A DNA stretch of 64,000 nt, from contig NZ_CP029562.1 in assembly GCF_004136315.1 (NCBI RefSeq), positions 4,859,501 through 4,923,500 of the forward strand, read 5' to 3'. A program made the position numbers and the translations under genes. Each line of letters begins with the position of its first letter. The stretch's first letter is position 1. The notes under the pieces were generated by a model, which did no database searches, was not told the origin of the DNA, and saw only the letters and a list, made by a program, of their open reading frames with translations. This document shows, piece by piece, positions 1 to 64,000 of this stretch. Source of the stretch: Mesorhizobium sp. Pch-S (GTDB lineage Bacteria > Pseudomonadota > Alphaproteobacteria > Rhizobiales > Rhizobiaceae).

Positions 1-56
1 TCGCCAATCAGGAAGCCATCCGGATCGAAATCTACATCCGGGACAATCTGCCATGA
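1..56 (+). CDS. LacI-family regulator, C-terminal end only
   Basis: The frame open from base 3 reads [17 protein letters not shown] and stops at 54-56. This is the typical end of a LacI/GalR-family repressor (R-I-E-x-x-x-R-x-N-L). The partial regulator at the other end of the window closes in the same style (RIRIEVLLKENL). Only 17 residues are visible, so the assignment rests on this tail and on its place immediately before a sugar operon in the same direction. If right, it is the likely local repressor of the xylA cluster. Confidence 0.55.
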
Positions 57-136
57 GCCCCAAGACCAACGAGGCTGTCCTCCCGCAGCTTCGCGAGACG
101 AACGGGCCTTCGACCTACAAGGAGTTTCAAGAGTGA
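53..136 (+). CDS. short ORF between the LacI tail and xylA (27 aa)
   Basis: An ATG overlaps the regulator stop (ATGA at 53-56) and opens a 27-codon frame whose TGA (134-136) overlaps the GTG of xylA (GTGA). The arrangement would allow translational coupling across all three frames. There is no clear ribosome binding site before the ATG, and the peptide (starts [12 protein letters not shown]) is not recognised. It may be a linker peptide, a remnant, or a chance frame that carries the xylA ribosome site (AAGGAG at 119-124). Confidence 0.22.
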
Positions 137-1443
137 GCACTGGGTTTTTCGGCGATATCGGCAAGGTGAAGTACGAAGGCCCGGATTCGACCAATCCGCT
201 TGCCTATCGCTTCTACAACAAGGACGAAGTCGTGCTCGGCAAGCGCATGGAAGACCATCTGCGTTTCGCCGTCGCGTATTGGCATTCTTTCGCCTGGCCG
301 GGCGGTGATCCTTTCGGGGGGCAGACTTTCGAGCGCCCATGGTTCGGCGACACGATGGATGCGGCCAGACTGAAAGCCGATGTGGCCTTTGAAATGTTCT
401 CGGCGCTCGGCGTGCCCTACTATTGCTTCCATGACGCCGATGTGCGGCCAGAAGGCAGGAGTTTCGCCGAGAGTGCCGCGCGCCTCGATGAAATAGCCGA
501 TGTCTTCGCGGCGAAGCAGCTGGAGACGGGCGTCCGGTTGCTCTGGGGCACGGCCAATCTGTTCTCGCACCGCCGTTATATGGCTGGTGCCGCCACCAAC
601 CCGGATCCGGACGTGTTCTATTACGCCGCCGCCACGGTCAAGAAATGCATCGACGTCACCAAGCGGCTTGGCGGCGAGAATTATGTGCTGTGGGGCGGTC
701 GAGAAGGCTACGAGACGCTGCTCAATACCGACATGAAGCGCGAACGCGAACAGGCCGGCCGCTTCCTGTCCATGGTCGTCGACTACAAGCACAGGATAGG
801 CTTCAAGGGCACCATCCTGATTGAGCCGAAGCCGCAGGAGCCGACCAAGCATCAGTACGATTACGATGTTGCGACGGTCTATGGCTTCCTGAAGGACTTC
901 GGCCTGGAGAAGGAGGTCAAGCTCAACATCGAGCAGGGCCACGCCATTCTGGCCGGTCATTCCTTCGAGCATGAGCTGGCCCTTGCCGATGCATTGGGCG
1001 TTTTCGGCTCTATCGATATGAACCGCAACGATTACCAGTCGGGCTGGGACACGGACCAGTTCCCCAACAATGTGCCGGAGATGGCGCTGGCCTACTACCA
1101 GGTCTTGAAGGCTGGCGGCTTCACCACCGGTGGTACCAATTTCGACGCCAAGCTGCGGCGCCAGTCGCTCGATCCGCAGGATCTGCTGATCGCCCATATC
1201 GGTGGCATCGATTGTTGTGCGCGTGGCCTGAAGGCCGCAGCGCGTATGATTGAGGACAAGGCGTTGTCCGCTCCGCTCGAGCAGCGTTACGGCGGCTGGG
1301 CCAGCGCCGAGGCAAAGAAGGTCCTCGCAGGCGGCACCACTCTCGAGGACCTCGCTGCCAAGGTCGTAACAGACGGCATCGAACCGGAGCCGCGCTCGGG
1401 GCGACAGGAACACCTGGAGAATATCGTCAACCGCTATGTGTAA
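133..1443 (+). CDS. xylA: Xylose isomerase
   Basis: This cytoplasmic enzyme interconverts D-xylose and D-xylulose and uses two divalent metals. The 436-residue length matches the class II family (E. coli XylA 440). Visible signatures are [11 protein letters not shown] near residues 98-108 with the catalytic His100/Asp103 pair, [17 protein letters not shown] near 228-245, [17 protein letters not shown] near 265-281 and [14 protein letters not shown] near 293-306, which supply the metal-binding Glu, His and Asp residues. The start is GTG at 133, eight bases after AAGGAG. It heads a sugar operon with an isomerase, a dehydrogenase and an ABC importer. No xylulokinase gene is in view. Confidence 0.96.
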
Positions 1444-1483
1444 GCGCAGCCCGCACGCGGTTGCCTGAATTGGGAGAAGTTCG

Positions 1484-2545
1484 ATGAAAACCATCAAGGG
1501 ACCGGCCATTTTCCTGGCGCAGTTCGCTGGGGATGCGGCGCCGTTCAATTCGTTCGATGCCATCTGCAAATGGGCGGCTTCCCTTGGTTACAAGGGCGTG
1601 CAGATCCCGACCTGGGATGCGCGCTTGTTCGACCTGAAGAAAGCATCGGACTCAAAGGGATATGCCGATGAAGTGAAGGGTGTGGCTGCCAGCCACGGGC
1701 TGGAGATCACGGAGCTCTCCACGCATCTGCAGGGCCAGCTCGTAGCCGTCCATCCAGCCTATGATGCGGCCTTCGACGGTTTTGCCGCGCCGGAGGTCCG
1801 TGGCAATCCTGCTGCACGCACCGAGTGGGCGGTCGATCAGGTCAAACGGGCGATCCGTGCGTCGAAACATCTTGGCCTCAAGGCACATGCCACGTTCTCC
1901 GGCGCACTCGCCTGGCCCTATGTCTATCCCTGGCCGCAGCGACCGGCAGGTCTGGTCGAGGCCGCCTTTGATGAGCTGGCGAAGCGCTGGAGACCGTTGC
2001 TCGACTATGCCGACGAACACGGCGTCGATCTCTGCTACGAGATCCATCCGGGCGAAGACCTGCATGACGGTGTCAGCTACGAGATGTTCCTGGAGCGGGT
2101 GAACAACCATGCCCGCGCCAACCTGCTCTACGATCCGTCGCACTTCGTGCTGCAGCAACTCGACTATCTCGACTACATCGACATCTATCATGAGCGCATC
2201 AAGGCCTTCCATGTGAAGGATGCCGAGTTCAATCCGACCGGCCGTCAGGGCGTCTATGGCGGCTTCCAGAGCTGGGTCGACCGGGCCGGGCGCTTCCGCT
2301 CGCTGGGGGACGGCCAGGTCGATTTCGGCGGCATCTTCTCCAAGCTTACCGCCTACGATTTCGATTCCTGGGCGGTGCTGGAATGGGAATGCGCGCTCAA
2401 GCATCCCGAGGACGGTGCGCGCGAAGGCGCTGAATTCATCAAGCATCACATCATCCGCGTGACCGAGCATGCCTTCGACGATTTTGCCGGTGCGGGCACC
2501 GACGACGCCGCGAACCGCAAGATGCTGGGGCTGGACAGGAGTTGA
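1484..2545 (+). CDS. Sugar phosphate isomerase/epimerase (TIM barrel)
   Basis: A 353-residue member of the AP-endonuclease-2-like xylose-isomerase superfamily (IolE/YcjR type), made of repeated beta-alpha units with metal-ligand motifs: YEIHPGEDLHDG near 183-194, LLYDPSHFVLQ near 209-219, KAFHVKDAEF near 242-251 and LEWECALKHPEDGA near 296-310. Such enzymes isomerise or epimerise free sugars, inosose or 3-keto sugars. It starts 40 bases after xylA behind GGGAGAAG. Next to a Gfo/Idh/MocA dehydrogenase the usual pairing is oxidation then isomerisation of a sugar or cyclitol. The exact substrate cannot be read from sequence. Confidence 0.85.
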   Translation: MKTIKGPAIFLAQFAGDAAPFNSFDAICKWAASLGYKGVQIPTWDARLFDLKKASDSKGYADEVKGVAASHGLEITELSTHLQGQLVAVHPAYDAAFDGFAAPEVRGNPAARTEWAVDQVKRAIRASKHLGLKAHATFSGALAWPYVYPWPQRPAGLVEAAFDELAKRWRPLLDYADEHGVDLCYEIHPGEDLHDGVSYEMFLERVNNHARANLLYDPSHFVLQQLDYLDYIDIYHERIKAFHVKDAEFNPTGRQGVYGGFQSWVDRAGRFRSLGDGQVDFGGIFSKLTAYDFDSWAVLEWECALKHPEDGAREGAEFIKHHIIRVTEHAFDDFAGAGTDDAANRKMLGLDRS

Positions 2546-2547
2546 TC

Positions 2548-3723
2548 ATGGCGATCGAAGGCAGCAAGCAGGAAACGCAGAGCGACCGCATCCGGCTCGG
2601 CATGGTCGGAGGCGGGCAGGGCGCGTTCATCGGCGCAGTACATCGCATTGCCGCACGCATCGACGATCAGTTCGATCTGGTTGCCGGCGCGCTCTCTTCC
2701 GATCCGGCGCGTGCGAGAGCCTCGGCACTCGATCTCGGTATAGCGGCGGACCGTGCCTATGGCTCCTTCGAGGATATGGCCAAGGCCGAGGCAGCACGAC
2801 TGGACGGCATCGAAGCCGTTTCAATCGTCACGCCGAACCATATGCACGCGCCGGCCGCGAAGGCGTTCCTGGAAGCGGGCATCCACGTGATCTGCGACAA
2901 GCCGATCACGACAACGGTCGCCGAAGCGCAGGGACTGGTTGATCTGGTTAAGAAGACCGGAAAGGTCTTCGTGCTGACTCACAACTACACCGGCTATCCG
3001 ATGATCCGGCAGGCCCGCGCCATGGTTGCTGCCGGTGAACTGGGCGACATCCGACTGGTGCAGGTGGAGTATCCGCAGGACTGGCTGACCGAACGTGCGG
3101 AGCTTGCAGGTTCGAAGCAGGCGGAATGGCGCACCGACCCCAAACGCTCCGGTGCGGGAGGCGCGATCGGCGATATCGGCACCCATGCCTACAATCTCGC
3201 CGCCTTCGTCACCGGTCTGGAGACGGACGAACTCCTGGCGCAGCTGACGGCTTTCGTACCCGGCCGATTGCTCGATGACGACGTGCAGATCCTGCTCCGC
3301 TACAAGGGCGGCGCGCGTGGCATGCTGTGGGCCAGCCAGGTCGCCGTTGGCCACGAGAACGGGCTGAAACTGCGTGTCTACGGTACCAAGGGCGGCCTCG
3401 AATGGGTTCAGGCCGATCCGAACTATCTCTGGTTCACCCGGTTCGGCCAGCCGAAGCAGCTTTTCACCCGCGGCGGCAATGGCGCATGGGCCGAGGCGAC
3501 ACGGGTGACGCGCGTTCCAGGTGGCCATCCTGAAGGGTATCTCGAGGGCTTTGCCACGATCTATGCCGAAGCCGCGCGCGCCATACGCGCGGCCCGCACC
3601 GGAGAAAGGCCAGATGCCGATGTGATCTATCCGACCGTCGAGGACGGCTTGAAAGGCATGCAGTTCATCGAGGCTGCCGTCGCTTCGTCGAAAGGCGGCA
3701 ATGTGTGGACGAAGGTGGGATGA
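2548..3723 (+). CDS. Gfo/Idh/MocA-family sugar dehydrogenase
   Basis: A 391-residue NAD(P)-dependent oxidoreductase. The N-terminal Rossmann fold has the nucleotide loop MVGGGQGAFIG near residues 15-25. The family motif ICDKPITTT (usually EKP) lies near 114-122, and a C-terminal alpha/beta substrate domain follows with GGAIGDIGTHAYNLA near 206-220, carrying the catalytic Asp and His. The chosen start is ATG 2548, six bases after ACAGGAG; a TTG six bases earlier is less likely. It probably oxidises a sugar or polyol brought in by the downstream transporter. The pairing with an IolE-like isomerase suggests a keto-sugar or cyclitol step. Confidence 0.88.
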   Translation: MAIEGSKQETQSDRIRLGMVGGGQGAFIGAVHRIAARIDDQFDLVAGALSSDPARARASALDLGIAADRAYGSFEDMAKAEAARLDGIEAVSIVTPNHMHAPAAKAFLEAGIHVICDKPITTTVAEAQGLVDLVKKTGKVFVLTHNYTGYPMIRQARAMVAAGELGDIRLVQVEYPQDWLTERAELAGSKQAEWRTDPKRSGAGGAIGDIGTHAYNLAAFVTGLETDELLAQLTAFVPGRLLDDDVQILLRYKGGARGMLWASQVAVGHENGLKLRVYGTKGGLEWVQADPNYLWFTRFGQPKQLFTRGGNGAWAEATRVTRVPGGHPEGYLEGFATIYAEAARAIRAARTGERPDADVIYPTVEDGLKGMQFIEAAVASSKGGNVWTKVG

Positions 3724-5255
3724 GCCCGACACCTTCACCTGTACAGGCCGATGGCACCGTTCCGCTGCTCACCGTTGCGGGGCTCTCGAAGTCGTTTGGT
3801 CCCGTGCAGGTGTTGAAAGGGATCGACCTTGCGGTCGAGGCAGGCCAGGTGCACGCGATTATCGGCGAGAATGGTGCCGGCAAATCGACCTTGATGAAGA
3901 TCCTGTCCGGTCATCTGCAGCCAACGGAGGGCGAGATCACGATCGACGGTCAGCCGGTGGTGTTCTCCGGGCCGGTCGACGCCGAGCATCGCGGTATCGT
4001 CCTGGTGCATCAGGAGATCCTGCTGGCACCGGACCTGACTGTCGCCCAGAACGTGTATCTCGGGCGCGAGATCGCCAGGGGCCTCGTCGTAGACGACAAG
4101 GCGATGAACGATGGCGCACGGAAAGCCATCCGCGAGCTCGGCGGCGATATAGATCCCACCGTCACGGTGGGGCGGCTGTCGATCGCACAGCGTCAACTGG
4201 TGCAGATCGCGCGCTCGTTGCTGGTGCCGCACCGGATCGTCATCTTCGACGAGCCGACCGCGTCTCTGACACCGGTGGAGACGGAGGCGCTGCTCAAGGT
4301 CATTGCCGATATCCGCGCCAGGGGCACGGCCGTTCTCTATATTTCGCACCGTCTGCCGGAAGTGAAGCAGATCGCCGACAAGGTAACCGTGCTGCGCGAC
4401 GGACGTCTGGTCACGACGCGCGACGCGGCCGAAGTCGAACCCGTCGACATGGCCAGGCTGATGGTCGGCCGCGACGTGGCCAAGCTTTATCCGGATCGGG
4501 CGACCGCGGGCGCGCGTGAGGTCGTGCTCGAGGTCGAGGATATGTCCGTGCCAGGCTATGCCGAGCACGCTTCCTTCCAGTTGCGCAAAGGCGAGATATT
4601 GGGGTTCGCCGGTCTCGTCGGTGCCGGCCGTACGGAACTGATGGAGGGCATGGTTGGCTTGCGGCCAGCATACGGAACCGTTCGCCTTGCCGGAAAGCCG
4701 GTCAGCTTTGCCAATGTGCATGACAGCCTGAAGGCCGGCATTGCCTACCTTTCCGAAGACCGCAAGGGCAAGGGCCTGCTGCTTGCCAAGGATCTCAGGG
4801 TCAATCTCACTCTGGCTTCGCTCGGACGTTTCGTGCGTTGGGGGCAGGTGGACCGTGCACGGGAGCGCGAGGCGCTCGACAAGGCAATTTCCGAATTCGA
4901 CATCCGCACCGGCAGCAAGGATCTGCTGGCCGGCCAACTGTCCGGCGGCAACCAGCAGAAACTGCTGCTTGCCAAGATGATGATGCTGGATCCGTCGATC
5001 GTCATCATCGACGAGCCGACGCGCGGCATCGACATCGGCACCAAGCAGCAGATCTACAAATTCATTGCCGGGCTGGCGGCAGAAGGCCGGTCCATCATCG
5101 TGGTTTCGTCCGAGATGCCGGAGTTGATCGGCCTGTGCGACCGCATCCTGGTGATGCGGACCGGCCATATCGTCGGCGAAGTGGCCGGCGATCACATGAA
5201 TGAAAACGAGATCGTCGTGCTGGCAACCGGCGTGCAAGCGGGAGAGGCCGCCTGA
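3720..5255 (+). CDS. Sugar ABC transporter ATP-binding protein (RbsA/MglA type)
   Basis: A 511-residue double ATPase of the carbohydrate uptake 2 family. The first half has an intact Walker A (IIGENGAGKSTLM), the signature region LSIAQRQ and Walker B VIFDEPTASLTP. The second half has a degenerate P-loop (GLVGAGRTELMEG) but a canonical LSGGNQQK signature and IIDEPTRGIDIG, the asymmetry known for RbsA, MglA and XylG. The ATG at 3720 overlaps the stop of the dehydrogenase. It energises the permease that follows. Pentoses, galactose, inositol and rhizopine-like compounds are transported by this class. Confidence 0.93.
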   Translation: MSPTPSPVQADGTVPLLTVAGLSKSFGPVQVLKGIDLAVEAGQVHAIIGENGAGKSTLMKILSGHLQPTEGEITIDGQPVVFSGPVDAEHRGIVLVHQEILLAPDLTVAQNVYLGREIARGLVVDDKAMNDGARKAIRELGGDIDPTVTVGRLSIAQRQLVQIARSLLVPHRIVIFDEPTASLTPVETEALLKVIADIRARGTAVLYISHRLPEVKQIADKVTVLRDGRLVTTRDAAEVEPVDMARLMVGRDVAKLYPDRATAGAREVVLEVEDMSVPGYAEHASFQLRKGEILGFAGLVGAGRTELMEGMVGLRPAYGTVRLAGKPVSFANVHDSLKAGIAYLSEDRKGKGLLLAKDLRVNLTLASLGRFVRWGQVDRAREREALDKAISEFDIRTGSKDLLAGQLSGGNQQKLLLAKMMMLDPSIVIIDEPTRGIDIGTKQQIYKFIAGLAAEGRSIIVVSSEMPELIGLCDRILVMRTGHIVGEVAGDHMNENEIVVLATGVQAGEAA

Positions 5256-5283
5256 TGCGCGGCATGCTTTGGGCGGGGGAAGA

Positions 5284-6288
5284 ATGACCGAAACGGCACC
5301 AGCAACGGCAAAAGCGAAACGATCCTGGAAGGACGTGGACCTGCGGGCAGTGGCACCCTTCGTGGCGCTGGCACTTCTGCTCGTGCTTGGCGCCTTCGCC
5401 AACCCGAATTTCATCAGCGTCGACAATCTGCTCAATGTGCTGACGCGCAGCGCCTTCATCGCGATCATCGCGGTGGGAGCGACCTTCGTCATCTCGGCAG
5501 GCGGGCTGGACCTTTCAGTTGGTTCCATGGTGGCCTTCGTGGCGAGCCTTACCATCCTGTTCATGAACAGTGGTGCGGTCAGCGATCCGATGATGACGAT
5601 CGTGGCGGCGGCGCTGCTTGCGCTTGCGATCGGGGCTGCCTGCGGACTGGCCAATGGCCTGATCACCACCGTTGGACGGATCGAACCGTTCATCGCGACG
5701 CTGGGCACGATGGGCATTTATCGCGGACTGACCACCTGGCTGTCGCAAGGCGGGGCGATCACACTGCGCAATCCGGACGTGCAGTCGCTTTATCGGCCGG
5801 TCTATTTCGGGGAGATTTTCGGCGTGCCGTTCCCGATCTATGTGATCGTCATCACCGCCGCGATCGGCGCTTTCGTGTTCTATCGCACGCGTTATGGCCG
5901 CCATGTCGTTGCGGTCGGCTCCAATGAGGATGTGGCGCATTATTCCGGCATCCCGGTCAGCCGCGTGCGCACGCTTACCTACGTGATCCAGGGGCTATGC
6001 GTGGCCGTGGCCTGCCTGATCTACATTCCCCGGCTCGGCTCCACGTCCGCGACCACCGGCCTGATGTGGGAACTGCAGGCGATCACCGCGGTGGTGGTCG
6101 GCGGCACGGCGTTGCGCGGCGGGGTTGGGCGCATCTGGGGCACGATCTGCGGCGCCTTCATCCTGGAAATCGTCGGCAACATCATGCTGCTTTCGAACTT
6201 TGTCAGCGAGTACCTGCTCGGGGCCATCCAGGGCGCGATCATCATCATCGCCATGCTCGTTCAACGCTCACTGGTGAGGAAAACCTGA
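5284..6288 (+). CDS. Sugar ABC transporter permease (RbsC type)
   Basis: A 334-residue inner-membrane protein with about ten hydrophobic segments and family motifs near NPNFISVDNLLNVL, TFVISAGGLDLSVGSMVA and FIATLGTMGIYRGL. It belongs to the branched-chain/ribose-type permease family and forms the channel partner of the upstream double ATPase. The ATG at 5284 follows GGCGGGGGAAG; earlier in-frame starts would lie inside the ATPase gene. A 10-codon frame (5255-5287) bridges the ATPase stop to this start by two ATGA overlaps and may simply pass ribosomes on. Same operon as the isomerase and dehydrogenase. Confidence 0.92.
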   Translation: MTETAPATAKAKRSWKDVDLRAVAPFVALALLLVLGAFANPNFISVDNLLNVLTRSAFIAIIAVGATFVISAGGLDLSVGSMVAFVASLTILFMNSGAVSDPMMTIVAAALLALAIGAACGLANGLITTVGRIEPFIATLGTMGIYRGLTTWLSQGGAITLRNPDVQSLYRPVYFGEIFGVPFPIYVIVITAAIGAFVFYRTRYGRHVVAVGSNEDVAHYSGIPVSRVRTLTYVIQGLCVAVACLIYIPRLGSTSATTGLMWELQAITAVVVGGTALRGGVGRIWGTICGAFILEIVGNIMLLSNFVSEYLLGAIQGAIIIIAMLVQRSLVRKT

Positions 6289-6355
6289 AACGGGGCCGGG
6301 TCCTCGGGTCGCCCGGCCACTGATTGACCAGACCTGCAAGCATAGGGAGGAAACA

Positions 6356-7303
6356 ATGCGAAAACGACTAATCGGAGTGGCGGCAGTCGCCATGGTGGCG
6401 CTGATGAGCGTTGCCCAGGCGCAGGACAAGAAGACGATCGGCGTCTCGATCCCGGCAGCCGACCATGGCTGGACTGCCGGCGTGGTGTTTCATGCCGAAC
6501 GTGTCGCCAAGAAGCTGATGGAAGAGCATCCGGGCCTCAACGTCATCGTCAAGACGTCACCCGACGCTGCCAGCCAGGCGAATGCCGTACAGGACCTGGA
6601 GACACAGGGCATCGATGCGCTGGTGATCCTGCCGTCCGATCCGGATCCGCTGGTCAATGCCATCAAGGAAGTGAAGGACAAGGGCAAGTTCGTGGCGCTT
6701 GTCGACCGGGCTCCGTCCAGCAACGACAACTCCGTGCGCGATCTCTACGTCGCCGGCAACAATCCGGCACTCGGCGAAGTGGCCGGCAAGTACATTGCCG
6801 AAAAGACGCCGGAAGCAGAAGTCGTCATCATCCGCGGCCTGCCGATCCCGATCGACCAGCAGCGCCAGGACGGTTTCGACAAGGGTATCGCCGGCTCGAA
6901 GGTCAAGGTTCTGGACCGCCAGTTCGGCAACTGGAACCGTGACGATGCCTTCAAGGTCATGCAGGACTACCTGACCAAATATCCGAAGATCGATGTGGTC
7001 TGGTGCCAGGACGACGACATGGCGGTCGGCGTGCTGCAGGCCATCGAGCAGGCAAAACGCACCGACATCCAGTATGTCGTGGCCGGTGCCGGCTCGAAGG
7101 ACATGATCAAGAAGGTCATGGACGGCGACAAGATGATCCCGGTCGACGTGCTCTATCCGCCGGCCATGGTCGGCACCGCGATGGAACTGACTGCGGCGGC
7201 GCTAATCGACCAGGTACCCGTCAGCGGCAACTACATTCTCGACGCGACGCTGATCACCCCGGAAAATGCCAAGAACTTCTATTTCCCGGATTCGCCATTC
7301 TGA
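6356..7303 (+). CDS. Periplasmic sugar-binding protein (RbsB type)
   Basis: A 315-residue periplasmic binding protein fold I (Peripla_BP_4) lipid-free receptor. It has a clear Sec signal peptide, cleaved after about residue 22 (VAQA-Q). The mature protein begins KKTIGVSIPAADHGWTAG and carries ALVILPSDPDPL, NNPALGEVAGKYIAEK and VWCQDDDMAVGVLQAIEQA, which frame the two lobes and hinge. It follows the permease by 67 bases behind AGGGAGGAAAC and closes the operon. The ligand is probably a monosaccharide or polyol consistent with xylA and the dehydrogenase, but the pocket residues do not settle it. Confidence 0.9.
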   Translation: MRKRLIGVAAVAMVALMSVAQAQDKKTIGVSIPAADHGWTAGVVFHAERVAKKLMEEHPGLNVIVKTSPDAASQANAVQDLETQGIDALVILPSDPDPLVNAIKEVKDKGKFVALVDRAPSSNDNSVRDLYVAGNNPALGEVAGKYIAEKTPEAEVVIIRGLPIPIDQQRQDGFDKGIAGSKVKVLDRQFGNWNRDDAFKVMQDYLTKYPKIDVVWCQDDDMAVGVLQAIEQAKRTDIQYVVAGAGSKDMIKKVMDGDKMIPVDVLYPPAMVGTAMELTAAALIDQVPVSGNYILDATLITPENAKNFYFPDSPF

Positions 7304-7339
7304 GCGAAGCAATCGCTCGTCATGAGGCGGGGGAAGGAG

Positions 7340-7370
7340 GCGGTCCGGCTAATTTAGCTGGGCCGCTTCT
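7340..7370 (+). terminator. intrinsic terminator of the sugar operon
   Basis: Bases 7340-7350 pair with 7356-7366 (11 base pairs including two G-U) around the loop AATTT, followed by TTCT. It sits 37 bases after the binding-protein stop, where the operon should end. The U-tract is short, so termination may be partial. Confidence 0.65.
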
Positions 7371-7556
7371 GTGTCCTCAAATCAGCTTCCGCAGCGTAAA
7401 AGAGCAAGCATTCCAGCGTGATGCTATCTCAAACCCTGTCTGCAAGGCTTGACTTGCGACGAACTGCAACCGAAGGTTTGCCTCGGTGTGGAGAATCCGG
7501 TTTCGACCGGTCGTTGTCTCACCGGACAGACATGGCTCCGATGAGGGGAATTCCTG

Positions 7557-7868
7557 ATGAGCGATTATCTTGCAGACGTGAAGAAGTATGACGCCGGCGC
7601 CAACGCTGATGTCGTCGACAAGATCGTGAAGCACCTGGGCATCGCGCTCAGGAACCGCGACTCCTCGCTGGTGTCCTGCACCGATCCGGAAGAATTGAAG
7701 CGCGTGCGCGACAGCTGGGTCGGCAAGAAGCTCGGCGTTGCCGATGCCGCCAAGGCCGACGCTGCGATCGAGAAGACCTGCAAGGCGATGAGCGCGGACA
7801 ACACCAAGAACCGGGTGACTTTCTACTATCTGGTCGCCAAGGATCTCGGCAAGCTCGGCTCGCTCTGA
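7557..7868 (+). CDS. DUF2853 family protein
   Basis: A 103-residue soluble, mostly helical protein beginning MSDYLADVKKYD and containing LRNRDSSLVSCTDPEELKRV and KNRVTFYYLVAKDLGKL, which I recognise as the DUF2853 family of alphaproteobacteria. Its function is unknown. It has a good ribosome site (GGGGAATTCC region before ATG 7557) and stands alone between the sugar operon terminator and thyA. A GC-rich hairpin (7903-7924, TCCGGCGC with GCGCCGGA) follows it but lacks a U-tract. Confidence 0.8.
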   Translation: MSDYLADVKKYDAGANADVVDKIVKHLGIALRNRDSSLVSCTDPEELKRVRDSWVGKKLGVADAAKADAAIEKTCKAMSADNTKNRVTFYYLVAKDLGKLGSL

Positions 7869-8018
7869 GCTTTCCAGCTTCCTGCACTGTTTGACGATAC
7901 CCTCCGGCGCGCTCCTGCGCCGGAATGCTGTGGTTTGGTCTATCAGGCCAATAGCCTGACAAGCATTGGCCGGGTATGATCGCGGCCAACGCCAATACCG
8001 CGAATCAGGGCGATAGCG

Positions 8019-8813
8019 ATGCGCCAATATCTTGATCTGCTTAGCCATGTCCTGGAGAACGGCACCGACCGGGGTGACCGCACGGGTACGGGAACGCGCT
8101 CGGTGTTCGGCTACCAGATGCGCTATGACCTGGGGCAGGGCTTCCCTGTGCTGACCACCAAGAAGCTGCACCTCAAGTCGATCATCCACGAGTTGCTGTG
8201 GTTCCTGGCCGGCGACACCAACATCAAATATCTCAACGACAACGGCGTCTCCATCTGGGACGAGTGGGCCGACGCCAACGGCGATCTCGGTCCGGTATAC
8301 GGAAAGCAGTGGCGCTCCTGGCCCGATGCGCAGGGCGGCACGATCGACCAGATCGAAAATCTGCTGCGCGAGATCCGCTGCAATCCATATTCGCGGCGGC
8401 TCATCGTTTCGGCATGGAATCCTGCGGAAGTGGAACAGATGGCGCTGCCGCCCTGCCACTGTCTGTTCCAGTTCTATGTTTCGGACGGACGATTGTCCTG
8501 CCAGCTTTACCAGCGCTCGGCTGACATCTTCCTCGGCGTGCCGTTCAACATCGCTTCCTATGCGCTGCTGACCATGATGGTGGCGCAGGTGACCGGGCTG
8601 AGACCGGGCGACTTCGTGCACACGCTGGGCGACGCGCACATCTATTCAAACCATTTCGAACAGGCGCACGAACAGCTTCGCCGCCAGCCGAAGACGTTGC
8701 CGACGATGTGGATCAATCCGGAGGTGAAAGACCTCTTTGCTTTCCGCTTCGATGATTTCCGCCTGGAAAACTACGTCGCCGATGCGACGATCAAGGCGCC
8801 GATCGCGGTTTGA
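8019..8813 (+). CDS. thyA: Thymidylate synthase
   Basis: Cytoplasmic enzyme that methylates dUMP to dTMP with 5,10-methylenetetrahydrofolate, giving dihydrofolate. At 264 residues it equals the E. coli ThyA length. Visible hallmarks are [11 protein letters not shown] near 20-30, the active-site cysteine in [12 protein letters not shown] near 144-155, and [20 protein letters not shown] near 165-185 with the dUMP-binding Arg/Ser. Dihydrofolate reductase (folA) is 6 kb downstream on the same strand. In many Rhizobiales the two are near neighbours; here the molybdenum and cobF block lies between them. Confidence 0.97.
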
Positions 8814-8820
8814 TGTTCCG

Positions 8821-8840
8821 GCCGGAAAAACGTTTCCGGC
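8821..8840. terminator. hairpin between convergent thyA and trmO-like gene
   Basis: GCCGGAAA (8821-8828) and TTTCCGGC (8833-8840) form a perfect 8-bp stem around AACG, centred in the 36-base gap between two converging genes. The U-tract is weak on both strands, so this is a likely but unproven bidirectional terminator. Confidence 0.42.
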
Positions 8841-8849
8841 GATCCCAAT

Positions 8850-9338
8850 TCAACCGACTTCGAAATCGCCCGGCTGGGGCGGCGCAATTGGGTTGAACAG
8901 CGCGCGATCCGGCTTCAGGTCGAGCAGCGGTGTCCCGTCCAGGCAGTCCAGACCGCGCACCAGCAGGATCGAGCCTTCGACACCGACCAGCGTGACGATG
9001 GAGGTGCCGATCGGGTTTGGCCTGACCGGCGAGCGCAGGGCAAACGTGCCACGCGCGGAACCATCATTGGCAGGGCTTTGGCGGACCAGATCGCGCCGCG
9101 ACAGATGCAGCCAGTAGAGCACTTCGAGGCGTTCGAACTGTTCGATGCCGGCAAGCGCCTCGCGCCACAGCGGAAAGATCTCGATGCGGCAGATCGGGCC
9201 GTCGGCGCGACCCTGGCGCGGCGCCATCAGCCGCGAGACCCACGGCGTGCGGATCGTGCCGATGAAGACGAGGCCGGCGTCCGTCGGCGCTGGCGCGTCG
9301 ACGGCGATCTCTCCCTGGCGGATTTCGTTCTCGCGCAC
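8850..9338 (-). CDS. TrmO/TsaA-like tRNA methyltransferase family protein
   Basis: A 162-residue protein of the TsaA (YaeB/VirR, UPF0066) family. E. coli TrmO uses SAM to N6-methylate t6A37 in threonine tRNA. Family motifs are [11 protein letters not shown] near 22-32, [20 protein letters not shown] near 59-78, and the signature [14 protein letters not shown] near 100-113, followed by [17 protein letters not shown]. It covers the catalytic beta-barrel core but is shorter than E. coli TrmO (235), lacking its C-terminal part. The start is taken as GTG 9338, just after the stop of the Mop gene (4-base gap), so the two are one transcript, probably molybdate-controlled. Confidence 0.75.
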
Positions 9339-9342
9339 CAAG

Positions 9343-9549
9343 TCAGTCGATGCCGACCATGACGTCGGATGCCTTGATGACGGCATATGCATCCTTGCCG
9401 ACGGCAAGCCCGAGATCGGCGACGGCTTCGTTGGTGATGGACGAGGTGACCACGGCGCCGCCGATGTCGATGCGCACATGCGAGGTGGTCGCGCCCTTGG
9501 TGATCTCGACGATCTTGCCCTTCAGCGTGTTGCGCGCACTGATCTTCAT
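9343..9549 (-). CDS. mop: Molbindin (Mop), molybdate-binding TOBE protein
   Basis: A 68-residue single TOBE/Mop domain: [16 protein letters not shown] opens the first strand, [13 protein letters not shown] and [13 protein letters not shown] follow, and [14 protein letters not shown] closes it. Mop proteins assemble as hexamers that store or buffer molybdate in the cytoplasm. It is transcribed divergently from modA across a 204-base region holding a Mo-box-like site. Ribosome site AGGAGTTCCCC precedes the ATG at 9549. The domain resembles the C-terminal TOBE domain of ModC in this window. Confidence 0.88.
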
Positions 9550-9682
9550 GGGGAACTCCTGGTTGATTTTCTATCCGATGCGCGCCGTTGCGCGAGCGGT
9601 CACCGTAGCCCGTGGTGGTCAGCCGTTACAACGGGTTTTCAGTGAAACTCTTTTCCCGAAAAAAGCGCAGAAGCCTTCCCTT

Positions 9683-9706
9683 TGTTATGTTCATATGGAT
9701 ATATCG
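9683..9706. promoter_or_regulatory. candidate Mo-box (ModE operator) between mop and modA
   Basis: TGTTATGT (9683-9690), an 8-base spacer and ATATATCG (9699-9706) form an imperfect inverted repeat resembling the ModE Mo-box half-site CGnTATAT. It is 48 bases before modA and in the divergent region with mop. It matches only five of eight arm positions, so binding is an inference supported by the modE gene downstream. Confidence 0.5.
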
Positions 9707-9753
9707 CCCAAAGCCGCTGGCTGGACGGGTTTGCAAAATCAGGGAGAGCTTCG

Positions 9754-10539
9754 ATGAAGAAACGTAATGGTTTGGTGCTGATGGCGATGACCGCTGGGGC
9801 GATGATGCTGGCAGCGCCTGCCGCACATGCGGACGAGCAGGTTGTCGTATTTGCCGCCGCCAGCCTCAAGAATGCGCTCGATGAGGTCAACAAGGCCTGC
9901 GAGAAGGATGTCGGCGAGGCTGCCAAGATTTCCTACGCGGCAAGTTCCGCGCTGGCCAAGCAGATCGAAGAAGGAGCGCCAGCGGATGTCTTCATCTCGG
10001 CTGACCTCGACTGGATGAAATACCTCTCCGACAAGAAGCTGACCAAGTCTGACACCGAGGTGAAGCTCCTCGGCAACCAGATCGTGCTGGTAGCACCGAA
10101 GGACTCCAAGGCCGAGGTCAAGATCGAGAAGGGGTTCGATCTCGCCAAGGTGATTGGCGACGGCAAGCTGGCGATGGGTGATTTCAAGGCGGTCCCGGCT
10201 GGCAAGTACGGCAAGGCGGCGCTGGAATCGCTTGGCGCGTGGTCTTCCGTCGAAGGCAAGGTGGCGCAGGCCGAGAATGTCCGCGCGGCGCTCAAGCTGG
10301 TGGCCACCGGCGAGGCGGCTGCCGGTATCGTCTACCAGACCGACGCCAATGCCGAGAAGGGCGTCAAGGTCATTGGAGTGTTCCCGGAAGAGACGCATCC
10401 TCCCATCGTCTATCCGGTTGCCCAGACGGCGGAATCCAAGGACAAGGATGCGCCGGCATTCCTGAAGTGCCTGCGCTCTGCTAAGGCAGGAGAGCTTTTC
10501 AAGGCGCAGGGTTTCACGCTGCTCGCGCCCACCCAGTAA
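9754..10539 (+). CDS. modA: Molybdate ABC transporter periplasmic binding protein
   Basis: A 261-residue periplasmic receptor for molybdate (and tungstate). The Sec signal peptide MKKRNGLVLMAMTAGAMMLA ends at AAHA-DEQ, about residue 25. The mature protein begins VVVFAAASLKNALDEV, the classic ModA opening with the Ser ligand, and continues YAASSALAKQIEEGAPADVFISAD, AMGDFKAVPAGKYGK and AAGIVYQTDA. The start ATG 9754 follows AGGGAGAGC; longer in-frame starts have no ribosome site. It heads modABC. Confidence 0.95.
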   Translation: MKKRNGLVLMAMTAGAMMLAAPAAHADEQVVVFAAASLKNALDEVNKACEKDVGEAAKISYAASSALAKQIEEGAPADVFISADLDWMKYLSDKKLTKSDTEVKLLGNQIVLVAPKDSKAEVKIEKGFDLAKVIGDGKLAMGDFKAVPAGKYGKAALESLGAWSSVEGKVAQAENVRAALKLVATGEAAAGIVYQTDANAEKGVKVIGVFPEETHPPIVYPVAQTAESKDKDAPAFLKCLRSAKAGELFKAQGFTLLAPTQ

Positions 10540-10555
10540 GGTATCGCAGGAACGC

Positions 10556-11260
10556 ATGAACTGGCTGCTGGACCTCAGCCCCGACGAATGGAATGCGGTC
10601 CGGCTGTCCATCAAGGTCGCCACGGTTGCGATGCTGGTCAGTTTGCCATTCGGCATCGCGGTGGCATTGCTTCTGGCGCGCGGCAGATTCTGGGGCAAGA
10701 CGCTGCTCAACGGCATCGTGCACCTGCCTCTGATCCTGCCGCCGGTGGTGACCGGTTATCTTCTTCTGCTGGCTTTCGGTCGGCGCGGACCGGCCGGCAT
10801 CTTTTTTGCCGATTATTTTGGCCTCGTCTTTTCGTTTCGCTGGACTGGTGCGGCCCTGGCGTGCGGCGTGATGGGCTTTCCGCTGATGGTAAGAGCGATC
10901 CGCCTGTCCATCGAGGCCGTAGATCGCAAGCTGGAAGCGGCTGCGGGCACGCTAGGGGCCAGTCCGCTCTGGGTTTTCGCCACCATCACGCTTCCGCTGA
11001 TCCTGCCCGGCATGATTGCCGGCGCGATACTTTCCTTTGCCAAAGCGATGGGCGAGTTTGGGGCGACCATCACCTTCGTTTCCAATATCCCGAACGAAAC
11101 CCAGACCCTGCCTTCCGCGATCTACACCTTCACGCAGGTGCCTGGCGGTGACGAAGGGGCACTAAGGCTGACGCTGATCAGCATCGTCATCTCGATGGCT
11201 GCCCTGGTCGCTTCCGAAGTGCTGGCGCGCCGGGTCGGACGACGGATGGACATCGAATGA
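10556..11260 (+). CDS. modB: Molybdate ABC transporter permease
   Basis: A 234-residue inner-membrane permease with five to six transmembrane segments. It shows ILPPVVTGYLLLLAFG near 61-76 and the coupling-loop motif with EAAAGTLGASPLWVFATI near 127-145, followed by LPGMIAGAILSFAKAMGEFGATITF, a ModB signature. It begins 16 bases after modA behind AGGAACGC and its stop overlaps the modC start by four bases, so the three genes are one operon. Confidence 0.95.
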   Translation: MNWLLDLSPDEWNAVRLSIKVATVAMLVSLPFGIAVALLLARGRFWGKTLLNGIVHLPLILPPVVTGYLLLLAFGRRGPAGIFFADYFGLVFSFRWTGAALACGVMGFPLMVRAIRLSIEAVDRKLEAAAGTLGASPLWVFATITLPLILPGMIAGAILSFAKAMGEFGATITFVSNIPNETQTLPSAIYTFTQVPGGDEGALRLTLISIVISMAALVASEVLARRVGRRMDIE

Positions 11261-12369
11261 GCGTGGCGGTCGATATCGGCCATCAGCAAGGTGGCTTTTC
11301 GCTCGAGGCGGCTTTCGACAGCTCCGGTCGCCTGACGGCGCTGTTCGGCCCTTCCGGTTCCGGCAAGACCTCGCTGATCAATGCCATTGCCGGCCTGATC
11401 CGGCCTCGGCGTGGTCGCATCACCGTCGACGGACAGGTGCTGGTCGACACTGAAAAAGGCGTTTTCGTACCGAGGCATAAGCGCCGTATCGGAATGGTGT
11501 TCCAGGACGCACGCCTGTTCCCACACATGAGCGTGGCAGCCAATCTGGGCTACGGCCGCTGGTTCACGCCGACGACCGAGCGTTACGGCGATATGGGGGC
11601 CGTTGTCGAGCTGCTCGGCATCGGACATCTGCTCGACCGCCGGCCGGGCAAGCTTTCCGGTGGCGAAAAACAACGTGTGGCGATCGGCCGGGCACTGCTG
11701 GCCAGCCCGAAGCTGCTTCTGATGGACGAGCCGCTCGCCTCGCTGGATGAAGCCCGCAAGGCTGAAATCCTGCCCTACATCGAGAGGCTGCGCGACGAGA
11801 CGAAGATCCCGATCGTCTATGTAAGTCATTCGGTTGCTGAAGTGGCGCGATTGGCGAGCGACGTCGTGGTGATGACGCAAGGCAAGGTCGCTGCCGCAGG
11901 CCCGACCACCGAGATCATGCAGCGGCTCGATCTGCTTTCCCACGAGGAGCGGGTGGAAGGCGGTGCCGTGCTGGATACACGCGTGCTGCATCACGACGAG
12001 CGTTTCGGCATGACCGTACTCGGCTCGCCAGCGGGCGAGATCCGCGTCCCTTATGTGGAGGCCGTTGTCGGCCAGCCGGTCAGGGTTCGCATTCGTGCAC
12101 GCGACGTCATGATAGCAACCGAAAAGCCGCATGGTTTGAGTGCGCTCAACGTGCTGGCCGGTCGCATCGCGGCGATCGAGCCAGGTGAGGGGGCTGCGGT
12201 GGAAGTCCGGATCGATTGCAACGGGGTAGCGGTGATGGCGCGCATCACGCGGCAGTCGCAGCATGCGCTGTCGCTCGCCTCCGGTCGCGATGTCTTCGCG
12301 GTCATCAAGACCGTGAGTTTCGATCAGGCGAATATGGCTGCTGCTCCCAAGGGGCAATTCGACGCCTGA
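11257..12369 (+). CDS. modC: Molybdate ABC transporter ATP-binding protein
   Basis: A 370-residue ATPase. The nucleotide-binding domain shows Walker A LFGPSGSGKTSLINA near residues 29-43, signature LSGGEKQRVAIGRALLA near 132-148 and Walker B LLLMDEPLASLD near 153-164. The C-terminal part (about 290-365) is the TOBE/Mop regulatory domain (LNVLAGRIAAIEPGEG and ASGRDVFAVIKTVSFD), which binds molybdate and gives trans-inhibition in ModC. The length matches ModC (352 in E. coli). It overlaps modB by ATGA. Confidence 0.95.
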   Translation: MSVAVDIGHQQGGFSLEAAFDSSGRLTALFGPSGSGKTSLINAIAGLIRPRRGRITVDGQVLVDTEKGVFVPRHKRRIGMVFQDARLFPHMSVAANLGYGRWFTPTTERYGDMGAVVELLGIGHLLDRRPGKLSGGEKQRVAIGRALLASPKLLLMDEPLASLDEARKAEILPYIERLRDETKIPIVYVSHSVAEVARLASDVVVMTQGKVAAAGPTTEIMQRLDLLSHEERVEGGAVLDTRVLHHDERFGMTVLGSPAGEIRVPYVEAVVGQPVRVRIRARDVMIATEKPHGLSALNVLAGRIAAIEPGEGAAVEVRIDCNGVAVMARITRQSQHALSLASGRDVFAVIKTVSFDQANMAAAPKGQFDA

Positions 12370-12490
12370 TGCACGTCGCCAGCTTTGAGATCGGCTCCTT
12401 GCACATCAGATCTTTGATTTCACGCATGTTGTGATCACAAAACCGCTGCGCACTTTTGCGCGGCATGCGCAGGCGCAGCCTCTTGTCATG

Positions 12491-12513
12491 CGCTATTCTC
12501 TCATGGAATAACG
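12491..12513. promoter_or_regulatory. inverted repeat before modE, candidate Mo-box
   Basis: CGCTATTC (12491-12498), a 7-base spacer and GAATAACG (12506-12513) form an inverted repeat with seven of eight arm positions matching, and the outer CGnTAT matches the ModE operator consensus. It lies 40 bases before the modE start, so autoregulation is likely. Confidence 0.55.
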
Positions 12514-12552
12514 ACGGCAATAACAAGCAGCAACATAACGCGGGAGGAAAAC

Positions 12553-12894
12553 GTGCCTTCTCTCAGCCTGCGGATCAATCTCGACCCGGACGGCCGCATC
12601 GGTCCCGGCAAGATAGAACTCCTGGAACAGATCGCTGCTTTCGGCTCGATCTCGGCGGCTGCGCGGGGCATGGAGATGTCCTACAAGCATGCGTGGGATC
12701 TGGTCGAAGACATGAACCGTGTCTTTGGCAAGCCGCTGGTGGCGGCGCAGACCGGAGGACGCAAAGGCGGCGGCGCGCAATTGACTGCGGTGGGTCTGGC
12801 AGTGGTCAGCCGTTACCGGGCCATCGAACGGGCCGCCACTGCAGCGGCGCAGGCGCATATGGAGGCCCTGCAGGCCGAAATCGATGCAGCATGA
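12553..12894 (+). CDS. modE: ModE-type winged-helix regulator (DNA-binding domain only)
   Basis: A 113-residue LysR-like winged helix of the ModE N-terminal family: LDPDGRIGPGKIELLEQIAA, GSISAAARGMEMSYKHAWDLV (recognition helix, about 32-52), then GGRKGGGAQLTAVGLAVVSRYRAIE and a dimerisation helix. E. coli ModE has two further molybdate-binding Mop domains that are absent here, so metal sensing may be lost, indirect, or involve the separate Mop. The start is GTG 12553 after GGGAGGAAAAC. It follows modC by 183 bases, with its own operator-like repeat. Confidence 0.85.
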   Translation: MPSLSLRINLDPDGRIGPGKIELLEQIAAFGSISAAARGMEMSYKHAWDLVEDMNRVFGKPLVAAQTGGRKGGGAQLTAVGLAVVSRYRAIERAATAAAQAHMEALQAEIDAA

Positions 12895-12906
12895 CAGCCT
12901 GTGCCG

Positions 12907-13668
12907 CTATTCCGGTTTGCGCAGCAGATAGGTGTCCATGATCCAGCCCTTGCGCAGCCGGGCGGCTTCACGGGTCCTGACGATTTCATCCTCGACGTCG
13001 CCCAGGCGGCCATGGATGAGGAGTTCGTCCGCGGTGCCGAGATAGGCTCCCCAATGAATGGTCGTATCCTTGTCGGCGACAGTCTGAAACGAGCATTTTC
13101 CGTCCAGCATCACAACCGTGGTGCCTGCGTTGTCGGGGAGGCCCTCATCCGTCAGCCGGCGCCCTGTCGTGACCAGGAATGGGTCGCCGATGCGATTCAA
13201 AGCCATCTTGTGGCCGGCAGCCAACGCCTGAATGGCGGTGATGCCGGGAATGACCTCCAGTTCGAAGCCGACATTGCCCCGCCGGCTGACGCGATCCAGG
13301 ATTCGGAGCGCGGAATCGTAGAGTGAGGGATCACCCCAGATCAGGAAGGCACCGCAGCCATCCTCGGCGGTTTCTTCAAGCAGCAGGTGCTCGTAGATGC
13401 CGGCGATCTCTTCGTGCCAGTCGTCGACAGTCGTGCGATAGGACGGCGCGGGTTCGGCCCGCACCGGCACGTCGAACTCGACGCGGCGCGACTTCTGGTT
13501 GGTGACGAAACGGTCGCAGATGTGGCGGCGCAGATCGGCGAGGTCGTTCTTCCTTGCGCCCTTGTCGGGAATGAACAGAACGTCAGCGCGGTTCAGGCCG
13601 TTGATGGCCTGGACCGTCATGTGTTCGGGATTGCCGGCGCCGATGCCGATCACGAGAACCTTACGCAT
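12907..13668 (-). CDS. cobF: Precorrin-6A synthase (deacetylating)
   Basis: A 253-residue SAM-dependent tetrapyrrole methyltransferase of the aerobic cobalamin pathway; CobF methylates C-1 of precorrin-5 and releases acetate. The protein starts MRKVLVIGIGAGNPEHMTVQ (glycine-rich SAM loop), continues ADVLFIPDKGARKNDL, FLIWGDPSLYDSALRI and FELEVIPGITAIQALAAGHK, and ends with a region typical of CobF rather than CobI/CobJ. It converges on modE (12-base gap). No other cob gene is in the window. Confidence 0.93.
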   Translation of the reverse strand: MRKVLVIGIGAGNPEHMTVQAINGLNRADVLFIPDKGARKNDLADLRRHICDRFVTNQKSRRVEFDVPVRAEPAPSYRTTVDDWHEEIAGIYEHLLLEETAEDGCGAFLIWGDPSLYDSALRILDRVSRRGNVGFELEVIPGITAIQALAAGHKMALNRIGDPFLVTTGRRLTDEGLPDNAGTTVVMLDGKCSFQTVADKDTTIHWGAYLGTADELLIHGRLGDVEDEIVRTREAARLRKGWIMDTYLLRKPE

Positions 13669-13789
13669 GACGCTGTCCTGCCCGATCCCCGGCGGCCTGT
13701 CCAGAGCGGCAACGGTGGTGACAGAAGGCTTTGATGCGGCGTTCGGAGCAGGTAGGCTCTACGAGCTTCTTCAGAAGGGAATCGCTTCG

Positions 13790-14800
13790 ATGATCCGCAT
13801 CGCGCTGACGGTCAGCATGGCGCTTTTCGCCGCGCCAGCCTTCGCCAACGATTCCACCGCGGAGCTTGGTGCCGGTGGGCTCATCCTGTCCCGCAACGAT
13901 GTCGTCTCGATGGACAGCGAGGATCTTTTCATTTCGCCCGACAAGGTCACGGTCGACTACGTTTTCCGCAACACATCTGATGCGGATGTGAGCACCATTG
14001 TTGCCTTCCCGCTACCGGAAATCGAAGCCAACCCTTACGAGATGCCTTCCATACCTGAGGAGGGCAGCGACAACTTCCTCGATTTCGAAGTGTCCGTGGA
14101 TGGCGCTGCCGTCAAACCCGAGCTGGAACAGAAGGCGTTTGCGGTCGGCGTTGATGTCAGCGCTGACCTGAAGGCGCAGAATGTGCCGCTGTATCCCTAT
14201 GGCAAGGCGGCTCTGGCGGCGCTCGCGAAGCTGCCGCAACCAGTTGCAGACGACTGGCTGGCGCGCGGCATCATCGTCATGGATCAGTATGACGATGGTT
14301 CCGGCTGGAAAAGCGTGCGCTCACCTTACTGGCAATTGCGCTCGACCTTCTGGTGGCGTGCGACCTTTCCGGCCGGCAAGCCGGTCCATGTATCGCATCG
14401 CTACAAGCCGAGCGTCGGCGCAACGGCCGGGCTCTCTTTCTTCAACGATGGCAAGTTTGAAGGCGAGTATGACAATTACAAACGCCGCTATTGCATGGAT
14501 GACGCTTTCGAGGCCGCCGTGCGCAAGGCACAGAAAGACAATACCGACAGCAGTCCGCAGCTTTATGAGAGCCGGATAGCCTATATCCTGACCACCGGCG
14601 GCAACTGGGCAACCGGCAGCATCGGCAAGTTCAAGCTCACGGTGGACAAGATCGATGCACGGTCTCTCGTTTCTTTCTGCGGCACCGGTGTGAGGAAAAC
14701 CGGGCCGACGACCTTTGAGATGACGGCGGAGGACTTCGTGCCGGAGCGCGATATCGACATCCTGCTGCTGGATAGACCCGAAAACGAAAGCGGCAAGTGA
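13790..14800 (+). CDS. DUF4424 domain secreted protein
   Basis: A 336-residue exported protein of unknown function. The signal peptide MIRIALTVSMALFAAPAFA is cut before NDSTAELGAGGL, about residue 20. The mature part (LSRNDVVSMDSEDLFISP, VDYVFRNTSDADVSTIVAFP, YCMDDAFEAAVRKA) matches DUF4424, a periplasmic family common in Rhizobiales. A longer in-frame opening from 13499 overlaps cobF antisense and would bury the signal peptide, so ATG 13790 (after AGAAGGGAATCG) is chosen. It overlaps folA at TGATG, so the two are co-transcribed. Confidence 0.82.
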   Translation: MIRIALTVSMALFAAPAFANDSTAELGAGGLILSRNDVVSMDSEDLFISPDKVTVDYVFRNTSDADVSTIVAFPLPEIEANPYEMPSIPEEGSDNFLDFEVSVDGAAVKPELEQKAFAVGVDVSADLKAQNVPLYPYGKAALAALAKLPQPVADDWLARGIIVMDQYDDGSGWKSVRSPYWQLRSTFWWRATFPAGKPVHVSHRYKPSVGATAGLSFFNDGKFEGEYDNYKRRYCMDDAFEAAVRKAQKDNTDSSPQLYESRIAYILTTGGNWATGSIGKFKLTVDKIDARSLVSFCGTGVRKTGPTTFEMTAEDFVPERDIDILLLDRPENESGK

Positions 14801-15318
14801 TGCTCGTATCAATCCATGTCGCCATCGCCGAAAACGGGATCATCGGCCGCGAGGGCGGTCTGCCATGGCGGCTTTCCACCGACCTCAAGCGCTTCAAGGC
14901 GGATACGCTGGGCAAGCCGGTCGTCATGGGGCGCAAGACCTGGGAGAGTTTCCCCAAGCGCCCGCTTCCGGATCGACTGAACATAGTCGTCACCCGTGAT
15001 CCTTCTTACCGGGCAGAGGGGGCTGAAGTCGTCACCTCCCTGGAGGATGGTCTGGCGCTCGCCCGCATTCGCGGCCGCTGCATGGCAGCCGCAGACGAAA
15101 TCTGCGTCATCGGTGGTGGCCAGATCTATGCGCGGGCGCTGCCGCTGGCCCACCGTCTGCATGTCACGCATGTGCTGGCTTCGATCGATGGCGACACATC
15201 CTTCCCGCCGATCGATCCCGAAACGTGGCACATCATCAGCTCAGAAGAGATTCCGGCCGGCGAGAAAGACAGCCATCCGACGCGTCATGTCGTCTACGAA
15301 AGGTCTGTTCGGGGTTAA
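14800..15318 (+). CDS. folA: Dihydrofolate reductase
   Basis: A 172-residue cytoplasmic NADPH-dependent enzyme reducing dihydrofolate to tetrahydrofolate, the partner of thymidylate synthase upstream. Signatures are VAIAENGIIGREGGLPWRL near 6-24 (with the Trp of the substrate loop), LGKPVVMGRKTWESFPK near 38-54 for NADPH binding, and ICVIGGGQIYARALPLAHRL near 102-121. The start is placed at ATG 14800, overlapping the DUF4424 stop by one base; a GTG three bases upstream is possible. Confidence 0.95.
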   Translation: MLVSIHVAIAENGIIGREGGLPWRLSTDLKRFKADTLGKPVVMGRKTWESFPKRPLPDRLNIVVTRDPSYRAEGAEVVTSLEDGLALARIRGRCMAAADEICVIGGGQIYARALPLAHRLHVTHVLASIDGDTSFPPIDPETWHIISSEEIPAGEKDSHPTRHVVYERSVRG

Positions 15319-15468
15319 CCACGACAAAGCGTCGCGGCAAAACTGCAGCTAAGAACAGCGCATTAAAAGGCGGACGCGTTGAAAGCGCGCTGAGGCATCC
15401 CTATAGAAGGACGACAAGGATTTTGCGCCGGCTCCGGCGTGTGAGGGAATCCCAGCGAAAGGACATTC

Positions 15469-16563
15469 ATGCCCTGGAACGACAAAAGTGGCGGAGGAGG
15501 CGGCCCGTGGGGAGGCGGCGGTAATAACCAAGGCCCATGGGGGCAAGGTCCACGCGGACCAAGCGGCCCTCAAGGTACGCCCCCCGATCTCGAAGACATC
15601 ATTCGCCGCGGCCAGGACCGGTTGCGCAATGCGCTTCCCGGCGGAGGCGGCAGCCCGGCAGTCTACCTTCTGATCGCACTCGTGCTGATCGCCGGCTGGC
15701 TGTTCAAAGCAGTTTATACGGTTCAGCCGGACGAGGTGGCGGTGGAGTTGCGCTTCGGCAAGCCGAAGGAGCAGCTTTCAGAGCCTGGCCTGCATTTCCA
15801 TTGGTGGCCGATCGAAACGGTCGAGACCGCCAAGATTTCCGAACAACTGGTCAACATCGGTGGTGGCGCCCGCAGCGGCAACACCTCCGGGCTGATGCTG
15901 TCGGGTGACCAGAACATCGTCAATGTGCAGTTCTCGGTGGCCTATCAGGTGGCTGACCCGCGCGCTTTCCTGTTCGACGTCGCCGATCCGGACGAGATGC
16001 TGAGGCAGGTTGCAGAAAGCGCCATGCGCGAGGCCGTTGGCCGGCGCCCAGCTCAGGACATCTTCCGTGACGACCGCCAGGGCATTGCAACGACGGTCCG
16101 CGAGAATATCCAGGCAACGCTGGACAGCTACAAGGCAGGCCTGACCATCAACGCGGTGTCGATCGAAGATGCGGCTCCGCCGCGCGAGGTGGCCGACGCG
16201 TTCGACGAAGTGCAGCGTGCGGAGCAGGATGAGGATCGTTTCGTCGAAGAGGCGAACCAGTACTCCAACCAGAAACTCGGTCAGGCGCGCGGCCAGGCGG
16301 CCCAGGTCCGCGAAGAGGCCGCTGCGTACAAGAACCGTGTTGTGCAGGAAGCACAGGGTGAAGCGCAGCGCTTCATCTCGATCTACGACGAATACGCCAA
16401 GGCGCCTGACGTCACGCGCCGGCGCATGTATCTGGAAACGATGGAGAAGGTGCTGAGAGACTCCAGCAAGGTGATCGTCGAGCCGAACGGCAATGGCCAG
16501 GGCGTCGTGCCTTATCTGCCTTTGCCGGCCCTGCAGCCGAAGACCTCGGGAGGTAACCAGTAA
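15469..16563 (+). CDS. hflK: HflK, SPFH modulator of FtsH
   Basis: A 364-residue inner-membrane protein with a glycine/proline-rich N terminus (15469 onward: GGGGGPWGGGG, then GPWGQGPRGPSGPQG), one transmembrane segment near residues 64-82 (VYLLIALVLIAGWLF) and a large periplasmic SPFH/band-7 domain ending in coiled coil. HflK and HflC form a cage that surrounds and restrains the FtsH protease. The start ATG 15469 follows GCGAAAGGACATTC. Its stop overlaps the hflC start by one base (TAATG). Confidence 0.95.
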   Translation: MPWNDKSGGGGGPWGGGGNNQGPWGQGPRGPSGPQGTPPDLEDIIRRGQDRLRNALPGGGGSPAVYLLIALVLIAGWLFKAVYTVQPDEVAVELRFGKPKEQLSEPGLHFHWWPIETVETAKISEQLVNIGGGARSGNTSGLMLSGDQNIVNVQFSVAYQVADPRAFLFDVADPDEMLRQVAESAMREAVGRRPAQDIFRDDRQGIATTVRENIQATLDSYKAGLTINAVSIEDAAPPREVADAFDEVQRAEQDEDRFVEEANQYSNQKLGQARGQAAQVREEAAAYKNRVVQEAQGEAQRFISIYDEYAKAPDVTRRRMYLETMEKVLRDSSKVIVEPNGNGQGVVPYLPLPALQPKTSGGNQ

Positions 16564-17474
16564 TGGCAAATCGTCTTCCCGCGATCATCGTCGCCGTCGC
16601 CGTCCTGTTGTTCCTGCTCTATTCGTCGGTTTTCGTGGTCAACGCGCGCCAGCAGGCGATCGTGCTGCGTTTCGGCGAGATCATCGACGTCAAGAGCGAG
16701 CCCGGCATCTATTTCAAGGCGCCGTTCCCGTTCTTCGACGCCGACACGGTGCAACTCGTCGAGAAGCGCGTGCTGCGCTTCGATCTCGACAACATCCGCG
16801 TCCAGGTTTCGGGCGGCAAATTCTACGAGGTCGATGCCTTTATAGCCTATCGTATCTCCAATCCGCGCGTCTTCCGTTCCGCGGTTTCCGGCCAGATCGA
16901 ACTGGCCGAACAGCGGCTGAAGACACGTCTCGATGCCGCGTTGCGCCGGGTCTACGGCCAGCGCGCCTTCGAGGCGGCTCTTTCCGAAGAGCGTGGCATC
17001 ATGATGCGTGAAGTGCGCGACCAACTGCGCCCGGACGCAACGTCGCTCGGTCTCGAGATCGATGATGTCCGTATCCGTCGCACCGACCTGACGGCCGAAG
17101 TCTCGCAACAGACCTACGACCGCATGAAGGCCGAGCGTCTGGCGGAAGCCGAGCGGCTGCGCGCACGCGGTAATGAAGCCGCACAGCGCATCAAGGCTCG
17201 TGCCGACCGCGAGGTGGTCGAGATCGTCGCCGAGGCCAACAAGGAATCGGAGATCCTGCGTGGTCAGGGCGATGCGGAGCGCAGTGCAATCTTCGCCAAC
17301 GCCTACAACCGGGATACAGCCTTCTTCGATTTCTACCGCTCGATGAACGCTTATGGCACCGCGCTGGACAACACCGGCACGACCATGCTGCTGTCGCCGA
17401 ATTCTGAGTTCTTCCGCTACTTCCGGGATCCGGCAGGCGGGGCGGCTCCGACTGCACCCAAGCCTGCGCAATAG
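16563..17474 (+). CDS. hflC: HflC, SPFH modulator of FtsH
   Basis: A 303-residue partner of HflK. It has an N-terminal transmembrane segment (LPAIIVAVAVLLFLLYSSVF, residues 4-23), a band-7 domain with QAIVLRFGEIID and RVLRFDLDNIRV, and a long charged helix near 170-235 (MKAERLAEAERLRARGNEAA). The conserved REVVEIVAEANKESEILRGQGDAE segment shows it is HflC rather than HflK. It is followed after 3 bases by the small DUF2065 gene and then degP, the usual envelope protein quality-control order in Rhizobiales. Confidence 0.95.
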   Translation: MANRLPAIIVAVAVLLFLLYSSVFVVNARQQAIVLRFGEIIDVKSEPGIYFKAPFPFFDADTVQLVEKRVLRFDLDNIRVQVSGGKFYEVDAFIAYRISNPRVFRSAVSGQIELAEQRLKTRLDAALRRVYGQRAFEAALSEERGIMMREVRDQLRPDATSLGLEIDDVRIRRTDLTAEVSQQTYDRMKAERLAEAERLRARGNEAAQRIKARADREVVEIVAEANKESEILRGQGDAERSAIFANAYNRDTAFFDFYRSMNAYGTALDNTGTTMLLSPNSEFFRYFRDPAGGAAPTAPKPAQ

Positions 17475-17477
17475 ACC

Positions 17478-17663
17478 GTGCAGGACTTCTTTGCCGCCAT
17501 GGGCCTTGTCCTCGTCGTCGAGGGCCTGGTCTATGGCGGTTTTCCACGTCTGGCCAAGCGGCTTGCAACCGATGTCCTCGCCATGCCGGAAGGCGTATTG
17601 AGAATCGGGGGACTGGCGGCAATCGCCGCCGGTGTCGGCATCGTATGGCTGGTTCGCGGTTGA
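17478..17663 (+). CDS. DUF2065 small membrane protein
   Basis: A 61-residue protein with two hydrophobic helices (AAMGLVLVVEGLVYGGFP and LRIGGLAAIAAGVGIVWLV). The family DUF2065 (YjeT) is regularly encoded next to hflKC and is thought to be a small inner-membrane companion, with no defined role. It uses a GTG start three bases after the hflC stop, which implies coupled translation. Confidence 0.82.
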   Translation: MQDFFAAMGLVLVVEGLVYGGFPRLAKRLATDVLAMPEGVLRIGGLAAIAAGVGIVWLVRG

Positions 17664-17788
17664 AGGATGCGGCGTCACCTTGGGGATTTGTCTTCGCCGG
17701 GTGGTCAGGGCCGTAAACGTGCCTTATTTCTTTCCACACTGACGACATGTCGTTGAAAGCGTTCTTGCTGACTTGCCGGGAGGCCCTG

Positions 17789-19327
17789 ATGAAGTCCCAA
17801 TCCATCCTGCGTGCAGCAAGCAAGACGCTTGCCGCCGCCACTGCGGCGCTGATGCTTGGCACCGCAGCCGTTCCATCGGCCATTGCCCAGACGCAGGCTC
17901 CCGCAAACACCAAGGCAGCGCCCGCAGCCAATGGTCCGGCTTCGGTGGCGGATCTCGCCGAGGGATTGCTTGGTGCCGTCGTCAACATCTCGACGTCGCA
18001 GACGGTGAAGGGCAGCGAAGGTCCGGGCGCCGTGCCGATGCCGCAGCTGCCCGAAGGCTCACCCTTCCAGGACTTCTTCGACGACTTCTTCAAGGATCGC
18101 GGCGGTCAAAAGGGCGGCGGCGCACAGAAAGTGCAGTCGCTGGGCTCCGGTTTCGTTGTCGATGCCGTTGAGGGCATCGTGGTCACGAACAACCACGTCA
18201 TCGCGGACGCCGACGACATCGAGGTGAATTTCTCCGACGGGGTGACGCTGAAAGCGAAGCTGGTCGGCACCGATACCAAGACCGATATCGCGGTGCTGAA
18301 GGTGGATCCGAAGGGCCACAAGCTGACGGCCGTGAAGTTCGGCGATTCCAACAAGATGCGCATCGGCGACTGGGTCATGGCGATCGGCAATCCGTTCGGC
18401 CTGGGCGGCACCGTAACGGTCGGTATCGTCTCGGCACGTAACCGCGATATCAATTCCGGTCCCTATGACGACTTCATCCAGACCGACGCTGCCATCAACC
18501 GCGGCAATTCTGGCGGTCCGCTGTTCAACATGAACGGCGAGGTCATCGGCATCAACACGGCGATCATTTCGCCTTCTGGCGGCTCGATTGGCATCGGCTT
18601 CTCGATCCCGTCCCAGCTTGCGGCCGGTGTTGTCGATCAGTTGCGCCAGTTCGGCGAAACGCGGCGTGGCTGGCTGGGCGTGCGCATCCAGCCCGTCACC
18701 AAGGACATTGCCGAGAGCCTTGGCATGGCGGAGCCGAAGGGCGCGCTGGTGGCTGGTATCATCAAGGGTGGGCCGGTCGACAATGGTTCGATCCAGGCTG
18801 GCGATGTCATTACCAAGTTCGACGGCAAGGATATCGAGGAAACGCGCGACCTGCCGCGTGTCGTCGCGGAGAGCCCGGTCGGCAAGGCCGTCGACGTCAT
18901 CATCATCCGCAAGGGCAAGGAACAGACCGTCAAGGTCACGCTGGGTCGCCTTGAGGACGGCGAGAAGCTGGCGGATGCCGAAGGCAAGGGCGAGCCCGGC
19001 AAGGACGGAACGGCTGCGCCTGTGGCAGCAGCCAAAGTGCTTGGCATGTCGATCGGCGAATTGAACGACGACACGCGCGGCAAGTTCGGCATTGCCGCTG
19101 ATGTCTCCGGCGTGGTCGTTACTGAGGTCGCCAAGGATTCGGCAGCGGCCGAGCGTGGTATCCAGCCGGGCGAGGTGATCACCGAGATCGGACAGGAATC
19201 GGTGGCGACGCCCAAGGATGTCGTCGATCGCATCGCTTCGCTGAAGCAACAGGGGCGCAAGAACGCGCTGCTGATGCTTGCGTCCAAAACCGGAGAATTG
19301 CGCTTCGTGACCGTGCGGATGGATTGA
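17789..19327 (+). CDS. degP: Do-like periplasmic serine protease/chaperone (DegP/HtrA)
   Basis: A 512-residue envelope protease. The signal peptide ends near residue 33 (PSAIA-Q). The trypsin-like domain carries the catalytic triad His136 (VTNNHVIAD), Asp166 (TKTDIAVLKV) and Ser241 (NRGNSGGPLFN). Two PDZ domains follow, roughly 285-375 and 415-500. The stretch between 72 and 115 is the flexible LA-type loop, with an acidic-aromatic FQDFFDDFF patch. The start ATG 17789 after CGGGAGGCCC is preferred to ATG 17747, which would extend the signal peptide. It lies in an hflKC-degP quality-control cluster. Confidence 0.94.
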   Translation: MKSQSILRAASKTLAAATAALMLGTAAVPSAIAQTQAPANTKAAPAANGPASVADLAEGLLGAVVNISTSQTVKGSEGPGAVPMPQLPEGSPFQDFFDDFFKDRGGQKGGGAQKVQSLGSGFVVDAVEGIVVTNNHVIADADDIEVNFSDGVTLKAKLVGTDTKTDIAVLKVDPKGHKLTAVKFGDSNKMRIGDWVMAIGNPFGLGGTVTVGIVSARNRDINSGPYDDFIQTDAAINRGNSGGPLFNMNGEVIGINTAIISPSGGSIGIGFSIPSQLAAGVVDQLRQFGETRRGWLGVRIQPVTKDIAESLGMAEPKGALVAGIIKGGPVDNGSIQAGDVITKFDGKDIEETRDLPRVVAESPVGKAVDVIIIRKGKEQTVKVTLGRLEDGEKLADAEGKGEPGKDGTAAPVAAAKVLGMSIGELNDDTRGKFGIAADVSGVVVTEVAKDSAAAERGIQPGEVITEIGQESVATPKDVVDRIASLKQQGRKNALLMLASKTGELRFVTVRMD

Positions 19328-19363
19328 TTCCGGAAACCGCTGGAAGTCACTGATCCTGAATCG

Positions 19364-19393
19364 AAAAAGGGCGGCTATTCGGTCGCCCTTTTT
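19364..19393. terminator. bidirectional terminator, degP / GNAT
   Basis: AAAAAGGGCG (19364-19373) and CGCCCTTTTT (19384-19393) form a perfect 10-bp stem with A and T runs on both sides, so it can stop transcription from either direction. The stop codon of the converging GNAT gene (19375-19377) sits in the loop. Confidence 0.8.
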
Positions 19394-19947
19394 CGTGCCT
19401 CCCAATCCCTGCGCGTCAGGCTGTAGAAGGTATGGGGACGCAGATGCGGATGGCTTTCGGGGACATGCGGATGATCGAAATCGCGCGAACGATCAGCTGT
19501 CATGCCGATCCGTTCCATTACCGCCGTCGAGCGGTGATTGTCGCGAACCGCGAAGGAAACGATCTCGTCGGGGCCAAGCGTTTCGAAGCCGAAGGTCAGC
19601 CATGCCCGGGCTGCCTCCGAGGCATAACCGTTGCCCCAGAATTCCGGTGCCAGGCGCCAGCCGATCTCGAGAGTGCCCGCGGGCAGGAAGGGTAAGTGCT
19701 CCGTGCCCGTCAGGCCAACGAAGCCTATGCATTCACCGGTGGCCACGATTTCGGCTGCGGCGAAGCCGAAGCCCCTGCGCCCGATATCGGCGCGCATCTC
19801 GCCAATTTTCGCGTCCGTCTCGGCCCGGGTTCGGCGAAATGGGAAGAACTCCATGACGCGTTCGTCGCTGTTGATGCGGAAGAACGTTTCGCGATCACGA
19901 TCCTCCCAGTTGCGCAGGATCAGCCTTGTCGTTTGGATCGGCTTCAT
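19375..19947 (-). CDS. GNAT N-acetyltransferase (RimJ/RimL type)
   Basis: A 190-residue acetyl-CoA-dependent transferase of the RimJ/RimL-like Acetyltransf_3 family: TTRLILRNWEDRDRETFFRI at residues 6-25, ECIGFVGLTG, LEIGWRLAPEFWGNGYASEA near 92-111 with the acetyl-CoA loop region, and VRDNHRSTAVMERIGM near 133-148. The substrate (protein N terminus or small amine) cannot be told. Its start overlaps the serB stop by four bases, so it is the second gene of a serB transcript. Confidence 0.85.
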   Translation of the reverse strand: MKPIQTTRLILRNWEDRDRETFFRINSDERVMEFFPFRRTRAETDAKIGEMRADIGRRGFGFAAAEIVATGECIGFVGLTGTEHLPFLPAGTLEIGWRLAPEFWGNGYASEAARAWLTFGFETLGPDEIVSFAVRDNHRSTAVMERIGMTADRSRDFDHPHVPESHPHLRPHTFYSLTRRDWEARKRATE

Positions 19948-20831
19948 TCGATGAAGTCCTTACGATGGTAGCCTTGCAGGTAGAGCAGGGCGGTAAGGTC
20001 ACCGTGATCGATGCGGACCTTGGCTTCGGCTGCAACCGACGGCTTGGCATGAAGCGCCACACCCGTACCGGAAAGCCGGATCATGTCGAGGTCGTTGGCA
20101 CCGTCGCCGACTGCGATAGCATCCGCAGGTGTAAGGCCGAGCCTGGCCGAAATATCCTGGAGCGCTTCCGCCTTGGCAGCGCGGCCGAGAATCGGGTCGG
20201 CCACTTCGCCCGTCAGAAAGCCATTGACTTCGAGCAGCCGGTTGGCGCGGTTTTCGTGAAAGCCGAGCATGGCGGCGATACGGCTGGTGAAAACATCGAA
20301 GCCGCCTGAGACAAGTGCCGTGTAGGCACCGGCCTTGCGCATTGTCTGCACCAGCGCGCGACCGCCGGATGCAAGCGTCAGCCGGTTGGCGATGATGCGA
20401 TCGACCACCGCCGCGTCGAGGTTCTTGAGCAGCGCGACACGCTCGCGCAGGGCTGGCTCGAAGGCGATCTCGCCGTTCATGGAGCGCGCGGTGATCGCTG
20501 CCACCTTTTCCTTCAAACCCACTTCATCGGCCAGTTCGTCAATGCACTCCTGGTCGATCATGGTGGAATCCATGTCGGCGATCAGGATCTTCTTGCGACG
20601 CGTGGTTTCGTCCTGAACGGCGACGTCAACGGGCTCGGAAGCCAGAAGCGCGCGTAGGACCGCCATGGCTTCGTCATGTCCGATGCCTGCCGGCAACGCG
20701 AGATCACAGGCGATCGTTTCGCCCAGCCAGCGCGTTGTGCTTGCGCCGACCGCCTGGGAAGCCTTATTCGCAAGGGCCGGCGTGAGTGCACCGCCGGCTG
20801 GACTGGAGACGAGCGTGGCGACGAGCGGCAT
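19944..20831 (-). CDS. serB: Phosphoserine phosphatase
   Basis: A 295-residue HAD-superfamily hydrolase performing the last step of serine synthesis. Motif I is [20 protein letters not shown] near 81-100 (nucleophile first Asp of DMDST), and motif II/III elements are [14 protein letters not shown] and [19 protein letters not shown] near 250-268. An N-terminal ACT-like region is typical of alphaproteobacterial SerB. The chosen start (20831) gives [14 protein letters not shown], the usual family opening; it makes the serB and miaA start codons overlap divergently. Confidence 0.94.
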
Positions 20832-21794
20832 GAAGGAAACCCAGGAAAAGACGGCCGATGAGGGCCGTGTTAAGGACGCGATCCTGATAGCCGGCCCGAC
20901 CGCGAGCGGCAAGTCGGCGTTGGCGCTGGAGATCGCGGAGCGGACCGGTGGCGTCATCGTCAACACCGATTCCATGCAAGGCTATTCGATCCTGGATGTG
21001 TTGACCGCGCGCCCGGGGGCGGAGGATCTGGCACGCGCGCCTCATTTTCTCTATGGCCACGTTCACCCGTCGATCCCGTACTCAACCGGGGCGTGGCAGC
21101 GCGACGTGGTCGACCTGATCGAAAAGAAGGCTCTCGCCGGCCGCCGGCCGATTTTCGTCGGGGGTACCGGTCTCTATTTCAGGGCGCTCGCCGAGGGAAT
21201 TTCGGACATGCCGGAGATTCCATCGCATATACGTGAGCGCTGGCGCCACGAGTTGGTCGAGCGCGGCGCACCGCGCCTGCATCGCGAATTGATGCTGCGG
21301 GATTCGGCGATGGCCATGCAGCTGCGGCCGAATGACGGCCAGCGCATAGCGCGAGCGCTGGAGGTTCTGGACGCCTCGGGCCGCTCGATCCTGACCTGGC
21401 AAGGCCAGCGTGGCGCGCCGCTGATCGATCGTGACAGCGCGCGTTGCTTTGTCATCGATCCGGACCGCGAAATTCTGAGGGAGCGCATCAACCGACGTTT
21501 CGATACCATGATCGAACATGGTGCGCTGGAGGAGGTCCGGCAGATTCTGGCGCTCGACCTTGATCCTGCGCTCCCCGCCATGAAGGCGATCGCGTGCGTG
21601 AACTGCAGGCGGTCCTGGATGGAGAGATGGACACCGGCACGGCGATGGAACGGGCCAAGATCGCGACAAGACAATATGCCAAGCGCCAATCCACATGGTT
21701 CCGAAACCAGTTCGGGGCCGAATGGCAAAGATTGTTGCCAAATGAAACCATGATCGGCGTGGTGTGGGCGGCAATCAAAAAGGAAATTGAATAG
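20830..21794 (+). pseudogene. miaA: tRNA dimethylallyltransferase with a one-base frameshift
   Basis: MiaA puts the dimethylallyl group on A37 of tRNAs reading UNN codons. The first frame starts at 20830 and shows the P-loop [56 protein letters not shown] and the MiaA Arg/Asn region through ALPAMKAIA. At 21589-21594 the text GCGATCGCGTGCGTGAACTG shifts frame. Adding one G (ATCGGCGTG) restores [15 protein letters not shown] and the normal end, through [16 protein letters not shown] to the stop at 21794. Read literally the protein keeps its first 254 residues, then about 53 wrong ones, losing the conserved C-terminal part. Corrected length is 321 residues. This is either a true inactivating deletion or a sequence error. 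Confidence 0.85.
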
Positions 21795-21882
21795 ACTTTT
21801 TAGTATTAACTCTGCACTCGCAAGGATTGTGCAAGTTAACTGTGGCGTAAGCCTGCGCGTGCCATAAAGCTCTCGTGTCGCT

Positions 21883-22695
21883 ATGGGCTGGGTTGGCATG
21901 CGATTTCATAAGGCCGAACACGCCTTTTTCGTCTTTATCTTCGTGATCCTTGCCGCGGGCATGGTGACGCTGCATGCCTATGGATTGCTGGATACCACCG
22001 CTGCCCAGATCGACGACGTTGCTGAAGCCCGTCAGAACATCAGCTACCTTGGCACTTTGCTGTTTGCAGTCGGTGTTCTGCTGGCCACCGCATTCTTCTT
22101 TGGCGTGTTCTTCATCTACCCGCTGATCCGTGACCAGGTGCGCGAGGAAGGCAAGCTGAGGGCGATGACGGCGACGCTCAGTGCCCGCTCGGAGACGCTG
22201 GAACACGCTGCCCTGACGGACGGCCTCACCGGCATGCAGAACCGACGCTTCTTTGATGATGCGCTGCGTGAATACATCGCCGAATTCCATCGCATCGGGA
22301 AACCGGTCGGGTTGATGATCCTCGACCTCGATCACTTCAAGTCGATCAACGACACGCACGGCCATGACGTCGGCGACGAGGTCCTGCGGGCCGTCGCCGG
22401 CTGTCTCAAAGGCATGACCCGCTACCACGACGTCGTGGCGCGGCTGGGCGGCGAGGAGTTTGCCGTCGTCACGCCGAACATGGATATCGAGCTGTTGCGG
22501 AAGTTTGCCGAGCGGATCCGCAAGGGGGTTGCCAACCTGACGATCCTGAACGGCAATGTGCGGCTCAAGGTCACCACCAGCGTCGGGCTGGCGGTCTGGG
22601 AGGATTCAGAGACCGCGGAGGCTTTCTACCGCCGGGCCGACAAGCAGCTCTATGAAGCCAAGCGCCAGGGCCGTAATCGGGTTTGTGCAGCCTGA
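21883..22695 (+). CDS. Membrane diguanylate cyclase (GGDEF)
   Basis: A 270-residue enzyme making cyclic di-GMP from two GTP. Two transmembrane helices (about residues 11-31 and 53-78) flank a short periplasmic loop, and a GGDEF domain follows from about 110. The active site is RLGGEEFAVV near 187-196, with DGLTGMQNRRFFDDAL and LDLDHFKSINDTHGHDVGD as GTP and metal-binding parts. An RxxD inhibitory site (RYHD) stands five residues before GGEEF, so product feedback inhibition is expected. No PAS, GAF or EAL domain is present. A second ATG at 21898 is an alternative start. Confidence 0.93.
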   Translation: MGWVGMRFHKAEHAFFVFIFVILAAGMVTLHAYGLLDTTAAQIDDVAEARQNISYLGTLLFAVGVLLATAFFFGVFFIYPLIRDQVREEGKLRAMTATLSARSETLEHAALTDGLTGMQNRRFFDDALREYIAEFHRIGKPVGLMILDLDHFKSINDTHGHDVGDEVLRAVAGCLKGMTRYHDVVARLGGEEFAVVTPNMDIELLRKFAERIRKGVANLTILNGNVRLKVTTSVGLAVWEDSETAEAFYRRADKQLYEAKRQGRNRVCAA

Positions 22696-22758
22696 CCGAG
22701 CCCACGACGACTACGTCGCTTCCGGCGACGATCGCAACCGCGATCAACTCACGCGCTG

Positions 22759-24591
22759 TCAGTCGTTTTGCGGCTTGAGCCCGAATGTCGCCGGCTTGAG
22801 ACCATAGCGTGTGTCGAAATCATCATCCGGCTGCGGCCGCGGCGCCAGCGCAGGCTTGCGATAGTCCGAATCTCCGGCCTGCCGCATCGTGTCGACGACC
22901 TCCGAGAAGTTCATTGCCGGTTGTGGCTTCGGCACATTGCGCAGCCGTTCGACGATGCCGACAAGATCGACATCGCGGCCGTCTCCGGATGGCGCTTCCA
23001 TCGCGTGTTTGGCCGCGCCCGGGATGAGGCTCTGGTCGATCTTCTCGAATTTCAATCGCATCGTGGTGGCGACACCTTCGCCGAAGGCGATCGCCTCGCG
23101 CTGGCCCATGGAGGACAGGAAGGCGAGGCTCGAGGCCGACGAATCGGCGATGGCAGAACGAACGATGGCCTGATCCTGCTCGTTGGCGAGACGCATGGCG
23201 AAGAAGGTCGAACATTGCGACAGAATGGTCGGGTCGAGCTCGCCCGGGCGTTGGGTAACGACGCCGAGGTAGCAGCCATACTTCCGGCCCTCCTTGGCGA
23301 TGCGTGACAGGGCATGCCGGGTCGGCTCGAAGCCAAGGCGCGGGTCGGCGGGCATATAGCGGTGCGCCTCTTCGCACAGGAACAGCAATCGCAGTTTTCC
23401 TTCGCTCCACAGAGCAAGGTCAAAGGCAAGGCGTGCCAGAACCGAGCACACCGAGTTGACGACTTCGGAGGGCAGGCCGGCCATTTCGAAGCAGGTCACC
23501 GGGCGGCCGTGATGCGGTACGCGAAAGATGTTGCCGATCGTCTCGTGAATGGTGTCGTCGATCAGGCGCGAGTTGAACATGAAACGATAGCGAGGGTCGG
23601 CGGCGGCTGACTCGATGCGTATGCGCAGCGACTTCAGGGTAGGCCTCTCGGTTTTGCTTTCGAGCATTCCCATGCGTTCGTCGATCTGCTTGAGGAGATC
23701 GGCGATGCGGTAGGGGACCGGCGTGTCGGCGGTCATGGTGTCGGCGCCGCGGCGTACATAGCTGGTGCCGCCGGCGTTGCGGTAGAGGTTCTTGGCGACG
23801 GGAATCAGGTCGCGCAGCAGGTCGACCTCTTCAGGTGGCGCCTCGCGCCCACGGAAGATGACTTCCGCAAATTCCTCCAGTTTGAACATCCAGAACGGCA
23901 GATCGAGCGTCGTTGCGTCGACCTTGACGCATTGATCCTGCAGCGACGCCGCGAACTCGTTGTGGGGGTCTAGGATCAGTACCCGGAGATCCGGCCTGGC
24001 TGCGATCGCCTTGCGCAGGAGCAGGGAAACAGCGGTCGATTTGCCGACACCAGTGGTGCCGACAACGGCGAAATGCCGGGACAATGTGTCGTCGATGGCG
24101 ATGTTGGCTGAAATTGCCTCATCCTGCGACAAGGTGCCGACTGTAATGGCGCGGCGACCGGCAAGGTCGTAGACCGCCGCGAGATCGCGGCTGCGGATGC
24201 GGTGGGCGATCGCGCCGATGTGCGGATAGATCGTGATGCCACGGTCGAATACTGGTCTTGCGGCCGGTTCTGCGCCGTCGCGCACTTCGCCGACCAGCTC
24301 GATGTTGACTTCGATCGGGTTCTGCCCGCTGTCGTCCCAGGCGAGATCCGATTTGGAGATGGAGTAGACCAGGCCGACCGTGCGCGTGCTGCCAAGATTG
24401 ATCGAGATCATCTTGCCGACTGACCAGTGACCGGTGACAAGGCCTTCCTCGCCATCGGCGAAAGCACTGATGGTGGCACGGGCACCGTCGCAGCGTACGA
24501 CATGGCCAAGGATGCGCTTGTCGGTCTGGGCTGCATCCCGCCGCTCTTGCGATATCGGCTCGCCACCGGAAACTGCACGTTCGACAAACAT
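22759..24591 (-). CDS. HerA-like ATPase (DUF87 family)
   Basis: A 610-residue P-loop ATPase of the HerA/FtsK clan. An N-terminal beta-barrel-like region (about 25-150, the HAS-barrel position) precedes Walker A VVGTTGVGKSTAVSLLLRKA near 175-194. LDPHNEFAASL follows, then Walker B RLLFLCEEAHRYMP near 400-413 and the sensor region VTQRPGELDPTILSQCSTFF near 445-464. HerA proteins are hexameric DNA translocases, working with NurA in archaea; bacterial versions act in DNA repair or defence. No NurA, SIR2 or DUF4297 partner lies beside it, so a housekeeping role is more likely here. Confidence 0.85.
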   Translation of the reverse strand: MFVERAVSGGEPISQERRDAAQTDKRILGHVVRCDGARATISAFADGEEGLVTGHWSVGKMISINLGSTRTVGLVYSISKSDLAWDDSGQNPIEVNIELVGEVRDGAEPAARPVFDRGITIYPHIGAIAHRIRSRDLAAVYDLAGRRAITVGTLSQDEAISANIAIDDTLSRHFAVVGTTGVGKSTAVSLLLRKAIAARPDLRVLILDPHNEFAASLQDQCVKVDATTLDLPFWMFKLEEFAEVIFRGREAPPEEVDLLRDLIPVAKNLYRNAGGTSYVRRGADTMTADTPVPYRIADLLKQIDERMGMLESKTERPTLKSLRIRIESAAADPRYRFMFNSRLIDDTIHETIGNIFRVPHHGRPVTCFEMAGLPSEVVNSVCSVLARLAFDLALWSEGKLRLLFLCEEAHRYMPADPRLGFEPTRHALSRIAKEGRKYGCYLGVVTQRPGELDPTILSQCSTFFAMRLANEQDQAIVRSAIADSSASSLAFLSSMGQREAIAFGEGVATTMRLKFEKIDQSLIPGAAKHAMEAPSGDGRDVDLVGIVERLRNVPKPQPAMNFSEVVDTMRQAGDSDYRKPALAPRPQPDDDFDTRYGLKPATFGLKPQND

Positions 24592-24750
24592 CAACGAATG
24601 GGGTCCCCACTACCTTCGCTGATGCTAATCAATCTCGGTTAAGGTCGCGTGTGAGCGGATGGTATAGAGGCGGTTAAAAAACTCGCGACACTTTGAACAA
24701 TCCGCAAAGAAGTCCCTTTCGCGCCAGCGATCATATGATATCTTGGACGT

Positions 24751-25317
24751 ATGTCTGATATATCGAATGATCTTTCGACAAGAATTGCCACTCGCATCCG
24801 CGCCGAGCGCATGGCGAGAAGCTGGTCGCTGGCAGAGCTTGCCGACCGGTCCGGCGTATCGAAGGCGATGCTGAGTTCCATCGAAAGGGGTTCGGCGAGT
24901 CCGACCGCGCCGATCCTGGTGCGCATCGCGACCGCATTCGAGCTGACGCTTTCCAGTCTGATCGCCCGCGCTGAGCTGCAAGGTGGCAGTGTAGCGAGGC
25001 GCAATGACCAGCCGGAGTGGCGCGACCCGGGCACCGGCTACGTCCGTCGGCACTTGTCGCCGCAAACCGACATGCCGCTGGAAATGGTGCAGGTTGAACT
25101 CCCCGCAGGTGCCCGCGTCAGCCTGCCAGCGAGCAGCTATGCCTTCATCCGCCAGCAGATTTGGCTGATGGAGGGGCGGCTGGATTTCACCGAAGGCGAG
25201 GTGGTGCACAAACTGGAACCCGGCGATTGCCTGGCGCTCGGCGCACCGGCCGACTGCGTTTTCCATGCGCCTGGGCCAGGACCTGCTCGCTATCTTACAG
25301 TGCTCATCAGGACATGA
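24751..25317 (+). CDS. XRE-family regulator with C-terminal cupin domain
   Basis: A 188-residue regulator. The N-terminal helix-turn-helix (about 10-66) has SLAELADRSGVSKAMLSSIE, the standard XRE recognition pattern. The C-terminal cupin_2 barrel (about 105-185) includes QIWLMEGRLDFTEGEVVHKL and EPGDCLALGAPADCVFHAPG. Such XRE-cupin proteins sense small metabolites such as amino acids and polyamines. It is divergent from the HerA-like gene and touches the next small gene, its likely first target or partner. Confidence 0.87.
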   Translation: MSDISNDLSTRIATRIRAERMARSWSLAELADRSGVSKAMLSSIERGSASPTAPILVRIATAFELTLSSLIARAELQGGSVARRNDQPEWRDPGTGYVRRHLSPQTDMPLEMVQVELPAGARVSLPASSYAFIRQQIWLMEGRLDFTEGEVVHKLEPGDCLALGAPADCVFHAPGPGPARYLTVLIRT

Positions 25318-25319
25318 TC

Positions 25320-25628
25320 ATGCCACGGGTATCGAAGCGAAATCACAATGGCGGGCCGCCGCTTGACGACTACAAGGGGCCGGCATGGGGCAAGGGGGAT
25401 CCGCATCGCTTCATCCATTGGCGCAGTGCTCACAAGACTGCCTGGAAACCCAAATCGCGCGACATCGCGCTGTTTCGCCTGGCGAAGGCCGAGGCGGTTG
25501 GCCTGACCTATGAAGAATACACGTTGGAATTGCTGGAGCGCGGTCGTCATCTCAGCGCCGACGACGAGGCGCGTGTCGATGAGATCAAACGCACGCGCAA
25601 ACGCCGCAGTTTCCGCCATTTCGACTGA
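25320..25628 (+). CDS. Small conserved protein with NGGPPLDD motif
   Basis: A 102-residue basic protein that starts MPRVSKRNHNGGPPLDDYKG and ends in a charged helix (DEARVDEIKRTRKRRSFRHFD). The HNGGPPLDD opening recurs in short proteins of rhizobia, but I know no function. The start could be ATG 25314 (ATGA overlap with the regulator) or ATG 25320; the latter is chosen because AGGA at 25309-25312 is properly spaced. Coupled to the XRE-cupin gene, it might be a regulator accessory. Confidence 0.6.
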   Translation: MPRVSKRNHNGGPPLDDYKGPAWGKGDPHRFIHWRSAHKTAWKPKSRDIALFRLAKAEAVGLTYEEYTLELLERGRHLSADDEARVDEIKRTRKRRSFRHFD

Positions 25629-25651
25629 GCTCTTCACCTGAAAAAACGATA

Positions 25652-26206
25652 ATGACTGCAATCGAAATCAGAACACTCAGCCACTCGCCGGAAATCCTGG
25701 CGGCACTGGCCGAAACGCTTGTTGAGACAGTCGCTGCCGGTGGGTCGGTCAGCTTCATGCATCCGCTCTCCCACGAAACCGCCATGTCGTTCTGGGACCA
25801 GTCGCTGGTTGCCGCGGCACGCGGTGACCGGGTCGTGCTGGGAGCGTTCGACGGGGATGTCCTCGCCGGCACGGTGACGTTGCTGCTTGGGCTGCCGCAA
25901 AATCAGCCGCATCGAGCCGAAATCGCCAAGCTGATGACGCGGCATTCTTACCGGGGCAGAGGTATCGCCACCGCATTGATGCAGGCTGCGGAAGAATATG
26001 CCGTGCGAGAGGGGCGCACGCTTCTGGTCCTCGACACGGCGACCGATGGTGGTGCGGGCTCTCTCTATCAGAAGCTTGATTTCACCCTCGCTGGTGAGAT
26101 TCCGGACTACGCATTGAAACCTCACGGAGGTCTCAGCGGAACGTTGCTGTTCTGGAAACGGATTGGCTCGTCCAGACAGAAACCGGTGACATTGGCGAAG
26201 GCTTGA
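25652..26206 (+). CDS. GNAT N-acetyltransferase
   Basis: A 184-residue Acetyltransf_1 family protein. The acetyl-CoA pyrophosphate loop is RHSYRGRGIATALMQAAEEY near 107-126 (R-x-x-G-x-G/A pattern). RTLLVLDTATDGGAGSLYQKLDF follows as strand and helix typical of the fold. The early part VSFMHPLSHETAMSFWDQSL resembles acetyltransferases close to tabtoxin-resistance/Hpa3 types, but no substrate can be assigned. It is 23 bases after the small gene and four before the next GNAT gene, suggesting one operon of small enzymes. Confidence 0.85.
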   Translation: MTAIEIRTLSHSPEILAALAETLVETVAAGGSVSFMHPLSHETAMSFWDQSLVAAARGDRVVLGAFDGDVLAGTVTLLLGLPQNQPHRAEIAKLMTRHSYRGRGIATALMQAAEEYAVREGRTLLVLDTATDGGAGSLYQKLDFTLAGEIPDYALKPHGGLSGTLLFWKRIGSSRQKPVTLAKA

Positions 26207-26210
26207 ACGG

Positions 26211-26678
26211 ATGACATTTTCGATCACATTGGAAGATCCGGCCGAACCCGAGATCGTCGCGCTGCTGGAAGACGGCGAGAAGTATGGCGCTTCGCTCTAT
26301 CCCGCCGAGAGCAATCATTTCCTGTCGATCGACGAATTGCGGGCTGACAATGTTCGTTTCGCGGTGGCGCGGGACGTTGATGGCGTTGCGGTTGCGACCG
26401 GGGCGCTGGCCCTCAATGACGGCTGGGCGGAATTGAAGCGGATGTGGGTGGTGCCGGCAGCCCGGGGCAAAGGATTGTCCAGGGCGCTGCTGACCGAACT
26501 GGAGGCGAGGGCGCAGGAAGCTGGCGTCTCCTTGCTGCGGCTCGAGACCGGCGTTGCCAACCACGAGGCTCTGGGGCTCTATGAACGCACCGGCTTCGTC
26601 CGCATCGGGCCATTCGGCGACTATCGTCCCGATCCGCTCAGCATCTTCATGGAAAAGCGACTGGTCAGTTCTTCGTAG
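26211..26678 (+). CDS. GNAT N-acetyltransferase
   Basis: A 155-residue single-domain acetyltransferase. ELKRMWVVPAARGKGLSRAL near 75-94 carries the acetyl-CoA loop, and LLRLETGVANHEALGLYERTGF near 106-127 is the C-terminal strand/helix pair. It resembles PhnO/YhhY-like small-molecule acetyltransferases; the substrate is unknown. Its last 14 bases overlap the tail of the converging LysR gene. Confidence 0.85.
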   Translation: MTFSITLEDPAEPEIVALLEDGEKYGASLYPAESNHFLSIDELRADNVRFAVARDVDGVAVATGALALNDGWAELKRMWVVPAARGKGLSRALLTELEARAQEAGVSLLRLETGVANHEALGLYERTGFVRIGPFGDYRPDPLSIFMEKRLVSSS

Positions 26679-27564
26679 GTTTCAGAAATTCGGCTATCCG
26701 GGTGACGAAAGCTTGCAGGAGCGGATCGTCGGCGCGGTCGGTGGCTGCGACGAAATAATATGCGCGGGCCGCATTGATGGCGGTAGAAAAGGGTTGGATC
26801 AGCCGCCCTTCGTTCAGGTAGCTGCCGGTAAGAACATCAGACAATAGAGCGATGCCTCGCCCCTGGACGGCGGAGGCGACGGCGTGCGCCACGGAAGGGA
26901 CACGCACTCTGGCGCTGCCCTGGAGGTCGACGCGGGCCGCGATCGCCCATTTGTTCCATTCCTGTCCATCGTCTTCGTGCAGCAAGGTGATGCCGTTCAG
27001 CCGTCGTTCGCGATGCTGCAGGTCCAGGCGGGGAAACAAAACCGGCGAACACACGGTCTTGAGTTGCACCTCGGAGAGCAATTGCCACCAGCGGCCGGCG
27101 AAGGGCGGATTGTCATAGACGACGGCGATGTCACTGCGCTCCCAATCAACGGCATCCGCGACGATCGCCTCGTTGATGATTAGATTGGAAATGCTCCTGC
27201 TTTCGGCAAATTCGACGACGGCGCCGCTTAACCACGCAACGCCGAGTGCTGTCGGTAGCGAGACCGACAGCGAGCGCGCGTGGGCATGGCCGTCGTGTCG
27301 ACCGGAGTCACGCACAGCCATCGAAAGCTGCGCCAGGGCCTGCGAGACAGTGCGGGAAAAATCCCGCCCGGCTTCGGTCAGCGCCACGTTGCGGCCGTTC
27401 CGCTCGAACAAGACGATGCCGGTGGCATCTCCAAGTTTGCGCAACTGCAGCGAAATTGCGCTTGGGCTGAGATGAAGTTCGTCGGCGGCACCGCGTAGCG
27501 TTCCCAGCCGCGATACCGCTTCGAATACTTTGAGGTAGGGCAGAAAAGCCAGAGGTCGGACCAT
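26665..27564 (-). CDS. LysR-family transcriptional regulator (GcvA-like)
   Basis: A 299-residue LTTR. The winged helix at about 5-65 reads AFLPYLKVFEAVSRLGTLRG then AADELHLSPSAISLQLRKLG, and the C-terminal effector domain spans 95-295. The region RDFSRTVSQALAQL and the VPSVAHAVASAVQGRGIALL motif place it in the GcvA/AmpR group. The start at 27564 is preferred over a longer frame to 27594 because it gives MVRPLAFLPYL. It is transcribed divergently from the hydrolase/transport operon, with inverted half-sites in between, and probably controls it. Confidence 0.9.
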   Translation of the reverse strand: MVRPLAFLPYLKVFEAVSRLGTLRGAADELHLSPSAISLQLRKLGDATGIVLFERNGRNVALTEAGRDFSRTVSQALAQLSMAVRDSGRHDGHAHARSLSVSLPTALGVAWLSGAVVEFAESRSISNLIINEAIVADAVDWERSDIAVVYDNPPFAGRWWQLLSEVQLKTVCSPVLFPRLDLQHRERRLNGITLLHEDDGQEWNKWAIAARVDLQGSARVRVPSVAHAVASAVQGRGIALLSDVLTGSYLNEGRLIQPFSTAINAARAYYFVAATDRADDPLLQAFVTRIAEFLKPTKN

Positions 27565-27577
27565 CGGCAAGGTACCC

Positions 27578-27608
27578 GTTGAGCGTCTCAACACTGCATA
27601 ATGTTGAG
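27578..27608. promoter_or_regulatory. triple half-site, candidate LysR operator
   Basis: GTTGAG (27578-27583), CTCAAC (27587-27592) and GTTGAG (27603-27608) give two overlapping inverted repeats between the divergent LysR gene and the hydrolase operon. LTTR operators commonly have a recognition site plus an adjacent activation site of this kind. Confidence 0.55.
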
Positions 27609-27697
27609 TTTTTCTGAACGATTTTGGTCAGGATAAATCGTTTTTGTCAAACGGTCCTGCCTGTTACCAATGGAAAGCACTGATCGAGGAGGACTTC

Positions 27698-28369
27698 ATG
27701 ATTTCGGCCCAGCCGTTCGACTTTCCCTATGACGGCAACTTGTCGGCCAGTTCGACTGCTCTGGTGGTTATCGACCTGCAGGAAGATTTCCTCTCCAACA
27801 CCGGCTATTTTGCCAAGAGTGGCTACGATCCCTCGCCATTGCGCGCCATCCTGCCGACGGTCAACAAACTGATTGTTGCCGCCCGCGCCGCCGGTGTGCG
27901 TGTCATCCACACGCGCCAGGGTTATCGCGGCGACATGGCCGACATGACGCCTTATGAAAAATGGCGGCGTAAGCGCAACGGTCTGGAGGGGACGCAGGTG
28001 CTGTTGCGGTCCAGCCCTGGCTTCCAGATCGTCAAAGACATCGATGTTCGCGATGAAGACATCATCGTCGACAAGACGTGCAACGGCGCCTTCACCTATA
28101 CCGACTTCGAACATGTCCTGCGCGCGCAGGGGATAAGCCATCTGCTCTTCAGTGGCTGCACGACGGATGTCTGTGTCCATACGACGTTGCGCGAAGCATG
28201 CGATCGCAACTTTCAGTGTCTGACCATCTCAGACGCCTGCGCCAGCGGCGACCAGTATGCGCATGAGGCGGCGCTGCACATGGTGACCGTCGAGAACGGC
28301 ATTTTCGGTACGATTGCCGATTCTGCCGCGGTGCTCGCCGGGCTCGCCAAGCTGCCGAGGGCAAGATGA
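27698..28369 (+). CDS. Isochorismatase-like cysteine hydrolase
   Basis: A 223-residue hydrolase of the isochorismatase superfamily with the catalytic triad visible: Asp in TALVVIDLQEDFL near 25-37, Lys in IIVDKTCNGAFTYTDFEHVL near 122-141, and Cys in FSGCTTDVCVHTTLREACDR near 151-170. This lineage includes biuret hydrolase and ureidoacrylate amidohydrolase, so a C-N bond hydrolysis is expected. The start ATG 27698 follows GAGGAGGAC. It overlaps the GYD gene by ATGA and travels with an amino-acid-type binding protein and permease. Confidence 0.88.
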   Translation: MISAQPFDFPYDGNLSASSTALVVIDLQEDFLSNTGYFAKSGYDPSPLRAILPTVNKLIVAARAAGVRVIHTRQGYRGDMADMTPYEKWRRKRNGLEGTQVLLRSSPGFQIVKDIDVRDEDIIVDKTCNGAFTYTDFEHVLRAQGISHLLFSGCTTDVCVHTTLREACDRNFQCLTISDACASGDQYAHEAALHMVTVENGIFGTIADSAAVLAGLAKLPRAR

Positions 28370-28698
28370 GCCAGGATCTCATTGGCGCACAGTTGGTTTC
28401 CGAGCCGCAGCGTTACATCTCCCTGATGCGGCTGACCGCCAAGGGCTTGGCTGAACTCTCGGACAGCGCCACGCGTCGAAAGCGCAGTGAAGAGCGGGTA
28501 GCCGCACTGGGGGGCCGCTCCATCGCATTCTACGCAACCATGGGACCTTATGACTTCGTGCAGGTCTTCGAGATGCCGAGCAACGAGGCGATGATGCAGT
28601 ACGTGCTCACCGCCCGCCGTGATGGCCATGTCGATCCGTTGATCATGCCTGCCTTCGATCCTCTGGCCTATGGCGGGATCGTCGCTCGCGTGGGTTAG
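28366..28698 (+). CDS. GYD domain protein
   Basis: A 110-residue small alpha/beta protein of the GYD family (named for a Gly-Tyr-Asp motif, here MGPYDFVQVFEMPS near 58-71). It has the family opening YISLMRLTAKGLAELSDS and a ferredoxin-like dimeric barrel pattern. The function is unknown; such proteins often accompany catabolic enzymes. It overlaps the hydrolase stop by four bases. Confidence 0.8.
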   Translation: MSQDLIGAQLVSEPQRYISLMRLTAKGLAELSDSATRRKRSEERVAALGGRSIAFYATMGPYDFVQVFEMPSNEAMMQYVLTARRDGHVDPLIMPAFDPLAYGGIVARVG

Positions 28699-28732
28699 CC
28701 GCGACACACAAACAACAAAAAAGGGGAACGCA

Positions 28733-29539
28733 ATGATCCGATTTTTCATCCTGGGAGCTGCCGCATTGATGGGTACGCAGGCGGCCCTGGCAGGTGCGCC
28801 GAGCTTCGTATCGGATGGCACGATAAGTGTCTGCACGACAGCCGCGTTTCCGCCGCTATCCTACAAGAAAGATCCCGGCGACGCAGTTCCGTCCGGCATA
28901 GACATAGAAATAGCCGAGGCTTTGGCCAAATCCTGGAGCGCCAAGACAGCCTACGTCATCACCGACTTCGCTGGCCTGCTGCCAACTCTTGGGTCAGGCC
29001 GCTGCGGCATGACCGTTTCGGGAATCTACGTCAATGAGGAGCGCCGCAAGACCTACGATGGCGTGCGCTACATGAAGTCGGCAACGGTTCTGGTCACAAA
29101 GGCCGACAATACCGAGATCGCGGCGCCTGCCGCGCTGAGCGGCAGGACCGTCGCGTTGGAAGCCGGTACCTACTATCGCGAAGAGCGGCTGGACCCGCTC
29201 AACAAGGAACTCGCCGCCACCGGCAAGCCGGCAGTGGTGATCCAGAATTATCCGGCACAGCAGGGCGCGTATCAGCAGGTCCTGGTCGGCCGTGCGGATG
29301 CTACCTTGACCGAGGAGGCGGAGGGTGCCTTCCGCGTCGCCAATGCCCCGAACCAGTTGAAGATCGCCTATACTTGGCAGTCAGATTTCACCTACGGCAT
29401 CTACGTTGCGCGCAAGGACGGCGACGCCGCGGCCATCAAGGCGGCGCTGAAGACACTGCGCGAAGAGGGGTTCTTTGCCCGGCTCGCAGAGAAGTACGGG
29501 CTGAACCCCACGGTATTCGACGTGGATTACGACTCTTGA
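28733..29539 (+). CDS. ABC transporter periplasmic binding protein (amino-acid type, family 3)
   Basis: A 268-residue periplasmic solute receptor. The signal peptide MIRFFILGAAALMGTQAALA is cut before GAPSFVSDG. The mature domain reads ISVCTTAAFPPLSYKKDPGD, PSGIDIEIAEALAKSW and GRCGMTVSGIYVNEERRKTY, the SBP_bac_3 layout for polar amino acids and opines. The start ATG 28733 follows AAAAAAGGGGAACGC; a longer opening overlaps the GYD gene. With an isochorismatase-type amidohydrolase in the operon, the ligand may be an amide or ureido compound. Confidence 0.87.
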   Translation: MIRFFILGAAALMGTQAALAGAPSFVSDGTISVCTTAAFPPLSYKKDPGDAVPSGIDIEIAEALAKSWSAKTAYVITDFAGLLPTLGSGRCGMTVSGIYVNEERRKTYDGVRYMKSATVLVTKADNTEIAAPAALSGRTVALEAGTYYREERLDPLNKELAATGKPAVVIQNYPAQQGAYQQVLVGRADATLTEEAEGAFRVANAPNQLKIAYTWQSDFTYGIYVARKDGDAAAIKAALKTLREEGFFARLAEKYGLNPTVFDVDYDS

Positions 29540-29567
29540 CCGTTTCTGGCCCGAAAAGCTGCCGGCG

Positions 29568-30239
29568 ATGACCTTCGATGTCGACCTCTTCCTAAGGGCG
29601 CTAGCATCGCCACCCATGCTATGGGGGGCGATCATCGCTTTGCTCCTGTCGGTCGTGGTGCAAGCGCTGTCGTTTGCCGCCTGCCTGCCGATAGCGCTTT
29701 GCCTGAATTCACAGAGGCGTGGCCGCAATGCCGCCGCACAGGTCTATGTCTGGGTATTTCGCGCGGCGCCACTGCTGCTCGTCCTGCTGCTGATCTGGAA
29801 CGGGGCGCCGCAACTTGTTCCGGCACTGCTCAAGGCCAACTGGTACACGCCGTTCTTTGCCGCCACGATCTCGTTCAGCCTGGTGACGGCCGCCTATATG
29901 GCCGAGATCATGAAGGGGGCGCTGCGTGCCATCGGTCCCGGCCAGTACGACGCCGCCAAGGCCCTCGGCCTGACACGCATCCAGGGATTTCGCCTCGTGG
30001 TCCTGCCGCAGGCTCTGAGAATTGCGCTGCCGTCTCTGGTCAACGAGTTCATCAATCTGGTGAAGCTGACCTCACTCGCCTACGTTATTTCGCTGCGCGA
30101 GATCATGGCGGTGGTCAACGATGCCATTGCTGCGAGCTTCCGTTTCGTCGAGTGGTATTGCGCTGCTCTTGTCTACTACCTAGTCATCGTATCGGCTCTC
30201 ATGGTGGTGCAGTCGGCGATCCAGAAACGTTTGGGGTGA
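29568..30239 (+). CDS. ABC transporter permease (HisM/GlnP type)
   Basis: A 223-residue membrane protein with about five transmembrane helices and the family coupling motif GPGQYDAAKALGLTRIQGFR near 123-142, followed by LPQALRIALPSLVNEFINLVKLTSLAYVIS. It belongs to the polar amino-acid permease family. Only one permease and no ATPase are encoded here; the next gene is on the other strand. It must work as a homodimer with an ATPase borrowed from elsewhere, or the operon has lost genes. Confidence 0.88.
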   Translation: MTFDVDLFLRALASPPMLWGAIIALLLSVVVQALSFAACLPIALCLNSQRRGRNAAAQVYVWVFRAAPLLLVLLLIWNGAPQLVPALLKANWYTPFFAATISFSLVTAAYMAEIMKGALRAIGPGQYDAAKALGLTRIQGFRLVVLPQALRIALPSLVNEFINLVKLTSLAYVISLREIMAVVNDAIAASFRFVEWYCAALVYYLVIVSALMVVQSAIQKRLG

Positions 30240-30308
30240 CAGCGGCTCGTGCGGCCGCTGCCACTGCAACGAGGATATTCGGGTCTTGGTGCCGCAGCTG
30301 CGCACCAC

Positions 30309-32108
30309 CTAGCCCTTGTGATGCACTTCCTGCAGTCCATAGACCTGTGTCGGAATACCCGCATGCCGGGCCTTGAGCTGCAGGGACAGGAACTGCGAAT
30401 AGTGGCGCGACTGATGCAGGTTGCCGCCATGGAACCACAGCGCTTCCTGCTGTGTCGGCTTCCACATGTTGCGCTGCTCGCCCTCCCAGGGTCCTGGATC
30501 CTTGGTGGTGCTCGAGCCAAGGCCCCAGCATTTGCCGACTTTGTCGGCAACATCCTGACTGATCAGTTCGGCAGCCCAGCCATTCATCGAACCGTAGCCG
30601 GTGGCATAGACGATGACGTCCGCCGGCAGCTCGGTGCCGCCCTCGAGCAGCACGGAATGTTCTCTGATCTCCTGGACCTGGCCACGCTGCAGTTTGATCT
30701 CACCGTCGATGATCAATTGCGAGGCGCCGATGTCGATGTAGTAACCAGAGCCGCGGCGAAGATACTTCATGAACAGGCCGGAGCCATCGTCGCCCCAGTC
30801 GAGCATGAAGCCGGCCTTTTCCAGCCCGTCATAAAACTTGGCGTCGCGTTCTTTCATCTGCTGGTAGAGCGGGATCTGGAACTCATGCAGGATCCTGTAC
30901 GGCACGGAGGCGAAGATCAGGTCGGCCTTGGCGGTGGTGACGCCGTTCTGGACCGCCTGTTCCGAATAGAGCGGCCCCAGTCCAACCTCCATCAGCGTGT
31001 CCGATTTCACGATGTGCGTGGTCGAGCGCTGCACCATGGTGACATCGACGCCGTTTTCCCAAAGGGCGGCGCAGATGTCGTGGGCGGAGTTGTTGGAGCC
31101 GATGACAACCGCCTTCTTGCCCGCGTATCTGTCCGGTCCCGGATGTTTCGAGGAATGGTGCTGGTCGCCCTTGAAGGTCTCCATGCCCTTGTATCTCGGC
31201 AGATTGGGCCTGCCGGACATTCCGGTGGCGAGCACAAGCTGTTTAGGCTTCAAAACGACATCCTTGCCGTCGCGCCGCACCGTGACGGTCCATTCCTTCT
31301 TGCTGTCGTCATAGGATGCGCTCCTGGCCTCGGTTGAGGACCAGTAGTTCAGCTCCATCACCTTGGTGTACATTTCCAGCCAGTCGCCGATCTTGTCCTT
31401 GGGCGAGAAGATCGGCCAGTTTTTCGGGAAATCGATATAGGGCAGGTGGTCGTACCAGACCGGGTCGTGCAGGCAGAGTGACTTGTAGCGCTTGCGCCAG
31501 GAATCGCCGGGACGTTCATTGCGCTCCACGATGATGGTTGGCACGCCGAGCTGCCGCAGCCGTGCGCCGAGCGCGATGCCGCCTTGGCCACCGCCGATGA
31601 TGAGCGTGTGCGGCTGGGTGGCAAAGCCGAGTTCGGCCTGTTCCTTCTCGCGCTCCTCCTTCCAGCTCGGCCGGTTCTTGCCCTGACCGTGCCTGGCGCC
31701 GAGCGGTCGGGTGAAACCGGCCTTTTCCTCGTGTCCCTTCAGTTCGGCCGCGGTGGTGAGCAATGTCCATATCTTGCCATCCTTCACCCGGATGTGGCCG
31801 TAGCCACGGGCGGCCTCCGTCTCGAACGTGATCCAGCCTTCCAGCAGTCCATCGCTTTCGGTGGCATCTTCGCCTTCAGCGATCGCGAAGTTCGATGGCT
31901 TGATCGCACTGAGCTGGCTTTTCAGCATTGCGCGGATCTGGTCGCGGCCTTCCAGGGTCTTGATGTTCCAGGTGAAGGCGACAAGGTCACGCCAATAGCA
32001 GTCGTCCTGGAAGAAGGAGACCGCCTTCTCGACGTCGCCGGCGGCAAGGGCGGCACCGAAATCTGCGAGCAGTTTGACGAGCTTTGCGTTGGGCGCCTTG
32101 TCGAGCAT
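30309..32108 (-). CDS. Flavin-containing monooxygenase with N-terminal NTF2-like domain
   Basis: A 599-residue FAD/NADPH enzyme. Residues 1-130 form an NTF2/SnoaL-like domain (KLVKLLADFGAALAAGDVEK, FFQDDCYWRDLVAFTW). The FAD-binding GxGxxG is HTLIIGGGQGGIALGARLRQ near 168-187, and the NADP-binding loop is KAVVIGSNNSAHDICAALWE near 340-360. The FMO linker region QLVLATGMSGRPNLPRYKG and YATGYGS near 525 fit class B monooxygenases. It starts at 32108 behind GGGAGGACCC. Related rhizobial proteins are annotated as putative monooxygenases of unknown substrate. It converges on the permease gene. Confidence 0.88.
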   Translation of the reverse strand: MLDKAPNAKLVKLLADFGAALAAGDVEKAVSFFQDDCYWRDLVAFTWNIKTLEGRDQIRAMLKSQLSAIKPSNFAIAEGEDATESDGLLEGWITFETEAARGYGHIRVKDGKIWTLLTTAAELKGHEEKAGFTRPLGARHGQGKNRPSWKEEREKEQAELGFATQPHTLIIGGGQGGIALGARLRQLGVPTIIVERNERPGDSWRKRYKSLCLHDPVWYDHLPYIDFPKNWPIFSPKDKIGDWLEMYTKVMELNYWSSTEARSASYDDSKKEWTVTVRRDGKDVVLKPKQLVLATGMSGRPNLPRYKGMETFKGDQHHSSKHPGPDRYAGKKAVVIGSNNSAHDICAALWENGVDVTMVQRSTTHIVKSDTLMEVGLGPLYSEQAVQNGVTTAKADLIFASVPYRILHEFQIPLYQQMKERDAKFYDGLEKAGFMLDWGDDGSGLFMKYLRRGSGYYIDIGASQLIIDGEIKLQRGQVQEIREHSVLLEGGTELPADVIVYATGYGSMNGWAAELISQDVADKVGKCWGLGSSTTKDPGPWEGEQRNMWKPTQQEALWFHGGNLHQSRHYSQFLSLQLKARHAGIPTQVYGLQEVHHKG

Positions 32109-32329
32109 GCGAGGGGTCCTCCCAAGGAAACGTGATAGTCGTTGCGGCTTTGCCGATCCTCCCGACCGGTCATTGAAAGTATCGGCAGAGACCGCAGCTT
32201 TCGTCACGCCCCACCATAGTTTGTCGCCTTTTCAAGGAGTTGTACCGTTTTGACGCGAGAGAGCGCGCTGTGCCTGGTACGGAAAATCTTCCGTTGCGGC
32301 ATATCGTTTCAAAAAAACCAGGCTGCCCG

Positions 32330-32358
32330 TTGACTTGGTCGGCGAACTCAACCTATTG
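32330..32358 (+). promoter_or_regulatory. sigma-70-type promoter for the ilvB leader
   Basis: TTGACT (32330-32335), a 17-base spacer and CTATTG (32353-32358) precede the leader-peptide ATG at 32368. The predicted transcription start falls at about 32364-32367, so the leader RNA would have almost no 5-prime untranslated region, as described for the leaderless trpL of Sinorhizobium meliloti. Confidence 0.55.
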
Positions 32359-32367
32359 TCCGCCACC

Positions 32368-32418
32368 ATGAAGAAGGCACTTATTCTCGTACGAAGGCGC
32401 GTGGGCAAGGCGGTGTGA
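32368..32418 (+). CDS. ilv leader peptide (16 aa)
   Basis: MKKALILVRRRVGKAV has Leu, Ile, Leu and Val clustered at positions 5-8 and further Val codons at 12 and 16. These are the branched-chain amino acids whose synthesis the next genes begin. A stable hairpin (GGCGGT 32409-32414 with ACCGCC 32418-32423) overlaps the stop codon as the expected pause structure, and an intrinsic terminator follows. Stalling at scarce Leu/Ile/Val tRNA would favour an alternative fold and read-through. The 433 bases between the monooxygenase and ilvB hold only this control unit and its promoter. Confidence 0.75.
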   Translation: MKKALILVRRRVGKAV

Positions 32419-32451
32419 CCGCCGGGCGAAATCCTCCCATGCGCAACACAC

Positions 32452-32475
32452 AGGCTCCCTCGGGGGCCTTTTTTA
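32452..32475 (+). terminator. attenuator terminator before ilvB
   Basis: AGGCTCC (32452-32458) pairs with GGGGCCT (32463-32469) around CTCG, followed by a run of six T. It stands 34 bases after the leader-peptide stop and 68 before ilvB. A competing pairing of CCTCC (32433-32437) with the GGGGG at 32462-32466 could serve as antiterminator. Confidence 0.75.
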
Positions 32476-32542
32476 TTATCCGGAATATGATCAAAATACC
32501 AGCAAGTGCTTGAAAAAGCAGGGAAAAGACGGAACGAGACCC

Positions 32543-34324
32543 ATGAGCAACGGACAAAGCGAGCGGCGCGAGATGACAGGCGCCGAAATGGTTGTGCAGG
32601 CGCTGATCGACAACGGCGTCAAGCATCTCTTCGGCTATCCCGGCGGCGCGGTCCTTCCGATCTATGACGAACTGTTCCAGCAGGACGCCGTCCAGCACAT
32701 TCTGGTCCGCCACGAGCAAGGTGCCGGCCATGCCGCGGAGGGATACGCGCGTTCGACGGGCAAAGCGGGCGTCATGCTGGTGACCTCAGGTCCGGGCGCC
32801 ACAAACGCGGTGACTCCGTTGCAGGATGCGCTGATGGATTCCATTCCGCTGGTGTGCCTGACCGGGCAGGTGCCGACGTCGCTGATCGGCTCGGACGCTT
32901 TCCAGGAATGCGATACCGTCGGCATTACGCGGCCCTGCACCAAGCACAATTGGCTGGTGAAGGACGTCAATGAACTCTCCGCCATCATCCATGAGGCGTT
33001 TCATGTCGCGACCACCGGGCGTCCGGGGCCGGTCGTTGTCGACATCCCGAAGGATGTGCAGTTCGCCCGCGGAATCTACACTCCGCCGCAGACAGCGCCG
33101 CGCACTTCCTATCAGCCGAAGGTCCAGGGTGACCTCGACAAGATCAAGGCGGCGGTCGAGATGCTGGCCGGTGCCAAGAAGCCGGTCATCTATTCCGGCG
33201 GCGGCGTCGTCAATTCAGGGCCTGAGGCAAGCCATCTGCTGCGCGAGCTGGTTGATCTGACCGGCTTCCCCATCACCTCGACGCTGATGGGGCTCGGCGC
33301 GTATCCGGCGTCCGGCAAGAACTGGCTCGGCATGCTCGGCATGCATGGTACCTATGAAGCCAACATGGCCATGCACGACTGTGACGTCATGCTGTGCGTC
33401 GGCGCGCGGTTCGACGATCGCATCACCGGGCGTCTCAACGCGTTCTCGCCAAACTCCAAGAAGATCCACATCGACATCGATCCGTCCTCGATCAACAAGA
33501 ACGTGCGTGCCGATATCGGCATCCTCGGCGACGTCGGTCGGGTTCTCGAAGATCTCGTGCGGCTGTGGCGCGCCACCGCCAAGACCGACAAGAAGACGCT
33601 CTATCCCTGGTGGGAACAGATTGCCCGCTGGCGTGCCCGTGACTCGCTTGCCTACAAGCCGAGCAACGATGTGATCATGCCGCAATATGCGATTGAGCGG
33701 CTCTACGAGCTGACCAAGGACCGCGACACCTACATCACGACCGAGGTCGGCCAGCATCAGATGTGGGCGGCACAGCATTTCCATTTCGACAAACCCAACC
33801 ACTGGATGACCTCCGGCGGGCTCGGCACGATGGGCTACGGCCTGCCGGCGGCCCTCGGCGTGCAGATCGCACACCCCGAGGCGCTGGTCATCGATATCGC
33901 CGGCGATGCCTCGGTGCAGATGACGATCCAGGAGATGAGTGCTGCGGTGCAGTACGAGGCACCGATCAAGATCTTCATCCTCAACAACCAGTACATGGGC
34001 ATGGTGCGCCAGTGGCAGCAATTGCTGCATGGAAACCGGCTGTCGCATTCCTACACGGAGGCGATGCCGGACTTCGTCAAGCTTGCCGAAGCCTATGGTG
34101 GCCACGGCATCCGCTGTGAAAAGCCGGACGAACTGGACGACGCCATCAAGGAGATGATCTCGGTCAAGAAGCCGGTGCTGTTCGATTGTCGCGTTGCCAA
34201 CCTTGCCAACTGCTTCCCGATGATCCCGTCAGGCAAGGCGCATAACGAGATGCTGCTTCCGGACGAGGCCACCGACGAAGCGGTGGCGAATGCCATCGAC
34301 GCCAAGGGCCGGGAACTGGTGTGA
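32543..34324 (+). CDS. ilvB: Acetolactate synthase, large catalytic subunit
   Basis: A 593-residue TPP- and FAD-dependent enzyme that condenses two pyruvates, or pyruvate and 2-oxobutyrate, in valine, leucine and isoleucine synthesis. The N-terminal TPP domain has HLFGYPGGAVLPIYDEL with the catalytic Glu in LVRHEQGAGHAAEGYAR near 55-70. The FAD middle domain has GVVNSGPEASHLLREL. The C-terminal TPP-binding motif is IDIAGDASVQMTIQEMSAA, ending in ILNNQYMGMVRQW. The start ATG 32543 follows GGAACGAGACCC. It is preceded by a branched-chain leader and attenuator and followed by the regulatory subunit gene. Confidence 0.96.
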   Translation: MSNGQSERREMTGAEMVVQALIDNGVKHLFGYPGGAVLPIYDELFQQDAVQHILVRHEQGAGHAAEGYARSTGKAGVMLVTSGPGATNAVTPLQDALMDSIPLVCLTGQVPTSLIGSDAFQECDTVGITRPCTKHNWLVKDVNELSAIIHEAFHVATTGRPGPVVVDIPKDVQFARGIYTPPQTAPRTSYQPKVQGDLDKIKAAVEMLAGAKKPVIYSGGGVVNSGPEASHLLRELVDLTGFPITSTLMGLGAYPASGKNWLGMLGMHGTYEANMAMHDCDVMLCVGARFDDRITGRLNAFSPNSKKIHIDIDPSSINKNVRADIGILGDVGRVLEDLVRLWRATAKTDKKTLYPWWEQIARWRARDSLAYKPSNDVIMPQYAIERLYELTKDRDTYITTEVGQHQMWAAQHFHFDKPNHWMTSGGLGTMGYGLPAALGVQIAHPEALVIDIAGDASVQMTIQEMSAAVQYEAPIKIFILNNQYMGMVRQWQQLLHGNRLSHSYTEAMPDFVKLAEAYGGHGIRCEKPDELDDAIKEMISVKKPVLFDCRVANLANCFPMIPSGKAHNEMLLPDEATDEAVANAIDAKGRELV

Positions 34325-34397
34325 CGGACAGCGTGGCTTCGCCACGCACCGCATAATCAACGAGTTAGCGTAGATTCCTGAAATCGAGATTCATCTT

Positions 34398-34973
34398 ATG
34401 AACGCACAGCACCTTCAACCCACCGGTTCCGCCTACTTCATCGCCAAGGAGACGGAAAAGCCGGAAAACCACACTTTGTCGGTGCTGGTCGACAACGAGC
34501 CGGGCGTCCTTGCCCGGGTCATCGGTCTGTTCTCGGGCCGTGGCTATAACATCGAAAGCCTGACCGTCTCGGAGACCGAGCACGAGAAGCACCTTTCGCG
34601 CATCACCATCGTGACGCGCGGCACGCCGCATGTGCTGGAGCAGATCAAGCATCAGCTCGAGCGTATCGTGCCGGTGCATCGCGTGGTCGACCTTACGGTG
34701 CGCTCGACCGAACTCGGTCAGGAGCGGCCGCTGGAGCGGGAGCTTGCCCTGGTCAAAGTGGCGGGAACCGGTGACAGCCGTGTGGAGGCTCTGAGACTTG
34801 CTGACGCATTCCGCGCCAGCGTGATCGACGCCAACACCGAGCATTTCATCTTCGAAATCACCGGCAAGGGCTCCAAGATCGATCAGTTCATCGCCATCAT
34901 GCGCCCGCTCGGTCTTGTCGAGATCTGCCGCACCGGTGTGGCGGCGATGAACCGCGGACCTCAAGGGATGTGA
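34398..34973 (+). CDS. ilvN: Acetolactate synthase, small regulatory subunit
   Basis: A 191-residue subunit giving valine feedback control. An N-terminal ACT domain (HTLSVLVDNEPGVLARVIGL, then FSGRGYNIESLTVSETE, residues about 25-62) is followed by the ALS_ss C-terminal domain (ELALVKVAGTGDSRVEALRLA and FEITGKGSKIDQFIAIMRPL). The 191-residue length fits the longer IlvH-type small subunit rather than the short E. coli IlvN. A 73-base spacer separates it from ilvB, with no terminator between. A GC hairpin (34976-34994) follows its stop but lacks a U-tract. Confidence 0.95.
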   Translation: MNAQHLQPTGSAYFIAKETEKPENHTLSVLVDNEPGVLARVIGLFSGRGYNIESLTVSETEHEKHLSRITIVTRGTPHVLEQIKHQLERIVPVHRVVDLTVRSTELGQERPLERELALVKVAGTGDSRVEALRLADAFRASVIDANTEHFIFEITGKGSKIDQFIAIMRPLGLVEICRTGVAAMNRGPQGM

Positions 34974-35085
34974 CGTGCCGCCGCCGCGGCGGCATTGTCA
35001 CCGAGACAACAATTTCCGTGACTTGCACCGGGAGACAGGTCAACTAGCCTGACCTGTTTTGCCGGCACCATATCGAACCCTCGTT

Positions 35086-35682
35086 ATGTCCTTCGACACG
35101 TTTATCGCTCTTGTCGTCTACGCCTTCGTGACTTCGGTCACGCCGGGACCGAACAACTTCATGCTTCTGGCTTCGGGCGTGAACTTCGGTTTTGCCCGTA
35201 GCATTCCACACATGGTCGGCATCAGCGTCGGTTTTCTGATCCTGGCCCTTGCCGTTGGTCTCGGGCTGGGGGCGGCTTTGACGGCATTTCCGGCGTTGCA
35301 TACGGCGCTGAAGATCGCCGGCGGCGCATATCTGCTTTATCTTGCCTGGAAGATAGCGACGTCACGTTCGATGGGGAGCGGTGGCGAGCAGAAGGCGCGT
35401 CCGATGACACTGCTCGAAGCGGCCGCTTTCCAGTGGGTCAACCCCAAGGCCTGGGTGATGGCGGTGACCGCGATGGCAGTTTACACCAATCCCGACAGGC
35501 CATTCCTTTCCGTGGCGGTGATCGCCATCACCTTTGCCATCGTGAACCTGCCCACCATTTCGGGCTGGGCCGGCTTCGGCGTGGCGTTGCGTGGCTTCCT
35601 GTCGGATCCCGTAAAGCTGAAATGGTTCAACATCGTCATGGGTTTGGCGCTTGCCGCGACGCTCTGGCCGATGCTGCGCTGA
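35086..35682 (+). CDS. LysE/RhtB-family amino-acid exporter
   Basis: A 198-residue six-helix inner-membrane exporter. It opens MSFDTFIALVVYAFVTSVTP with the family signature TPGPNNFMLLASGVNFG near 19-35, and continues FQWVNPKAWVMAVTAMAVY near 115-133. The substrate of this family ranges over lysine, threonine, homoserine lactone and related amino acids and is not determinable. A longer frame to 35059 has a less likely start. It stands alone between ilvN and the RND operon. Confidence 0.87.
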   Translation: MSFDTFIALVVYAFVTSVTPGPNNFMLLASGVNFGFARSIPHMVGISVGFLILALAVGLGLGAALTAFPALHTALKIAGGAYLLYLAWKIATSRSMGSGGEQKARPMTLLEAAAFQWVNPKAWVMAVTAMAVYTNPDRPFLSVAVIAITFAIVNLPTISGWAGFGVALRGFLSDPVKLKWFNIVMGLALAATLWPMLR

Positions 35683-35873
35683 GGCGCCGATCACGCCGCC
35701 GTGAGTTTGTGCAGTGCATTAAATCTTTGTAATGAAGCCGTTTTGACCATTTTCAGTCGCGAAGTTGCGCTATCTTAGGCTGGGATTCATCGCGCACGAC
35801 CTCATCCAATGAGGTGAATACGGATGCGCCGTGACCGGCAGGCAAGGGCCTGACCTTAGATCGAGAGGGCGCA

Positions 35874-37163
35874 TTGACGGTTCGCAACAAAGCACTCGTC
35901 GGGATCATCGGAGGCGTTCTGGTCGTCGCTGCCGGGGCCTATCTGTGGCCTGCCCAAGCCTCGAAAGTCTGGCAGATGCTGCCGTTCGGGGAAAAGGAAA
36001 TCGCGGCCCAGGCCGCTACCGGCAACAATAGCGGAGGTGGCCGTGGGCAAGGTGCCGGCCGCAATGCCGTCACCGTGGCAACCGCGATGGCGAAGGTCAC
36101 CGATTTCCCGATCCAGCGTTACGCCATCGGCTTCCTGGCGTCTCCGGCTGTCGCCAACATCAATGCACGCGTCGCCAGCCAGGTCATGACCATTGCCGTC
36201 GAGGACGGACAGATGGTCAAGCAGGGCGATCTTCTCATTACGCTCGATGATCGCGCCCTGAAGGCGCAACTGGAGAAGGACAAGGCGACGCTGGCCAAGG
36301 ATCAGGCCCTGGCGGCGAGCGCTGATGCCGACCTGGACCGGGCCAAGAGCCTGCTTGCCAGGCAGACTGGCACACAGCAGGCCTATGACCAGGCTTTGGC
36401 TGCGCAGAAGGCAGCGCAGGCCACGGTGGCTGCGGATCAGGCGGCGATAGATGCCGACCAGGTCCAACTTGGCTTCACCACCATCACCGCGCCGATTTCC
36501 GGTCGGCTAGGGGCCGTGAGCGTCAGTGTTGGCGATCTCGTTACGGCCGGTGGAAGCACCGGTACCGGAGCGACGCCGCTGGTGACGATCACCGAAATGG
36601 ATCCGCTGCGTGTCGCCTTCAATCTACCGGAGGCCGACCTTTCGCTGCTGCAGCAGGCAGTGGCGAAGCCGGGTTCGGTTTCGGTGACCTTGCACAAGGA
36701 TGGCACCCCGGCGCCGATCGGTTCCGGAACGGTCGACTTCGTGAATTCCACTGTGGACACGGCATCGGGCACCATTACCGCGCGGGCGACGGTGCCCAAT
36801 GCCGATCTGAAGCTGTGGCCGGGGCAATATGTGAACGTGACGGTCAACGCCGGTATCATGCCGCAGGTCGTCACGGTGCCGACGCAAGCCGTGCAGCCCA
36901 GCCAGCAAGGCTCGTTTGTCTATGTCGTCAAGCCTGACAACACGGTCGAAGCGCGGCCGGTCAAGGTGGCAATCAGCCACGAGAATGAGAGCGCTATCGC
37001 CAGCGGCCTGCAGGATGGCGACAAGGTGGTGGTGGACGGCCAGCTGAGCCTGAAGCCGGGTACCGCAGTGCGCGCAGCGGAAGGCGCCGGGAAGAATGGG
37101 ACTGGCGGAAGCACGTCTCCCAAGGCTGCCGTCAAGGCAAACGGAAACGAAACGGCGGGCTGA
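35874..37163 (+). CDS. RND efflux periplasmic adaptor (membrane fusion protein)
   Basis: A 429-residue adaptor. One N-terminal membrane anchor (ALVGIIGGVLVVAAGAYLWP, residues 6-25) is followed by the biotinyl-lipoyl half motif ASQVMTIAVEDGQMVKQGDL near 102-121. An alanine-rich coiled-coil hairpin spans about 125-195 (LAASADADLDRAKSLLARQT), with barrel domains TITAPISGRLGAVSVSVGDL and LKLWPGQYVNVTV after it. The start is TTG 35874 behind GAGAGGG; no better in-frame ATG exists nearby. It links the RND pump to an outer-membrane channel, which is not encoded here. Confidence 0.92.
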   Translation: MTVRNKALVGIIGGVLVVAAGAYLWPAQASKVWQMLPFGEKEIAAQAATGNNSGGGRGQGAGRNAVTVATAMAKVTDFPIQRYAIGFLASPAVANINARVASQVMTIAVEDGQMVKQGDLLITLDDRALKAQLEKDKATLAKDQALAASADADLDRAKSLLARQTGTQQAYDQALAAQKAAQATVAADQAAIDADQVQLGFTTITAPISGRLGAVSVSVGDLVTAGGSTGTGATPLVTITEMDPLRVAFNLPEADLSLLQQAVAKPGSVSVTLHKDGTPAPIGSGTVDFVNSTVDTASGTITARATVPNADLKLWPGQYVNVTVNAGIMPQVVTVPTQAVQPSQQGSFVYVVKPDNTVEARPVKVAISHENESAIASGLQDGDKVVVDGQLSLKPGTAVRAAEGAGKNGTGGSTSPKAAVKANGNETAG

Positions 37164-37169
37164 CCGACC

Positions 37170-40100
37170 ATGATCTCCGAATTCTGCATCCGCAGGCCCG
37201 TCGCGACACTGCTGATGTCGATCGCGCTCATTCTGGGCGGTCTGTTTGCCTATAAATTCCTGCCGGTTGCTGCCCTTCCGAGCGCGGAATTCCCCACCGT
37301 CAATGTTTCGGCCTCCCTGCCTGGTGCATCGCCCAACGCGATGATGACATCAGTCGCGGTTCCGCTCATCAAGCAGATCGCCACCATCGCCGGTGTCGAT
37401 TCGATTTCGACCACCAATTCGCTGGGCTCGACCTCGATCGCCGTGCAGTTCGCGCTGAACCGCGATATCGACGCCGCCGCGGCCGACGTGCAGGCGGCGA
37501 TCGCGCGAACGCAGCGGCAATTGCCGCCGGAAATGACGTCGCCGCCAAGCTACAGGAAGGTCAATCCGGCCGACGCGCCAATCCTGCTGATGGCGCTGAC
37601 CAGCGATACGGTGCCGCTGACCGACCTCGACGCCATTGCCCAGAACGTCATCTCGCCTTCGCTGTCGACCATCGATGGTGTCGCCCAGGTCATGGTCTGG
37701 GGCTCGAAGAAATACGCGGTGCGCATCCAGATCGATCCGACCGCGCTGGCCGCGCGCGGCATCTCCATCGACCAGTTGCAGGCAGCGGTGCAGTCAGCCA
37801 ACAGCAACGCGCCGGTTGGCGTGTTGCAGAACAGCCAGCAGCAGCTGACCATCACCACCAATACGCAGCTGCAGGACGCGGCCGCCTTCTCCAAGATCAT
37901 CATCGCGACCAAGAACGGCAACCCAGTCCGTCTTGGCGACGTCACGCGTGTGATCGACTCCGTGCAGAGCACGACCTCGGCCTCCTGGTTCGACAAGACG
38001 CGCGGCATCATCCTGGCCGTGCAGCGTCAACCTGATGCCAACACCGTCGAGGTGGTCGACCGGGTCAAGGCGATGTTGCCGTCCTTCGAAGACCAGATGC
38101 CGGCAGCAGCGTCGATCCAGCTGATGAACGACCGCTCGACCTCGATCATCGCCGCTGTCGACGACGTCCAGTTCACCTTGCTGCTGACCATCGGGCTGGT
38201 CGTTCTGGTGATCTTCGTCTTCCTGCGGCGCGTGACGGCGACGATCATCCCGGCCGTGGCGGTGCCGATCTCGCTGATTGCCACGCTGGGCGTGATGTTC
38301 CTGCTCGGCTTCTCCATCGACAACATCTCGCTGATGGGATTGACGCTCGCGGTGGGTCTGGTCGTCGATGATGCCATCGTCATGCTGGAGAACATCTATC
38401 GGCACATGGAAGAGGATGGCCTGCCGGCCTTCCAGGCCGCCGTCAAGGGCTCACGCGAAATAGGCTTCACCATTCTGTCGATGTCGATTTCGCTGGTGGC
38501 GGTGTTCATCCCGGTTCTGCTGATGGGCGGCGTCATCGGCCGCATCTTCAACGAATTCGCGGTCGTGGTGACGGTGGCGATCCTGGCCTCGATGTTCGTG
38601 TCGCTGACATTGACGCCGATGCTGTCGGCGCATCTCCTGACCTTGCCGAAGGGCCACAAGGCAGGGCAGGCGGCTGAGCACCAGCATGGCTGGCTGACAC
38701 GAGCCTATGATCGCGTTTTGACCTGGTGCCTGGCACATCATGTGATCGTCTTCCTGGTCTTCCTCGGCACCGCGACGCTTTCGGTCTGGCTGTTCACCGT
38801 CTCACCCAAGGGCTTCCTGCCGCAGGAGGACATCGGCCAGATTTCCGTTTCGACCCGTGCGCGCCAGGACATCTCGTTCGATGCGATGGTGAAGCTGCAG
38901 GCCCAGGTCGCCGAGGTCTTCGAGAAATCGCCCTATGTGGCGCATGTCTCGTCGACGGTTGGAGGCGGTTTCGGCTCGGGTGGTCTCAACCAGGGATCGC
39001 TGTTCGTCGAACTGAAGCCGAAGAGCGAACGGCCCGAGATGGCGGACGTGATGGCAAGCCTCAGGCGTCCACTCGCCGACGTACCAGGCATCAGCACCTT
39101 CATGCAGCCGGTGCAGAACCTGCGGCTGGGGTCGCGTTCTTCGGCCAGTGCCTATCAGCTGGTCGTCCAGGGTCTGAAGACCGACGAGACCAATGATTGG
39201 GCGCAGAAACTGACGGACGCGATGCAGGCCGATCACGCGATGTTCGCCGACGTCAACAATGATTTGCAGAATACCGCGCTGCAGGCTTCGCTGATTGTCG
39301 ACCGCGACAAGGCGGCCACCCTGGGTGTCGACACCAACACTCTGCTGAACAGCCTCTATGGTGGTTTCGGCACCGATCAGGTGACGACCATCTTCGGCGC
39401 TGCCGACAGCTATCAGGTCATCACCGAACTCGATCCGAAGATCGACTGGTCGCCGGAGCGCATGCTGTCGATCCAGTTCCGCACGGCGAGTGGTTCGCTG
39501 GTGCCGCTGGGCGCCTTCGCTCGTGTCGACCGTACGGCAGGACCGCTCACCATCAACCAGCTCGGCCAGCTGCCGGCGGTGACGATCTCCTACAATCTGC
39601 CGCAGGGCATATCGCTCGGCGATACCGTGACCCGCATCGAGGCGCTCAAGGCCGAGATCGGCGTGCCGAAGACGATTGCCACCTCCTTCTCGGGTACGGC
39701 CAAGACGTTCCAGGATTCGCTCGCCAACCAGGGGCTGCTGATCGCAGGCGCAATCCTGACCATCTACATCGTGCTCGGCATGCTCTATGAGAGCTTCATC
39801 CATCCGTTGACCATCCTGACCAGCCTGCCTTCGGCACTGCTCGGCGCGGTGTTGTCGCTGCGGCTGGCGGGAATGGATGTCTCGGTCATCGCCGTCATCG
39901 GACTTCTGATGCTGATAGGCATCGTCAAGAAGAACGGTATCATGATGATCGACGTGGCGTTGGTATTGCGCCGCGAGGGACGAAGTGCGCGCGATGCGAT
40001 CCACAAGGCCAGCGTCATGCGTTTCCGTCCGATCATGATGACAACGCTTGCCGCCATCATGGGAACGTTGCCGATCGCCATCGGTGAAGGCGCCAGTGCG

Positions 40101-40325
40101 GAGCTGCGTCAGCCGCTGGGCGCTGCCGTGGTTGGCGGCCTGATGGTCTCGCAGGTACTCACCCTGTTCGTCACACCCGTGATCTACCTGTACATGGAGT
40201 GGCTGTCGCAATGGTTGCTGAGTTTCGTCCGCAAGGGCAAGAAACCGGATCTCCATCTGGTTGAAGGGACCGCGCAACCGTCGCTGTTCGACGAGAACAA
40301 GGACCGCCCGGTCGCAGCCGAATAG
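37170..40325 (+). CDS. RND multidrug efflux permease (HAE1)
   Basis: A 1051-residue inner-membrane pump with the AcrB/MdtB duplicated layout: 12 transmembrane helices and two large periplasmic loops. It opens FCIRRPVATLLMSIALILGG. TM4 carries the proton-relay acidic residues in LAVGLVVDDAIVMLENIYRH near 398-417, and motif GIVKKNGIMMIDVAL near 913-927 marks the second half. It sits 6 bases after the adaptor gene. Substrates are unknown; the closest type is the multidrug HAE1 group, not metal-exporting CusA. Confidence 0.95.
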   Translation: MISEFCIRRPVATLLMSIALILGGLFAYKFLPVAALPSAEFPTVNVSASLPGASPNAMMTSVAVPLIKQIATIAGVDSISTTNSLGSTSIAVQFALNRDIDAAAADVQAAIARTQRQLPPEMTSPPSYRKVNPADAPILLMALTSDTVPLTDLDAIAQNVISPSLSTIDGVAQVMVWGSKKYAVRIQIDPTALAARGISIDQLQAAVQSANSNAPVGVLQNSQQQLTITTNTQLQDAAAFSKIIIATKNGNPVRLGDVTRVIDSVQSTTSASWFDKTRGIILAVQRQPDANTVEVVDRVKAMLPSFEDQMPAAASIQLMNDRSTSIIAAVDDVQFTLLLTIGLVVLVIFVFLRRVTATIIPAVAVPISLIATLGVMFLLGFSIDNISLMGLTLAVGLVVDDAIVMLENIYRHMEEDGLPAFQAAVKGSREIGFTILSMSISLVAVFIPVLLMGGVIGRIFNEFAVVVTVAILASMFVSLTLTPMLSAHLLTLPKGHKAGQAAEHQHGWLTRAYDRVLTWCLAHHVIVFLVFLGTATLSVWLFTVSPKGFLPQEDIGQISVSTRARQDISFDAMVKLQAQVAEVFEKSPYVAHVSSTVGGGFGSGGLNQGSLFVELKPKSERPEMADVMASLRRPLADVPGISTFMQPVQNLRLGSRSSASAYQLVVQGLKTDETNDWAQKLTDAMQADHAMFADVNNDLQNTALQASLIVDRDKAATLGVDTNTLLNSLYGGFGTDQVTTIFGAADSYQVITELDPKIDWSPERMLSIQFRTASGSLVPLGAFARVDRTAGPLTINQLGQLPAVTISYNLPQGISLGDTVTRIEALKAEIGVPKTIATSFSGTAKTFQDSLANQGLLIAGAILTIYIVLGMLYESFIHPLTILTSLPSALLGAVLSLRLAGMDVSVIAVIGLLMLIGIVKKNGIMMIDVALVLRREGRSARDAIHKASVMRFRPIMMTTLAAIMGTLPIAIGEGASAELRQPLGAAVVGGLMVSQVLTLFVTPVIYLYMEWLSQWLLSFVRKGKKPDLHLVEGTAQPSLFDENKDRPVAAE

Positions 40326-40414
40326 GCGAGGAGACTGACCGAACCAACTCCTGGCGATCCTGCTGCCGGAACGCCAGAGCCGAAGTCGCGGATGCGATGG
40401 GCCTGCGGTCCGGC

Positions 40415-40966
40415 CTACTGTCCGTCGGTGTGCGTCAGCTTAAGCATATCCGTGAACAGCGCGTGCCAATCGGTCTCGTCCAGGGTGATCAGGCCGAGTG
40501 CCCTCAGCAGGAAAGCTCCTTCGCCGGCCAGGAATGCCACGGCGATCTGGCGGTCCGCCGGCCTCGACAGGTCGAGCCGTCCCAGGAAGCCGTTGTACCA
40601 CTCCCGGCTCTCCGCCACGCGGTCGGGTGCTTCCAGCAGCGCCGTCATCATGACGGCGGAACGCGAGTGTTCTTCCTCGTCCTCGTCGCGTGTCACCGAA
40701 AGATGCGCCCGGATCATCGCCTGCGCCGACGGATTGGGCCCGGCTTCTTTCACGACCTTGGTTTCATAGGCATCCGCCCAGCGCGCGATCATCGCGCGGA
40801 TCAGATTGTCCTTGGTGCCGAAGCAATATTGCACGCCGCTCTTGGTGATACCGGCGGCTTTCGCCACCGCGTCGAAGCTCAACCCCGATGCGCCAAATTC
40901 GGTCACCACCGTCTCGGCGGCGTCGAGGACCTTGTCGCGGTCGATGCTGCGCGGTCTTCCTGACAT
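40415..40966 (-). CDS. TetR-family repressor
   Basis: A 183-residue regulator. The N-terminal helix-turn-helix includes KVLDAAETVVTEFGASGLSF and AVAKAAGITKSGVQYCFGTKD near residues 10-52, followed by a helical ligand domain with a C-terminal TetR_C-like part. It is divergent from an MFS exporter across 90 bases that contain a perfect 14-bp palindrome, so it most likely represses the exporter and itself until a toxic ligand binds. Confidence 0.92.
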   Translation of the reverse strand: MSGRPRSIDRDKVLDAAETVVTEFGASGLSFDAVAKAAGITKSGVQYCFGTKDNLIRAMIARWADAYETKVVKEAGPNPSAQAMIRAHLSVTRDEDEEEHSRSAVMMTALLEAPDRVAESREWYNGFLGRLDLSRPADRQIAVAFLAGEGAFLLRALGLITLDETDWHALFTDMLKLTHTDGQ

Positions 40967-40983
40967 CTGACCCCTTCCATTTC

Positions 40984-40997
40984 AATACGATCGTATT
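40984..40997. promoter_or_regulatory. palindromic TetR operator
   Basis: AATACGATCGTATT is a perfect 14-bp palindrome 18 bases outside the tetR start and 60 bases before the MFS start. Its position and symmetry are those of a TetR-family operator serving both divergent genes. Confidence 0.75.
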
Positions 40998-41056
40998 TAT
41001 ATGCGTGCTCGTGGCCGTTCAAGGCCGCGAGAGAACGTACACTGAAGGAAGCCATC

Positions 41057-42526
41057 ATGTCCCCGTCCAACCGCTGGCTGGTTCTGGCCATCGTGTCGAG
41101 CGCGCTGTTTTTGATCGTCATCGACATGACGGTGCTCTACACCGCACTCCCCACGTTGACGCACGACCTCAGGGCGACGGCGACCGAAAAGCTCTGGATC
41201 GTCAATGCCTATCCGCTGGTCGTCGCCGGCCTGCTGCCAGGTGTCGGCACACTGGGCGATCGGCTCGGCCACAAGCGCATGTTCCTGGCCGGCCTCGTCG
41301 TGTTCGGCCTGGCCTCGCTCGGCGCCGCCTTCTCCCCGACCTCGGCATGGCTGATCGCGGCGCGGGCGTTGCTTGCCCTGGGCGCTGCCATGATGATGCC
41401 GGCCACCCTGTCGCTGATCCGGCTGACCTTCATCGACGAGAAGGAACGGGCCTTCGCCATCGGTGTCTGGGCAGCCGTCGCTTCCGGCGGTGCTGCCTTC
41501 GGCCCCGTCGTCGGCGGCGCGCTGCTGGAGCACTTCTGGTGGGGTTCGGTCTTCCTGATCAATGTCCCGGTGGTGCTCATTGCATTGCTGGCCGGCGCGA
41601 CCCTGCTGCCCAATCGGCCGGGCAACAGCGACCACCCCTGGGATCTGGTCGGCTCCGTCCAGGTCATGATCGGGCTGGTCGGCCTGACCTATGCCATCAA
41701 GGAAATGGCCAAGCGCGATCCGTCCTGGTTCGCCGCCGCGCTCGCCTTTGCCATCGGTCTCGTCGCCATGATCGTCTTCGTGCGCCGGCAGCTTGCCAGC
41801 CGGACCCCGCTGATCGACTTCTCGCTCTTCGCCAATTCGCGCTTCTCGGCCGGTGTGGCGACAGCCATGGTGGCGTCGGCGGCCCTGATCGGCGTCGAGC
41901 TGGTGTTCAGCCAGCGTCTGCAGCTTGTGCTCGGCCTCTCGCCGTTGCAGGCCGGCCTGATCATCCTGCCGATCCCGCTCGCCGCCTTCATCGCCGGCCC
42001 TCTGACCGGACTGGCCCTGCCGCGTCTCGGCGCCGTGCGCGTGCTGTGGTCTTCGCTGTTGCTGGCCGGGGCCATGCTCATTGCCTATCTGCTGGCCTAT
42101 CAGGGCGCGACCTGGCTGTGGTTGACCGCATTGTCGCTGATGGGCTTCGGTTTCGGCGCAGCGATGACGGCGGCGTCCAGCGTCATCATGTTGTCGGCTC
42201 CGGAGGAAAGGGCAGGCATGGCGGCTTCGATCGAGGAGGTCTCCTTCGAGCTTGGCGGCGCGCTCGGCATCGCCTTTCTCGGCTCATTGATGTCGGGCCT
42301 CTACACCTATGCCATGGTGCTGCCGCAAGGCATTGCCGCACAGGCGGGCGACAGTCTCGACGAAGCGTTGCTTGTCGCCGAGCGGCTGGCGCCGGCCGAA
42401 GCGCAGACGCTGACCGCGCTGGCGGGTGCCGCCTTCGACCAGGCCTTCTTCGGCGTGATCGCCGCCGCCGCAACGCTGCTGGTCCTTGTCAGCCTGGTGA
42501 TCTGGCGCCGGACTTCGACGGTGTGA
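41057..42526 (+). CDS. MFS multidrug exporter (DHA2, 14-TM type)
   Basis: A 489-residue drug:proton antiporter of the DHA2/QacA-SmvA group with about 14 transmembrane helices. TM1 is WLVLAIVSSALFLIVIDMTV with the family Asp in VIDMTVLYTALP. Motif A is LGDRLGHKRMFLAGLVVFG near 72-90, and an antiporter motif C-like stretch is SGGAAFGPVVGGALLEHFWW near 147-166. It is probably induced through the adjacent TetR. A charged hairpin-like sequence (about 42540-42562) between its stop and the converging apaG may act as terminator. Confidence 0.93.
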   Translation: MSPSNRWLVLAIVSSALFLIVIDMTVLYTALPTLTHDLRATATEKLWIVNAYPLVVAGLLPGVGTLGDRLGHKRMFLAGLVVFGLASLGAAFSPTSAWLIAARALLALGAAMMMPATLSLIRLTFIDEKERAFAIGVWAAVASGGAAFGPVVGGALLEHFWWGSVFLINVPVVLIALLAGATLLPNRPGNSDHPWDLVGSVQVMIGLVGLTYAIKEMAKRDPSWFAAALAFAIGLVAMIVFVRRQLASRTPLIDFSLFANSRFSAGVATAMVASAALIGVELVFSQRLQLVLGLSPLQAGLIILPIPLAAFIAGPLTGLALPRLGAVRVLWSSLLLAGAMLIAYLLAYQGATWLWLTALSLMGFGFGAAMTAASSVIMLSAPEERAGMAASIEEVSFELGGALGIAFLGSLMSGLYTYAMVLPQGIAAQAGDSLDEALLVAERLAPAEAQTLTALAGAAFDQAFFGVIAAAATLLVLVSLVIWRRTSTV

Positions 42527-42567
42527 GGATGGCATGTTCCCTTCTCCCTCAAGGGGAGAGGGGGGCC

Positions 42568-42960
42568 TCAGTTTACCACGCGCCTGGCGTTCGGCAGGTC
42601 GAGCGAGAAGGCAGGGATGGCGATGTCGAACTGCTCTCCACGCGCATTGCGCATCGTATAGTGCCCGACCATGATGCCCGATGGCGTCGAAAGCGGGCAG
42701 CCTGACGTATATTGATAGCTGTCGCCGGGGTTCAGTTCCGGCTTTTCGCCGACAACTCCCGGTCCGCGCACTTCTTCGACCTGTCCCTGGCCGTCGGTGA
42801 TGTGCCAGTAGCGCGACAGCAACTGCACGAACTCGTTCGAGCGGTTGTCGATCGTCACCCGATAGCCCCACACGTAACGACGCTCGTCCGGGTCAGAGCG
42901 GTCCTCCAGGTAGAAGGGTTCCACCTCGACCACGATGTTGCGGGTGACTGCGCTGTACAT
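42568..42960 (-). CDS. apaG: ApaG protein
   Basis: A 130-residue protein consisting of one fibronectin-III-like ApaG domain: [60 protein letters not shown] and [20 protein letters not shown]. ApaG is linked genetically to cobalt/magnesium resistance in Salmonella and binds pyrophosphate compounds; its true role is unsettled. The length equals the E. coli protein (125). The start [16 protein letters not shown] at 42960 is preferred over an upstream in-frame extension to 43011. Confidence 0.93.
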
Positions 42961-43014
42961 GAGAAACCTGATGCGACTCGGTACCAAAGACAGCTGTGAG
43001 TTTCCGCCCACGGA

Positions 43015-43038
43015 CTGTCATGGTCAACCTTCTGTCAT
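43015..43038 (+). promoter_or_regulatory. paired CTGTCAT heptamers (weak Pho-box candidate)
   Basis: CTGTCAT occurs exactly at 43015-43021 and 43032-43038, about 215 bases before the glycosyltransferase. Each is the half-site of the PhoB box, but the start-to-start distance is 17 bases rather than 11. With normal spacing the second heptamer pairs with the poor half TGGTCAA at 43021-43027. Listed because GT21-type lipid glycosyltransferases in rhizobia are phosphate-regulated. Confidence 0.25.
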
Positions 43039-43122
43039 GTGCACGACATGAAACGGTGATGGTGTGCGCCGATCGCGTCCGGTCCCGTGACGATTCCCGG
43101 ACATCAGATTGCAAGGCTAGCG

Positions 43123-43219
43123 CATGACCTCGAAATCGGAATCGATTCCGGAAAGGATCATACGCCAGATCAAAGTCTTAGAGCGTCCTTTGCGCGTCCA
43201 AGAGGACGCGCGGCGCTCT
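43123..43219. repeat. rhizobial intergenic repeat with terminal palindrome
   Basis: The 97-base stretch ends in a strong nested hairpin: AGAGCG (43180-43185) with CGCTCT (43214-43219), and inside it GCGCGTCC (43192-43199) with GGACGCGC (43204-43211) around AAGA. The upstream part (CATGACCTCGAAATCGGAAT then CGATTCCGGAAAGGATCAT) matches from memory a short interspersed repeat found many times in Mesorhizobium genomes. It is non-coding, between apaG and the glycosyltransferase. Confidence 0.65.
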
Positions 43220-43251
43220 GAAGCCTGCGTTTCCGGGAGTGACCTGACTTC

Positions 43252-44403
43252 ATGGACCTGACAATCGCTGCCGCATCCTTCTCTGCCGCCCTGCTTCTCA
43301 CCAATTTCGTTTCCATAGGACTGGCGTGGTCCCAGCTGGAACGACGCCGCACGGCGCCGGCACCGCGCAGCGATGCGCCGCCGGTTTCGATCGTCATACC
43401 CGCGCGCGGGATCGAGCCCTTCACCCCCGAGACGCTGGAACGCGCTTTCCGTCTCGACTGGCCGGACTACGAACTGATCTTCTGCGTCGCCCATACCGAC
43501 GACCCGGTCGCGCTGGCCATCCGCACCACCATGGCGCGTTTCCCAGACATACCGGCCCGGCTCCTGTTCGGCGACGACCGCATCAGCGGCAATCCCAAGC
43601 TGAACAACTGCGTCAAAGGCTGGGAGGCGGCGCGGCACGACTGGGTGATCCTGGCTGATTCCAACGTGCTGATGCCGCGCGACTACATCCAGAACATGAT
43701 GTTGGCGTGGCGCCCCGACAGCGGCCTCGTCTGCTCGACGCCGGTCGGCTCACGCCCTGACGGTTTCTGGGCCGAGGTCGAATGCGCCTTCCTCAACACG
43801 CTGCAGGCGCGCTGGCAATATACCGGTGCTGCCGCCGGTCTCGGCTTTGCGCAGGGCAAGAGCATGTTGTGGTCGAAACCGCTGCTTGATGCCAATGGTG
43901 GGATTCACGCTCTGGCCGCCGAGATCGCCGAGGACGCCGCAGCGACCAAGCTGGTCAACGGACTTGGCCTGAAGGTCCATCTGGTGGCTTCGCCGTTCGA
44001 GCAGCCACTCGGGCACCGCAAGGTCGAAGCCGTATGGTCGCGGCAGGCCCGCTGGGCGAGGCTGCGCCGCGTCACTTTCCCGCTGTTTTTTGCACCGGAA
44101 CTGTTTGTCGGCGCGGCCATGCCGCTGCTGTTCGCGCTGATTGCCGCTGCTGGCTCCGGCGCCGACATGTTCTCGACCACCTTGCTGGTACTGGCTGCCG
44201 TCTACCTGCCGGAATACGCGCTGGCGCTGGCTAAGGGCTGGTACGCTTCGCCACGCCTGATTGCGGCGATGGTGGTGCGCGACGTCATGGTCCCGGCCAT
44301 CTGGCTGCGCGGCTGGCTCGGTGGTGCCATCGACTGGCGCGGCAACACCATGAACATCACCACCAAGTCCGAAGAGGCCGAGGAGGTTCTGTCGGGCGCT
44401 TGA
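43252..44403 (+). CDS. GT21-like lipid glycosyltransferase
   Basis: A 383-residue membrane-bound family 2/21 glycosyltransferase. An N-terminal helix (LTIAAASFSAALLLTNFVSI) precedes the GT-A domain (PVSIVIPARGIEPFTPETLE). The catalytic acidic residues are HTDDP near 81-85, LADSN with Asp136, and EIAEDAA with Asp228, followed by the (R/Q)xxRW motif RQARW at 264-268, diagnostic of ceramide glucosyltransferases and related processive enzymes. Two or three C-terminal membrane helices follow. Agrobacterium and Mesorhizobium homologues (Pgt) glycosylate diacylglycerol or ceramide and replace phospholipids under phosphate limitation. That role is inferred here. Confidence 0.87.
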   Translation: MDLTIAAASFSAALLLTNFVSIGLAWSQLERRRTAPAPRSDAPPVSIVIPARGIEPFTPETLERAFRLDWPDYELIFCVAHTDDPVALAIRTTMARFPDIPARLLFGDDRISGNPKLNNCVKGWEAARHDWVILADSNVLMPRDYIQNMMLAWRPDSGLVCSTPVGSRPDGFWAEVECAFLNTLQARWQYTGAAAGLGFAQGKSMLWSKPLLDANGGIHALAAEIAEDAAATKLVNGLGLKVHLVASPFEQPLGHRKVEAVWSRQARWARLRRVTFPLFFAPELFVGAAMPLLFALIAAAGSGADMFSTTLLVLAAVYLPEYALALAKGWYASPRLIAAMVVRDVMVPAIWLRGWLGGAIDWRGNTMNITTKSEEAEEVLSGA

Positions 44404-44461
44404 TCTTTTCAGCGGTATCGCTGCCGGCCGGTTTGCGGCATGATCGTCGGGGAGGTTGGCT

Positions 44462-44785
44462 ATGCTGTTGGAGGACCGCTATTGCCAGATCGCGCTCGGT
44501 TTTCCCGGAGCCGAGCAGAGCAGCCATTTCGACGTCACCGATTTCCGTGTCCGCGGCAAGATTTTTGCCACATTGCGGCCTAAGGACAATCGCGCCGTCA
44601 TCAAGCTGGCACCGGACGAGCAGCGGCTGCTGCTCGAAACATCGGCCGGTCAGTTCGAACCGATCCCCGGCTCCTGGGGTCAGAAGGGCTGGACGCGGGT
44701 CTGGCTGGAAAAGGCGGACGAGGAAACCGTCCGCCATGCCATGACGATGAGCTGGCGCTCGGTCGCGCCGAAGGCGCTGCGCTAG
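44462..44785 (+). CDS. MmcQ/YjbR-family protein
   Basis: A 107-residue small alpha/beta protein of the YjbR (MmcQ) family with CyaY-like fold, related to DNA-binding double-wing domains. Family features are ALGFPGAEQSSHFDVTDFRV near 11-30, KIFATLRPKDNRAVIKLAPD and WTRVWLEKADEETVRHAM. The function is unknown. The ATG at 44462 lies six bases after GGGGAGG; a TTG six bases earlier is an alternative. It stands alone, converging on metZ. Confidence 0.82.
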   Translation: MLLEDRYCQIALGFPGAEQSSHFDVTDFRVRGKIFATLRPKDNRAVIKLAPDEQRLLLETSAGQFEPIPGSWGQKGWTRVWLEKADEETVRHAMTMSWRSVAPKALR

Positions 44786-44792
44786 CGGGGAA

Positions 44793-44831
44793 CAGAGCGG
44801 ACTGCGGTTCCTTTCGTCGCATCCCGCTCTG
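44793..44831. terminator. hairpin between converging YjbR gene and metZ
   Basis: CAGAGCGG (44793-44800) and CCGCTCTG (44824-44831) can form an 8-bp stem in the gap between two converging genes. The loop is long (23 bases) though partly self-complementary, and no U-tract follows, so this is a weak terminator candidate. Confidence 0.35.
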
Positions 44832-44836
44832 GACCG

Positions 44837-46024
44837 TCAAGCCTTGGCCAGCGCCTGCTCGATATCTTCCAGCAGATCGTCGGTGTCTTCGAGACCGAGC
44901 GACAGGCGCAGGGTGCCGTCGCCGATGCCGAGTTCGGCGCGGGCCTCGTCGGTCAGGTTCTTGTGCGTCGTCGTCGCTGGATGGGTGATCAGGCTCTTGG
45001 CATCGCCCAGATTGTTGGAGATCAGCACCACGTCGAGCGCATTCTCGAAGGCGAAGGCCGATTTCTTGCCGCCCTTCAGGTCGAAGCAGATCAGCGTCGA
45101 GCCGCCGGTCATTTGCTTCTTGATGATGTCGGCCTGCGGATGGTCGGCGCGGCCGGGATAGATCAGCCTTCCGACCTTCGGATGGCTGGCCAGGAAGTCG
45201 GCGATCCTGGCTGCGGCCTCGGTCTGCTGGCGCACGCGCAGCGGGAGCGTCTCCAGCCCCTTCAAAAGCACCCAGGCATTGAACGGCGACAGGCTCGGGC
45301 CGGTGTGGCGGAAATAGTCGTGCAGGTTTTCGTCGATCCACTTCTTGTCGGATAGCACGATGCCACCGAGGCAGCGGCCCTGGCCGTCAATGTGCTTGGT
45401 GGCCGAATAGACGACGATGTGCGCGCCGAGCTCCAGCGGTTTCTGCATCAACGGTGTGGCGAAGACATTGTCCACCACCAGCCTGGCGCCGATCGAATTG
45501 GCAAGCCTGGCGACAGCCGCGATGTCTACCACCTCCAGCGTCGGGTTGGTCGGGCTCTCCAGGAAGAACAGCCTGGTGTTGGGCCGGACCGCGGCTTCCC
45601 AGTTCTCGATCTCGGTGCCGTCGACCAGTGTCGCCTCGATACCGTATCTCGGCGCCAGCGTCTCGACCACCCAGCGACAGGAGCCGAACAGCGCGCGCGC
45701 GGCGACGATATGGTCGCCGGCCTTGAGGCCGCACAGCACGGCGGCCGTCACCGCTGCCATGCCCGACGCTGTGGCGCGGGCGTCTTCGGCGCCTTCCAGC
45801 GCGCACATGCGCTTTTCGAACATGTCGACGGTCGGGTTGGCATAACGTGAATAGATGAAGCCCGGCTCCTCGCCCTTGAAGCGGGCCTCGGCGCGCTCGG
45901 CACTGTCATAGTGATAGCCTTGCGTCAGGAACATCGCTTCCGACATCTCGCCGAAGCCCGATCGCAGCGTGCCTGCGTGGACGAGCTGGGTTGCGGGTTT
46001 CCAGTTGCGCTTTTTCTCGGTCAT
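44837..46024 (-). CDS. metZ: O-succinylhomoserine sulfhydrylase
   Basis: A 395-residue PLP enzyme of the Cys/Met metabolism family, forming homocysteine from an O-acylated homoserine and sulfide. Key segments are SRYANPTVDMFEKRMCALEG near 63-82, ATASGMAAVTAAVLCGLKAG, and the PLP lysine in VVYSATKHIDGQGRCLGG near 205-222. The C terminus TLRLSLGLEDTDDLLEDIEQ fits MetZ rather than MetY (about 430). The start at 46024 follows GGAACGGAACC. A SAM-II riboswitch with terminator controls it, confirming a methionine role. Confidence 0.94.
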   Translation of the reverse strand: MTEKKRNWKPATQLVHAGTLRSGFGEMSEAMFLTQGYHYDSAERAEARFKGEEPGFIYSRYANPTVDMFEKRMCALEGAEDARATASGMAAVTAAVLCGLKAGDHIVAARALFGSCRWVVETLAPRYGIEATLVDGTEIENWEAAVRPNTRLFFLESPTNPTLEVVDIAAVARLANSIGARLVVDNVFATPLMQKPLELGAHIVVYSATKHIDGQGRCLGGIVLSDKKWIDENLHDYFRHTGPSLSPFNAWVLLKGLETLPLRVRQQTEAAARIADFLASHPKVGRLIYPGRADHPQADIIKKQMTGGSTLICFDLKGGKKSAFAFENALDVVLISNNLGDAKSLITHPATTTHKNLTDEARAELGIGDGTLRLSLGLEDTDDLLEDIEQALAKA

Positions 46025-46071
46025 GGTTCCGTTCCGACACAAAAACTGGCCGCCATATGACTGACAGGCAC

Positions 46072-46101
46072 AAAAAAACCGGCCGCGAAGTCGCAACCGG
46101 T
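46072..46101 (-). terminator. terminator downstream of the SAM-II aptamer
   Basis: On the minus strand, ACCGGTTGCG and CGCGGCCGGT form a 10-bp stem (two G-U pairs) around ACTT, followed directly by seven T. It lies 26 bases after the riboswitch aptamer and 48 bases before the metZ start, so it can act as the expression platform. Confidence 0.82.
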
Positions 46102-46126
46102 CCATACGGCCTTTGTCGGGCCCTGC

Positions 46127-46186
46127 GGTCCTTTAGCGACTTGTTTAACGTGGCTGCAAGCCGACCGGCCAAATCACCACGGGATA
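46127..46186 (-). ncRNA. SAM-II riboswitch
   Basis: On the minus strand the segment contains CCCGTGGTGATTTGGCCGGT, then CGGCTTGCAGCCACGTTAAA and CAAGTCGCTAAAGG, which are the conserved pieces of the SAM-II (metA-motif) aptamer. CGTGG pairs with CCACG as the first helix, and the GCTAAAGG end closes the pseudoknot. SAM binding is known to lower expression of methionine genes in alphaproteobacteria. It precedes metZ by about 100 bases. Confidence 0.95.
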
Positions 46187-46192
46187 AAGCAC

Positions 46193-46221
46193 CCTTTAGA
46201 CCCGGGGGCGGCTTGCGTCAA
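46193..46221 (-). promoter_or_regulatory. promoter of the metZ riboswitch transcript
   Basis: On the minus strand TTGACG (46216-46221), a 17-base spacer and TAAAGG (46193-46198) precede the aptamer by about 7 bases, so the RNA would begin just before the riboswitch. The -35 is strong and the -10 is poor. Confidence 0.5.
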
Positions 46222-46269
46222 TTGCCGGCTTCATTAAGAGCATGGAGGACTGGCTGACTTGAGCCACCT

Positions 46270-47376
46270 GTGGAGTTGTCATTGCGCAAGACAGGCATTC
46301 TTCCCGATCAGGTTATCGCGGCGCTGTTCCATGCGGGCAGCCTGAAGTCGCCGCGAGCGCTCGATGACGACCAGATCCAGCCGGCCAGCCTCGACCTTCG
46401 CCTTGGCGAGAAAGCCTATCGGGTGCGCGCCAGCTTCCTGCCTGGTCCCCACAGCACGGTGGAAGCCAAGCTCGACCGGCTCAAGCTGCACGAAATCAAC
46501 CTCGCCGATGGCGCTGTGCTGGAGACGGGTTGCGTCTACATCGTGCCGCTGCTGGAGAGCCTGGAACTGCCGGATCACATTTCCGCCTCGACAAATCCGA
46601 AAAGCTCCACCGGCCGGCTCGACATCTTCACCCGTGTCATGACCGATCATGGCCAGGAGTTCGACAAGGTCGCTGCCGGTTATCGTGGCCAGCTCTACCT
46701 CGAAGTCAGCCCGCGAACCTTCCCGATCGTCGTCCGCACCGGTTCACGCCTGTCGCAGATCCGTTTCCGCACCGGCAATGCGCTGCTGTCGGAGGACGAA
46801 CTGCATGCGCTGCACCGCGCCGAGACGCTGGTGGCAATCGATCCGCCCAACATCTCCAACGGCGGCATCGCGCTGTCCATCGACCTCGCCGGCGACAAGG
46901 ACGGGCTGGTCGGCTATCGCGGCAAGCACCACACCGGGCTGGTCGATGTCGACAAGCGCGCCGCTCAGGACATCGTCGATTTCTGGGAGCCGCTCTATCG
47001 CAGTGGCGCCGGCGAGTTGGTGCTCGATCCGGACGAGTTCTACATCCTCGTCAGCCAGGAGGCGGTGCATGTGCCGCCGCTCTACGCTGCCGAGATGACG
47101 CCGTTCGATCCGCTGGTCGGCGAATTCCGCGTGCATTATGCCGGTTTCTTCGATCCCGGCTTTGGCCACTCCGCAGCCGGCGGCACTGGCAGCCGTGCGG
47201 TGCTGGAGGTGCGCAGCCATGAAGTGCCGTTCATCCTCGACCATGGCCAGATCGTCGGCCGGCTGGTCTTCGAGCATATGCTGAAGCGGCCGACCGCGCT
47301 CTACGGCACCGACCTCGGCTCCAACTACCAGGCGCAGGGTCTCAAGCTGTCGAAGCACTTCCGGGCAGCAAGATGA
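46270..47376 (+). CDS. dcd: 2'-deoxycytidine 5'-triphosphate deaminase (long alphaproteobacterial form)
   Basis: A 368-residue enzyme with two dUTPase-like halves, roughly twice the length of E. coli Dcd (193), as is usual for Rhizobiales. The first half has LDDDQIQPASLDLRLGEKAY near 30-49, ISASTNPKSSTGRLDIFTRV and AAGYRGQLYLEVSPRTFPIV. The second half repeats the pattern with RVHYAGFFDPGFGHSAAGGT and EVRSHEVPFILDHGQIVGRL near 300-330. It deaminates dCTP to dUTP to supply dUMP for thymidylate synthesis. The start is GTG 46270. It is divergent from metZ, a common arrangement in the group. Confidence 0.9.
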   Translation: MELSLRKTGILPDQVIAALFHAGSLKSPRALDDDQIQPASLDLRLGEKAYRVRASFLPGPHSTVEAKLDRLKLHEINLADGAVLETGCVYIVPLLESLELPDHISASTNPKSSTGRLDIFTRVMTDHGQEFDKVAAGYRGQLYLEVSPRTFPIVVRTGSRLSQIRFRTGNALLSEDELHALHRAETLVAIDPPNISNGGIALSIDLAGDKDGLVGYRGKHHTGLVDVDKRAAQDIVDFWEPLYRSGAGELVLDPDEFYILVSQEAVHVPPLYAAEMTPFDPLVGEFRVHYAGFFDPGFGHSAAGGTGSRAVLEVRSHEVPFILDHGQIVGRLVFEHMLKRPTALYGTDLGSNYQAQGLKLSKHFRAAR

Positions 47377-47383
47377 GCAGTAG

Positions 47384-47422
47384 GGGAATAGGTCGGCAAC
47401 TGATTGCCCTATCCCATTTTTT
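47384..47422 (+). terminator. terminator after dcd
   Basis: GGGA-TAG-GGCAA (47384-47398, with a one-base and a three-base bulge) pairs with TTGCC-CTA-TCCC (47403-47415) and is followed by A and six T. It lies 8 bases past the dcd stop, in the gap to a converging gene. Confidence 0.65.
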
Positions 47423-47443
47423 GCAGCCGGCTGCCCAACCATC

Positions 47444-48004
47444 TCACGACGCAAGGCTTCTGCGCTGGCAGATTTGCCAAATGTGGCCTGCCGGGTCGAA
47501 AATCGCAGCCGCAAGCCATCCCTCGGCGGTCGGTTGCAACGCGTCGCGAACGATGGCTCCCGCTGCTATTGCTCTTGCCGTCACCAGTCGGGCGTTTTTT
47601 ACCTCCAGCCGCAGGGTCATGCTGACGGCCCCGTGATCCTTGGGGAAGAACGGGCCCCCGCGCCAAGGCTCGGCCTCGCGCCGAGGATTGGAACCCATGA
47701 CGGAAATTGCCATTTCGCCGACCTGCAAATCGATCGCCACCCCATCGTGTACTTTCGTCCGGACGGCATCAAAGGCCTCTTCGTAGAATCGCGCGGCGTC
47801 CTGTTCTCGTCCGTGCTCGACAAAGATTGAAACGGTTATGCCGATGTCTTCGCTGTGGGCGACCGACAGGGCATTCCAGCTGGAATATCCAAGCTGCTGG
47901 GCGATCAGTTCCAGACAAGCGCTATGCGACAGGTGCGATTGCTTTTCGGCCAGGGCCTTGCGCAATGCCTTTGCCATAGTCTTCGCACGATTGATCGTAT
48001 TCAC
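47444..48004 (-). CDS. Glyoxalase/VOC-like protein with N-terminal helical domain
   Basis: A 186-residue protein. The first 60 residues form a helical domain (AKALRKALAEKQSHLSHSAC, then LELIAQQLGYSSWNALSVAH), the glyoxalase-related N-terminal domain also found on toxin-related and antibiotic-resistance-like proteins. From residue 55 a VOC fold follows (VSIFVEHGREQDAARFYEEA, VSMTLRLEVKNARLVTARAI, AAIFDPAGHIWQICQR). It resembles PhnB-like VOC proteins without an evident complete metal triad. The function is unknown; it might bind or modify a small electrophile or antibiotic. Confidence 0.72.
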   Translation of the reverse strand: MNTINRAKTMAKALRKALAEKQSHLSHSACLELIAQQLGYSSWNALSVAHSEDIGITVSIFVEHGREQDAARFYEEAFDAVRTKVHDGVAIDLQVGEMAISVMGSNPRREAEPWRGGPFFPKDHGAVSMTLRLEVKNARLVTARAIAAGAIVRDALQPTAEGWLAAAIFDPAGHIWQICQRRSLAS

Positions 48005-48323
48005 GGCTCGATCCTTTCATGGGCGCAATCGGGGTCAGTGCTCGCCTTCCTGACAGTCGCCCAAAGGGTCAACCAGATCGTGTGCATTCACCAATCCAAA
48101 CGGAGCGAGCGGCAGGCTGCACGGCCTCCGAAATCCTACCCAATCCCGAGGCACGGTCAACGCCGAATGGAAAAGGGTTGCCGTTGCCGAAGGAACGAGC
48201 GCGTTGATCCGACTGCCGAGCCACCCATCTAAAGCAGCAAGGCCACGTCGCATCCTACGCTTGCCTGGCCCTCGGCGGCGTGCTTGGCTGTCCACGGACA
48301 ACAAGACCAACCCGAGGGGGAAC
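48005..48323. other. 319-base intergenic region, nothing recognised
   Basis: The divergent stretch between the glyoxalase-like gene and the first amino-acid binding protein. I see no RNA motif, repeat or convincing promoter hexamers. It contains only the ribosome site GAGGGGGAAC before 48324. An open frame continuing upstream of 48324 has the arginine-rich look of non-coding GC-rich DNA. Confidence 0.4.
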
Positions 48324-49097
48324 ATGATGAAAATGTCCAGGTGGTTCGCAACGGTGGCGGCCGCAACGATGATGGTGGCCGGCGCCAGCAGCGCCTTTGC
48401 CGCCGACAAGATCAAGATCGGCACGGAAGGTGCCTATCCGCCTTTCAATACCCTCACCGCGGACGGCAAGCTTGAGGGTTTCGACATCGATATCGCCAAT
48501 GCGCTCTGCGCGCAGATGAAGGCCGAATGCGAACTCGTCACGCAGGACTGGGATGGCATGATACCGGCGCTGCAGGCCAAGAAGTTCGACGCCATCATCG
48601 CCTCGATGAGCATCACGCCGGAGCGCAAGAAGCAGGTCGCCTTCACCAACAAATATTACACCACGCCGCTGGCGCTGGTCGCCCTGAAGGACAGCTCGCT
48701 GGCCGGCACTGACGGCGAGGCGGTCAAGGGCAAGACCGTCGGCGCGCAGGCCTCCACCACCCAGGCCGACTACGCGCAGGACGTCTATGCCAAGGCCGGC
48801 GCCGACGTGAAGCTCTATCCGACGCAGGAAGAAGCGGTGACCGACCTCGTCAACGGCCGCCTCGATGCCGTTCTTTCCGACAAGTTCGTGCTGGTCGACT
48901 GGATGAAGAACGGCTCGGCCAAGGACTGCTGCAAGATGATCGGCGACGTCAAGGGAACCGAGACCGAGGCCGGCATCGCCGTGCGCCAGGAAGACAACGA
49001 ACTGCGTGAGAAGTTCAATGCCGCCATCGACGCCATCGTTGCCGACGGCACTTACAAGAAGATCCAGTCGAAATATTTCGACTTCGACATCTATTGA
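48324..49097 (+). CDS. Amino-acid ABC transporter binding protein (LAO/HisJ type), copy 1
   Basis: A 257-residue periplasmic receptor. The signal peptide MMKMSRWFATVAAATMMVAG ends at SAFA-ADKIKIG, about residue 25. SBP_bac_3 motifs are IKIGTEGAYPPFNTLTADGK, LEGFDIDIANALCAQMKAEC, DWDGMIPALQAKKFDAIIAS and FTNKYYTTPLALVAL, as in lysine/arginine/ornithine and histidine receptors. A conserved Cys pair (KDCCKMIGDV) lies near 208-217. It is followed by a terminator and has no permease or ATPase beside it. It is closely similar to the copy at 50468. Confidence 0.9.
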   Translation: MMKMSRWFATVAAATMMVAGASSAFAADKIKIGTEGAYPPFNTLTADGKLEGFDIDIANALCAQMKAECELVTQDWDGMIPALQAKKFDAIIASMSITPERKKQVAFTNKYYTTPLALVALKDSSLAGTDGEAVKGKTVGAQASTTQADYAQDVYAKAGADVKLYPTQEEAVTDLVNGRLDAVLSDKFVLVDWMKNGSAKDCCKMIGDVKGTETEAGIAVRQEDNELREKFNAAIDAIVADGTYKKIQSKYFDFDIY

Positions 49098-49140
49098 GCC
49101 CAGGGGGCGGCTGATCGCCAGTCCTCCACCGCTGACGATG

Positions 49141-49167
49141 AAAGGCCGGGACGTGTCCCGGCCTTTT
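49141..49167. terminator. bidirectional terminator after binding protein copy 1
   Basis: AAAGGCCGGGA (49141-49151) and TCCCGGCCTTT (49156-49166) form a perfect 11-bp stem around CGTG, with A and T runs on both sides. It separates the binding-protein gene from the converging metallo-hydrolase. Confidence 0.85.
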
Positions 49168-49179
49168 GCTTTCATGCGA

Positions 49180-50166
49180 TCAGATCGCGCTGCTCCATTG
49201 CACAGGCACCAGTTCGAAGCCGTTGCCTGCCTTGGCGATGTGGCCGGTTGCGGGGAAGGGGGCGTGATAGAAGGCGACCTGCATCTTCTCCGCTGCGGCC
49301 ATGTCGAGCAGCTTGCGCCGGGTTTCTATCGCCTGTGGCCCGTCCATATCGAAGATCGCCGTCCAGTCGGGATTGCGCACGAACAGCGCCGGATGGTTGG
49401 TTGTGTCCGACAGGGCCATCAGCCTGCCTTCGCCGGAAGTGATGGCGAAGACGGTGTGACCGGGCGTATGGCCCGGAGCGGCGATCGCGGTCACGCCGGG
49501 CACGAGTTCCTTGTCGGCTTCGAACTGTTTCACGTCCTTGGCGACGGGGCCGAAGACGCGGCGCACGGTGGCGAAGGCGTTCCTGGCGGCTTCCGGTGCG
49601 GCGTTCATTTTGGCATCGTCCATCCAGAACGCCCATTCGGCAGCCGGGACCATGACCTCGGCGTTGGGGAACACGGCGGTGCCGTCCTTGAGACGGAAGC
49701 CGTTGATGTGGTCGCCGTGGAAATGGCTGATGATGACGGTCGAGACATCCTCCGGCTTGAAGCCGGCGGCCTTGAAATTGTTCATCCAGACGCCGGAGGT
49801 CGGCGCGCCGGAATCGCCATTGCCGGTGTCGATGAGCACCAGCCTGTCGCCGATCTGCAGCGCCAGCGTGGTGTAGGAGATCGAAAGCGCGTCGCTTGGC
49901 AGATAGGCGGCTTCCAGCGCTTTCTCGACGTCGGCGAGCTCGGCATTGCGGATGAAACCTTCGAGCGGGCGTTTGCCGAAACCGTCGTTGAGGGCGGTGA
50001 CGGTGATGTCGCCCACCTTGTAGCGATAGAAGCCGGGGTTGTGGCTCGCGGGTGCGTCCTGCGCCCGGGCCGGAGCGATACCGGCGGGCAGGTCGAGGAT
50101 GGCGGCGGTGGCGAGAGCGCTGGCGCTTGCCATGACGGTGCGACGGGAAAGGGCGAAACTGGCCAT
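49180..50166 (-). CDS. Tat-exported MBL-fold metallo-hydrolase
   Basis: A 328-residue metallo-beta-lactamase-fold hydrolase. The N terminus MASFALSRRTVMASASALAT has a twin-arginine motif (SRRTVM), with cleavage near residue 36 (ARAQ), so it should be exported folded. The zinc motif is VIISHFHGDHINGF (HxHxDH) near 135-148, with GHTPGHTVFAI supplying a further His and later Asp/His ligands. It belongs to the group containing methyl parathion hydrolase and lactonases; the substrate is unknown. It sits reversed between two paralogous amino-acid binding proteins. Confidence 0.87.
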   Translation of the reverse strand: MASFALSRRTVMASASALATAAILDLPAGIAPARAQDAPASHNPGFYRYKVGDITVTALNDGFGKRPLEGFIRNAELADVEKALEAAYLPSDALSISYTTLALQIGDRLVLIDTGNGDSGAPTSGVWMNNFKAAGFKPEDVSTVIISHFHGDHINGFRLKDGTAVFPNAEVMVPAAEWAFWMDDAKMNAAPEAARNAFATVRRVFGPVAKDVKQFEADKELVPGVTAIAAPGHTPGHTVFAITSGEGRLMALSDTTNHPALFVRNPDWTAIFDMDGPQAIETRRKLLDMAAAEKMQVAFYHAPFPATGHIAKAGNGFELVPVQWSSAI

Positions 50167-50467
50167 TGATCGGACTCCAAAGGTCAGCAGGCACGGCCTT
50201 GACCGGCAGCGCTCATCGCCGACCGGTTCCGCGCCCCGGGGGAACAACCCCGAAATCAGGCTAGCAGCCGGACCGCCCGCTTCAACCCGATGCGGCCGTG
50301 GGCGGGTCACCTTTGCGTGAGCCGGTCGTTATCGTGGGGAGAGTTGCACCTGTCTTGCCTTCGGCAGATGGAGCACCAATCGAAGCCCGGCGCTGGTGCT
50401 TCCTCGCTTTGCCGGCACATGTTTGGCAAACTCAGGCCGTTTCGGCCGACGTGGAGGGAAAACAAGA
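50167..50467. other. 301-base intergenic region, nothing recognised
   Basis: The divergent gap between the metallo-hydrolase and binding protein copy 2. It holds the ribosome site GTGGAGGGAAAA before 50468 and several short GC-rich inverted repeats, such as CCCCGGGG near 50236, that are not convincing as operators. It shows no obvious similarity to the region before copy 1. Confidence 0.4.
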
Positions 50468-51229
50468 ATGAAGATTTCGAAATGGCTCGTCTCGGCTGCG
50501 GCCGCGACGGTGTTGATGGTTGCGCCGGCTGCCGCCGAGAAGCTGAAGATCGCCACCGAAGGTGCGGCGCCGCCCTTTAGCACGGTGACGGCGGACGGCA
50601 AGCTGGCCGGCTTCGACGTCGACATCGCCAATGCGCTGTGCACCCAGATGAAGATCGAGTGCGAGATCGTCGCGCAGGATTGGGACGGCATGATCCCGGC
50701 GCTGCAGGCAAAGAAGTTCGACGCCATCATCGCCTCGATGACCATCACCGAAGAGCGCAAGAGGCAGGTCGCCTTCACCAATAAATATTATTCGACGCCG
50801 CTAGCGCTGGCTGGCCTGAAGGACACCACGGTGACGGGCACCGAGCCGGCAGCGCTCGAAGGCAAGACGCTGGGCGCGCAGGGCTCGACCATGCAGGCCA
50901 CCTATGCGCAGGACGTCTACGCCAAGGCCGGCGCCGAAGTGAAGCTCTATCCGACGCATGAGGACGCCGCGACCGACCTCGTCAACGGCCGGCTCGATGC
51001 CATCATCACCGACAAGTTCGTGCTGGTCGACTGGGTCAAGAACGGCAATGGCAAGGATTGCTGCAAGGTGATCGGCGACGTGAAGGGCACCGAAGCGCAG
51101 ATCGGCATCGCCATCCGCCAGGGCGAGGATGCGCTGCGCGAGCGCTTCAACACCGCGATCGACGCCATCGTGGCCGACGGCACCTACAAGAAGGTGCAGG
51201 CGAAGTATTTCGACTTCGACATCTATTGA
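50468..51229 (+). CDS. Amino-acid ABC transporter binding protein (LAO/HisJ type), copy 2
   Basis: A 253-residue periplasmic receptor. The signal peptide MKISKWLVSAAAATVLMVAP ends at AAA-EKLKIA. Its motifs run parallel to copy 1 (LAGFDVDIANALCTQMKIEC, DWDGMIPALQAKKFDAIIAS, FTNKYYSTPLALAGL, KDCCKVIGDVKGTEAQIG, AKYFDFDIY). Most positions are identical, and the C-terminal KYFDFDIY is shared exactly. The two copies arose by duplication and perhaps diverged in ligand. A terminator follows; no permease or ATPase gene is linked. Confidence 0.9.
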   Translation: MKISKWLVSAAAATVLMVAPAAAEKLKIATEGAAPPFSTVTADGKLAGFDVDIANALCTQMKIECEIVAQDWDGMIPALQAKKFDAIIASMTITEERKRQVAFTNKYYSTPLALAGLKDTTVTGTEPAALEGKTLGAQGSTMQATYAQDVYAKAGAEVKLYPTHEDAATDLVNGRLDAIITDKFVLVDWVKNGNGKDCCKVIGDVKGTEAQIGIAIRQGEDALRERFNTAIDAIVADGTYKKVQAKYFDFDIY

Positions 51230-51266
51230 GCGGCCGCGGCTCGGGCTGCATCGAGGCTGACGCGAG

Positions 51267-51292
51267 AACGGGCGCCGATGGCGCCCGTTTTT
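51267..51292 (+). terminator. terminator after binding protein copy 2
   Basis: AACGGGCGCC (51267-51276) and GGCGCCCGTT (51280-51289) form a perfect 10-bp stem around GAT, followed by TTT. It ends the copy 2 transcript 37 bases after its stop. Confidence 0.85.
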
Positions 51293-51430
51293 GTGTCCGA
51301 ACGGGAGGCGAAGGTTAAGGGTTCAGGAAAGCATGTCCTAAAAGGTGGCATCTTCGACATTCAGGACGAGCGCCGATCGTCCTATCTTCAACTGGTCTCT
51401 CATCGATGGGAGCATCAAAGGAGATCGAAG

Positions 51431-52225
51431 ATGACAAGCGAACACAAGGGTACGGCTCTGGTCACCGGCGCATCGTCGGGAATAGGTGCGATCTATGCCG
51501 ATCGCCTGGCGAAACAGGGCTATGACTTGATTCTGGTGGCACGCAATGCCGGGAAGCTGCGTAGCCTTGCTGGTGCGATCAGCGACGGCACCGGACGTTC
51601 GGTCGAGGTGTTCCCGGCGGACCTGGCAGGCAGCGCGGACCTGGGAAAAGTCGAAAACCTGCTGCGCACCGATGCCAGCATCACCATGCTCATCAACAAT
51701 GCGGGAATTGGCGCAACCGCGCCGTTGCTCGCCAGCGATGTCGACGCCATGCAGTCGATGATCGATATCAACGTGACCGCGCCGATGCGGCTAGCCTACG
51801 CGGCGGCGCCCGGTTTCGTGTCGCGCGGCAAGGGTACGATTATCAACATCGCTTCGATCGTCGCCATTTCCCCCGAAACGTTGAACGGCGTCTACGGCGG
51901 CAGCAAGGCCTTTGTCCTGGCCTTTTCGCAGTCGCTGCACCACGAGCTCGCCGACAAGGGCATCCGCGTCCAGGCTGTGCTTCCGGGCGCAACCGCGACC
52001 GATTTTTGGGCCTTGTCCGGCACGCCCGTCGAGCATCTGCCCGCCGAAATCGTCATGTCTGCCGATGCGATGGTCGACGCTGCGCTGGCGGGACTGAAGC
52101 TCGGCGAACTGGTCACCATTCCGTCGCTGCCGGACATTGCCGACTGGCAGGCTTTCGAGGCCGCGCGCAATGCCCTGAAGCCCAAGCTTTCGCTGGGTGC
52201 TCCCGCGAAACGTTATGCAGCCTGA
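51431..52225 (+). CDS. Short-chain dehydrogenase/reductase
   Basis: A 264-residue classical SDR. The cofactor loop is ALVTGASSGIGAIYADRLAK near residues 9-28, the NNAG motif is MLINNAGIG near 88-96, and the catalytic set is Ser (IINIASIVA) and YGGSK near 155-159. The C-terminal part is typical of the DltE-like SDR group (LPGATATDFWALSG). The start ATG 51431 follows AAAGGAGATCG. It leads a probable operon with a VOC protein and a GlxA-type regulator; substrate unknown. Confidence 0.9.
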   Translation: MTSEHKGTALVTGASSGIGAIYADRLAKQGYDLILVARNAGKLRSLAGAISDGTGRSVEVFPADLAGSADLGKVENLLRTDASITMLINNAGIGATAPLLASDVDAMQSMIDINVTAPMRLAYAAAPGFVSRGKGTIINIASIVAISPETLNGVYGGSKAFVLAFSQSLHHELADKGIRVQAVLPGATATDFWALSGTPVEHLPAEIVMSADAMVDAALAGLKLGELVTIPSLPDIADWQAFEAARNALKPKLSLGAPAKRYAA

Positions 52226-52289
52226 TCCCCGGGGCGGTGTCCCTTGCTGCGACGCCGTCCACGGCAACCTTCTCGGAAAGGAAACGACA

Positions 52290-52931
52290 ATGTCCCGCAT
52301 TCCACACTCCGATAACCCATCGTCCGCAACCGCACTGAAACTGGAAGTCGTGGTGCTTCCCGTCGCCGACGTCGATCGCGCCAAGGCATTTTATGCCGGT
52401 CTCGGCTGGCGGCTCGATGCCGACTTCGTCAACGGCGACGCCTTCCGTGTCGTGCAGTTTACGCCGCCCGGCTCAAACGCCTCGATCCATTTCGGCAAGG
52501 GGTTGACGCCGGCGGCACCCGGCTCGGCACAGGGGCTCTATCTCATCGTCAGCGACATCGCGGCGGCGCGTGCAAACCTCAATGCGCATGGCGTCGCGGT
52601 CAGCGAAGCGTTCCATCGCGCCGCTGTCGGTGGACCGGCCTTGCCCGGACGTGACCCGGAAGGGCGAAGCTACAACTCCTTCGCCACGTTCAGCGATCCG
52701 GACGGCAATGGCTGGATCCTCCAGGAGATCACCGCGCGGTTGCCGGGACGCGTCGAGCCGGACGTCACCGCCTACGGTTTGGTGGCCGACCTGGCGGCGG
52801 CACTTCGGCGCGCGGCAGAGGCGCATGGCGAACACGAGAAGCGCAACGGCGGCCAGCACGACTTCAACTGGCCCGAATGGTATGCCGCCTACATGGTGGC
52901 GGAAAAAGCCGGTTCGGAACTGCCGCTTTGA
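52290..52931 (+). CDS. VOC-family protein (glyoxalase/bleomycin-resistance fold)
   Basis: A 213-residue protein. Residues about 18-147 are a VOC domain: LEVVVLPVADVDRAKAFYAG near 18-37, and SYNSFATFSDPDGNGWILQE near 128-147 with a metal-type Glu at the end. The last 65 residues add a charged tail (AEAHGEHEKRNGGQHDFNWP, then WYAAYMVAEKAG) that resembles the small antibiotic-biosynthesis-like extension seen in other rhizobial VOC proteins. The start ATG 52290 follows GGAAAGGAAACG. It lies between the SDR and the AraC-type regulator and may share their substrate. Confidence 0.82.
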   Translation: MSRIPHSDNPSSATALKLEVVVLPVADVDRAKAFYAGLGWRLDADFVNGDAFRVVQFTPPGSNASIHFGKGLTPAAPGSAQGLYLIVSDIAAARANLNAHGVAVSEAFHRAAVGGPALPGRDPEGRSYNSFATFSDPDGNGWILQEITARLPGRVEPDVTAYGLVADLAAALRRAAEAHGEHEKRNGGQHDFNWPEWYAAYMVAEKAGSELPL

Positions 52932-53003
52932 GGGCAAGATGGAAAGTGTCCTGAATCTCGGCTATTCCACTTTCTGCGCCATAGATCCCGAAGGAATGTG
53001 CTG

Positions 53004-53951
53004 ATGTTGCGGATCGGTTTCGTCCTGACGCCCGGCTTCCAGATGATGAGCCTTGCCGCCGCTTCGGCGTTCGAGTTCGCCAATCTGGTTGCCGGCGAGA
53101 AGGTTTACGACATGGAGATCCTGTCGGAGACGGGCGGCCTGTTGAGCAATTCGTTCGGCATCCCGATCGAGACGCGCAAGCTACGCCTGTCCGGCTATGA
53201 CACGCTGATCTTCGGAACCGGGATCGTCATCGACCAGCCGGCTCCCGCAATCGTGGCGTTTGCCCGCAAGGCCTTCAGGTCGGCGCGCCGCATCGCCTCG
53301 ATCTGCATGGGCGCCGCCATTCTCGCGGAGGCCGGCCTTCTCGACGGCCGGCGGGCAACCACGCACTGGCTTGTCGCCAGCAAGCTGCAGGCGCGTTACC
53401 CGAAGGTGCGCATGGAAGAGGACCGCATCTTCATCGTCGACGGCTCGGTCTGGACTTCGGCCGGGATGAGCGCAGGCGTCGATATGGCGCTCGGCATGAT
53501 CGAGAAGGATCTCGGTGCGGATCTGGCGCGGGCGGTGGCGCAGCGGCTGGTGCTCTACCACCGCCGCGCCGGCGGCCAGTCGCAGCATTCCGAGCTGCTG
53601 GCCCTCGATCCCAAGTCCGATCGCATCCAGAAGGCGCTGGCCTATGCCAGGACCAACCTGCGATCGGCGCTTTCTGTGGAGGAACTCGCCGAGGCTGCCC
53701 ATCTGAGCCCGCGGCAGTTCAGCCGCGCCTTCCGCGCCGAGACGGGGCAAACGCCGGCCAAGGCCGTGGAGAACCTGCGGCTCGAAACTGCACGCGTGAT
53801 GATGGAGCAGAGCCGGCATCCGATCGAGGTGGTCGCCGCCGAGACCGGTTTCGCCGATCGCGAGCGCATGCGGCGCGCCTTCATCCGTGCCTTCGGGCAG
53901 CCGCCGATGGCGATCCGGCGCAGCGCGCGGGAATCGTCGCTGGCGAACTGA
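53004..53951 (+). CDS. GlxA-family AraC-type regulator with DJ-1/PfpI domain
   Basis: A 315-residue regulator. The N-terminal DJ-1/PfpI class I amidotransferase-like domain (about 1-190) shows RIASICMGAAILAEAGLLDG near 97-116, with the nucleophile-elbow Cys preserved. The C-terminal AraC domain has two helix-turn-helix units (ALSVEELAEAAHLSPRQFSR, then HPIEVVAAETGFADRERMRR) near 225-305. Members of this class regulate small-molecule catabolism or detoxification. The start ATG 53004 lies eight bases after AAGGA. It probably controls the SDR-VOC genes upstream. Confidence 0.9.
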   Translation: MLRIGFVLTPGFQMMSLAAASAFEFANLVAGEKVYDMEILSETGGLLSNSFGIPIETRKLRLSGYDTLIFGTGIVIDQPAPAIVAFARKAFRSARRIASICMGAAILAEAGLLDGRRATTHWLVASKLQARYPKVRMEEDRIFIVDGSVWTSAGMSAGVDMALGMIEKDLGADLARAVAQRLVLYHRRAGGQSQHSELLALDPKSDRIQKALAYARTNLRSALSVEELAEAAHLSPRQFSRAFRAETGQTPAKAVENLRLETARVMMEQSRHPIEVVAAETGFADRERMRRAFIRAFGQPPMAIRRSARESSLAN

Positions 53952-53954
53952 CAT

Positions 53955-54377
53955 TTGGAGCAGTTCCGGTTTTTACGGGAACGCTCTAACTCTTTGTTTT
54001 TATGCAATTCTGGACGCAAGACCGCGTACACTTTTGCTGGAATTTCTCTAGTAGAATACTCAGAAGCCTTCCGGAGGGACAAGCGCATTTCCAGCTATTG
54101 GTACATCTCGATCCTGCCTCCACGCGCGCGGAACACACTTTCCCAAACAGGCCCGTTGATAGCATTTCTCCAGGGGCAGCCCGAGCTCAGGCAGACGGAC
54201 GCCGTCAGTTTTGGCGGCGCGGATGGCCGGCCATGGCTCAGCATAACGATCGTGAGCGCGACGCCGGCAGGTGACTGGGCCAGTGACGGCGCATACATTG
54301 CTCAATTCAATCGGGTCGAAATGGTCTGCTCCGATTTTGACCGGCGAGAGTCTACGAGGAGATATGCGCGAGAATAG
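53955..54377 (+). CDS. hypothetical protein, partly derived from a repeat
   Basis: An open frame of 140 codons from TTG 53955. The first 32 residues are encoded by an interspersed repeat and are unlikely to be an original protein. From about residue 46 the sequence looks protein-like (SSYWYISILPPRARNTLSQT, FLQGQPELRQTDAVSFGGAD, WLSITIVSATPAGDWASDG), with normal codon usage, but I recognise no family. No convincing start or ribosome site follows the repeat. It may be the remnant of a gene truncated at its 5-prime end by the repeat, or a real protein using the repeat as its start. Confidence 0.35.
   Translation: MEQFRFLRERSNSLFLCNSGRKTAYTFAGISLVEYSEAFRRDKRISSYWYISILPPRARNTLSQTGPLIAFLQGQPELRQTDAVSFGGADGRPWLSITIVSATPAGDWASDGAYIAQFNRVEMVCSDFDRRESTRRYARE
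53957..54048. repeat. Mesorhizobium-type interspersed palindromic repeat
   Basis: The segment starts GGAGCAGTTCCGGTTTTTAC and includes CGCTCTAACTCTTTGTTTTT, ATGCAATTCTGGACGCAAGA and ACTTTTGCTGGAATT. From memory this matches a roughly 100-base repeat that occurs in many copies in Mesorhizobium and related genomes, with one GAGC-TTCC end inverted against the other. It begins six bases after the AraC-type gene stop and runs into the following open frame. It is unlike the repeat at 43123. Confidence 0.65.
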
Positions 54378-54454
54378 CCGGGTTCCTTCAGTGGGATATC
54401 GCAGCCGACAACAATGAGTAGCCGACCCTGGAGGTCGGCATCTGCCTCGCCGGA

Positions 54455-56455
54455 TCACGCCACCGCCAGTTGATCACCCCGCGCCAGCTGGATGCTCGGC
54501 ATATGGCAACGGATGAAGCCTGTCTCGGTCTTGCGAAGCGGCGGGCGGCTTTCGGCGCAGACCGTTCCGATCTGTCGCGGGCAGCGGCCCGCGAGCGGGC
54601 ATCCTTGCCCGCCTGCCGACGTCTCGCCGGGTATGGCCGGGGGGCTTGCGACATACTGGTCCCTGCGCAGCCCGGGTGCGGCCTGGAGCAGCATCTGGGT
54701 GTAGGGGTGCAGGGGGGATTCCAGCAGTGTGGCGGTCTCCGCCATCTGCAGGAGCTCGCCCCGGTATAGCACCGCCACCCTGTCGGCCAGCTGCTGCACG
54801 ACGGCAAGATCATGCGAGATGAACAGCATCGCGACGGAATGCCGCTTCTTGAGCGACTGCAGCAGCTCGACAATGCGCGACTGGACCGACACGTCGAGCG
54901 CCGACAGGATCTCGTCGCAGATCAGAAGCTTCGGGCTGACCAGCAAGGCGCGTGCGATGGCGATGCGCTGGCGCTCGCCGCCTGAAAGCTGTTCGGGGTA
55001 GCGGTTGAGATAGCCGGCATGCAGGCCGACGCTCTCCAGCACCGTTTCGAGCGTCGTGGCATCGGATTTGATGCCGAAATGGCGCAGCGGCCGCTCCAGG
55101 ATCGTCTTGATGCGCCTGCGCGGATTGAGCGAGGCGTCGGGATTCTGGAAGATGTACTGGATCTGCCGCAATTGCTCGACGGAACGCTGCCGTAGCACCG
55201 GTGCCAGCGCGTCTCCATCGAGGCGGATTTTGCCCGATCGCGGCTCCAGCCGGCCGCTGATCGCGCGGGCGATAGTCGACTTGCCGCTGCCGGATTCGCC
55301 GACAAGGGCGACGACCTCGCCCGATTTCAGCTCGAAACCGATGTCGCGGGCAACGATGCTGTCTGCCTTGCCCAGAAGGGTCCGAAGCACACTTGGCGAT
55401 TGGTACGACAGGGCAAGATCCTCGACGCTGAGCACCGATCCGGCATCGATGTCCGGGCGAGGCGAACGAGCCCGTCTCGTCAGTGCGGCGACGGCCGGTT
55501 CGATGTCCTTCCAACGCATGCAGGCGACGGCCCTGTGTTTCTCCACCGGTTCGAGTGTCTGCGGAATGCTCTTGCAATCCGCCTTGGCGAAGTCGCAGCG
55601 CGGTTCGAATTTGCAACCGCCGGGGATCTGGTCCCGCCTCAGCATCCCGCGCAGGCCGCGGCCGCTGCTTGCTCCGTCGATCGTCGGGATCGACGCGATC
55701 AGGCCGCGCGAATAGGGATGCACCGGGGCAGACAGCAACGCGTCGCAGGGCGCGACCTCGACCAGCTGGCCGGCATACATCACGCCGACACGGTCGGCGA
55801 TCTGGCTGAGCAGAGCCAGATCGTGGGTGACGTAGAGCATCGCCATGCCGATGCTGCTTCTCAGATCCTTCAACAGCTGGATGATCTGGCGCTGGGTGGT
55901 GACGTCGAGGCCGGTTGTCGGCTCGTCCAGGACAAGCAGATCGGGATTGCACGAGACCGCCATGGCAATGGTGACGCGCTGCTGCTGGCCACCCGAAAGC
56001 TCATGCGGGAACCGGTGGCCGACATCCGGCAGCCCGACCAGGGCGAACAGCTCCGCAAGACGCCGTTCCATGGTCATGCCGGCCGGCAGGGCCTTATGTG
56101 TCGCGATCATCTCGCGGATCTGCGTTCCGACCCGCATGCCCGGGCTGAGCGAGGTCGTCGGATTCTGCGGAACAAGCGCGATGCGTTTGCCGCGCAGGCG
56201 GGCCAGCGACCTTGCATCGAGTTTCAGGAGGTCGATGCCGTCGAAAAGCACCTCGCCGGTCTGCGCCAGACTGTTGACGGCACCGTAGCCGAGAAGACGG
56301 TAGGCGACGGTGGATTTGCCGCAACCAGACTCCCCGACCAGTCCGAACGCTTCCCCGCGCGCGATGTCGAACGAGACGCCCTGGACGACATTCGTCCAGC
56401 TGCCTGGGCGGCCATAGGCGATGCCGAGATTGCGGACTTCGATCAGCGTCTGCAT
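54455..56455 (-). CDS. Dipeptide/oligopeptide-type ABC transporter, fused double ATPase
   Basis: A 666-residue protein containing two complete nucleotide-binding domains that are usually separate DppD and DppF subunits. The first has Walker A GLVGESGCGKSTVAYRLLG near 39-57, LSGGQQQRVTIAMAV and LLVLDEPTTGLD, and ends with the oligopeptide-transporter tail CKFEPRCDFAKADCKSIPQ. The second has VALVGESGSGKSTIARAISG near 360-379, LSGGERQRIAIARALL and LLICDEILSALD, and ends CPLAGRCPRQIGTVCAES. Both cysteine tails typical of Opp/Dpp ATPases are present. It follows the second permease by two bases. Last gene of the onium/peptide-type operon. Confidence 0.93.
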   Translation of the reverse strand: MQTLIEVRNLGIAYGRPGSWTNVVQGVSFDIARGEAFGLVGESGCGKSTVAYRLLGYGAVNSLAQTGEVLFDGIDLLKLDARSLARLRGKRIALVPQNPTTSLSPGMRVGTQIREMIATHKALPAGMTMERRLAELFALVGLPDVGHRFPHELSGGQQQRVTIAMAVSCNPDLLVLDEPTTGLDVTTQRQIIQLLKDLRSSIGMAMLYVTHDLALLSQIADRVGVMYAGQLVEVAPCDALLSAPVHPYSRGLIASIPTIDGASSGRGLRGMLRRDQIPGGCKFEPRCDFAKADCKSIPQTLEPVEKHRAVACMRWKDIEPAVAALTRRARSPRPDIDAGSVLSVEDLALSYQSPSVLRTLLGKADSIVARDIGFELKSGEVVALVGESGSGKSTIARAISGRLEPRSGKIRLDGDALAPVLRQRSVEQLRQIQYIFQNPDASLNPRRRIKTILERPLRHFGIKSDATTLETVLESVGLHAGYLNRYPEQLSGGERQRIAIARALLVSPKLLICDEILSALDVSVQSRIVELLQSLKKRHSVAMLFISHDLAVVQQLADRVAVLYRGELLQMAETATLLESPLHPYTQMLLQAAPGLRRDQYVASPPAIPGETSAGGQGCPLAGRCPRQIGTVCAESRPPLRKTETGFIRCHMPSIQLARGDQLAVA

Positions 56456-56457
56456 CG

Positions 56458-57330
56458 TCAGGCTCCCATCACGGGCCGCTGGCCGAGCATGCGCGACAGG
56501 CCGTCGGTGAAAAGGTTGAATCCGATGACGAGTGATGCGAGGCCAAGTCCCGGCCCGAAAACCGTCATCGGCGAGGCGATCAGGAGGTTGCGGTTCTCGC
56601 TGATCATCAGGCCCCATTCCGGGGTCGGCGGGCGGATGCCGAAGCCGAGGAAGCCAAGTGCCCCGATCAGGATCGGCGCATAGCTCAGCCGCAGCGAAAA
56701 TTCGACGAGCAGCACATTGGCGGTGTTGGGCAGGATTTCGCGGAACACGACGGACAGTGTTCCTTCACCGCGCAGCTCCGCTGCGGCGACATATTCGCGG
56801 GTCGCGACCTCCATCGCTGCTGCGCGAGCGATGCGCGTGATGCGGGGCGCATAGACGATGGCAACCACGACGATGATGAGGGCCGGTTGTCCCGCGAGGG
56901 CGGGGCCGGCGGCAATGATCATGACCAGCGCCAGCGCCAGGAACGGTATGCTGATCATCGCTTCGACGACACGCTGCAGGATGTCGTCGAGCCAGCCGCC
57001 GACATAACCGGAGACGAGACCGATCGCGGCACCCGCGACCATTCCAAGCACGGTGCCGGCGAAGGAAAGCAGAAGCACGATATGGGCGCCGTACATGAAG
57101 CGGCTGAAGACATCGCGGCCGATCTGATCAAGTCCCATGGGGTGCTGCCAAGATGCCCCGGAAAGCGGCAGTCCCGCACCCATTTCGGCATAGCCGAAAG
57201 GGGTCCAAAAGATGCCGATGGTCGCAAACAGCAGATGGGTGGCAAGGATGATTGCGCCGGCCTTGAATGGCCCTGGCGCGGTATGCCAGCCGTGGAAGGA
57301 TCTGGCCGGGCGGGATACGATCGCGCTCAT
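56458..57330 (-). CDS. ABC transporter permease (DppC type)
   Basis: A 290-residue inner-membrane permease with about six helices. It shows the DppC/OppC N-terminal pattern (GAIILATHLLFATIGIFWTP; HPMGLDQIGRDVFSRFMYGA near 80-99) and the coupling loop REYVAAAELRGEGTLSVVFR near 183-202, then LPNTANVLLVEFSLRLSYA. The start at 57330 overlaps the stop of the DppB-like gene (TGATG). It partners the 57330-58280 permease and the fused ATPase. Confidence 0.92.
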   Translation of the reverse strand: MSAIVSRPARSFHGWHTAPGPFKAGAIILATHLLFATIGIFWTPFGYAEMGAGLPLSGASWQHPMGLDQIGRDVFSRFMYGAHIVLLLSFAGTVLGMVAGAAIGLVSGYVGGWLDDILQRVVEAMISIPFLALALVMIIAAGPALAGQPALIIVVVAIVYAPRITRIARAAAMEVATREYVAAAELRGEGTLSVVFREILPNTANVLLVEFSLRLSYAPILIGALGFLGFGIRPPTPEWGLMISENRNLLIASPMTVFGPGLGLASLVIGFNLFTDGLSRMLGQRPVMGA

Positions 57331-58280
57331 CAGCGTGTCCTCAGGCGTGGTTGCAGCAGCACTGCACAGATGTCGGCAACGAGGTTGGCCGCGACGTAGA
57401 CGGCAGCGCTGATCATCACGGTTGCCTTGATCAGCGGGATGTCGCGCAGCTGCAGCGCATCGATGAGCAGGGTGCCGAAACCCGGATAGGAGAAGACACG
57501 CTCCACGATCACCACGCCGCCGATCAGGAAGCCGAGGTTGAGGGCCGTCACATTGAGCGCCGGCACTAGGGCGTTGGGCAAGGCGTGTCGCCACAGCACC
57601 GCCGAAGGACGCATGCCCTTCAGCTCGGCCAACCTGACATAGTCGGAGCGCAGCACTTCGATCAGGCTGTCGCGCAGCACGCGGATGGCATAGACGGCCA
57701 TCATGATGGCGAGCGTCGTCGCCGGCAGGATCATCGCGCGCAGCATCTCCGGCCAGCTGCTGTGTTCCGAAACCGTTGCCAGTGCCGGCAGGATCGGGAC
57801 GGCGACGGCAAACAGGAACAGCAGGATCGTCGCCAGCAGGAAGTCGGGCAACGACAGCAGCACCAGCGTGATGACCGAGATGATGTTGTCTACTGCTTTG
57901 CCCCGGTTCGTCGCCTGGATGATCGCGGGAACCAACGCCAGGACCAGGTAAAGCACGAAGGCAAACAGCGAGAGTAGCAGCGTGTTGACGATGCGGGGCC
58001 CGAGCACGTCGGCGATCGGCCGCCCGGTCGCGAGCGAGGCGCCGAAATCACCGTGCAGCAGATTGCCGAGCCACTGGAAGTAGCGGGTCAGTGGTGGCTG
58101 GTCGAGGTGCAGCTGGCTGCGCAGCACCTCCAGCGCCTTTGCCGTCGCATCACGTCCGAGGATGCGGGTCGCGATGTCACCCGGCAAGGCTTCGAGGATC
58201 AGGAAGATCAGGACCGAGACGATCAGGAGTGTCAGGGCCGAGAGCAGGATCCGGCTGGCGAGGAGGCGCAATATGCTCAT
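57330..58280 (-). CDS. ABC transporter permease (DppB type)
   Basis: A 316-residue permease with about six helices. It opens MSILRLLASRILLSALTLLI, with GDFGASLATGRPIADVLGPR near 87-106 and the coupling region SDYVRLAELKGMRPSAVLWR near 206-225, then HALPNALVPALNVTALNLGF and VVIVERVFSYPGFGTLLIDA, all DppB/OppB signatures. It overlaps the cupin gene by ATGA, so the lyase-like cupin and the transporter are translated together. Confidence 0.92.
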   Translation of the reverse strand: MSILRLLASRILLSALTLLIVSVLIFLILEALPGDIATRILGRDATAKALEVLRSQLHLDQPPLTRYFQWLGNLLHGDFGASLATGRPIADVLGPRIVNTLLLSLFAFVLYLVLALVPAIIQATNRGKAVDNIISVITLVLLSLPDFLLATILLFLFAVAVPILPALATVSEHSSWPEMLRAMILPATTLAIMMAVYAIRVLRDSLIEVLRSDYVRLAELKGMRPSAVLWRHALPNALVPALNVTALNLGFLIGGVVIVERVFSYPGFGTLLIDALQLRDIPLIKATVMISAAVYVAANLVADICAVLLQPRLRTR

Positions 58281-58942
58281 TTCAGATCCAGTCCGGCTTG
58301 TGGTGGGGCGGCATCCACCGGCATGTGATCCGGGATGAATGCCGCATCGGTATCGAGGTCGCCCTCCCAGATGTAAAGCAGGACCAGGGGTCTTTCGGCC
58401 GAGAGCGTCGCGTGCGGCATCCACGACGGATGGTGGATAATCGCTTCGGTGCCGCGCGATGCCCAGTCCGCATGTCCGGCGCGCCAGAACGAAGGGCCGG
58501 TGACTGTATAATAGAGCTCATCGGCGGGGTGATGGTGAAGCGGGTAGTGCGTCCTGGGCCCGAGGAACATCAGGCCGAATGCGATGTCAGGGGCGGTGAT
58601 CAGTGCAGGCGGACCGCCCTGCGGGCCGCAGATGATGCCGTAGCCATAGTTGTCGCCGAATTCGCTGGAAGGTGGATTGGCGAGGTATGTCTTGCTGCGG
58701 GTGATATGGAGATGCGGCAGCAATTCGGACAGCGACCGCGCCAGCTCCGAGCTGCCATGGCGGGAAATCAGTTCGCTTTCGCAGGCTTCCTGGATAGGCA
58801 CGCGCGCTGCCGGCACCGGCCGTACCGGCGGCAGGCTGGCCTGCAGTGCGCGGAGCCGAGCCGCATGTGAGCGGGACACCGGCAGTGCGTCGCTGTCCAG
58901 CGCGTCCGCGAAGCTCTGCAGGAAGGTCGTCAGCACTTTCAT
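58277..58942 (-). CDS. DddL-like cupin, DMSP lyase family
   Basis: A 221-residue protein. A helical N-terminal half precedes a cupin core with FGDNYGYGIICGPQG near 95-109, GLMFLGPRTHYPLHHHPADE near 123-142 (candidate metal ligands His137, His138, Glu142, Tyr133 or Tyr144), EAIIHHPSWMPHATL near 166-180 (His177) and LVLLYIWEGDL near 186-196. This is the dimethylsulfoniopropionate-lyase family layout; DddL splits DMSP to dimethyl sulfide and acrylate by beta-elimination. No signal peptide is seen. Being inside an uptake operon it should act on the imported ligand, which need not be DMSP in a soil bacterium. The start at 58942 is preferred over 59059 for its AGAGG site. Confidence 0.78.
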   Translation of the reverse strand: MKVLTTFLQSFADALDSDALPVSRSHAARLRALQASLPPVRPVPAARVPIQEACESELISRHGSSELARSLSELLPHLHITRSKTYLANPPSSEFGDNYGYGIICGPQGGPPALITAPDIAFGLMFLGPRTHYPLHHHPADELYYTVTGPSFWRAGHADWASRGTEAIIHHPSWMPHATLSAERPLVLLYIWEGDLDTDAAFIPDHMPVDAAPPQAGLDLK

Positions 58943-58956
58943 AAAAGCATCCTCTT

Positions 58957-58980
58957 CCGCGGAGCAGGTCTGCTCCGCGG
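58957..58980. other. intercistronic palindrome (RNA hairpin)
   Basis: CCGCGGAGCAG (58957-58967) and CTGCTCCGCGG (58970-58980) form a perfect 11-bp inverted repeat with a 2-base centre, between the binding-protein gene and the cupin gene. There is no U-tract. It abuts the ribosome site of the cupin, so it may protect the binding-protein mRNA from 3-prime decay and dampen downstream expression. Confidence 0.65.
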
Positions 58981-59009
58981 CTCCAGTTTGTTTGGTGATG
59001 AAGCGCCGG

Positions 59010-60536
59010 CTATTGGCTGCAGGTGAGCTCGGAATAGTCGATGCGGTTGACGTCGACATTGGGCTTGAAACCGGTGCAGCCCTTACGCAGGCCTGCGACG
59101 ATGGACGTGAACACCGGCAGGATCATGCCACCCTCGTCGGCGACGATGCGCTGCGCGTCACGATAGAGGCCGATGCGGTCCTGGTCGTTGGTGGTCTGGC
59201 CTGCCTTGACGACGAGTGCATCGAAGTCGTCACGCTTCCAGTGCGTCTCGTTCCATTCGGACTTGCTGTTGAGCGACAGCGTCAGGGCTTCGGCCGGGGG
59301 GCGGGCGCTGGTGTAGGAGATGACGGCCGGCTTCTTCAGCCAGATCGTGTCCCAATAGCCTTCCGCCGGTGACGGGATGACGTTGACCTTGATGCCGGCA
59401 GGCGCCGCCATCTGGGCGTAGACCTGGGCGAGCAGCAGCATGCCGGGATAGGAATCCGACGTGTAGAGATCGAACTCGATGCCGTCGGCATGGCCGGCTT
59501 CCGCCAGCAACGCCTTGGCGCGCTCGACATCCGCCGTCTTGGGAGCCGTTCCGAGGCCCAGCGGCGAGCTCGGTGGGATGGGCGCGTCGTTTCCGATCTC
59601 GCCATAGCCGAGCAGCACGGTGTCGAGGATCTTCTGACGATCCATGACGAGCTTCATCGCTTCGCGGACCTTGGGATTGTCGAAGGGCCGCGTGTCCGTC
59701 CACACGGCGACATAGAGCGAGGTGGCTCCCGGCGTAGAGACGAGCTCGACGGCCGGATTGTCCTTGAGTGTGATCAGGCTGGTCGGATCGACGGTCAGCG
59801 ACAGATCCACCGAACCCGAAAGCAGCGCGGACAGCCGCGAGGTCGATTCCAGGCTTGTCGTGATCTCGAGGCAATCGGCCTTCGGCAGGCCGGCGCGCCA
59901 ATAATTGGCGTTGCGGCGCAGAACGCGGACGGCGCCGTTGATGGTGAAGCTCTCCTGTACGAAAGGTCCGGTCCCGTCACCCTTGACGCGCAGGTCTTCG
60001 GCCTTGGCGCCATCTGGAACCATCAAGGCGTATTTCGTCGCGATCAGCATCGGCAGCTCGACGACAGGTTGCTTGACCTTGAAACGCACGGTGTGGTCGT
60101 CAACGGCGGTGATGCCGTCGGCATCAAGGAAGGCAAGGGTCGAGAAACCGCCGGGTGAAACAGCTGGATCGAGCAGCCGGCGGTATGAATAGGCGACGTC
60201 GGCGGCGTCGAAGTCCGAACCGTCATGGAACTTGACGCCCTTCCTCAGGTGGAAGGTCCATTCCGTCGCATCGGCGTTGGATTCCCAGGATTCGGCAAGC
60301 ACCGGTATCGGCTGCATCGCGTTGTTGCGGTCGACGAGCGGCTCGTAGACCGCGCGGATATGATAGACGCTGTCGGTGCCGATGAGTGCCGCCGGATCCA
60401 TGGTCTGCTTTTCGCCATCTGATTCGTAACCGAGCACGCGCATGCAGCTTTGTTGCGCAAAAGCGGCTGTGGCTGGCAGCGAGCAAGCCCCCAGGAGCAG
60501 CGCCACCGCGGTGTTTTTCACGAGATTGGTTTTCAT
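59010..60536 (-). CDS. ABC transporter substrate-binding protein (family 5, peptide/opine type)
   Basis: A 508-residue periplasmic receptor of the SBP_bac_5 family. The signal peptide MKTNLVKNTAVALLLGACSL ends near AFA-QQS, about residue 27. Motifs are QTMDPAALIGTDSVYHIRAV near 44-63, YEPLVDRNN, EWTFHLRKGVKFHDGSDFDA near 92-111 and ADVAYSYRRLLDP. The C-terminal RQKILDTVLLGYGEIGNDAP is also typical. It is the first gene of the operon, behind a promoter that is duplicated before the secreted lyase. Family members bind peptides, opines, glutathione, nickel chelates and other zwitterions. Confidence 0.92.
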   Translation of the reverse strand: MKTNLVKNTAVALLLGACSLPATAAFAQQSCMRVLGYESDGEKQTMDPAALIGTDSVYHIRAVYEPLVDRNNAMQPIPVLAESWESNADATEWTFHLRKGVKFHDGSDFDAADVAYSYRRLLDPAVSPGGFSTLAFLDADGITAVDDHTVRFKVKQPVVELPMLIATKYALMVPDGAKAEDLRVKGDGTGPFVQESFTINGAVRVLRRNANYWRAGLPKADCLEITTSLESTSRLSALLSGSVDLSLTVDPTSLITLKDNPAVELVSTPGATSLYVAVWTDTRPFDNPKVREAMKLVMDRQKILDTVLLGYGEIGNDAPIPPSSPLGLGTAPKTADVERAKALLAEAGHADGIEFDLYTSDSYPGMLLLAQVYAQMAAPAGIKVNVIPSPAEGYWDTIWLKKPAVISYTSARPPAEALTLSLNSKSEWNETHWKRDDFDALVVKAGQTTNDQDRIGLYRDAQRIVADEGGMILPVFTSIVAGLRKGCTGFKPNVDVNRIDYSELTCSQ

Positions 60537-60566
60537 ATCCTCCCCCCATTTTCGGGCTTATCGAGA

Positions 60567-60637
60567 GACTATGAAAACGCTGCCGTTCCCTTGCAAACGA
60601 TTAGAATTAACGTCTACATGAACAGAATTCATGTGGC
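60567..60637. promoter_or_regulatory. promoter plus conserved operator, SBP operon/LysR (copy A)
   Basis: On the minus strand TTGCAA (60591-60596) and CATAGT (60568-60573) with a 17-base spacer form the promoter of the binding-protein operon. Just behind the -35 a conserved element (60593-60633) begins GCAAACGATTAGAATTAACG and contains the perfect inverted repeat ACATGAA (60616-60622), CAGAA, TTCATGT (60628-60634). The same promoter and element, 31 of 41 positions identical, recur before the secreted lyase at 63242-63308. LysR-type activators bind at such positions. Confidence 0.75.
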
Positions 60638-60646
60638 TTGCGAGAG

Positions 60647-61522
60647 ATGGTCCGGCGTACCTTACCACCCCTGACGACGCTGAGGGCCTTCGAGGCCGCG
60701 GCACGATTGCTCAGTTTCAAGGGCGCTGCCGAGGAGTTGCGTGTCACGCAGTCGGCGATCAGCCACCAGGTCGCATCGCTTGAGCGGAATCTGGGTCGGC
60801 CGCTGTTTCGGCGGTTGCCGGGACGGGTTGAACTGAGCGAGGAGGGGATGCTGTATTTTCCGGTCGTGCAGGATGCACTGGACCGGATTTCGCTGACCAC
60901 CGACCTGATCCGGCAATCGAGCGCCCCGGCATCGCTGACGCTCCAGGTCTATGTCACGGTGGCGGTGCGGTGGCTGATTCCGCGGCTGCAGACGCTGAAG
61001 GAAACCTCTCCCGAGATCGCGGTCAGCCTCGATGCGAGCCTTCTCGACTGGGAGTTCAATCCCGACCGGGCCGATGTCGGCCTCATCTATACCCGCACGC
61101 CAAACCGTCCGAACCTGACATACGTGCTGCTGCGGCGAGAGAAGCTGGTGGCGGTATGCTCGAGCGCCATCGCCAAGGCGATCAAAACGGTCGATGACCT
61201 GCGCCACTTCCCATTCCTGGCGGTTTCCGGCAGAACCGAGGACGTTTCGATCTGGGCCGAGAGCGTCGGCATTTCCGGCCTTTCGCAGAAATCGTCGCCC
61301 CTGTTCGACAGCAATCTGCTTGCCATCGAGGCTGCCGTCAGCGGGCAGGGGATCGTCGTGGTCCCGGAGTTCCTGGTGGAGGCCGATCTCGCCAGCGGCA
61401 GCCTGATTGTGCCGGTCCAATCCGATATCATGCAGCCGGGCGGATGGTACCTGGCTTATCTTCAGCGCCGCGGCGACGAGAAGGCGATCCAGAAATTCCA
61501 GAACTGGATCCAGTCTCTATGA
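60647..61522 (+). CDS. LysR-family regulator (GcvA-like)
   Basis: A 291-residue LTTR. The winged helix has LTTLRAFEAAARLLSFKGAA near 9-28 and EELRVTQSAISHQVASLERN near 29-48. The effector domain runs from about 90 (SLTLQVYVTVAVRWLIPRLQ; VVVPEFLVEADLASGSLIVP). It is divergent from the SBP/cupin/ABC operon, with a shared operator between. The identical type of element before the lyase gene at 63214 makes that gene a second target. The start ATG 60647 is preferred over TTG 60638. The terminator at 61524-61553 closes it. Confidence 0.92.
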   Translation: MVRRTLPPLTTLRAFEAAARLLSFKGAAEELRVTQSAISHQVASLERNLGRPLFRRLPGRVELSEEGMLYFPVVQDALDRISLTTDLIRQSSAPASLTLQVYVTVAVRWLIPRLQTLKETSPEIAVSLDASLLDWEFNPDRADVGLIYTRTPNRPNLTYVLLRREKLVAVCSSAIAKAIKTVDDLRHFPFLAVSGRTEDVSIWAESVGISGLSQKSSPLFDSNLLAIEAAVSGQGIVVVPEFLVEADLASGSLIVPVQSDIMQPGGWYLAYLQRRGDEKAIQKFQNWIQSL

Positions 61523-61523
61523 T

Positions 61524-61553
61524 GGAAGCCCGCGAGGCGGGCTTCCGAATTTT
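61524..61553. terminator. terminator between converging LysR and lyase genes
   Basis: GGAAGCCCGC (61524-61533) and GCGGGCTTCC (61537-61546) form a perfect 10-bp stem around GAG, followed by GAATTTT. It starts two bases after the LysR stop, and the converging lyase gene ends at 61571. Confidence 0.85.
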
Positions 61554-61570
61554 CCAATCAAATTGGCCGC

Positions 61571-63214
61571 TTACTGGGTCTTGCTGCCATAGGTCTTGAG
61601 AAACGCCGCTCCCGCGGAGATGTCGGGCGTCATCGAACGGTCCTGGTCGAGGAAGGGGACCTTTTCGCGGAAAGCGTCGTGTAGTTTGGCCGTCGCGGTG
61701 GCAAGCTTGCGTTCCGGATGTTCCTTCAGGCGCAGGTCGGCTGCCTGGGCGGCGTGCATCAGTTCCATCGACAGGATGGTGAAGCTGTCGTCGATCTGCT
61801 GGCGTACCCGCTCGACAACGTAGGGCGCGTTGGTGCCGACATCCTCCACGCCGCCCGCGATGGGACGTGAGTCGAACGAGGTCGGCTGCGCCAACGAGCG
61901 GGCCTCGGCAGCCATTGCCATCAGCGGCGCTTCCACCACCAGGAAGGCATGATGGGTGTTTTCCGTGCCGAGGTAGCGCGGCAGCTTCGTGTGGGTGGGG
62001 TTGTTCAACTTCAGCACGCGCTCGGACGACGCCGTGGCATGATGCGCCAGCACGATGCCCAGCTCCTCGAAGGAAATGACCCATGGCAGCGGTTCGAAAT
62101 TGGCCGTCGGCAACACAGCGCCGCCTTGGACGTAACCTTTGCGGGCCTGCGGCAGGTCGGATTTCGGCTCGACGTCGATGGTGATGCCGGGATTGTCGTC
62201 TGAGGAATTGATCTGGATTTCCACCAGCGCCTTGGTTCGGGCCAGGCTGTCGGCGAAGCTGCCAAGCAGGTATGGCGCCGTGCGAAAGCTCAGCGGATCT
62301 TGCAGGATGCGCTTTTCGTCTGCCTGCCAGAGATAGCTGCCGGCCAGCACATCCCGAAGCCCGGAAGTCGAATCGACATAGCTCGGAAAGGGCCTGAGTG
62401 CCGCGACATCCTGCAGGAGCGGCGAGACGTTTCCATTCAGCCCTTCCAGGCTGAGACCGTAGACCAGCTTCGAGGTCTCCAGCAGCTGTTCCGCGTCGTG
62501 GATGGCGATGGAAGCGAGTGCTGCCGCATAGGCGTTGGAGCTCAGGATCGCCAGTCCGTCCTTGCCGAACGGCTTCAGCGGTTCGATGCCGGCGGCGGCC
62601 AATGCCTCCTTGGCAGGCATGCGTTGGTCCTTGTGGTAGACCTCGCCTTCACCCAGCATGGCCAGTCCGATGTGGCTGAGCAGCGTCATGTCGGCCTGGC
62701 CCACCGAGCCGCGCGAGGGCATCACTGGTGTGATATCGTTGTTCAGGAATGCGACGAGCATTTCGGCGACATGCGGCTGGACACCAGGGCCGCCGGTCAG
62801 GATGTTGTTCAGGCGGACCGCCATCGCGGCGCGCACGACCGGAACGGCGGTGTCGGGACCGACGCCGACGGAATGGGCGCGCAGCAGCCCCTCGTTGAAT
62901 TCCCGCGAAGCCTCCATCAGCTCAGGCGTCAGTTCGCCCTTGGCATCGACCATCTTGCGGTCCTTGTTCCAGCCGACGCCGACGGTCAGGCCGTAGATTT
63001 CCTGCCCTTCTTTCGCGCCCTGCAGAAGCACTGCATAGGCACGCTTGACCTTGTTGATGCTCTCGCCGCTGACCGAGACGTTCTCGCCATTTGCCACGCG
63101 GACAATCATTTCGGGAGTGGTGCCGTGGCCGCTCAAGGCAACGTCAGCCAAGGCGGTTCCGGACAGGAGCAGGACGATGCCGATCGTTCCGGATAGAAGG
63201 CGCAGACTTTTCAT
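61571..63214 (-). CDS. Secreted HAL/PAL-superfamily lyase lacking the MIO triad
   Basis: A 547-residue protein of the aromatic amino-acid lyase fold with a Sec signal peptide (MKSLRLLSGTIGIVLLLSGT, cut near residue 23, ALA-DVAL). Fold motifs are present: IYGLTVGVG (73-81, Tyr74), LLRAHSVGVG (110-119), EIQINSSDDNP (332-342) and SERVLKL. The MIO-forming Ala-Ser-Gly is replaced: MPSRGSVGQADMTLLSH has Gln173-Ala174-Asp175. QDPLSFR (305-311) has Leu where HAL has Tyr, and LAILSSN (221-227) departs from the HAL LxxLNGT. It cannot make MIO, so it is either a non-MIO eliminase, as ergothionase is reported to be, or a binding protein. Export of this fold is unusual. Confidence 0.85.
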   Translation of the reverse strand: MKSLRLLSGTIGIVLLLSGTALADVALSGHGTTPEMIVRVANGENVSVSGESINKVKRAYAVLLQGAKEGQEIYGLTVGVGWNKDRKMVDAKGELTPELMEASREFNEGLLRAHSVGVGPDTAVPVVRAAMAVRLNNILTGGPGVQPHVAEMLVAFLNNDITPVMPSRGSVGQADMTLLSHIGLAMLGEGEVYHKDQRMPAKEALAAAGIEPLKPFGKDGLAILSSNAYAAALASIAIHDAEQLLETSKLVYGLSLEGLNGNVSPLLQDVAALRPFPSYVDSTSGLRDVLAGSYLWQADEKRILQDPLSFRTAPYLLGSFADSLARTKALVEIQINSSDDNPGITIDVEPKSDLPQARKGYVQGGAVLPTANFEPLPWVISFEELGIVLAHHATASSERVLKLNNPTHTKLPRYLGTENTHHAFLVVEAPLMAMAAEARSLAQPTSFDSRPIAGGVEDVGTNAPYVVERVRQQIDDSFTILSMELMHAAQAADLRLKEHPERKLATATAKLHDAFREKVPFLDQDRSMTPDISAGAAFLKTYGSKTQ

Positions 63215-63241
63215 TAGGATCCCCTGAAGTTGTTTCGGGGG

Positions 63242-63308
63242 GACTATCGAAATTTAGAAACACGCCCGCAAATGATCAGATTTTACGTCCACGTGAGCAA
63301 TTTTCATG
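63242..63308. promoter_or_regulatory. promoter plus conserved operator, secreted lyase (copy B)
   Basis: On the minus strand TTGCGG (63266-63271) and GATAGT (63243-63248) with a 17-base spacer form the promoter. The element 63268-63308 begins GCAAATGATCAGATTTTACG and continues CACGTGAGCAATTTTCATG. It aligns without gaps to 60593-60633 at 31 of 41 positions, in the same orientation and about the same distance from its gene (28 versus 31 bases from start codon to GACTAT). Confidence 0.75.
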
Positions 63309-63327
63309 GCCTGGGCAGGCCGCCGGC

Positions 63328-64000
63328 TCACGCGAACTGCAGGTTCTCCTTGAGCAGGACCTCGATGCGGATGCGCTCCTGCGAGGCCAGAAGCTCGCGG
63401 TGATCGGAACGGGCGCGCATGATGCGCAGCGCGCTGCGCACCGCATGGCCGGGGTCCTGTGCGATCACCGCGTCGATGCGCTCGTCCACCAGCGCCTGTT
63501 CGCTGAAGGGCGTGCGCTCATGCGCGACGATGGTCAGCGGACGGGACACCTGCGTGTTCCAGACGGCAGTCAGCGGAATACGCGCTTCCGAGCTCAGCAC
63601 ATAGACTGCAACCGTATCGGGATTGTGCTGCAGGGTGCGCTGGATGATGATCTCGGCGCGCTTTTCGTCGGCATAGGTTTCCAGCGACGGCAGGCATTCG
63701 AGCTGCAGGAAGCGGGTGTTGATGATGCTGTCGAAGCCGAGGCGGCGCTGGATGCTGTCCAGCGCCATCATCGTTTCGGAGACGACCACGATCTTGCCGC
63801 GCCGTTCGCCGATGAAGCGGCCGACGATCTTGCCGGCGGTGGCGCCGGCGGCAAAATTGTCGACACCGACATAGTCGGCGCTTTCAAGCCGTTCCTGGCC
63901 CGACAGGAACTGCACTACCTTGACGCCGCGTTCCACCAACCGCAGCAGCGCATCGCGCACCTGCGGCGATTCCGGCGCCATCACTGCGACGCCGTCCAGT
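63328..64000 (-). CDS. LacI-family regulator, N terminus beyond the window
   Basis: The visible 224 codons are the periplasmic-binding-like ligand domain of a LacI/GalR repressor. DGVAVMAPESPQVRDALLRL is followed by DYVGVDNFAAGATAGKIVGR, GKIVVVSETMMALDSIQRRL and the terminal ERIRIEVLLKENLQFA. The frame stays open to the window edge, so the helix-turn-helix part lies beyond base 64000. This type resembles repressors of sugar or polyol catabolism with the xylose/ribose-binding fold. Its target is presumably to the right, outside the window. Confidence 0.88.
   Translation of the reverse strand, partial: LDGVAVMAPESPQVRDALLRLVERGVKVVQFLSGQERLESADYVGVDNFAAGATAGKIVGRFIGERRGKIVVVSETMMALDSIQRRLGFDSIINTRFLQLECLPSLETYADEKRAEIIIQRTLQHNPDTVAVYVLSSEARIPLTAVWNTQVSRPLTIVAHERTPFSEQALVDERIDAVIAQDPGHAVRSALRIMRARSDHRELLASQERIRIEVLLKENLQFA

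Follow-up and report, generated by a model that had tools for sequence, protein, structure and literature searches.

Genes at the locus

The window, a stretch of 64,000 nucleotides (bases 4859501-4923500) from the single 6.62 Mb contig of the Mesorhizobium sp. Pch-S genome, holds a gene for a LysR-type regulator that lies between a transport operon and a separate lyase gene, both read from the minus strand. The regulator (60647..61522, plus strand, with an alternative TTG start at 60638) combines the domains HTH_1 and LysR_substrate. The lyase gene (61571..63214, minus strand) encodes a PF00221 protein without the MIO triad that resembles ergothionase and carries an N-terminus similar to a signal peptide. 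The transport operon starts with an ABC substrate-binding protein of the SBP_bac_5 family (59010..60536, minus strand), for which YliB is the closest solved structure and whose N-terminus likewise resembles a signal peptide by eye. It continues on the same strand with a cupin (58277..58942) and an ABC permease (57330..58280), both with inferred starts, followed by a second permease (56458..57594) and a fused double ABC ATPase (54455..56617), each given as the longest frame, with the true start probably further in.

The cupin belongs to the DMSP_lyase family PF16867, whose cut-off of 27 bits it passes with 158 bits. It thus shares its family with the DMSP lyase DddQ and relatives and retains the aligned His/Glu/Tyr/His positions of DddQ, which we take to be metal ligands. 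Unlike DddQ, it is encoded inside an ABC operon, and the likeness in sequence is remote, the closest PDB chain matching at E 2e-13.

A bipartite element shared by two promoters

The intergenic regions upstream of the binding-protein and lyase genes measure 110 and 113 bases, and each contains the hexamer GACTAT (60567-60572 on the transport side, 63242-63247 on the lyase side), followed after exactly 20 bases by a 41-base element (60593-60633 and 63268-63308). The two elements form the best ungapped 41-mer match between the regions, with 31/41 identities. None of 5000 dinucleotide-preserving shuffle pairs reached 31 or more (mean 19.97, maximum 27), and with the two known places excluded, the next-best match to the transport element in the 64-kb window had 21 identities. 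This bears out the gap-free alignment described in the initial annotation, and its further observations hold as well: both promoters have a TTGC-type -35 hexamer, a 17-base spacer and a (C/G)ATAGT -10 hexamer on the minus strand, the distance from the -10 hexamer to the ATG is similar (31 bases for the transport operon, 28 for the lyase), and the LysR gene, with its ATG at 60647, is located between the elements. Outside the elements the likeness is lost. The -35/-10 spacers agree at 6/17 positions and the sequences downstream of the -10 hexamers at 15/60, both at or near chance, so that the shared part would be an operator rather than a copied promoter region. A blastn search of the genome with the 91-base transport region did not retrieve the lyase site, as the elements are too short and too diverged.

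On the transport side, the element includes a putative recognition site, ATGAATTCTGTTCAT (60618..60632, minus strand), a 5-5-5 palindrome of the type T-N11-A that is centered at about -64 from the inferred transcription start. A second conserved block resembling an activation site (60597..60612, minus strand, limits set by eye) ends at the -35-like TTGCAA (60591..60596, minus strand), and 17 bases further on lies the -10-like CATAGT (60568..60573, minus strand). The lyase promoter is built in the same way, with the T-N11-A site ATGAAAATTGCTCAC (63293..63307), the second block (63272..63287, limits again set by eye), the -35-like TTGCGG (63266..63271) and the -10-like GATAGT (63243..63248), all on the minus strand. 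Its palindrome is among the two least symmetric intact sites found, with 3/5 arm pairs. Including related loci, 16 sites were examined, and 14 of them share a common layout of a T-N11-A palindrome, a block touching a TTGC -35 hexamer, 17 bases and NATA[GC]T. In all 14 of these intact sites T-N11-A, the 17-base spacer and a distance of 64 bases from the palindrome center to the inferred start coincide, T-N11-A is kept in 8/8 transport-type sites, and the second block ends in ATC-N-TTTGC, touching the -35 hexamer.

A scan for E. coli-type sigma-70 promoters called neither promoter, by which their -35 and -10 hexamers appear weak, and weak hexamers suit activation. The sole match of the scan was ATGAAA-N16-TAAAAT within the lyase element (63307-63280, minus strand), with 0.5 matches expected by chance. 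The TTGCAA hexamer of the transport promoter is self-complementary and also serves as a -35-like sequence on the plus strand, where it is followed by the -10-like CTACAT (60614..60619) of an inferred lysR promoter. This arrangement, TTGCAA-N17-CTACAT on the opposite strand and directed toward lysR, occurs in 8/8 transport-type sites versus 0/6 lyase-type sites, where no lysR gene starts. From this constraint we infer that the operator overlaps the lysR promoter, which would give autoregulation.

The geometry is that of known LysR-type regulators, whose recognition sites are usually centered near -65 with a second site at -35 (PMC12016517). The BhbR1-type LysR regulon described there likewise combines an imperfect palindrome of 15 bases, with T-N11-A around -65, and another site at -35. 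Here, in contrast, the bipartite site recurs 2.7 kb away at another putative target promoter, and the regulator is close to the GcvA group, the nearest NCBIfam model, although it scores below the curated cut-off of that model.

Number of sites in the genome

The genome was searched with two profiles, R1, trained on nine sites of both kinds, and R2, trained on five transport-type sites alone. With R1, two matches at E<=10 were obtained, both of them the known sites (150 of 232 first-look candidates scored), a result that is partly circular. R2 (150 of 282 first-look candidates scored) found the transport site at E 3.7e-15 and the lyase site at E 0.0021, and no further match at E<=10 appeared among the candidates scored. 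The E-values of both profiles are rough and that of R2 for the lyase site is modest; R2 is nevertheless the fairer test, and its retrieval of the lyase site supports the assignment of both promoters to one regulon. Among the candidates scored, the element was not scattered over many unrelated promoters, the outcome that was to count against such a regulon: only two sites were found.

Conservation of the locus and of the paired sites

A collection with one genome per species (84,980 species) yielded six loci with a relative of the lyase, two of them from one MAG. The closest named locus is that of Mesorhizobium sp. 1M-11, with a lyase identity of 95%. The gene order lyase, LysR, binding protein, cupin, permease, permease, ATPase is kept, as far as the contigs extend, in a Mesorhizobium (L026), an Aquamicrobium (L027), a Sinorhizobium MAG (L028) and a Phyllobacterium (L030), and it recurs on pSymA of S. 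meliloti 1021 (L064), in S. meliloti ml28 (L065) and in L059. The annotation of ml28 reads hutH, LysR, substrate-binding protein, dimethylsulfoniopropionate lyase, permeases and ATPase, and 26 of the 32 plasmid records that match the lyase are from Sinorhizobium.

Six genomes of four genera have the complete pair of sites, namely the window, L026, L027, L030, L059 and S. meliloti 1021, and so does ml28. The Sinorhizobium MAG shows the transport site alone, as its contig starts 36 bases before the lyase gene. Matches of R1 outside its training set comprise both sites on pSymA of S. meliloti 1021, both in L059 and one in L058, a locus with LysR, the transport operon and a single site, in whose 19.9 kb no lyase match was found. 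Note that the transport sites of S. meliloti 1021 and of the Sinorhizobium MAG, the latter part of the R1 training set, are identical, so that they do not count as two independent cases.

The two sites that deviate from the common layout are both in damaged loci. In L031 seven bases are missing between the blocks, with R1 still scoring 21.4 bits, and the lyase homology ends at residue 255 though the contig continues. The site of Agrobacterium genomosp. 13 (L029) is degenerate and was missed by R1, the LysR homology beside it is split over two frames, and no match to the binding protein, the cupin or a permease was detected within its 21.6 kb. At six loci with lyase relatives outside the conserved arrangement (L060, L061, L062, L066, L067, L068) no site was found at E<=10, so the operator is not a general companion of this lyase family. 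In a phylum-wide draw of 398 genomes, with three lyases scored per genome, the lyase was found at E<=1e-100 in the source genome alone, which indicates that the system is rare or patchy; the relatives from Burkholderia and elsewhere were obtained in separate searches. Among 61 relatives, 36 of them of the same genus and the source genome excluded, lyase matches reached just 33-36% identity.

Co-occurrence with the LysR regulator

In an even draw of 394 genomes of the family, 16 candidate sites, three lyases and six LysR proteins were scored per genome. An orthologue of the regulator with at least 77% identity was present in four of the 394 genomes (G000, G197, G270 and G435), and the fifth match at E<=1e-75 was 45% identical. 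Strong sites (E < 1e-9) were confined to the same four genomes, with two, two, two and one, respectively. Two of these, G000 and G270 (the latter probably the Phyllobacterium of L030), had contributed training sites. A close lyase orthologue (at least 82% identity) was found in three genomes of this draw; G435 has its single site without a lyase at E<=1e-100, and a lyase relative of 43-44% identity, with no site, occurs in six further genomes that belong to a single genus. Eight of the 394 genomes gave weak R1 matches (E 0.004-0.05) that the system does not explain. As the sites adjoin the lysR gene, the co-occurrence of both is partly plain linkage.

The proposal of the initial annotation, a two-promoter regulon under the LysR protein, is well supported by these sequence data: the geometry of a LysR-type operator is found in 14/16 sites, just two of them were found in the genome, the pair is retained in six genomes from four genera, and the sites accompany the LysR orthologue in 4/394 genomes, the linkage just noted accounting for part of this. 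Could the element instead belong to a second regulator that binds both promoters, with the LysR gene between them being incidental? S. meliloti ml28 does have another LysR gene adjoining the lyase gene, the end of a Peripla_BP_4 (LacI-like) gene lies upstream in the window, and SMa0306 of S. meliloti, named histidine ammonia-lyase, appears as a row of a table in a paper on PhaR (PMC12542648). However, the ORF lists of L026, L027, L030 and L059, inspected by eye, revealed no common regulator upstream of the lyase gene, LysR is the one regulator shared by all examined clusters with intact sites, and the geometry of the element is that of a LysR-type operator. We consider a second regulator unlikely.

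An ergothionase-like lyase without the MIO triad

The lyase was initially annotated as similar to histidine ammonia-lyase (HAL). Its membership in the family stands, with a match to PF00221 at E 1e-130, and the name is found on the records of some relatives. The closer label does not hold, as the MIO triad is absent and ergothionase is nearest. In place of the Ala-Ser-Gly triad that forms MIO, the protein has the shorter Gln-Ala (GSVGQAD), where ergothionase has SSIGEGD, and the triad is absent from all of the best 120 among 1820 homologues, the protein of the window included (the 1820 being those at E<=1e-80 among 8000 proteins scored). The NCBIfam model hutH scores 292 bits, below its cut-off of 539. 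In the PDB, ergothionase 6s7j is far ahead with 290 bits, followed by a probable HAL with 169 bits. Histidine is thus probably not the substrate, and a true ammonia-lyase for histidine or another amino acid, as annotated, is a very improbable reading of this protein.

By its sequence, the lyase looks like an ergothionase. It shares the fold family with the enzyme from Treponema denticola (6s7j, 6s7q) and, in addition, the shortening of the MIO triad by one residue and the motif GVGWNKD. It differs in its signal-peptide-like N-terminus, noted by eye and, by a crude count of hydrophobicity, common to 101 of the best 120 of the 1820 homologues. Reportedly, four residues essential for catalysis were identified in ergothionase by Maurer in 2019. 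That ergothionase lacks MIO is stated in a 2026 paper (PMC13405746).

Relatives of 44-54% identity are often found in catabolic clusters. In two lineages, Burkholderia arboris, the source of the 54% Burkholderia relative, whose neighbors were located by tblastn, and the genome G228, the neighbors include HutU-like, S-methylthiohydantoin-desulfurase (S-Me-THD)-like, amidohydrolase and M20 genes, clusters that we take to be ergothioneine-type routes to glutamate. The Polaromonas, Paracoccus and Agrobacterium relatives have neighbors other than this set, among them a hut cluster in Paracoccus and a YeiH-type exporter with a PhnD-type binding protein in Polaromonas. The genome studied here contains no S-methylthiohydantoin desulfurase, and its one urocanase lies away from the locus, so a full ergothioneine route was not found here. 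Most likely the enzyme is a lyase that releases trimethylamine from ergothioneine or from a closely similar histidine betaine, and the system as a whole would then likely take up and cleave ergothioneine-like betaines in a regulated manner. If the lyase acts outside the cytoplasm, the cargo of the importer may be either the betaine itself or its product thiourocanate.

A model for co-induction

The likeness of two stretches that lie 2.7 kb from each other might also mean that a single promoter region was recently duplicated and that the pair has no role in regulation. This alternative is strongly disfavored and close to negligible, since identity ends at the element borders (15/60 downstream, 6/17 in the spacer) and the pair is kept in six genomes in which the two spacers of the same genome agree at only 2-8 of 17 bases. 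The best explanation overall, to which we assign a probability of about 0.8, is that the elements are operators of the LysR protein encoded between them, which would co-induce the ergothionase-like lyase and the importer with its cupin.

In the mechanism that we propose, LysR binding and activation, the inducer, the export and substrate of the lyase and the cargo of the importer are all predictions. One dimer of a LysR tetramer would sit on the ATGAA-N5-TTCAT-like site, some 64 bases before each start, and the other dimer on the conserved block adjoining the weak -35 hexamer. An inducer would shift the second dimer, leading to recruitment of RNA polymerase, and occupation of the transport-promoter site, which would also cover the promoter of lysR on the opposite strand, would result in autoregulation. 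The products co-induced in this way would be an exported MIO-less lyase and an ABC importer with a cupin of the DMSP-lyase family. A more tentative extension, which we regard as possible, takes ergothioneine, another histidine betaine related to it, or the thiourocanate formed from it as the signal to which one LysR would respond by inducing two onium-eliminating lyases that are unrelated to each other, the exported MIO-less trimethylamine lyase and the cytoplasmic DMSP-lyase-family cupin that comes with the ABC importer.

Implications

In titles and abstract openings, mostly of papers outside subscription, on ergothionase, thiourocanate, LysR sites, DMSP lyase cupins, the S. meliloti transportome and ergothioneine with Sinorhizobium meliloti, we found no earlier description of this regulon. 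For S. meliloti, two papers mention in passing a LysR gene, SMa0303 (PMC11387232), and SMa0306, annotated as histidine ammonia-lyase (PMC12542648); we infer that these are the genes at the corresponding position.

The regulation is an ordinary LysR-type layout, and the interesting part is the pairing of enzymes. The layout brings together three candidates for new functions, a MIO-less lyase of a kind often named histidine ammonia-lyase, a DMSP-lyase-family cupin and a peptide-type importer, and the predicted co-regulation of such a cupin, here in a probable soil bacterium, makes the locus worth testing. Since S. meliloti 1021, a model symbiont, carries the cluster with both operators on pSymA, this can be done with existing strains. 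If our reading is true, the annotation of a large group of proteins would be corrected (1820 at E<=1e-80 among 8000 scored, the triad having been checked in the best 120), ergothioneine from fungi and actinobacteria may be a nutrient for rhizobia, and, under the more tentative extension, a regulated betaine-cleaving module would be present on rhizobial symbiosis plasmids and chromosomes.

Conservation of the putative shared operator element

The region at 60591-60619 contains a self-complementary TTGCAA, a putative common hexamer for a pair of promoters that point in opposite directions. All eight sites of the transport type retain this motif, and it is absent from the lyase-type sites (6/6). 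Within the peptide-type ABC operon, the minus strand encodes a cupin of the DMSP_lyase family (58277-58942), and such a cupin is present in the window and in 8/8 examined loci having the transport operon (L026, L027, L028, L030, L058, L059, L064, L065). Locus L058, from G435, holds LysR, the transport operon and one site (8855-16094); no lyase gene adjoins them, and none was found elsewhere in that genome at E<=1e-100.

Lyase relatives and decayed loci

In the plasmid of Burkholderia arboris (L068, 6953-16560), a lyase relative with 54% identity adjoins HutU-like, S-Me-THD, amidohydrolase and M20 genes. The second lyase copy of the Sinorhizobium MAG (L031, 145-994) shows no homology beyond residue 255, and seven bases are missing from its site.

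Agrobacterium genomosp. 13 (L029) carries a second PF00221 gene at 17620-19215, with hutF-like and hutU-like neighbours. The product is apparently another MIO-less lyase, reading GSLGYITHAA where HAL has GSVGASGD. In this locus LysR, transport operon and lyase site decay together: the LysR orthologue (11655-12529) is broken, its homology divided over two frames, the 21.6 kb retrieved shows no transport operon, and the lyase site, too, is degenerate.
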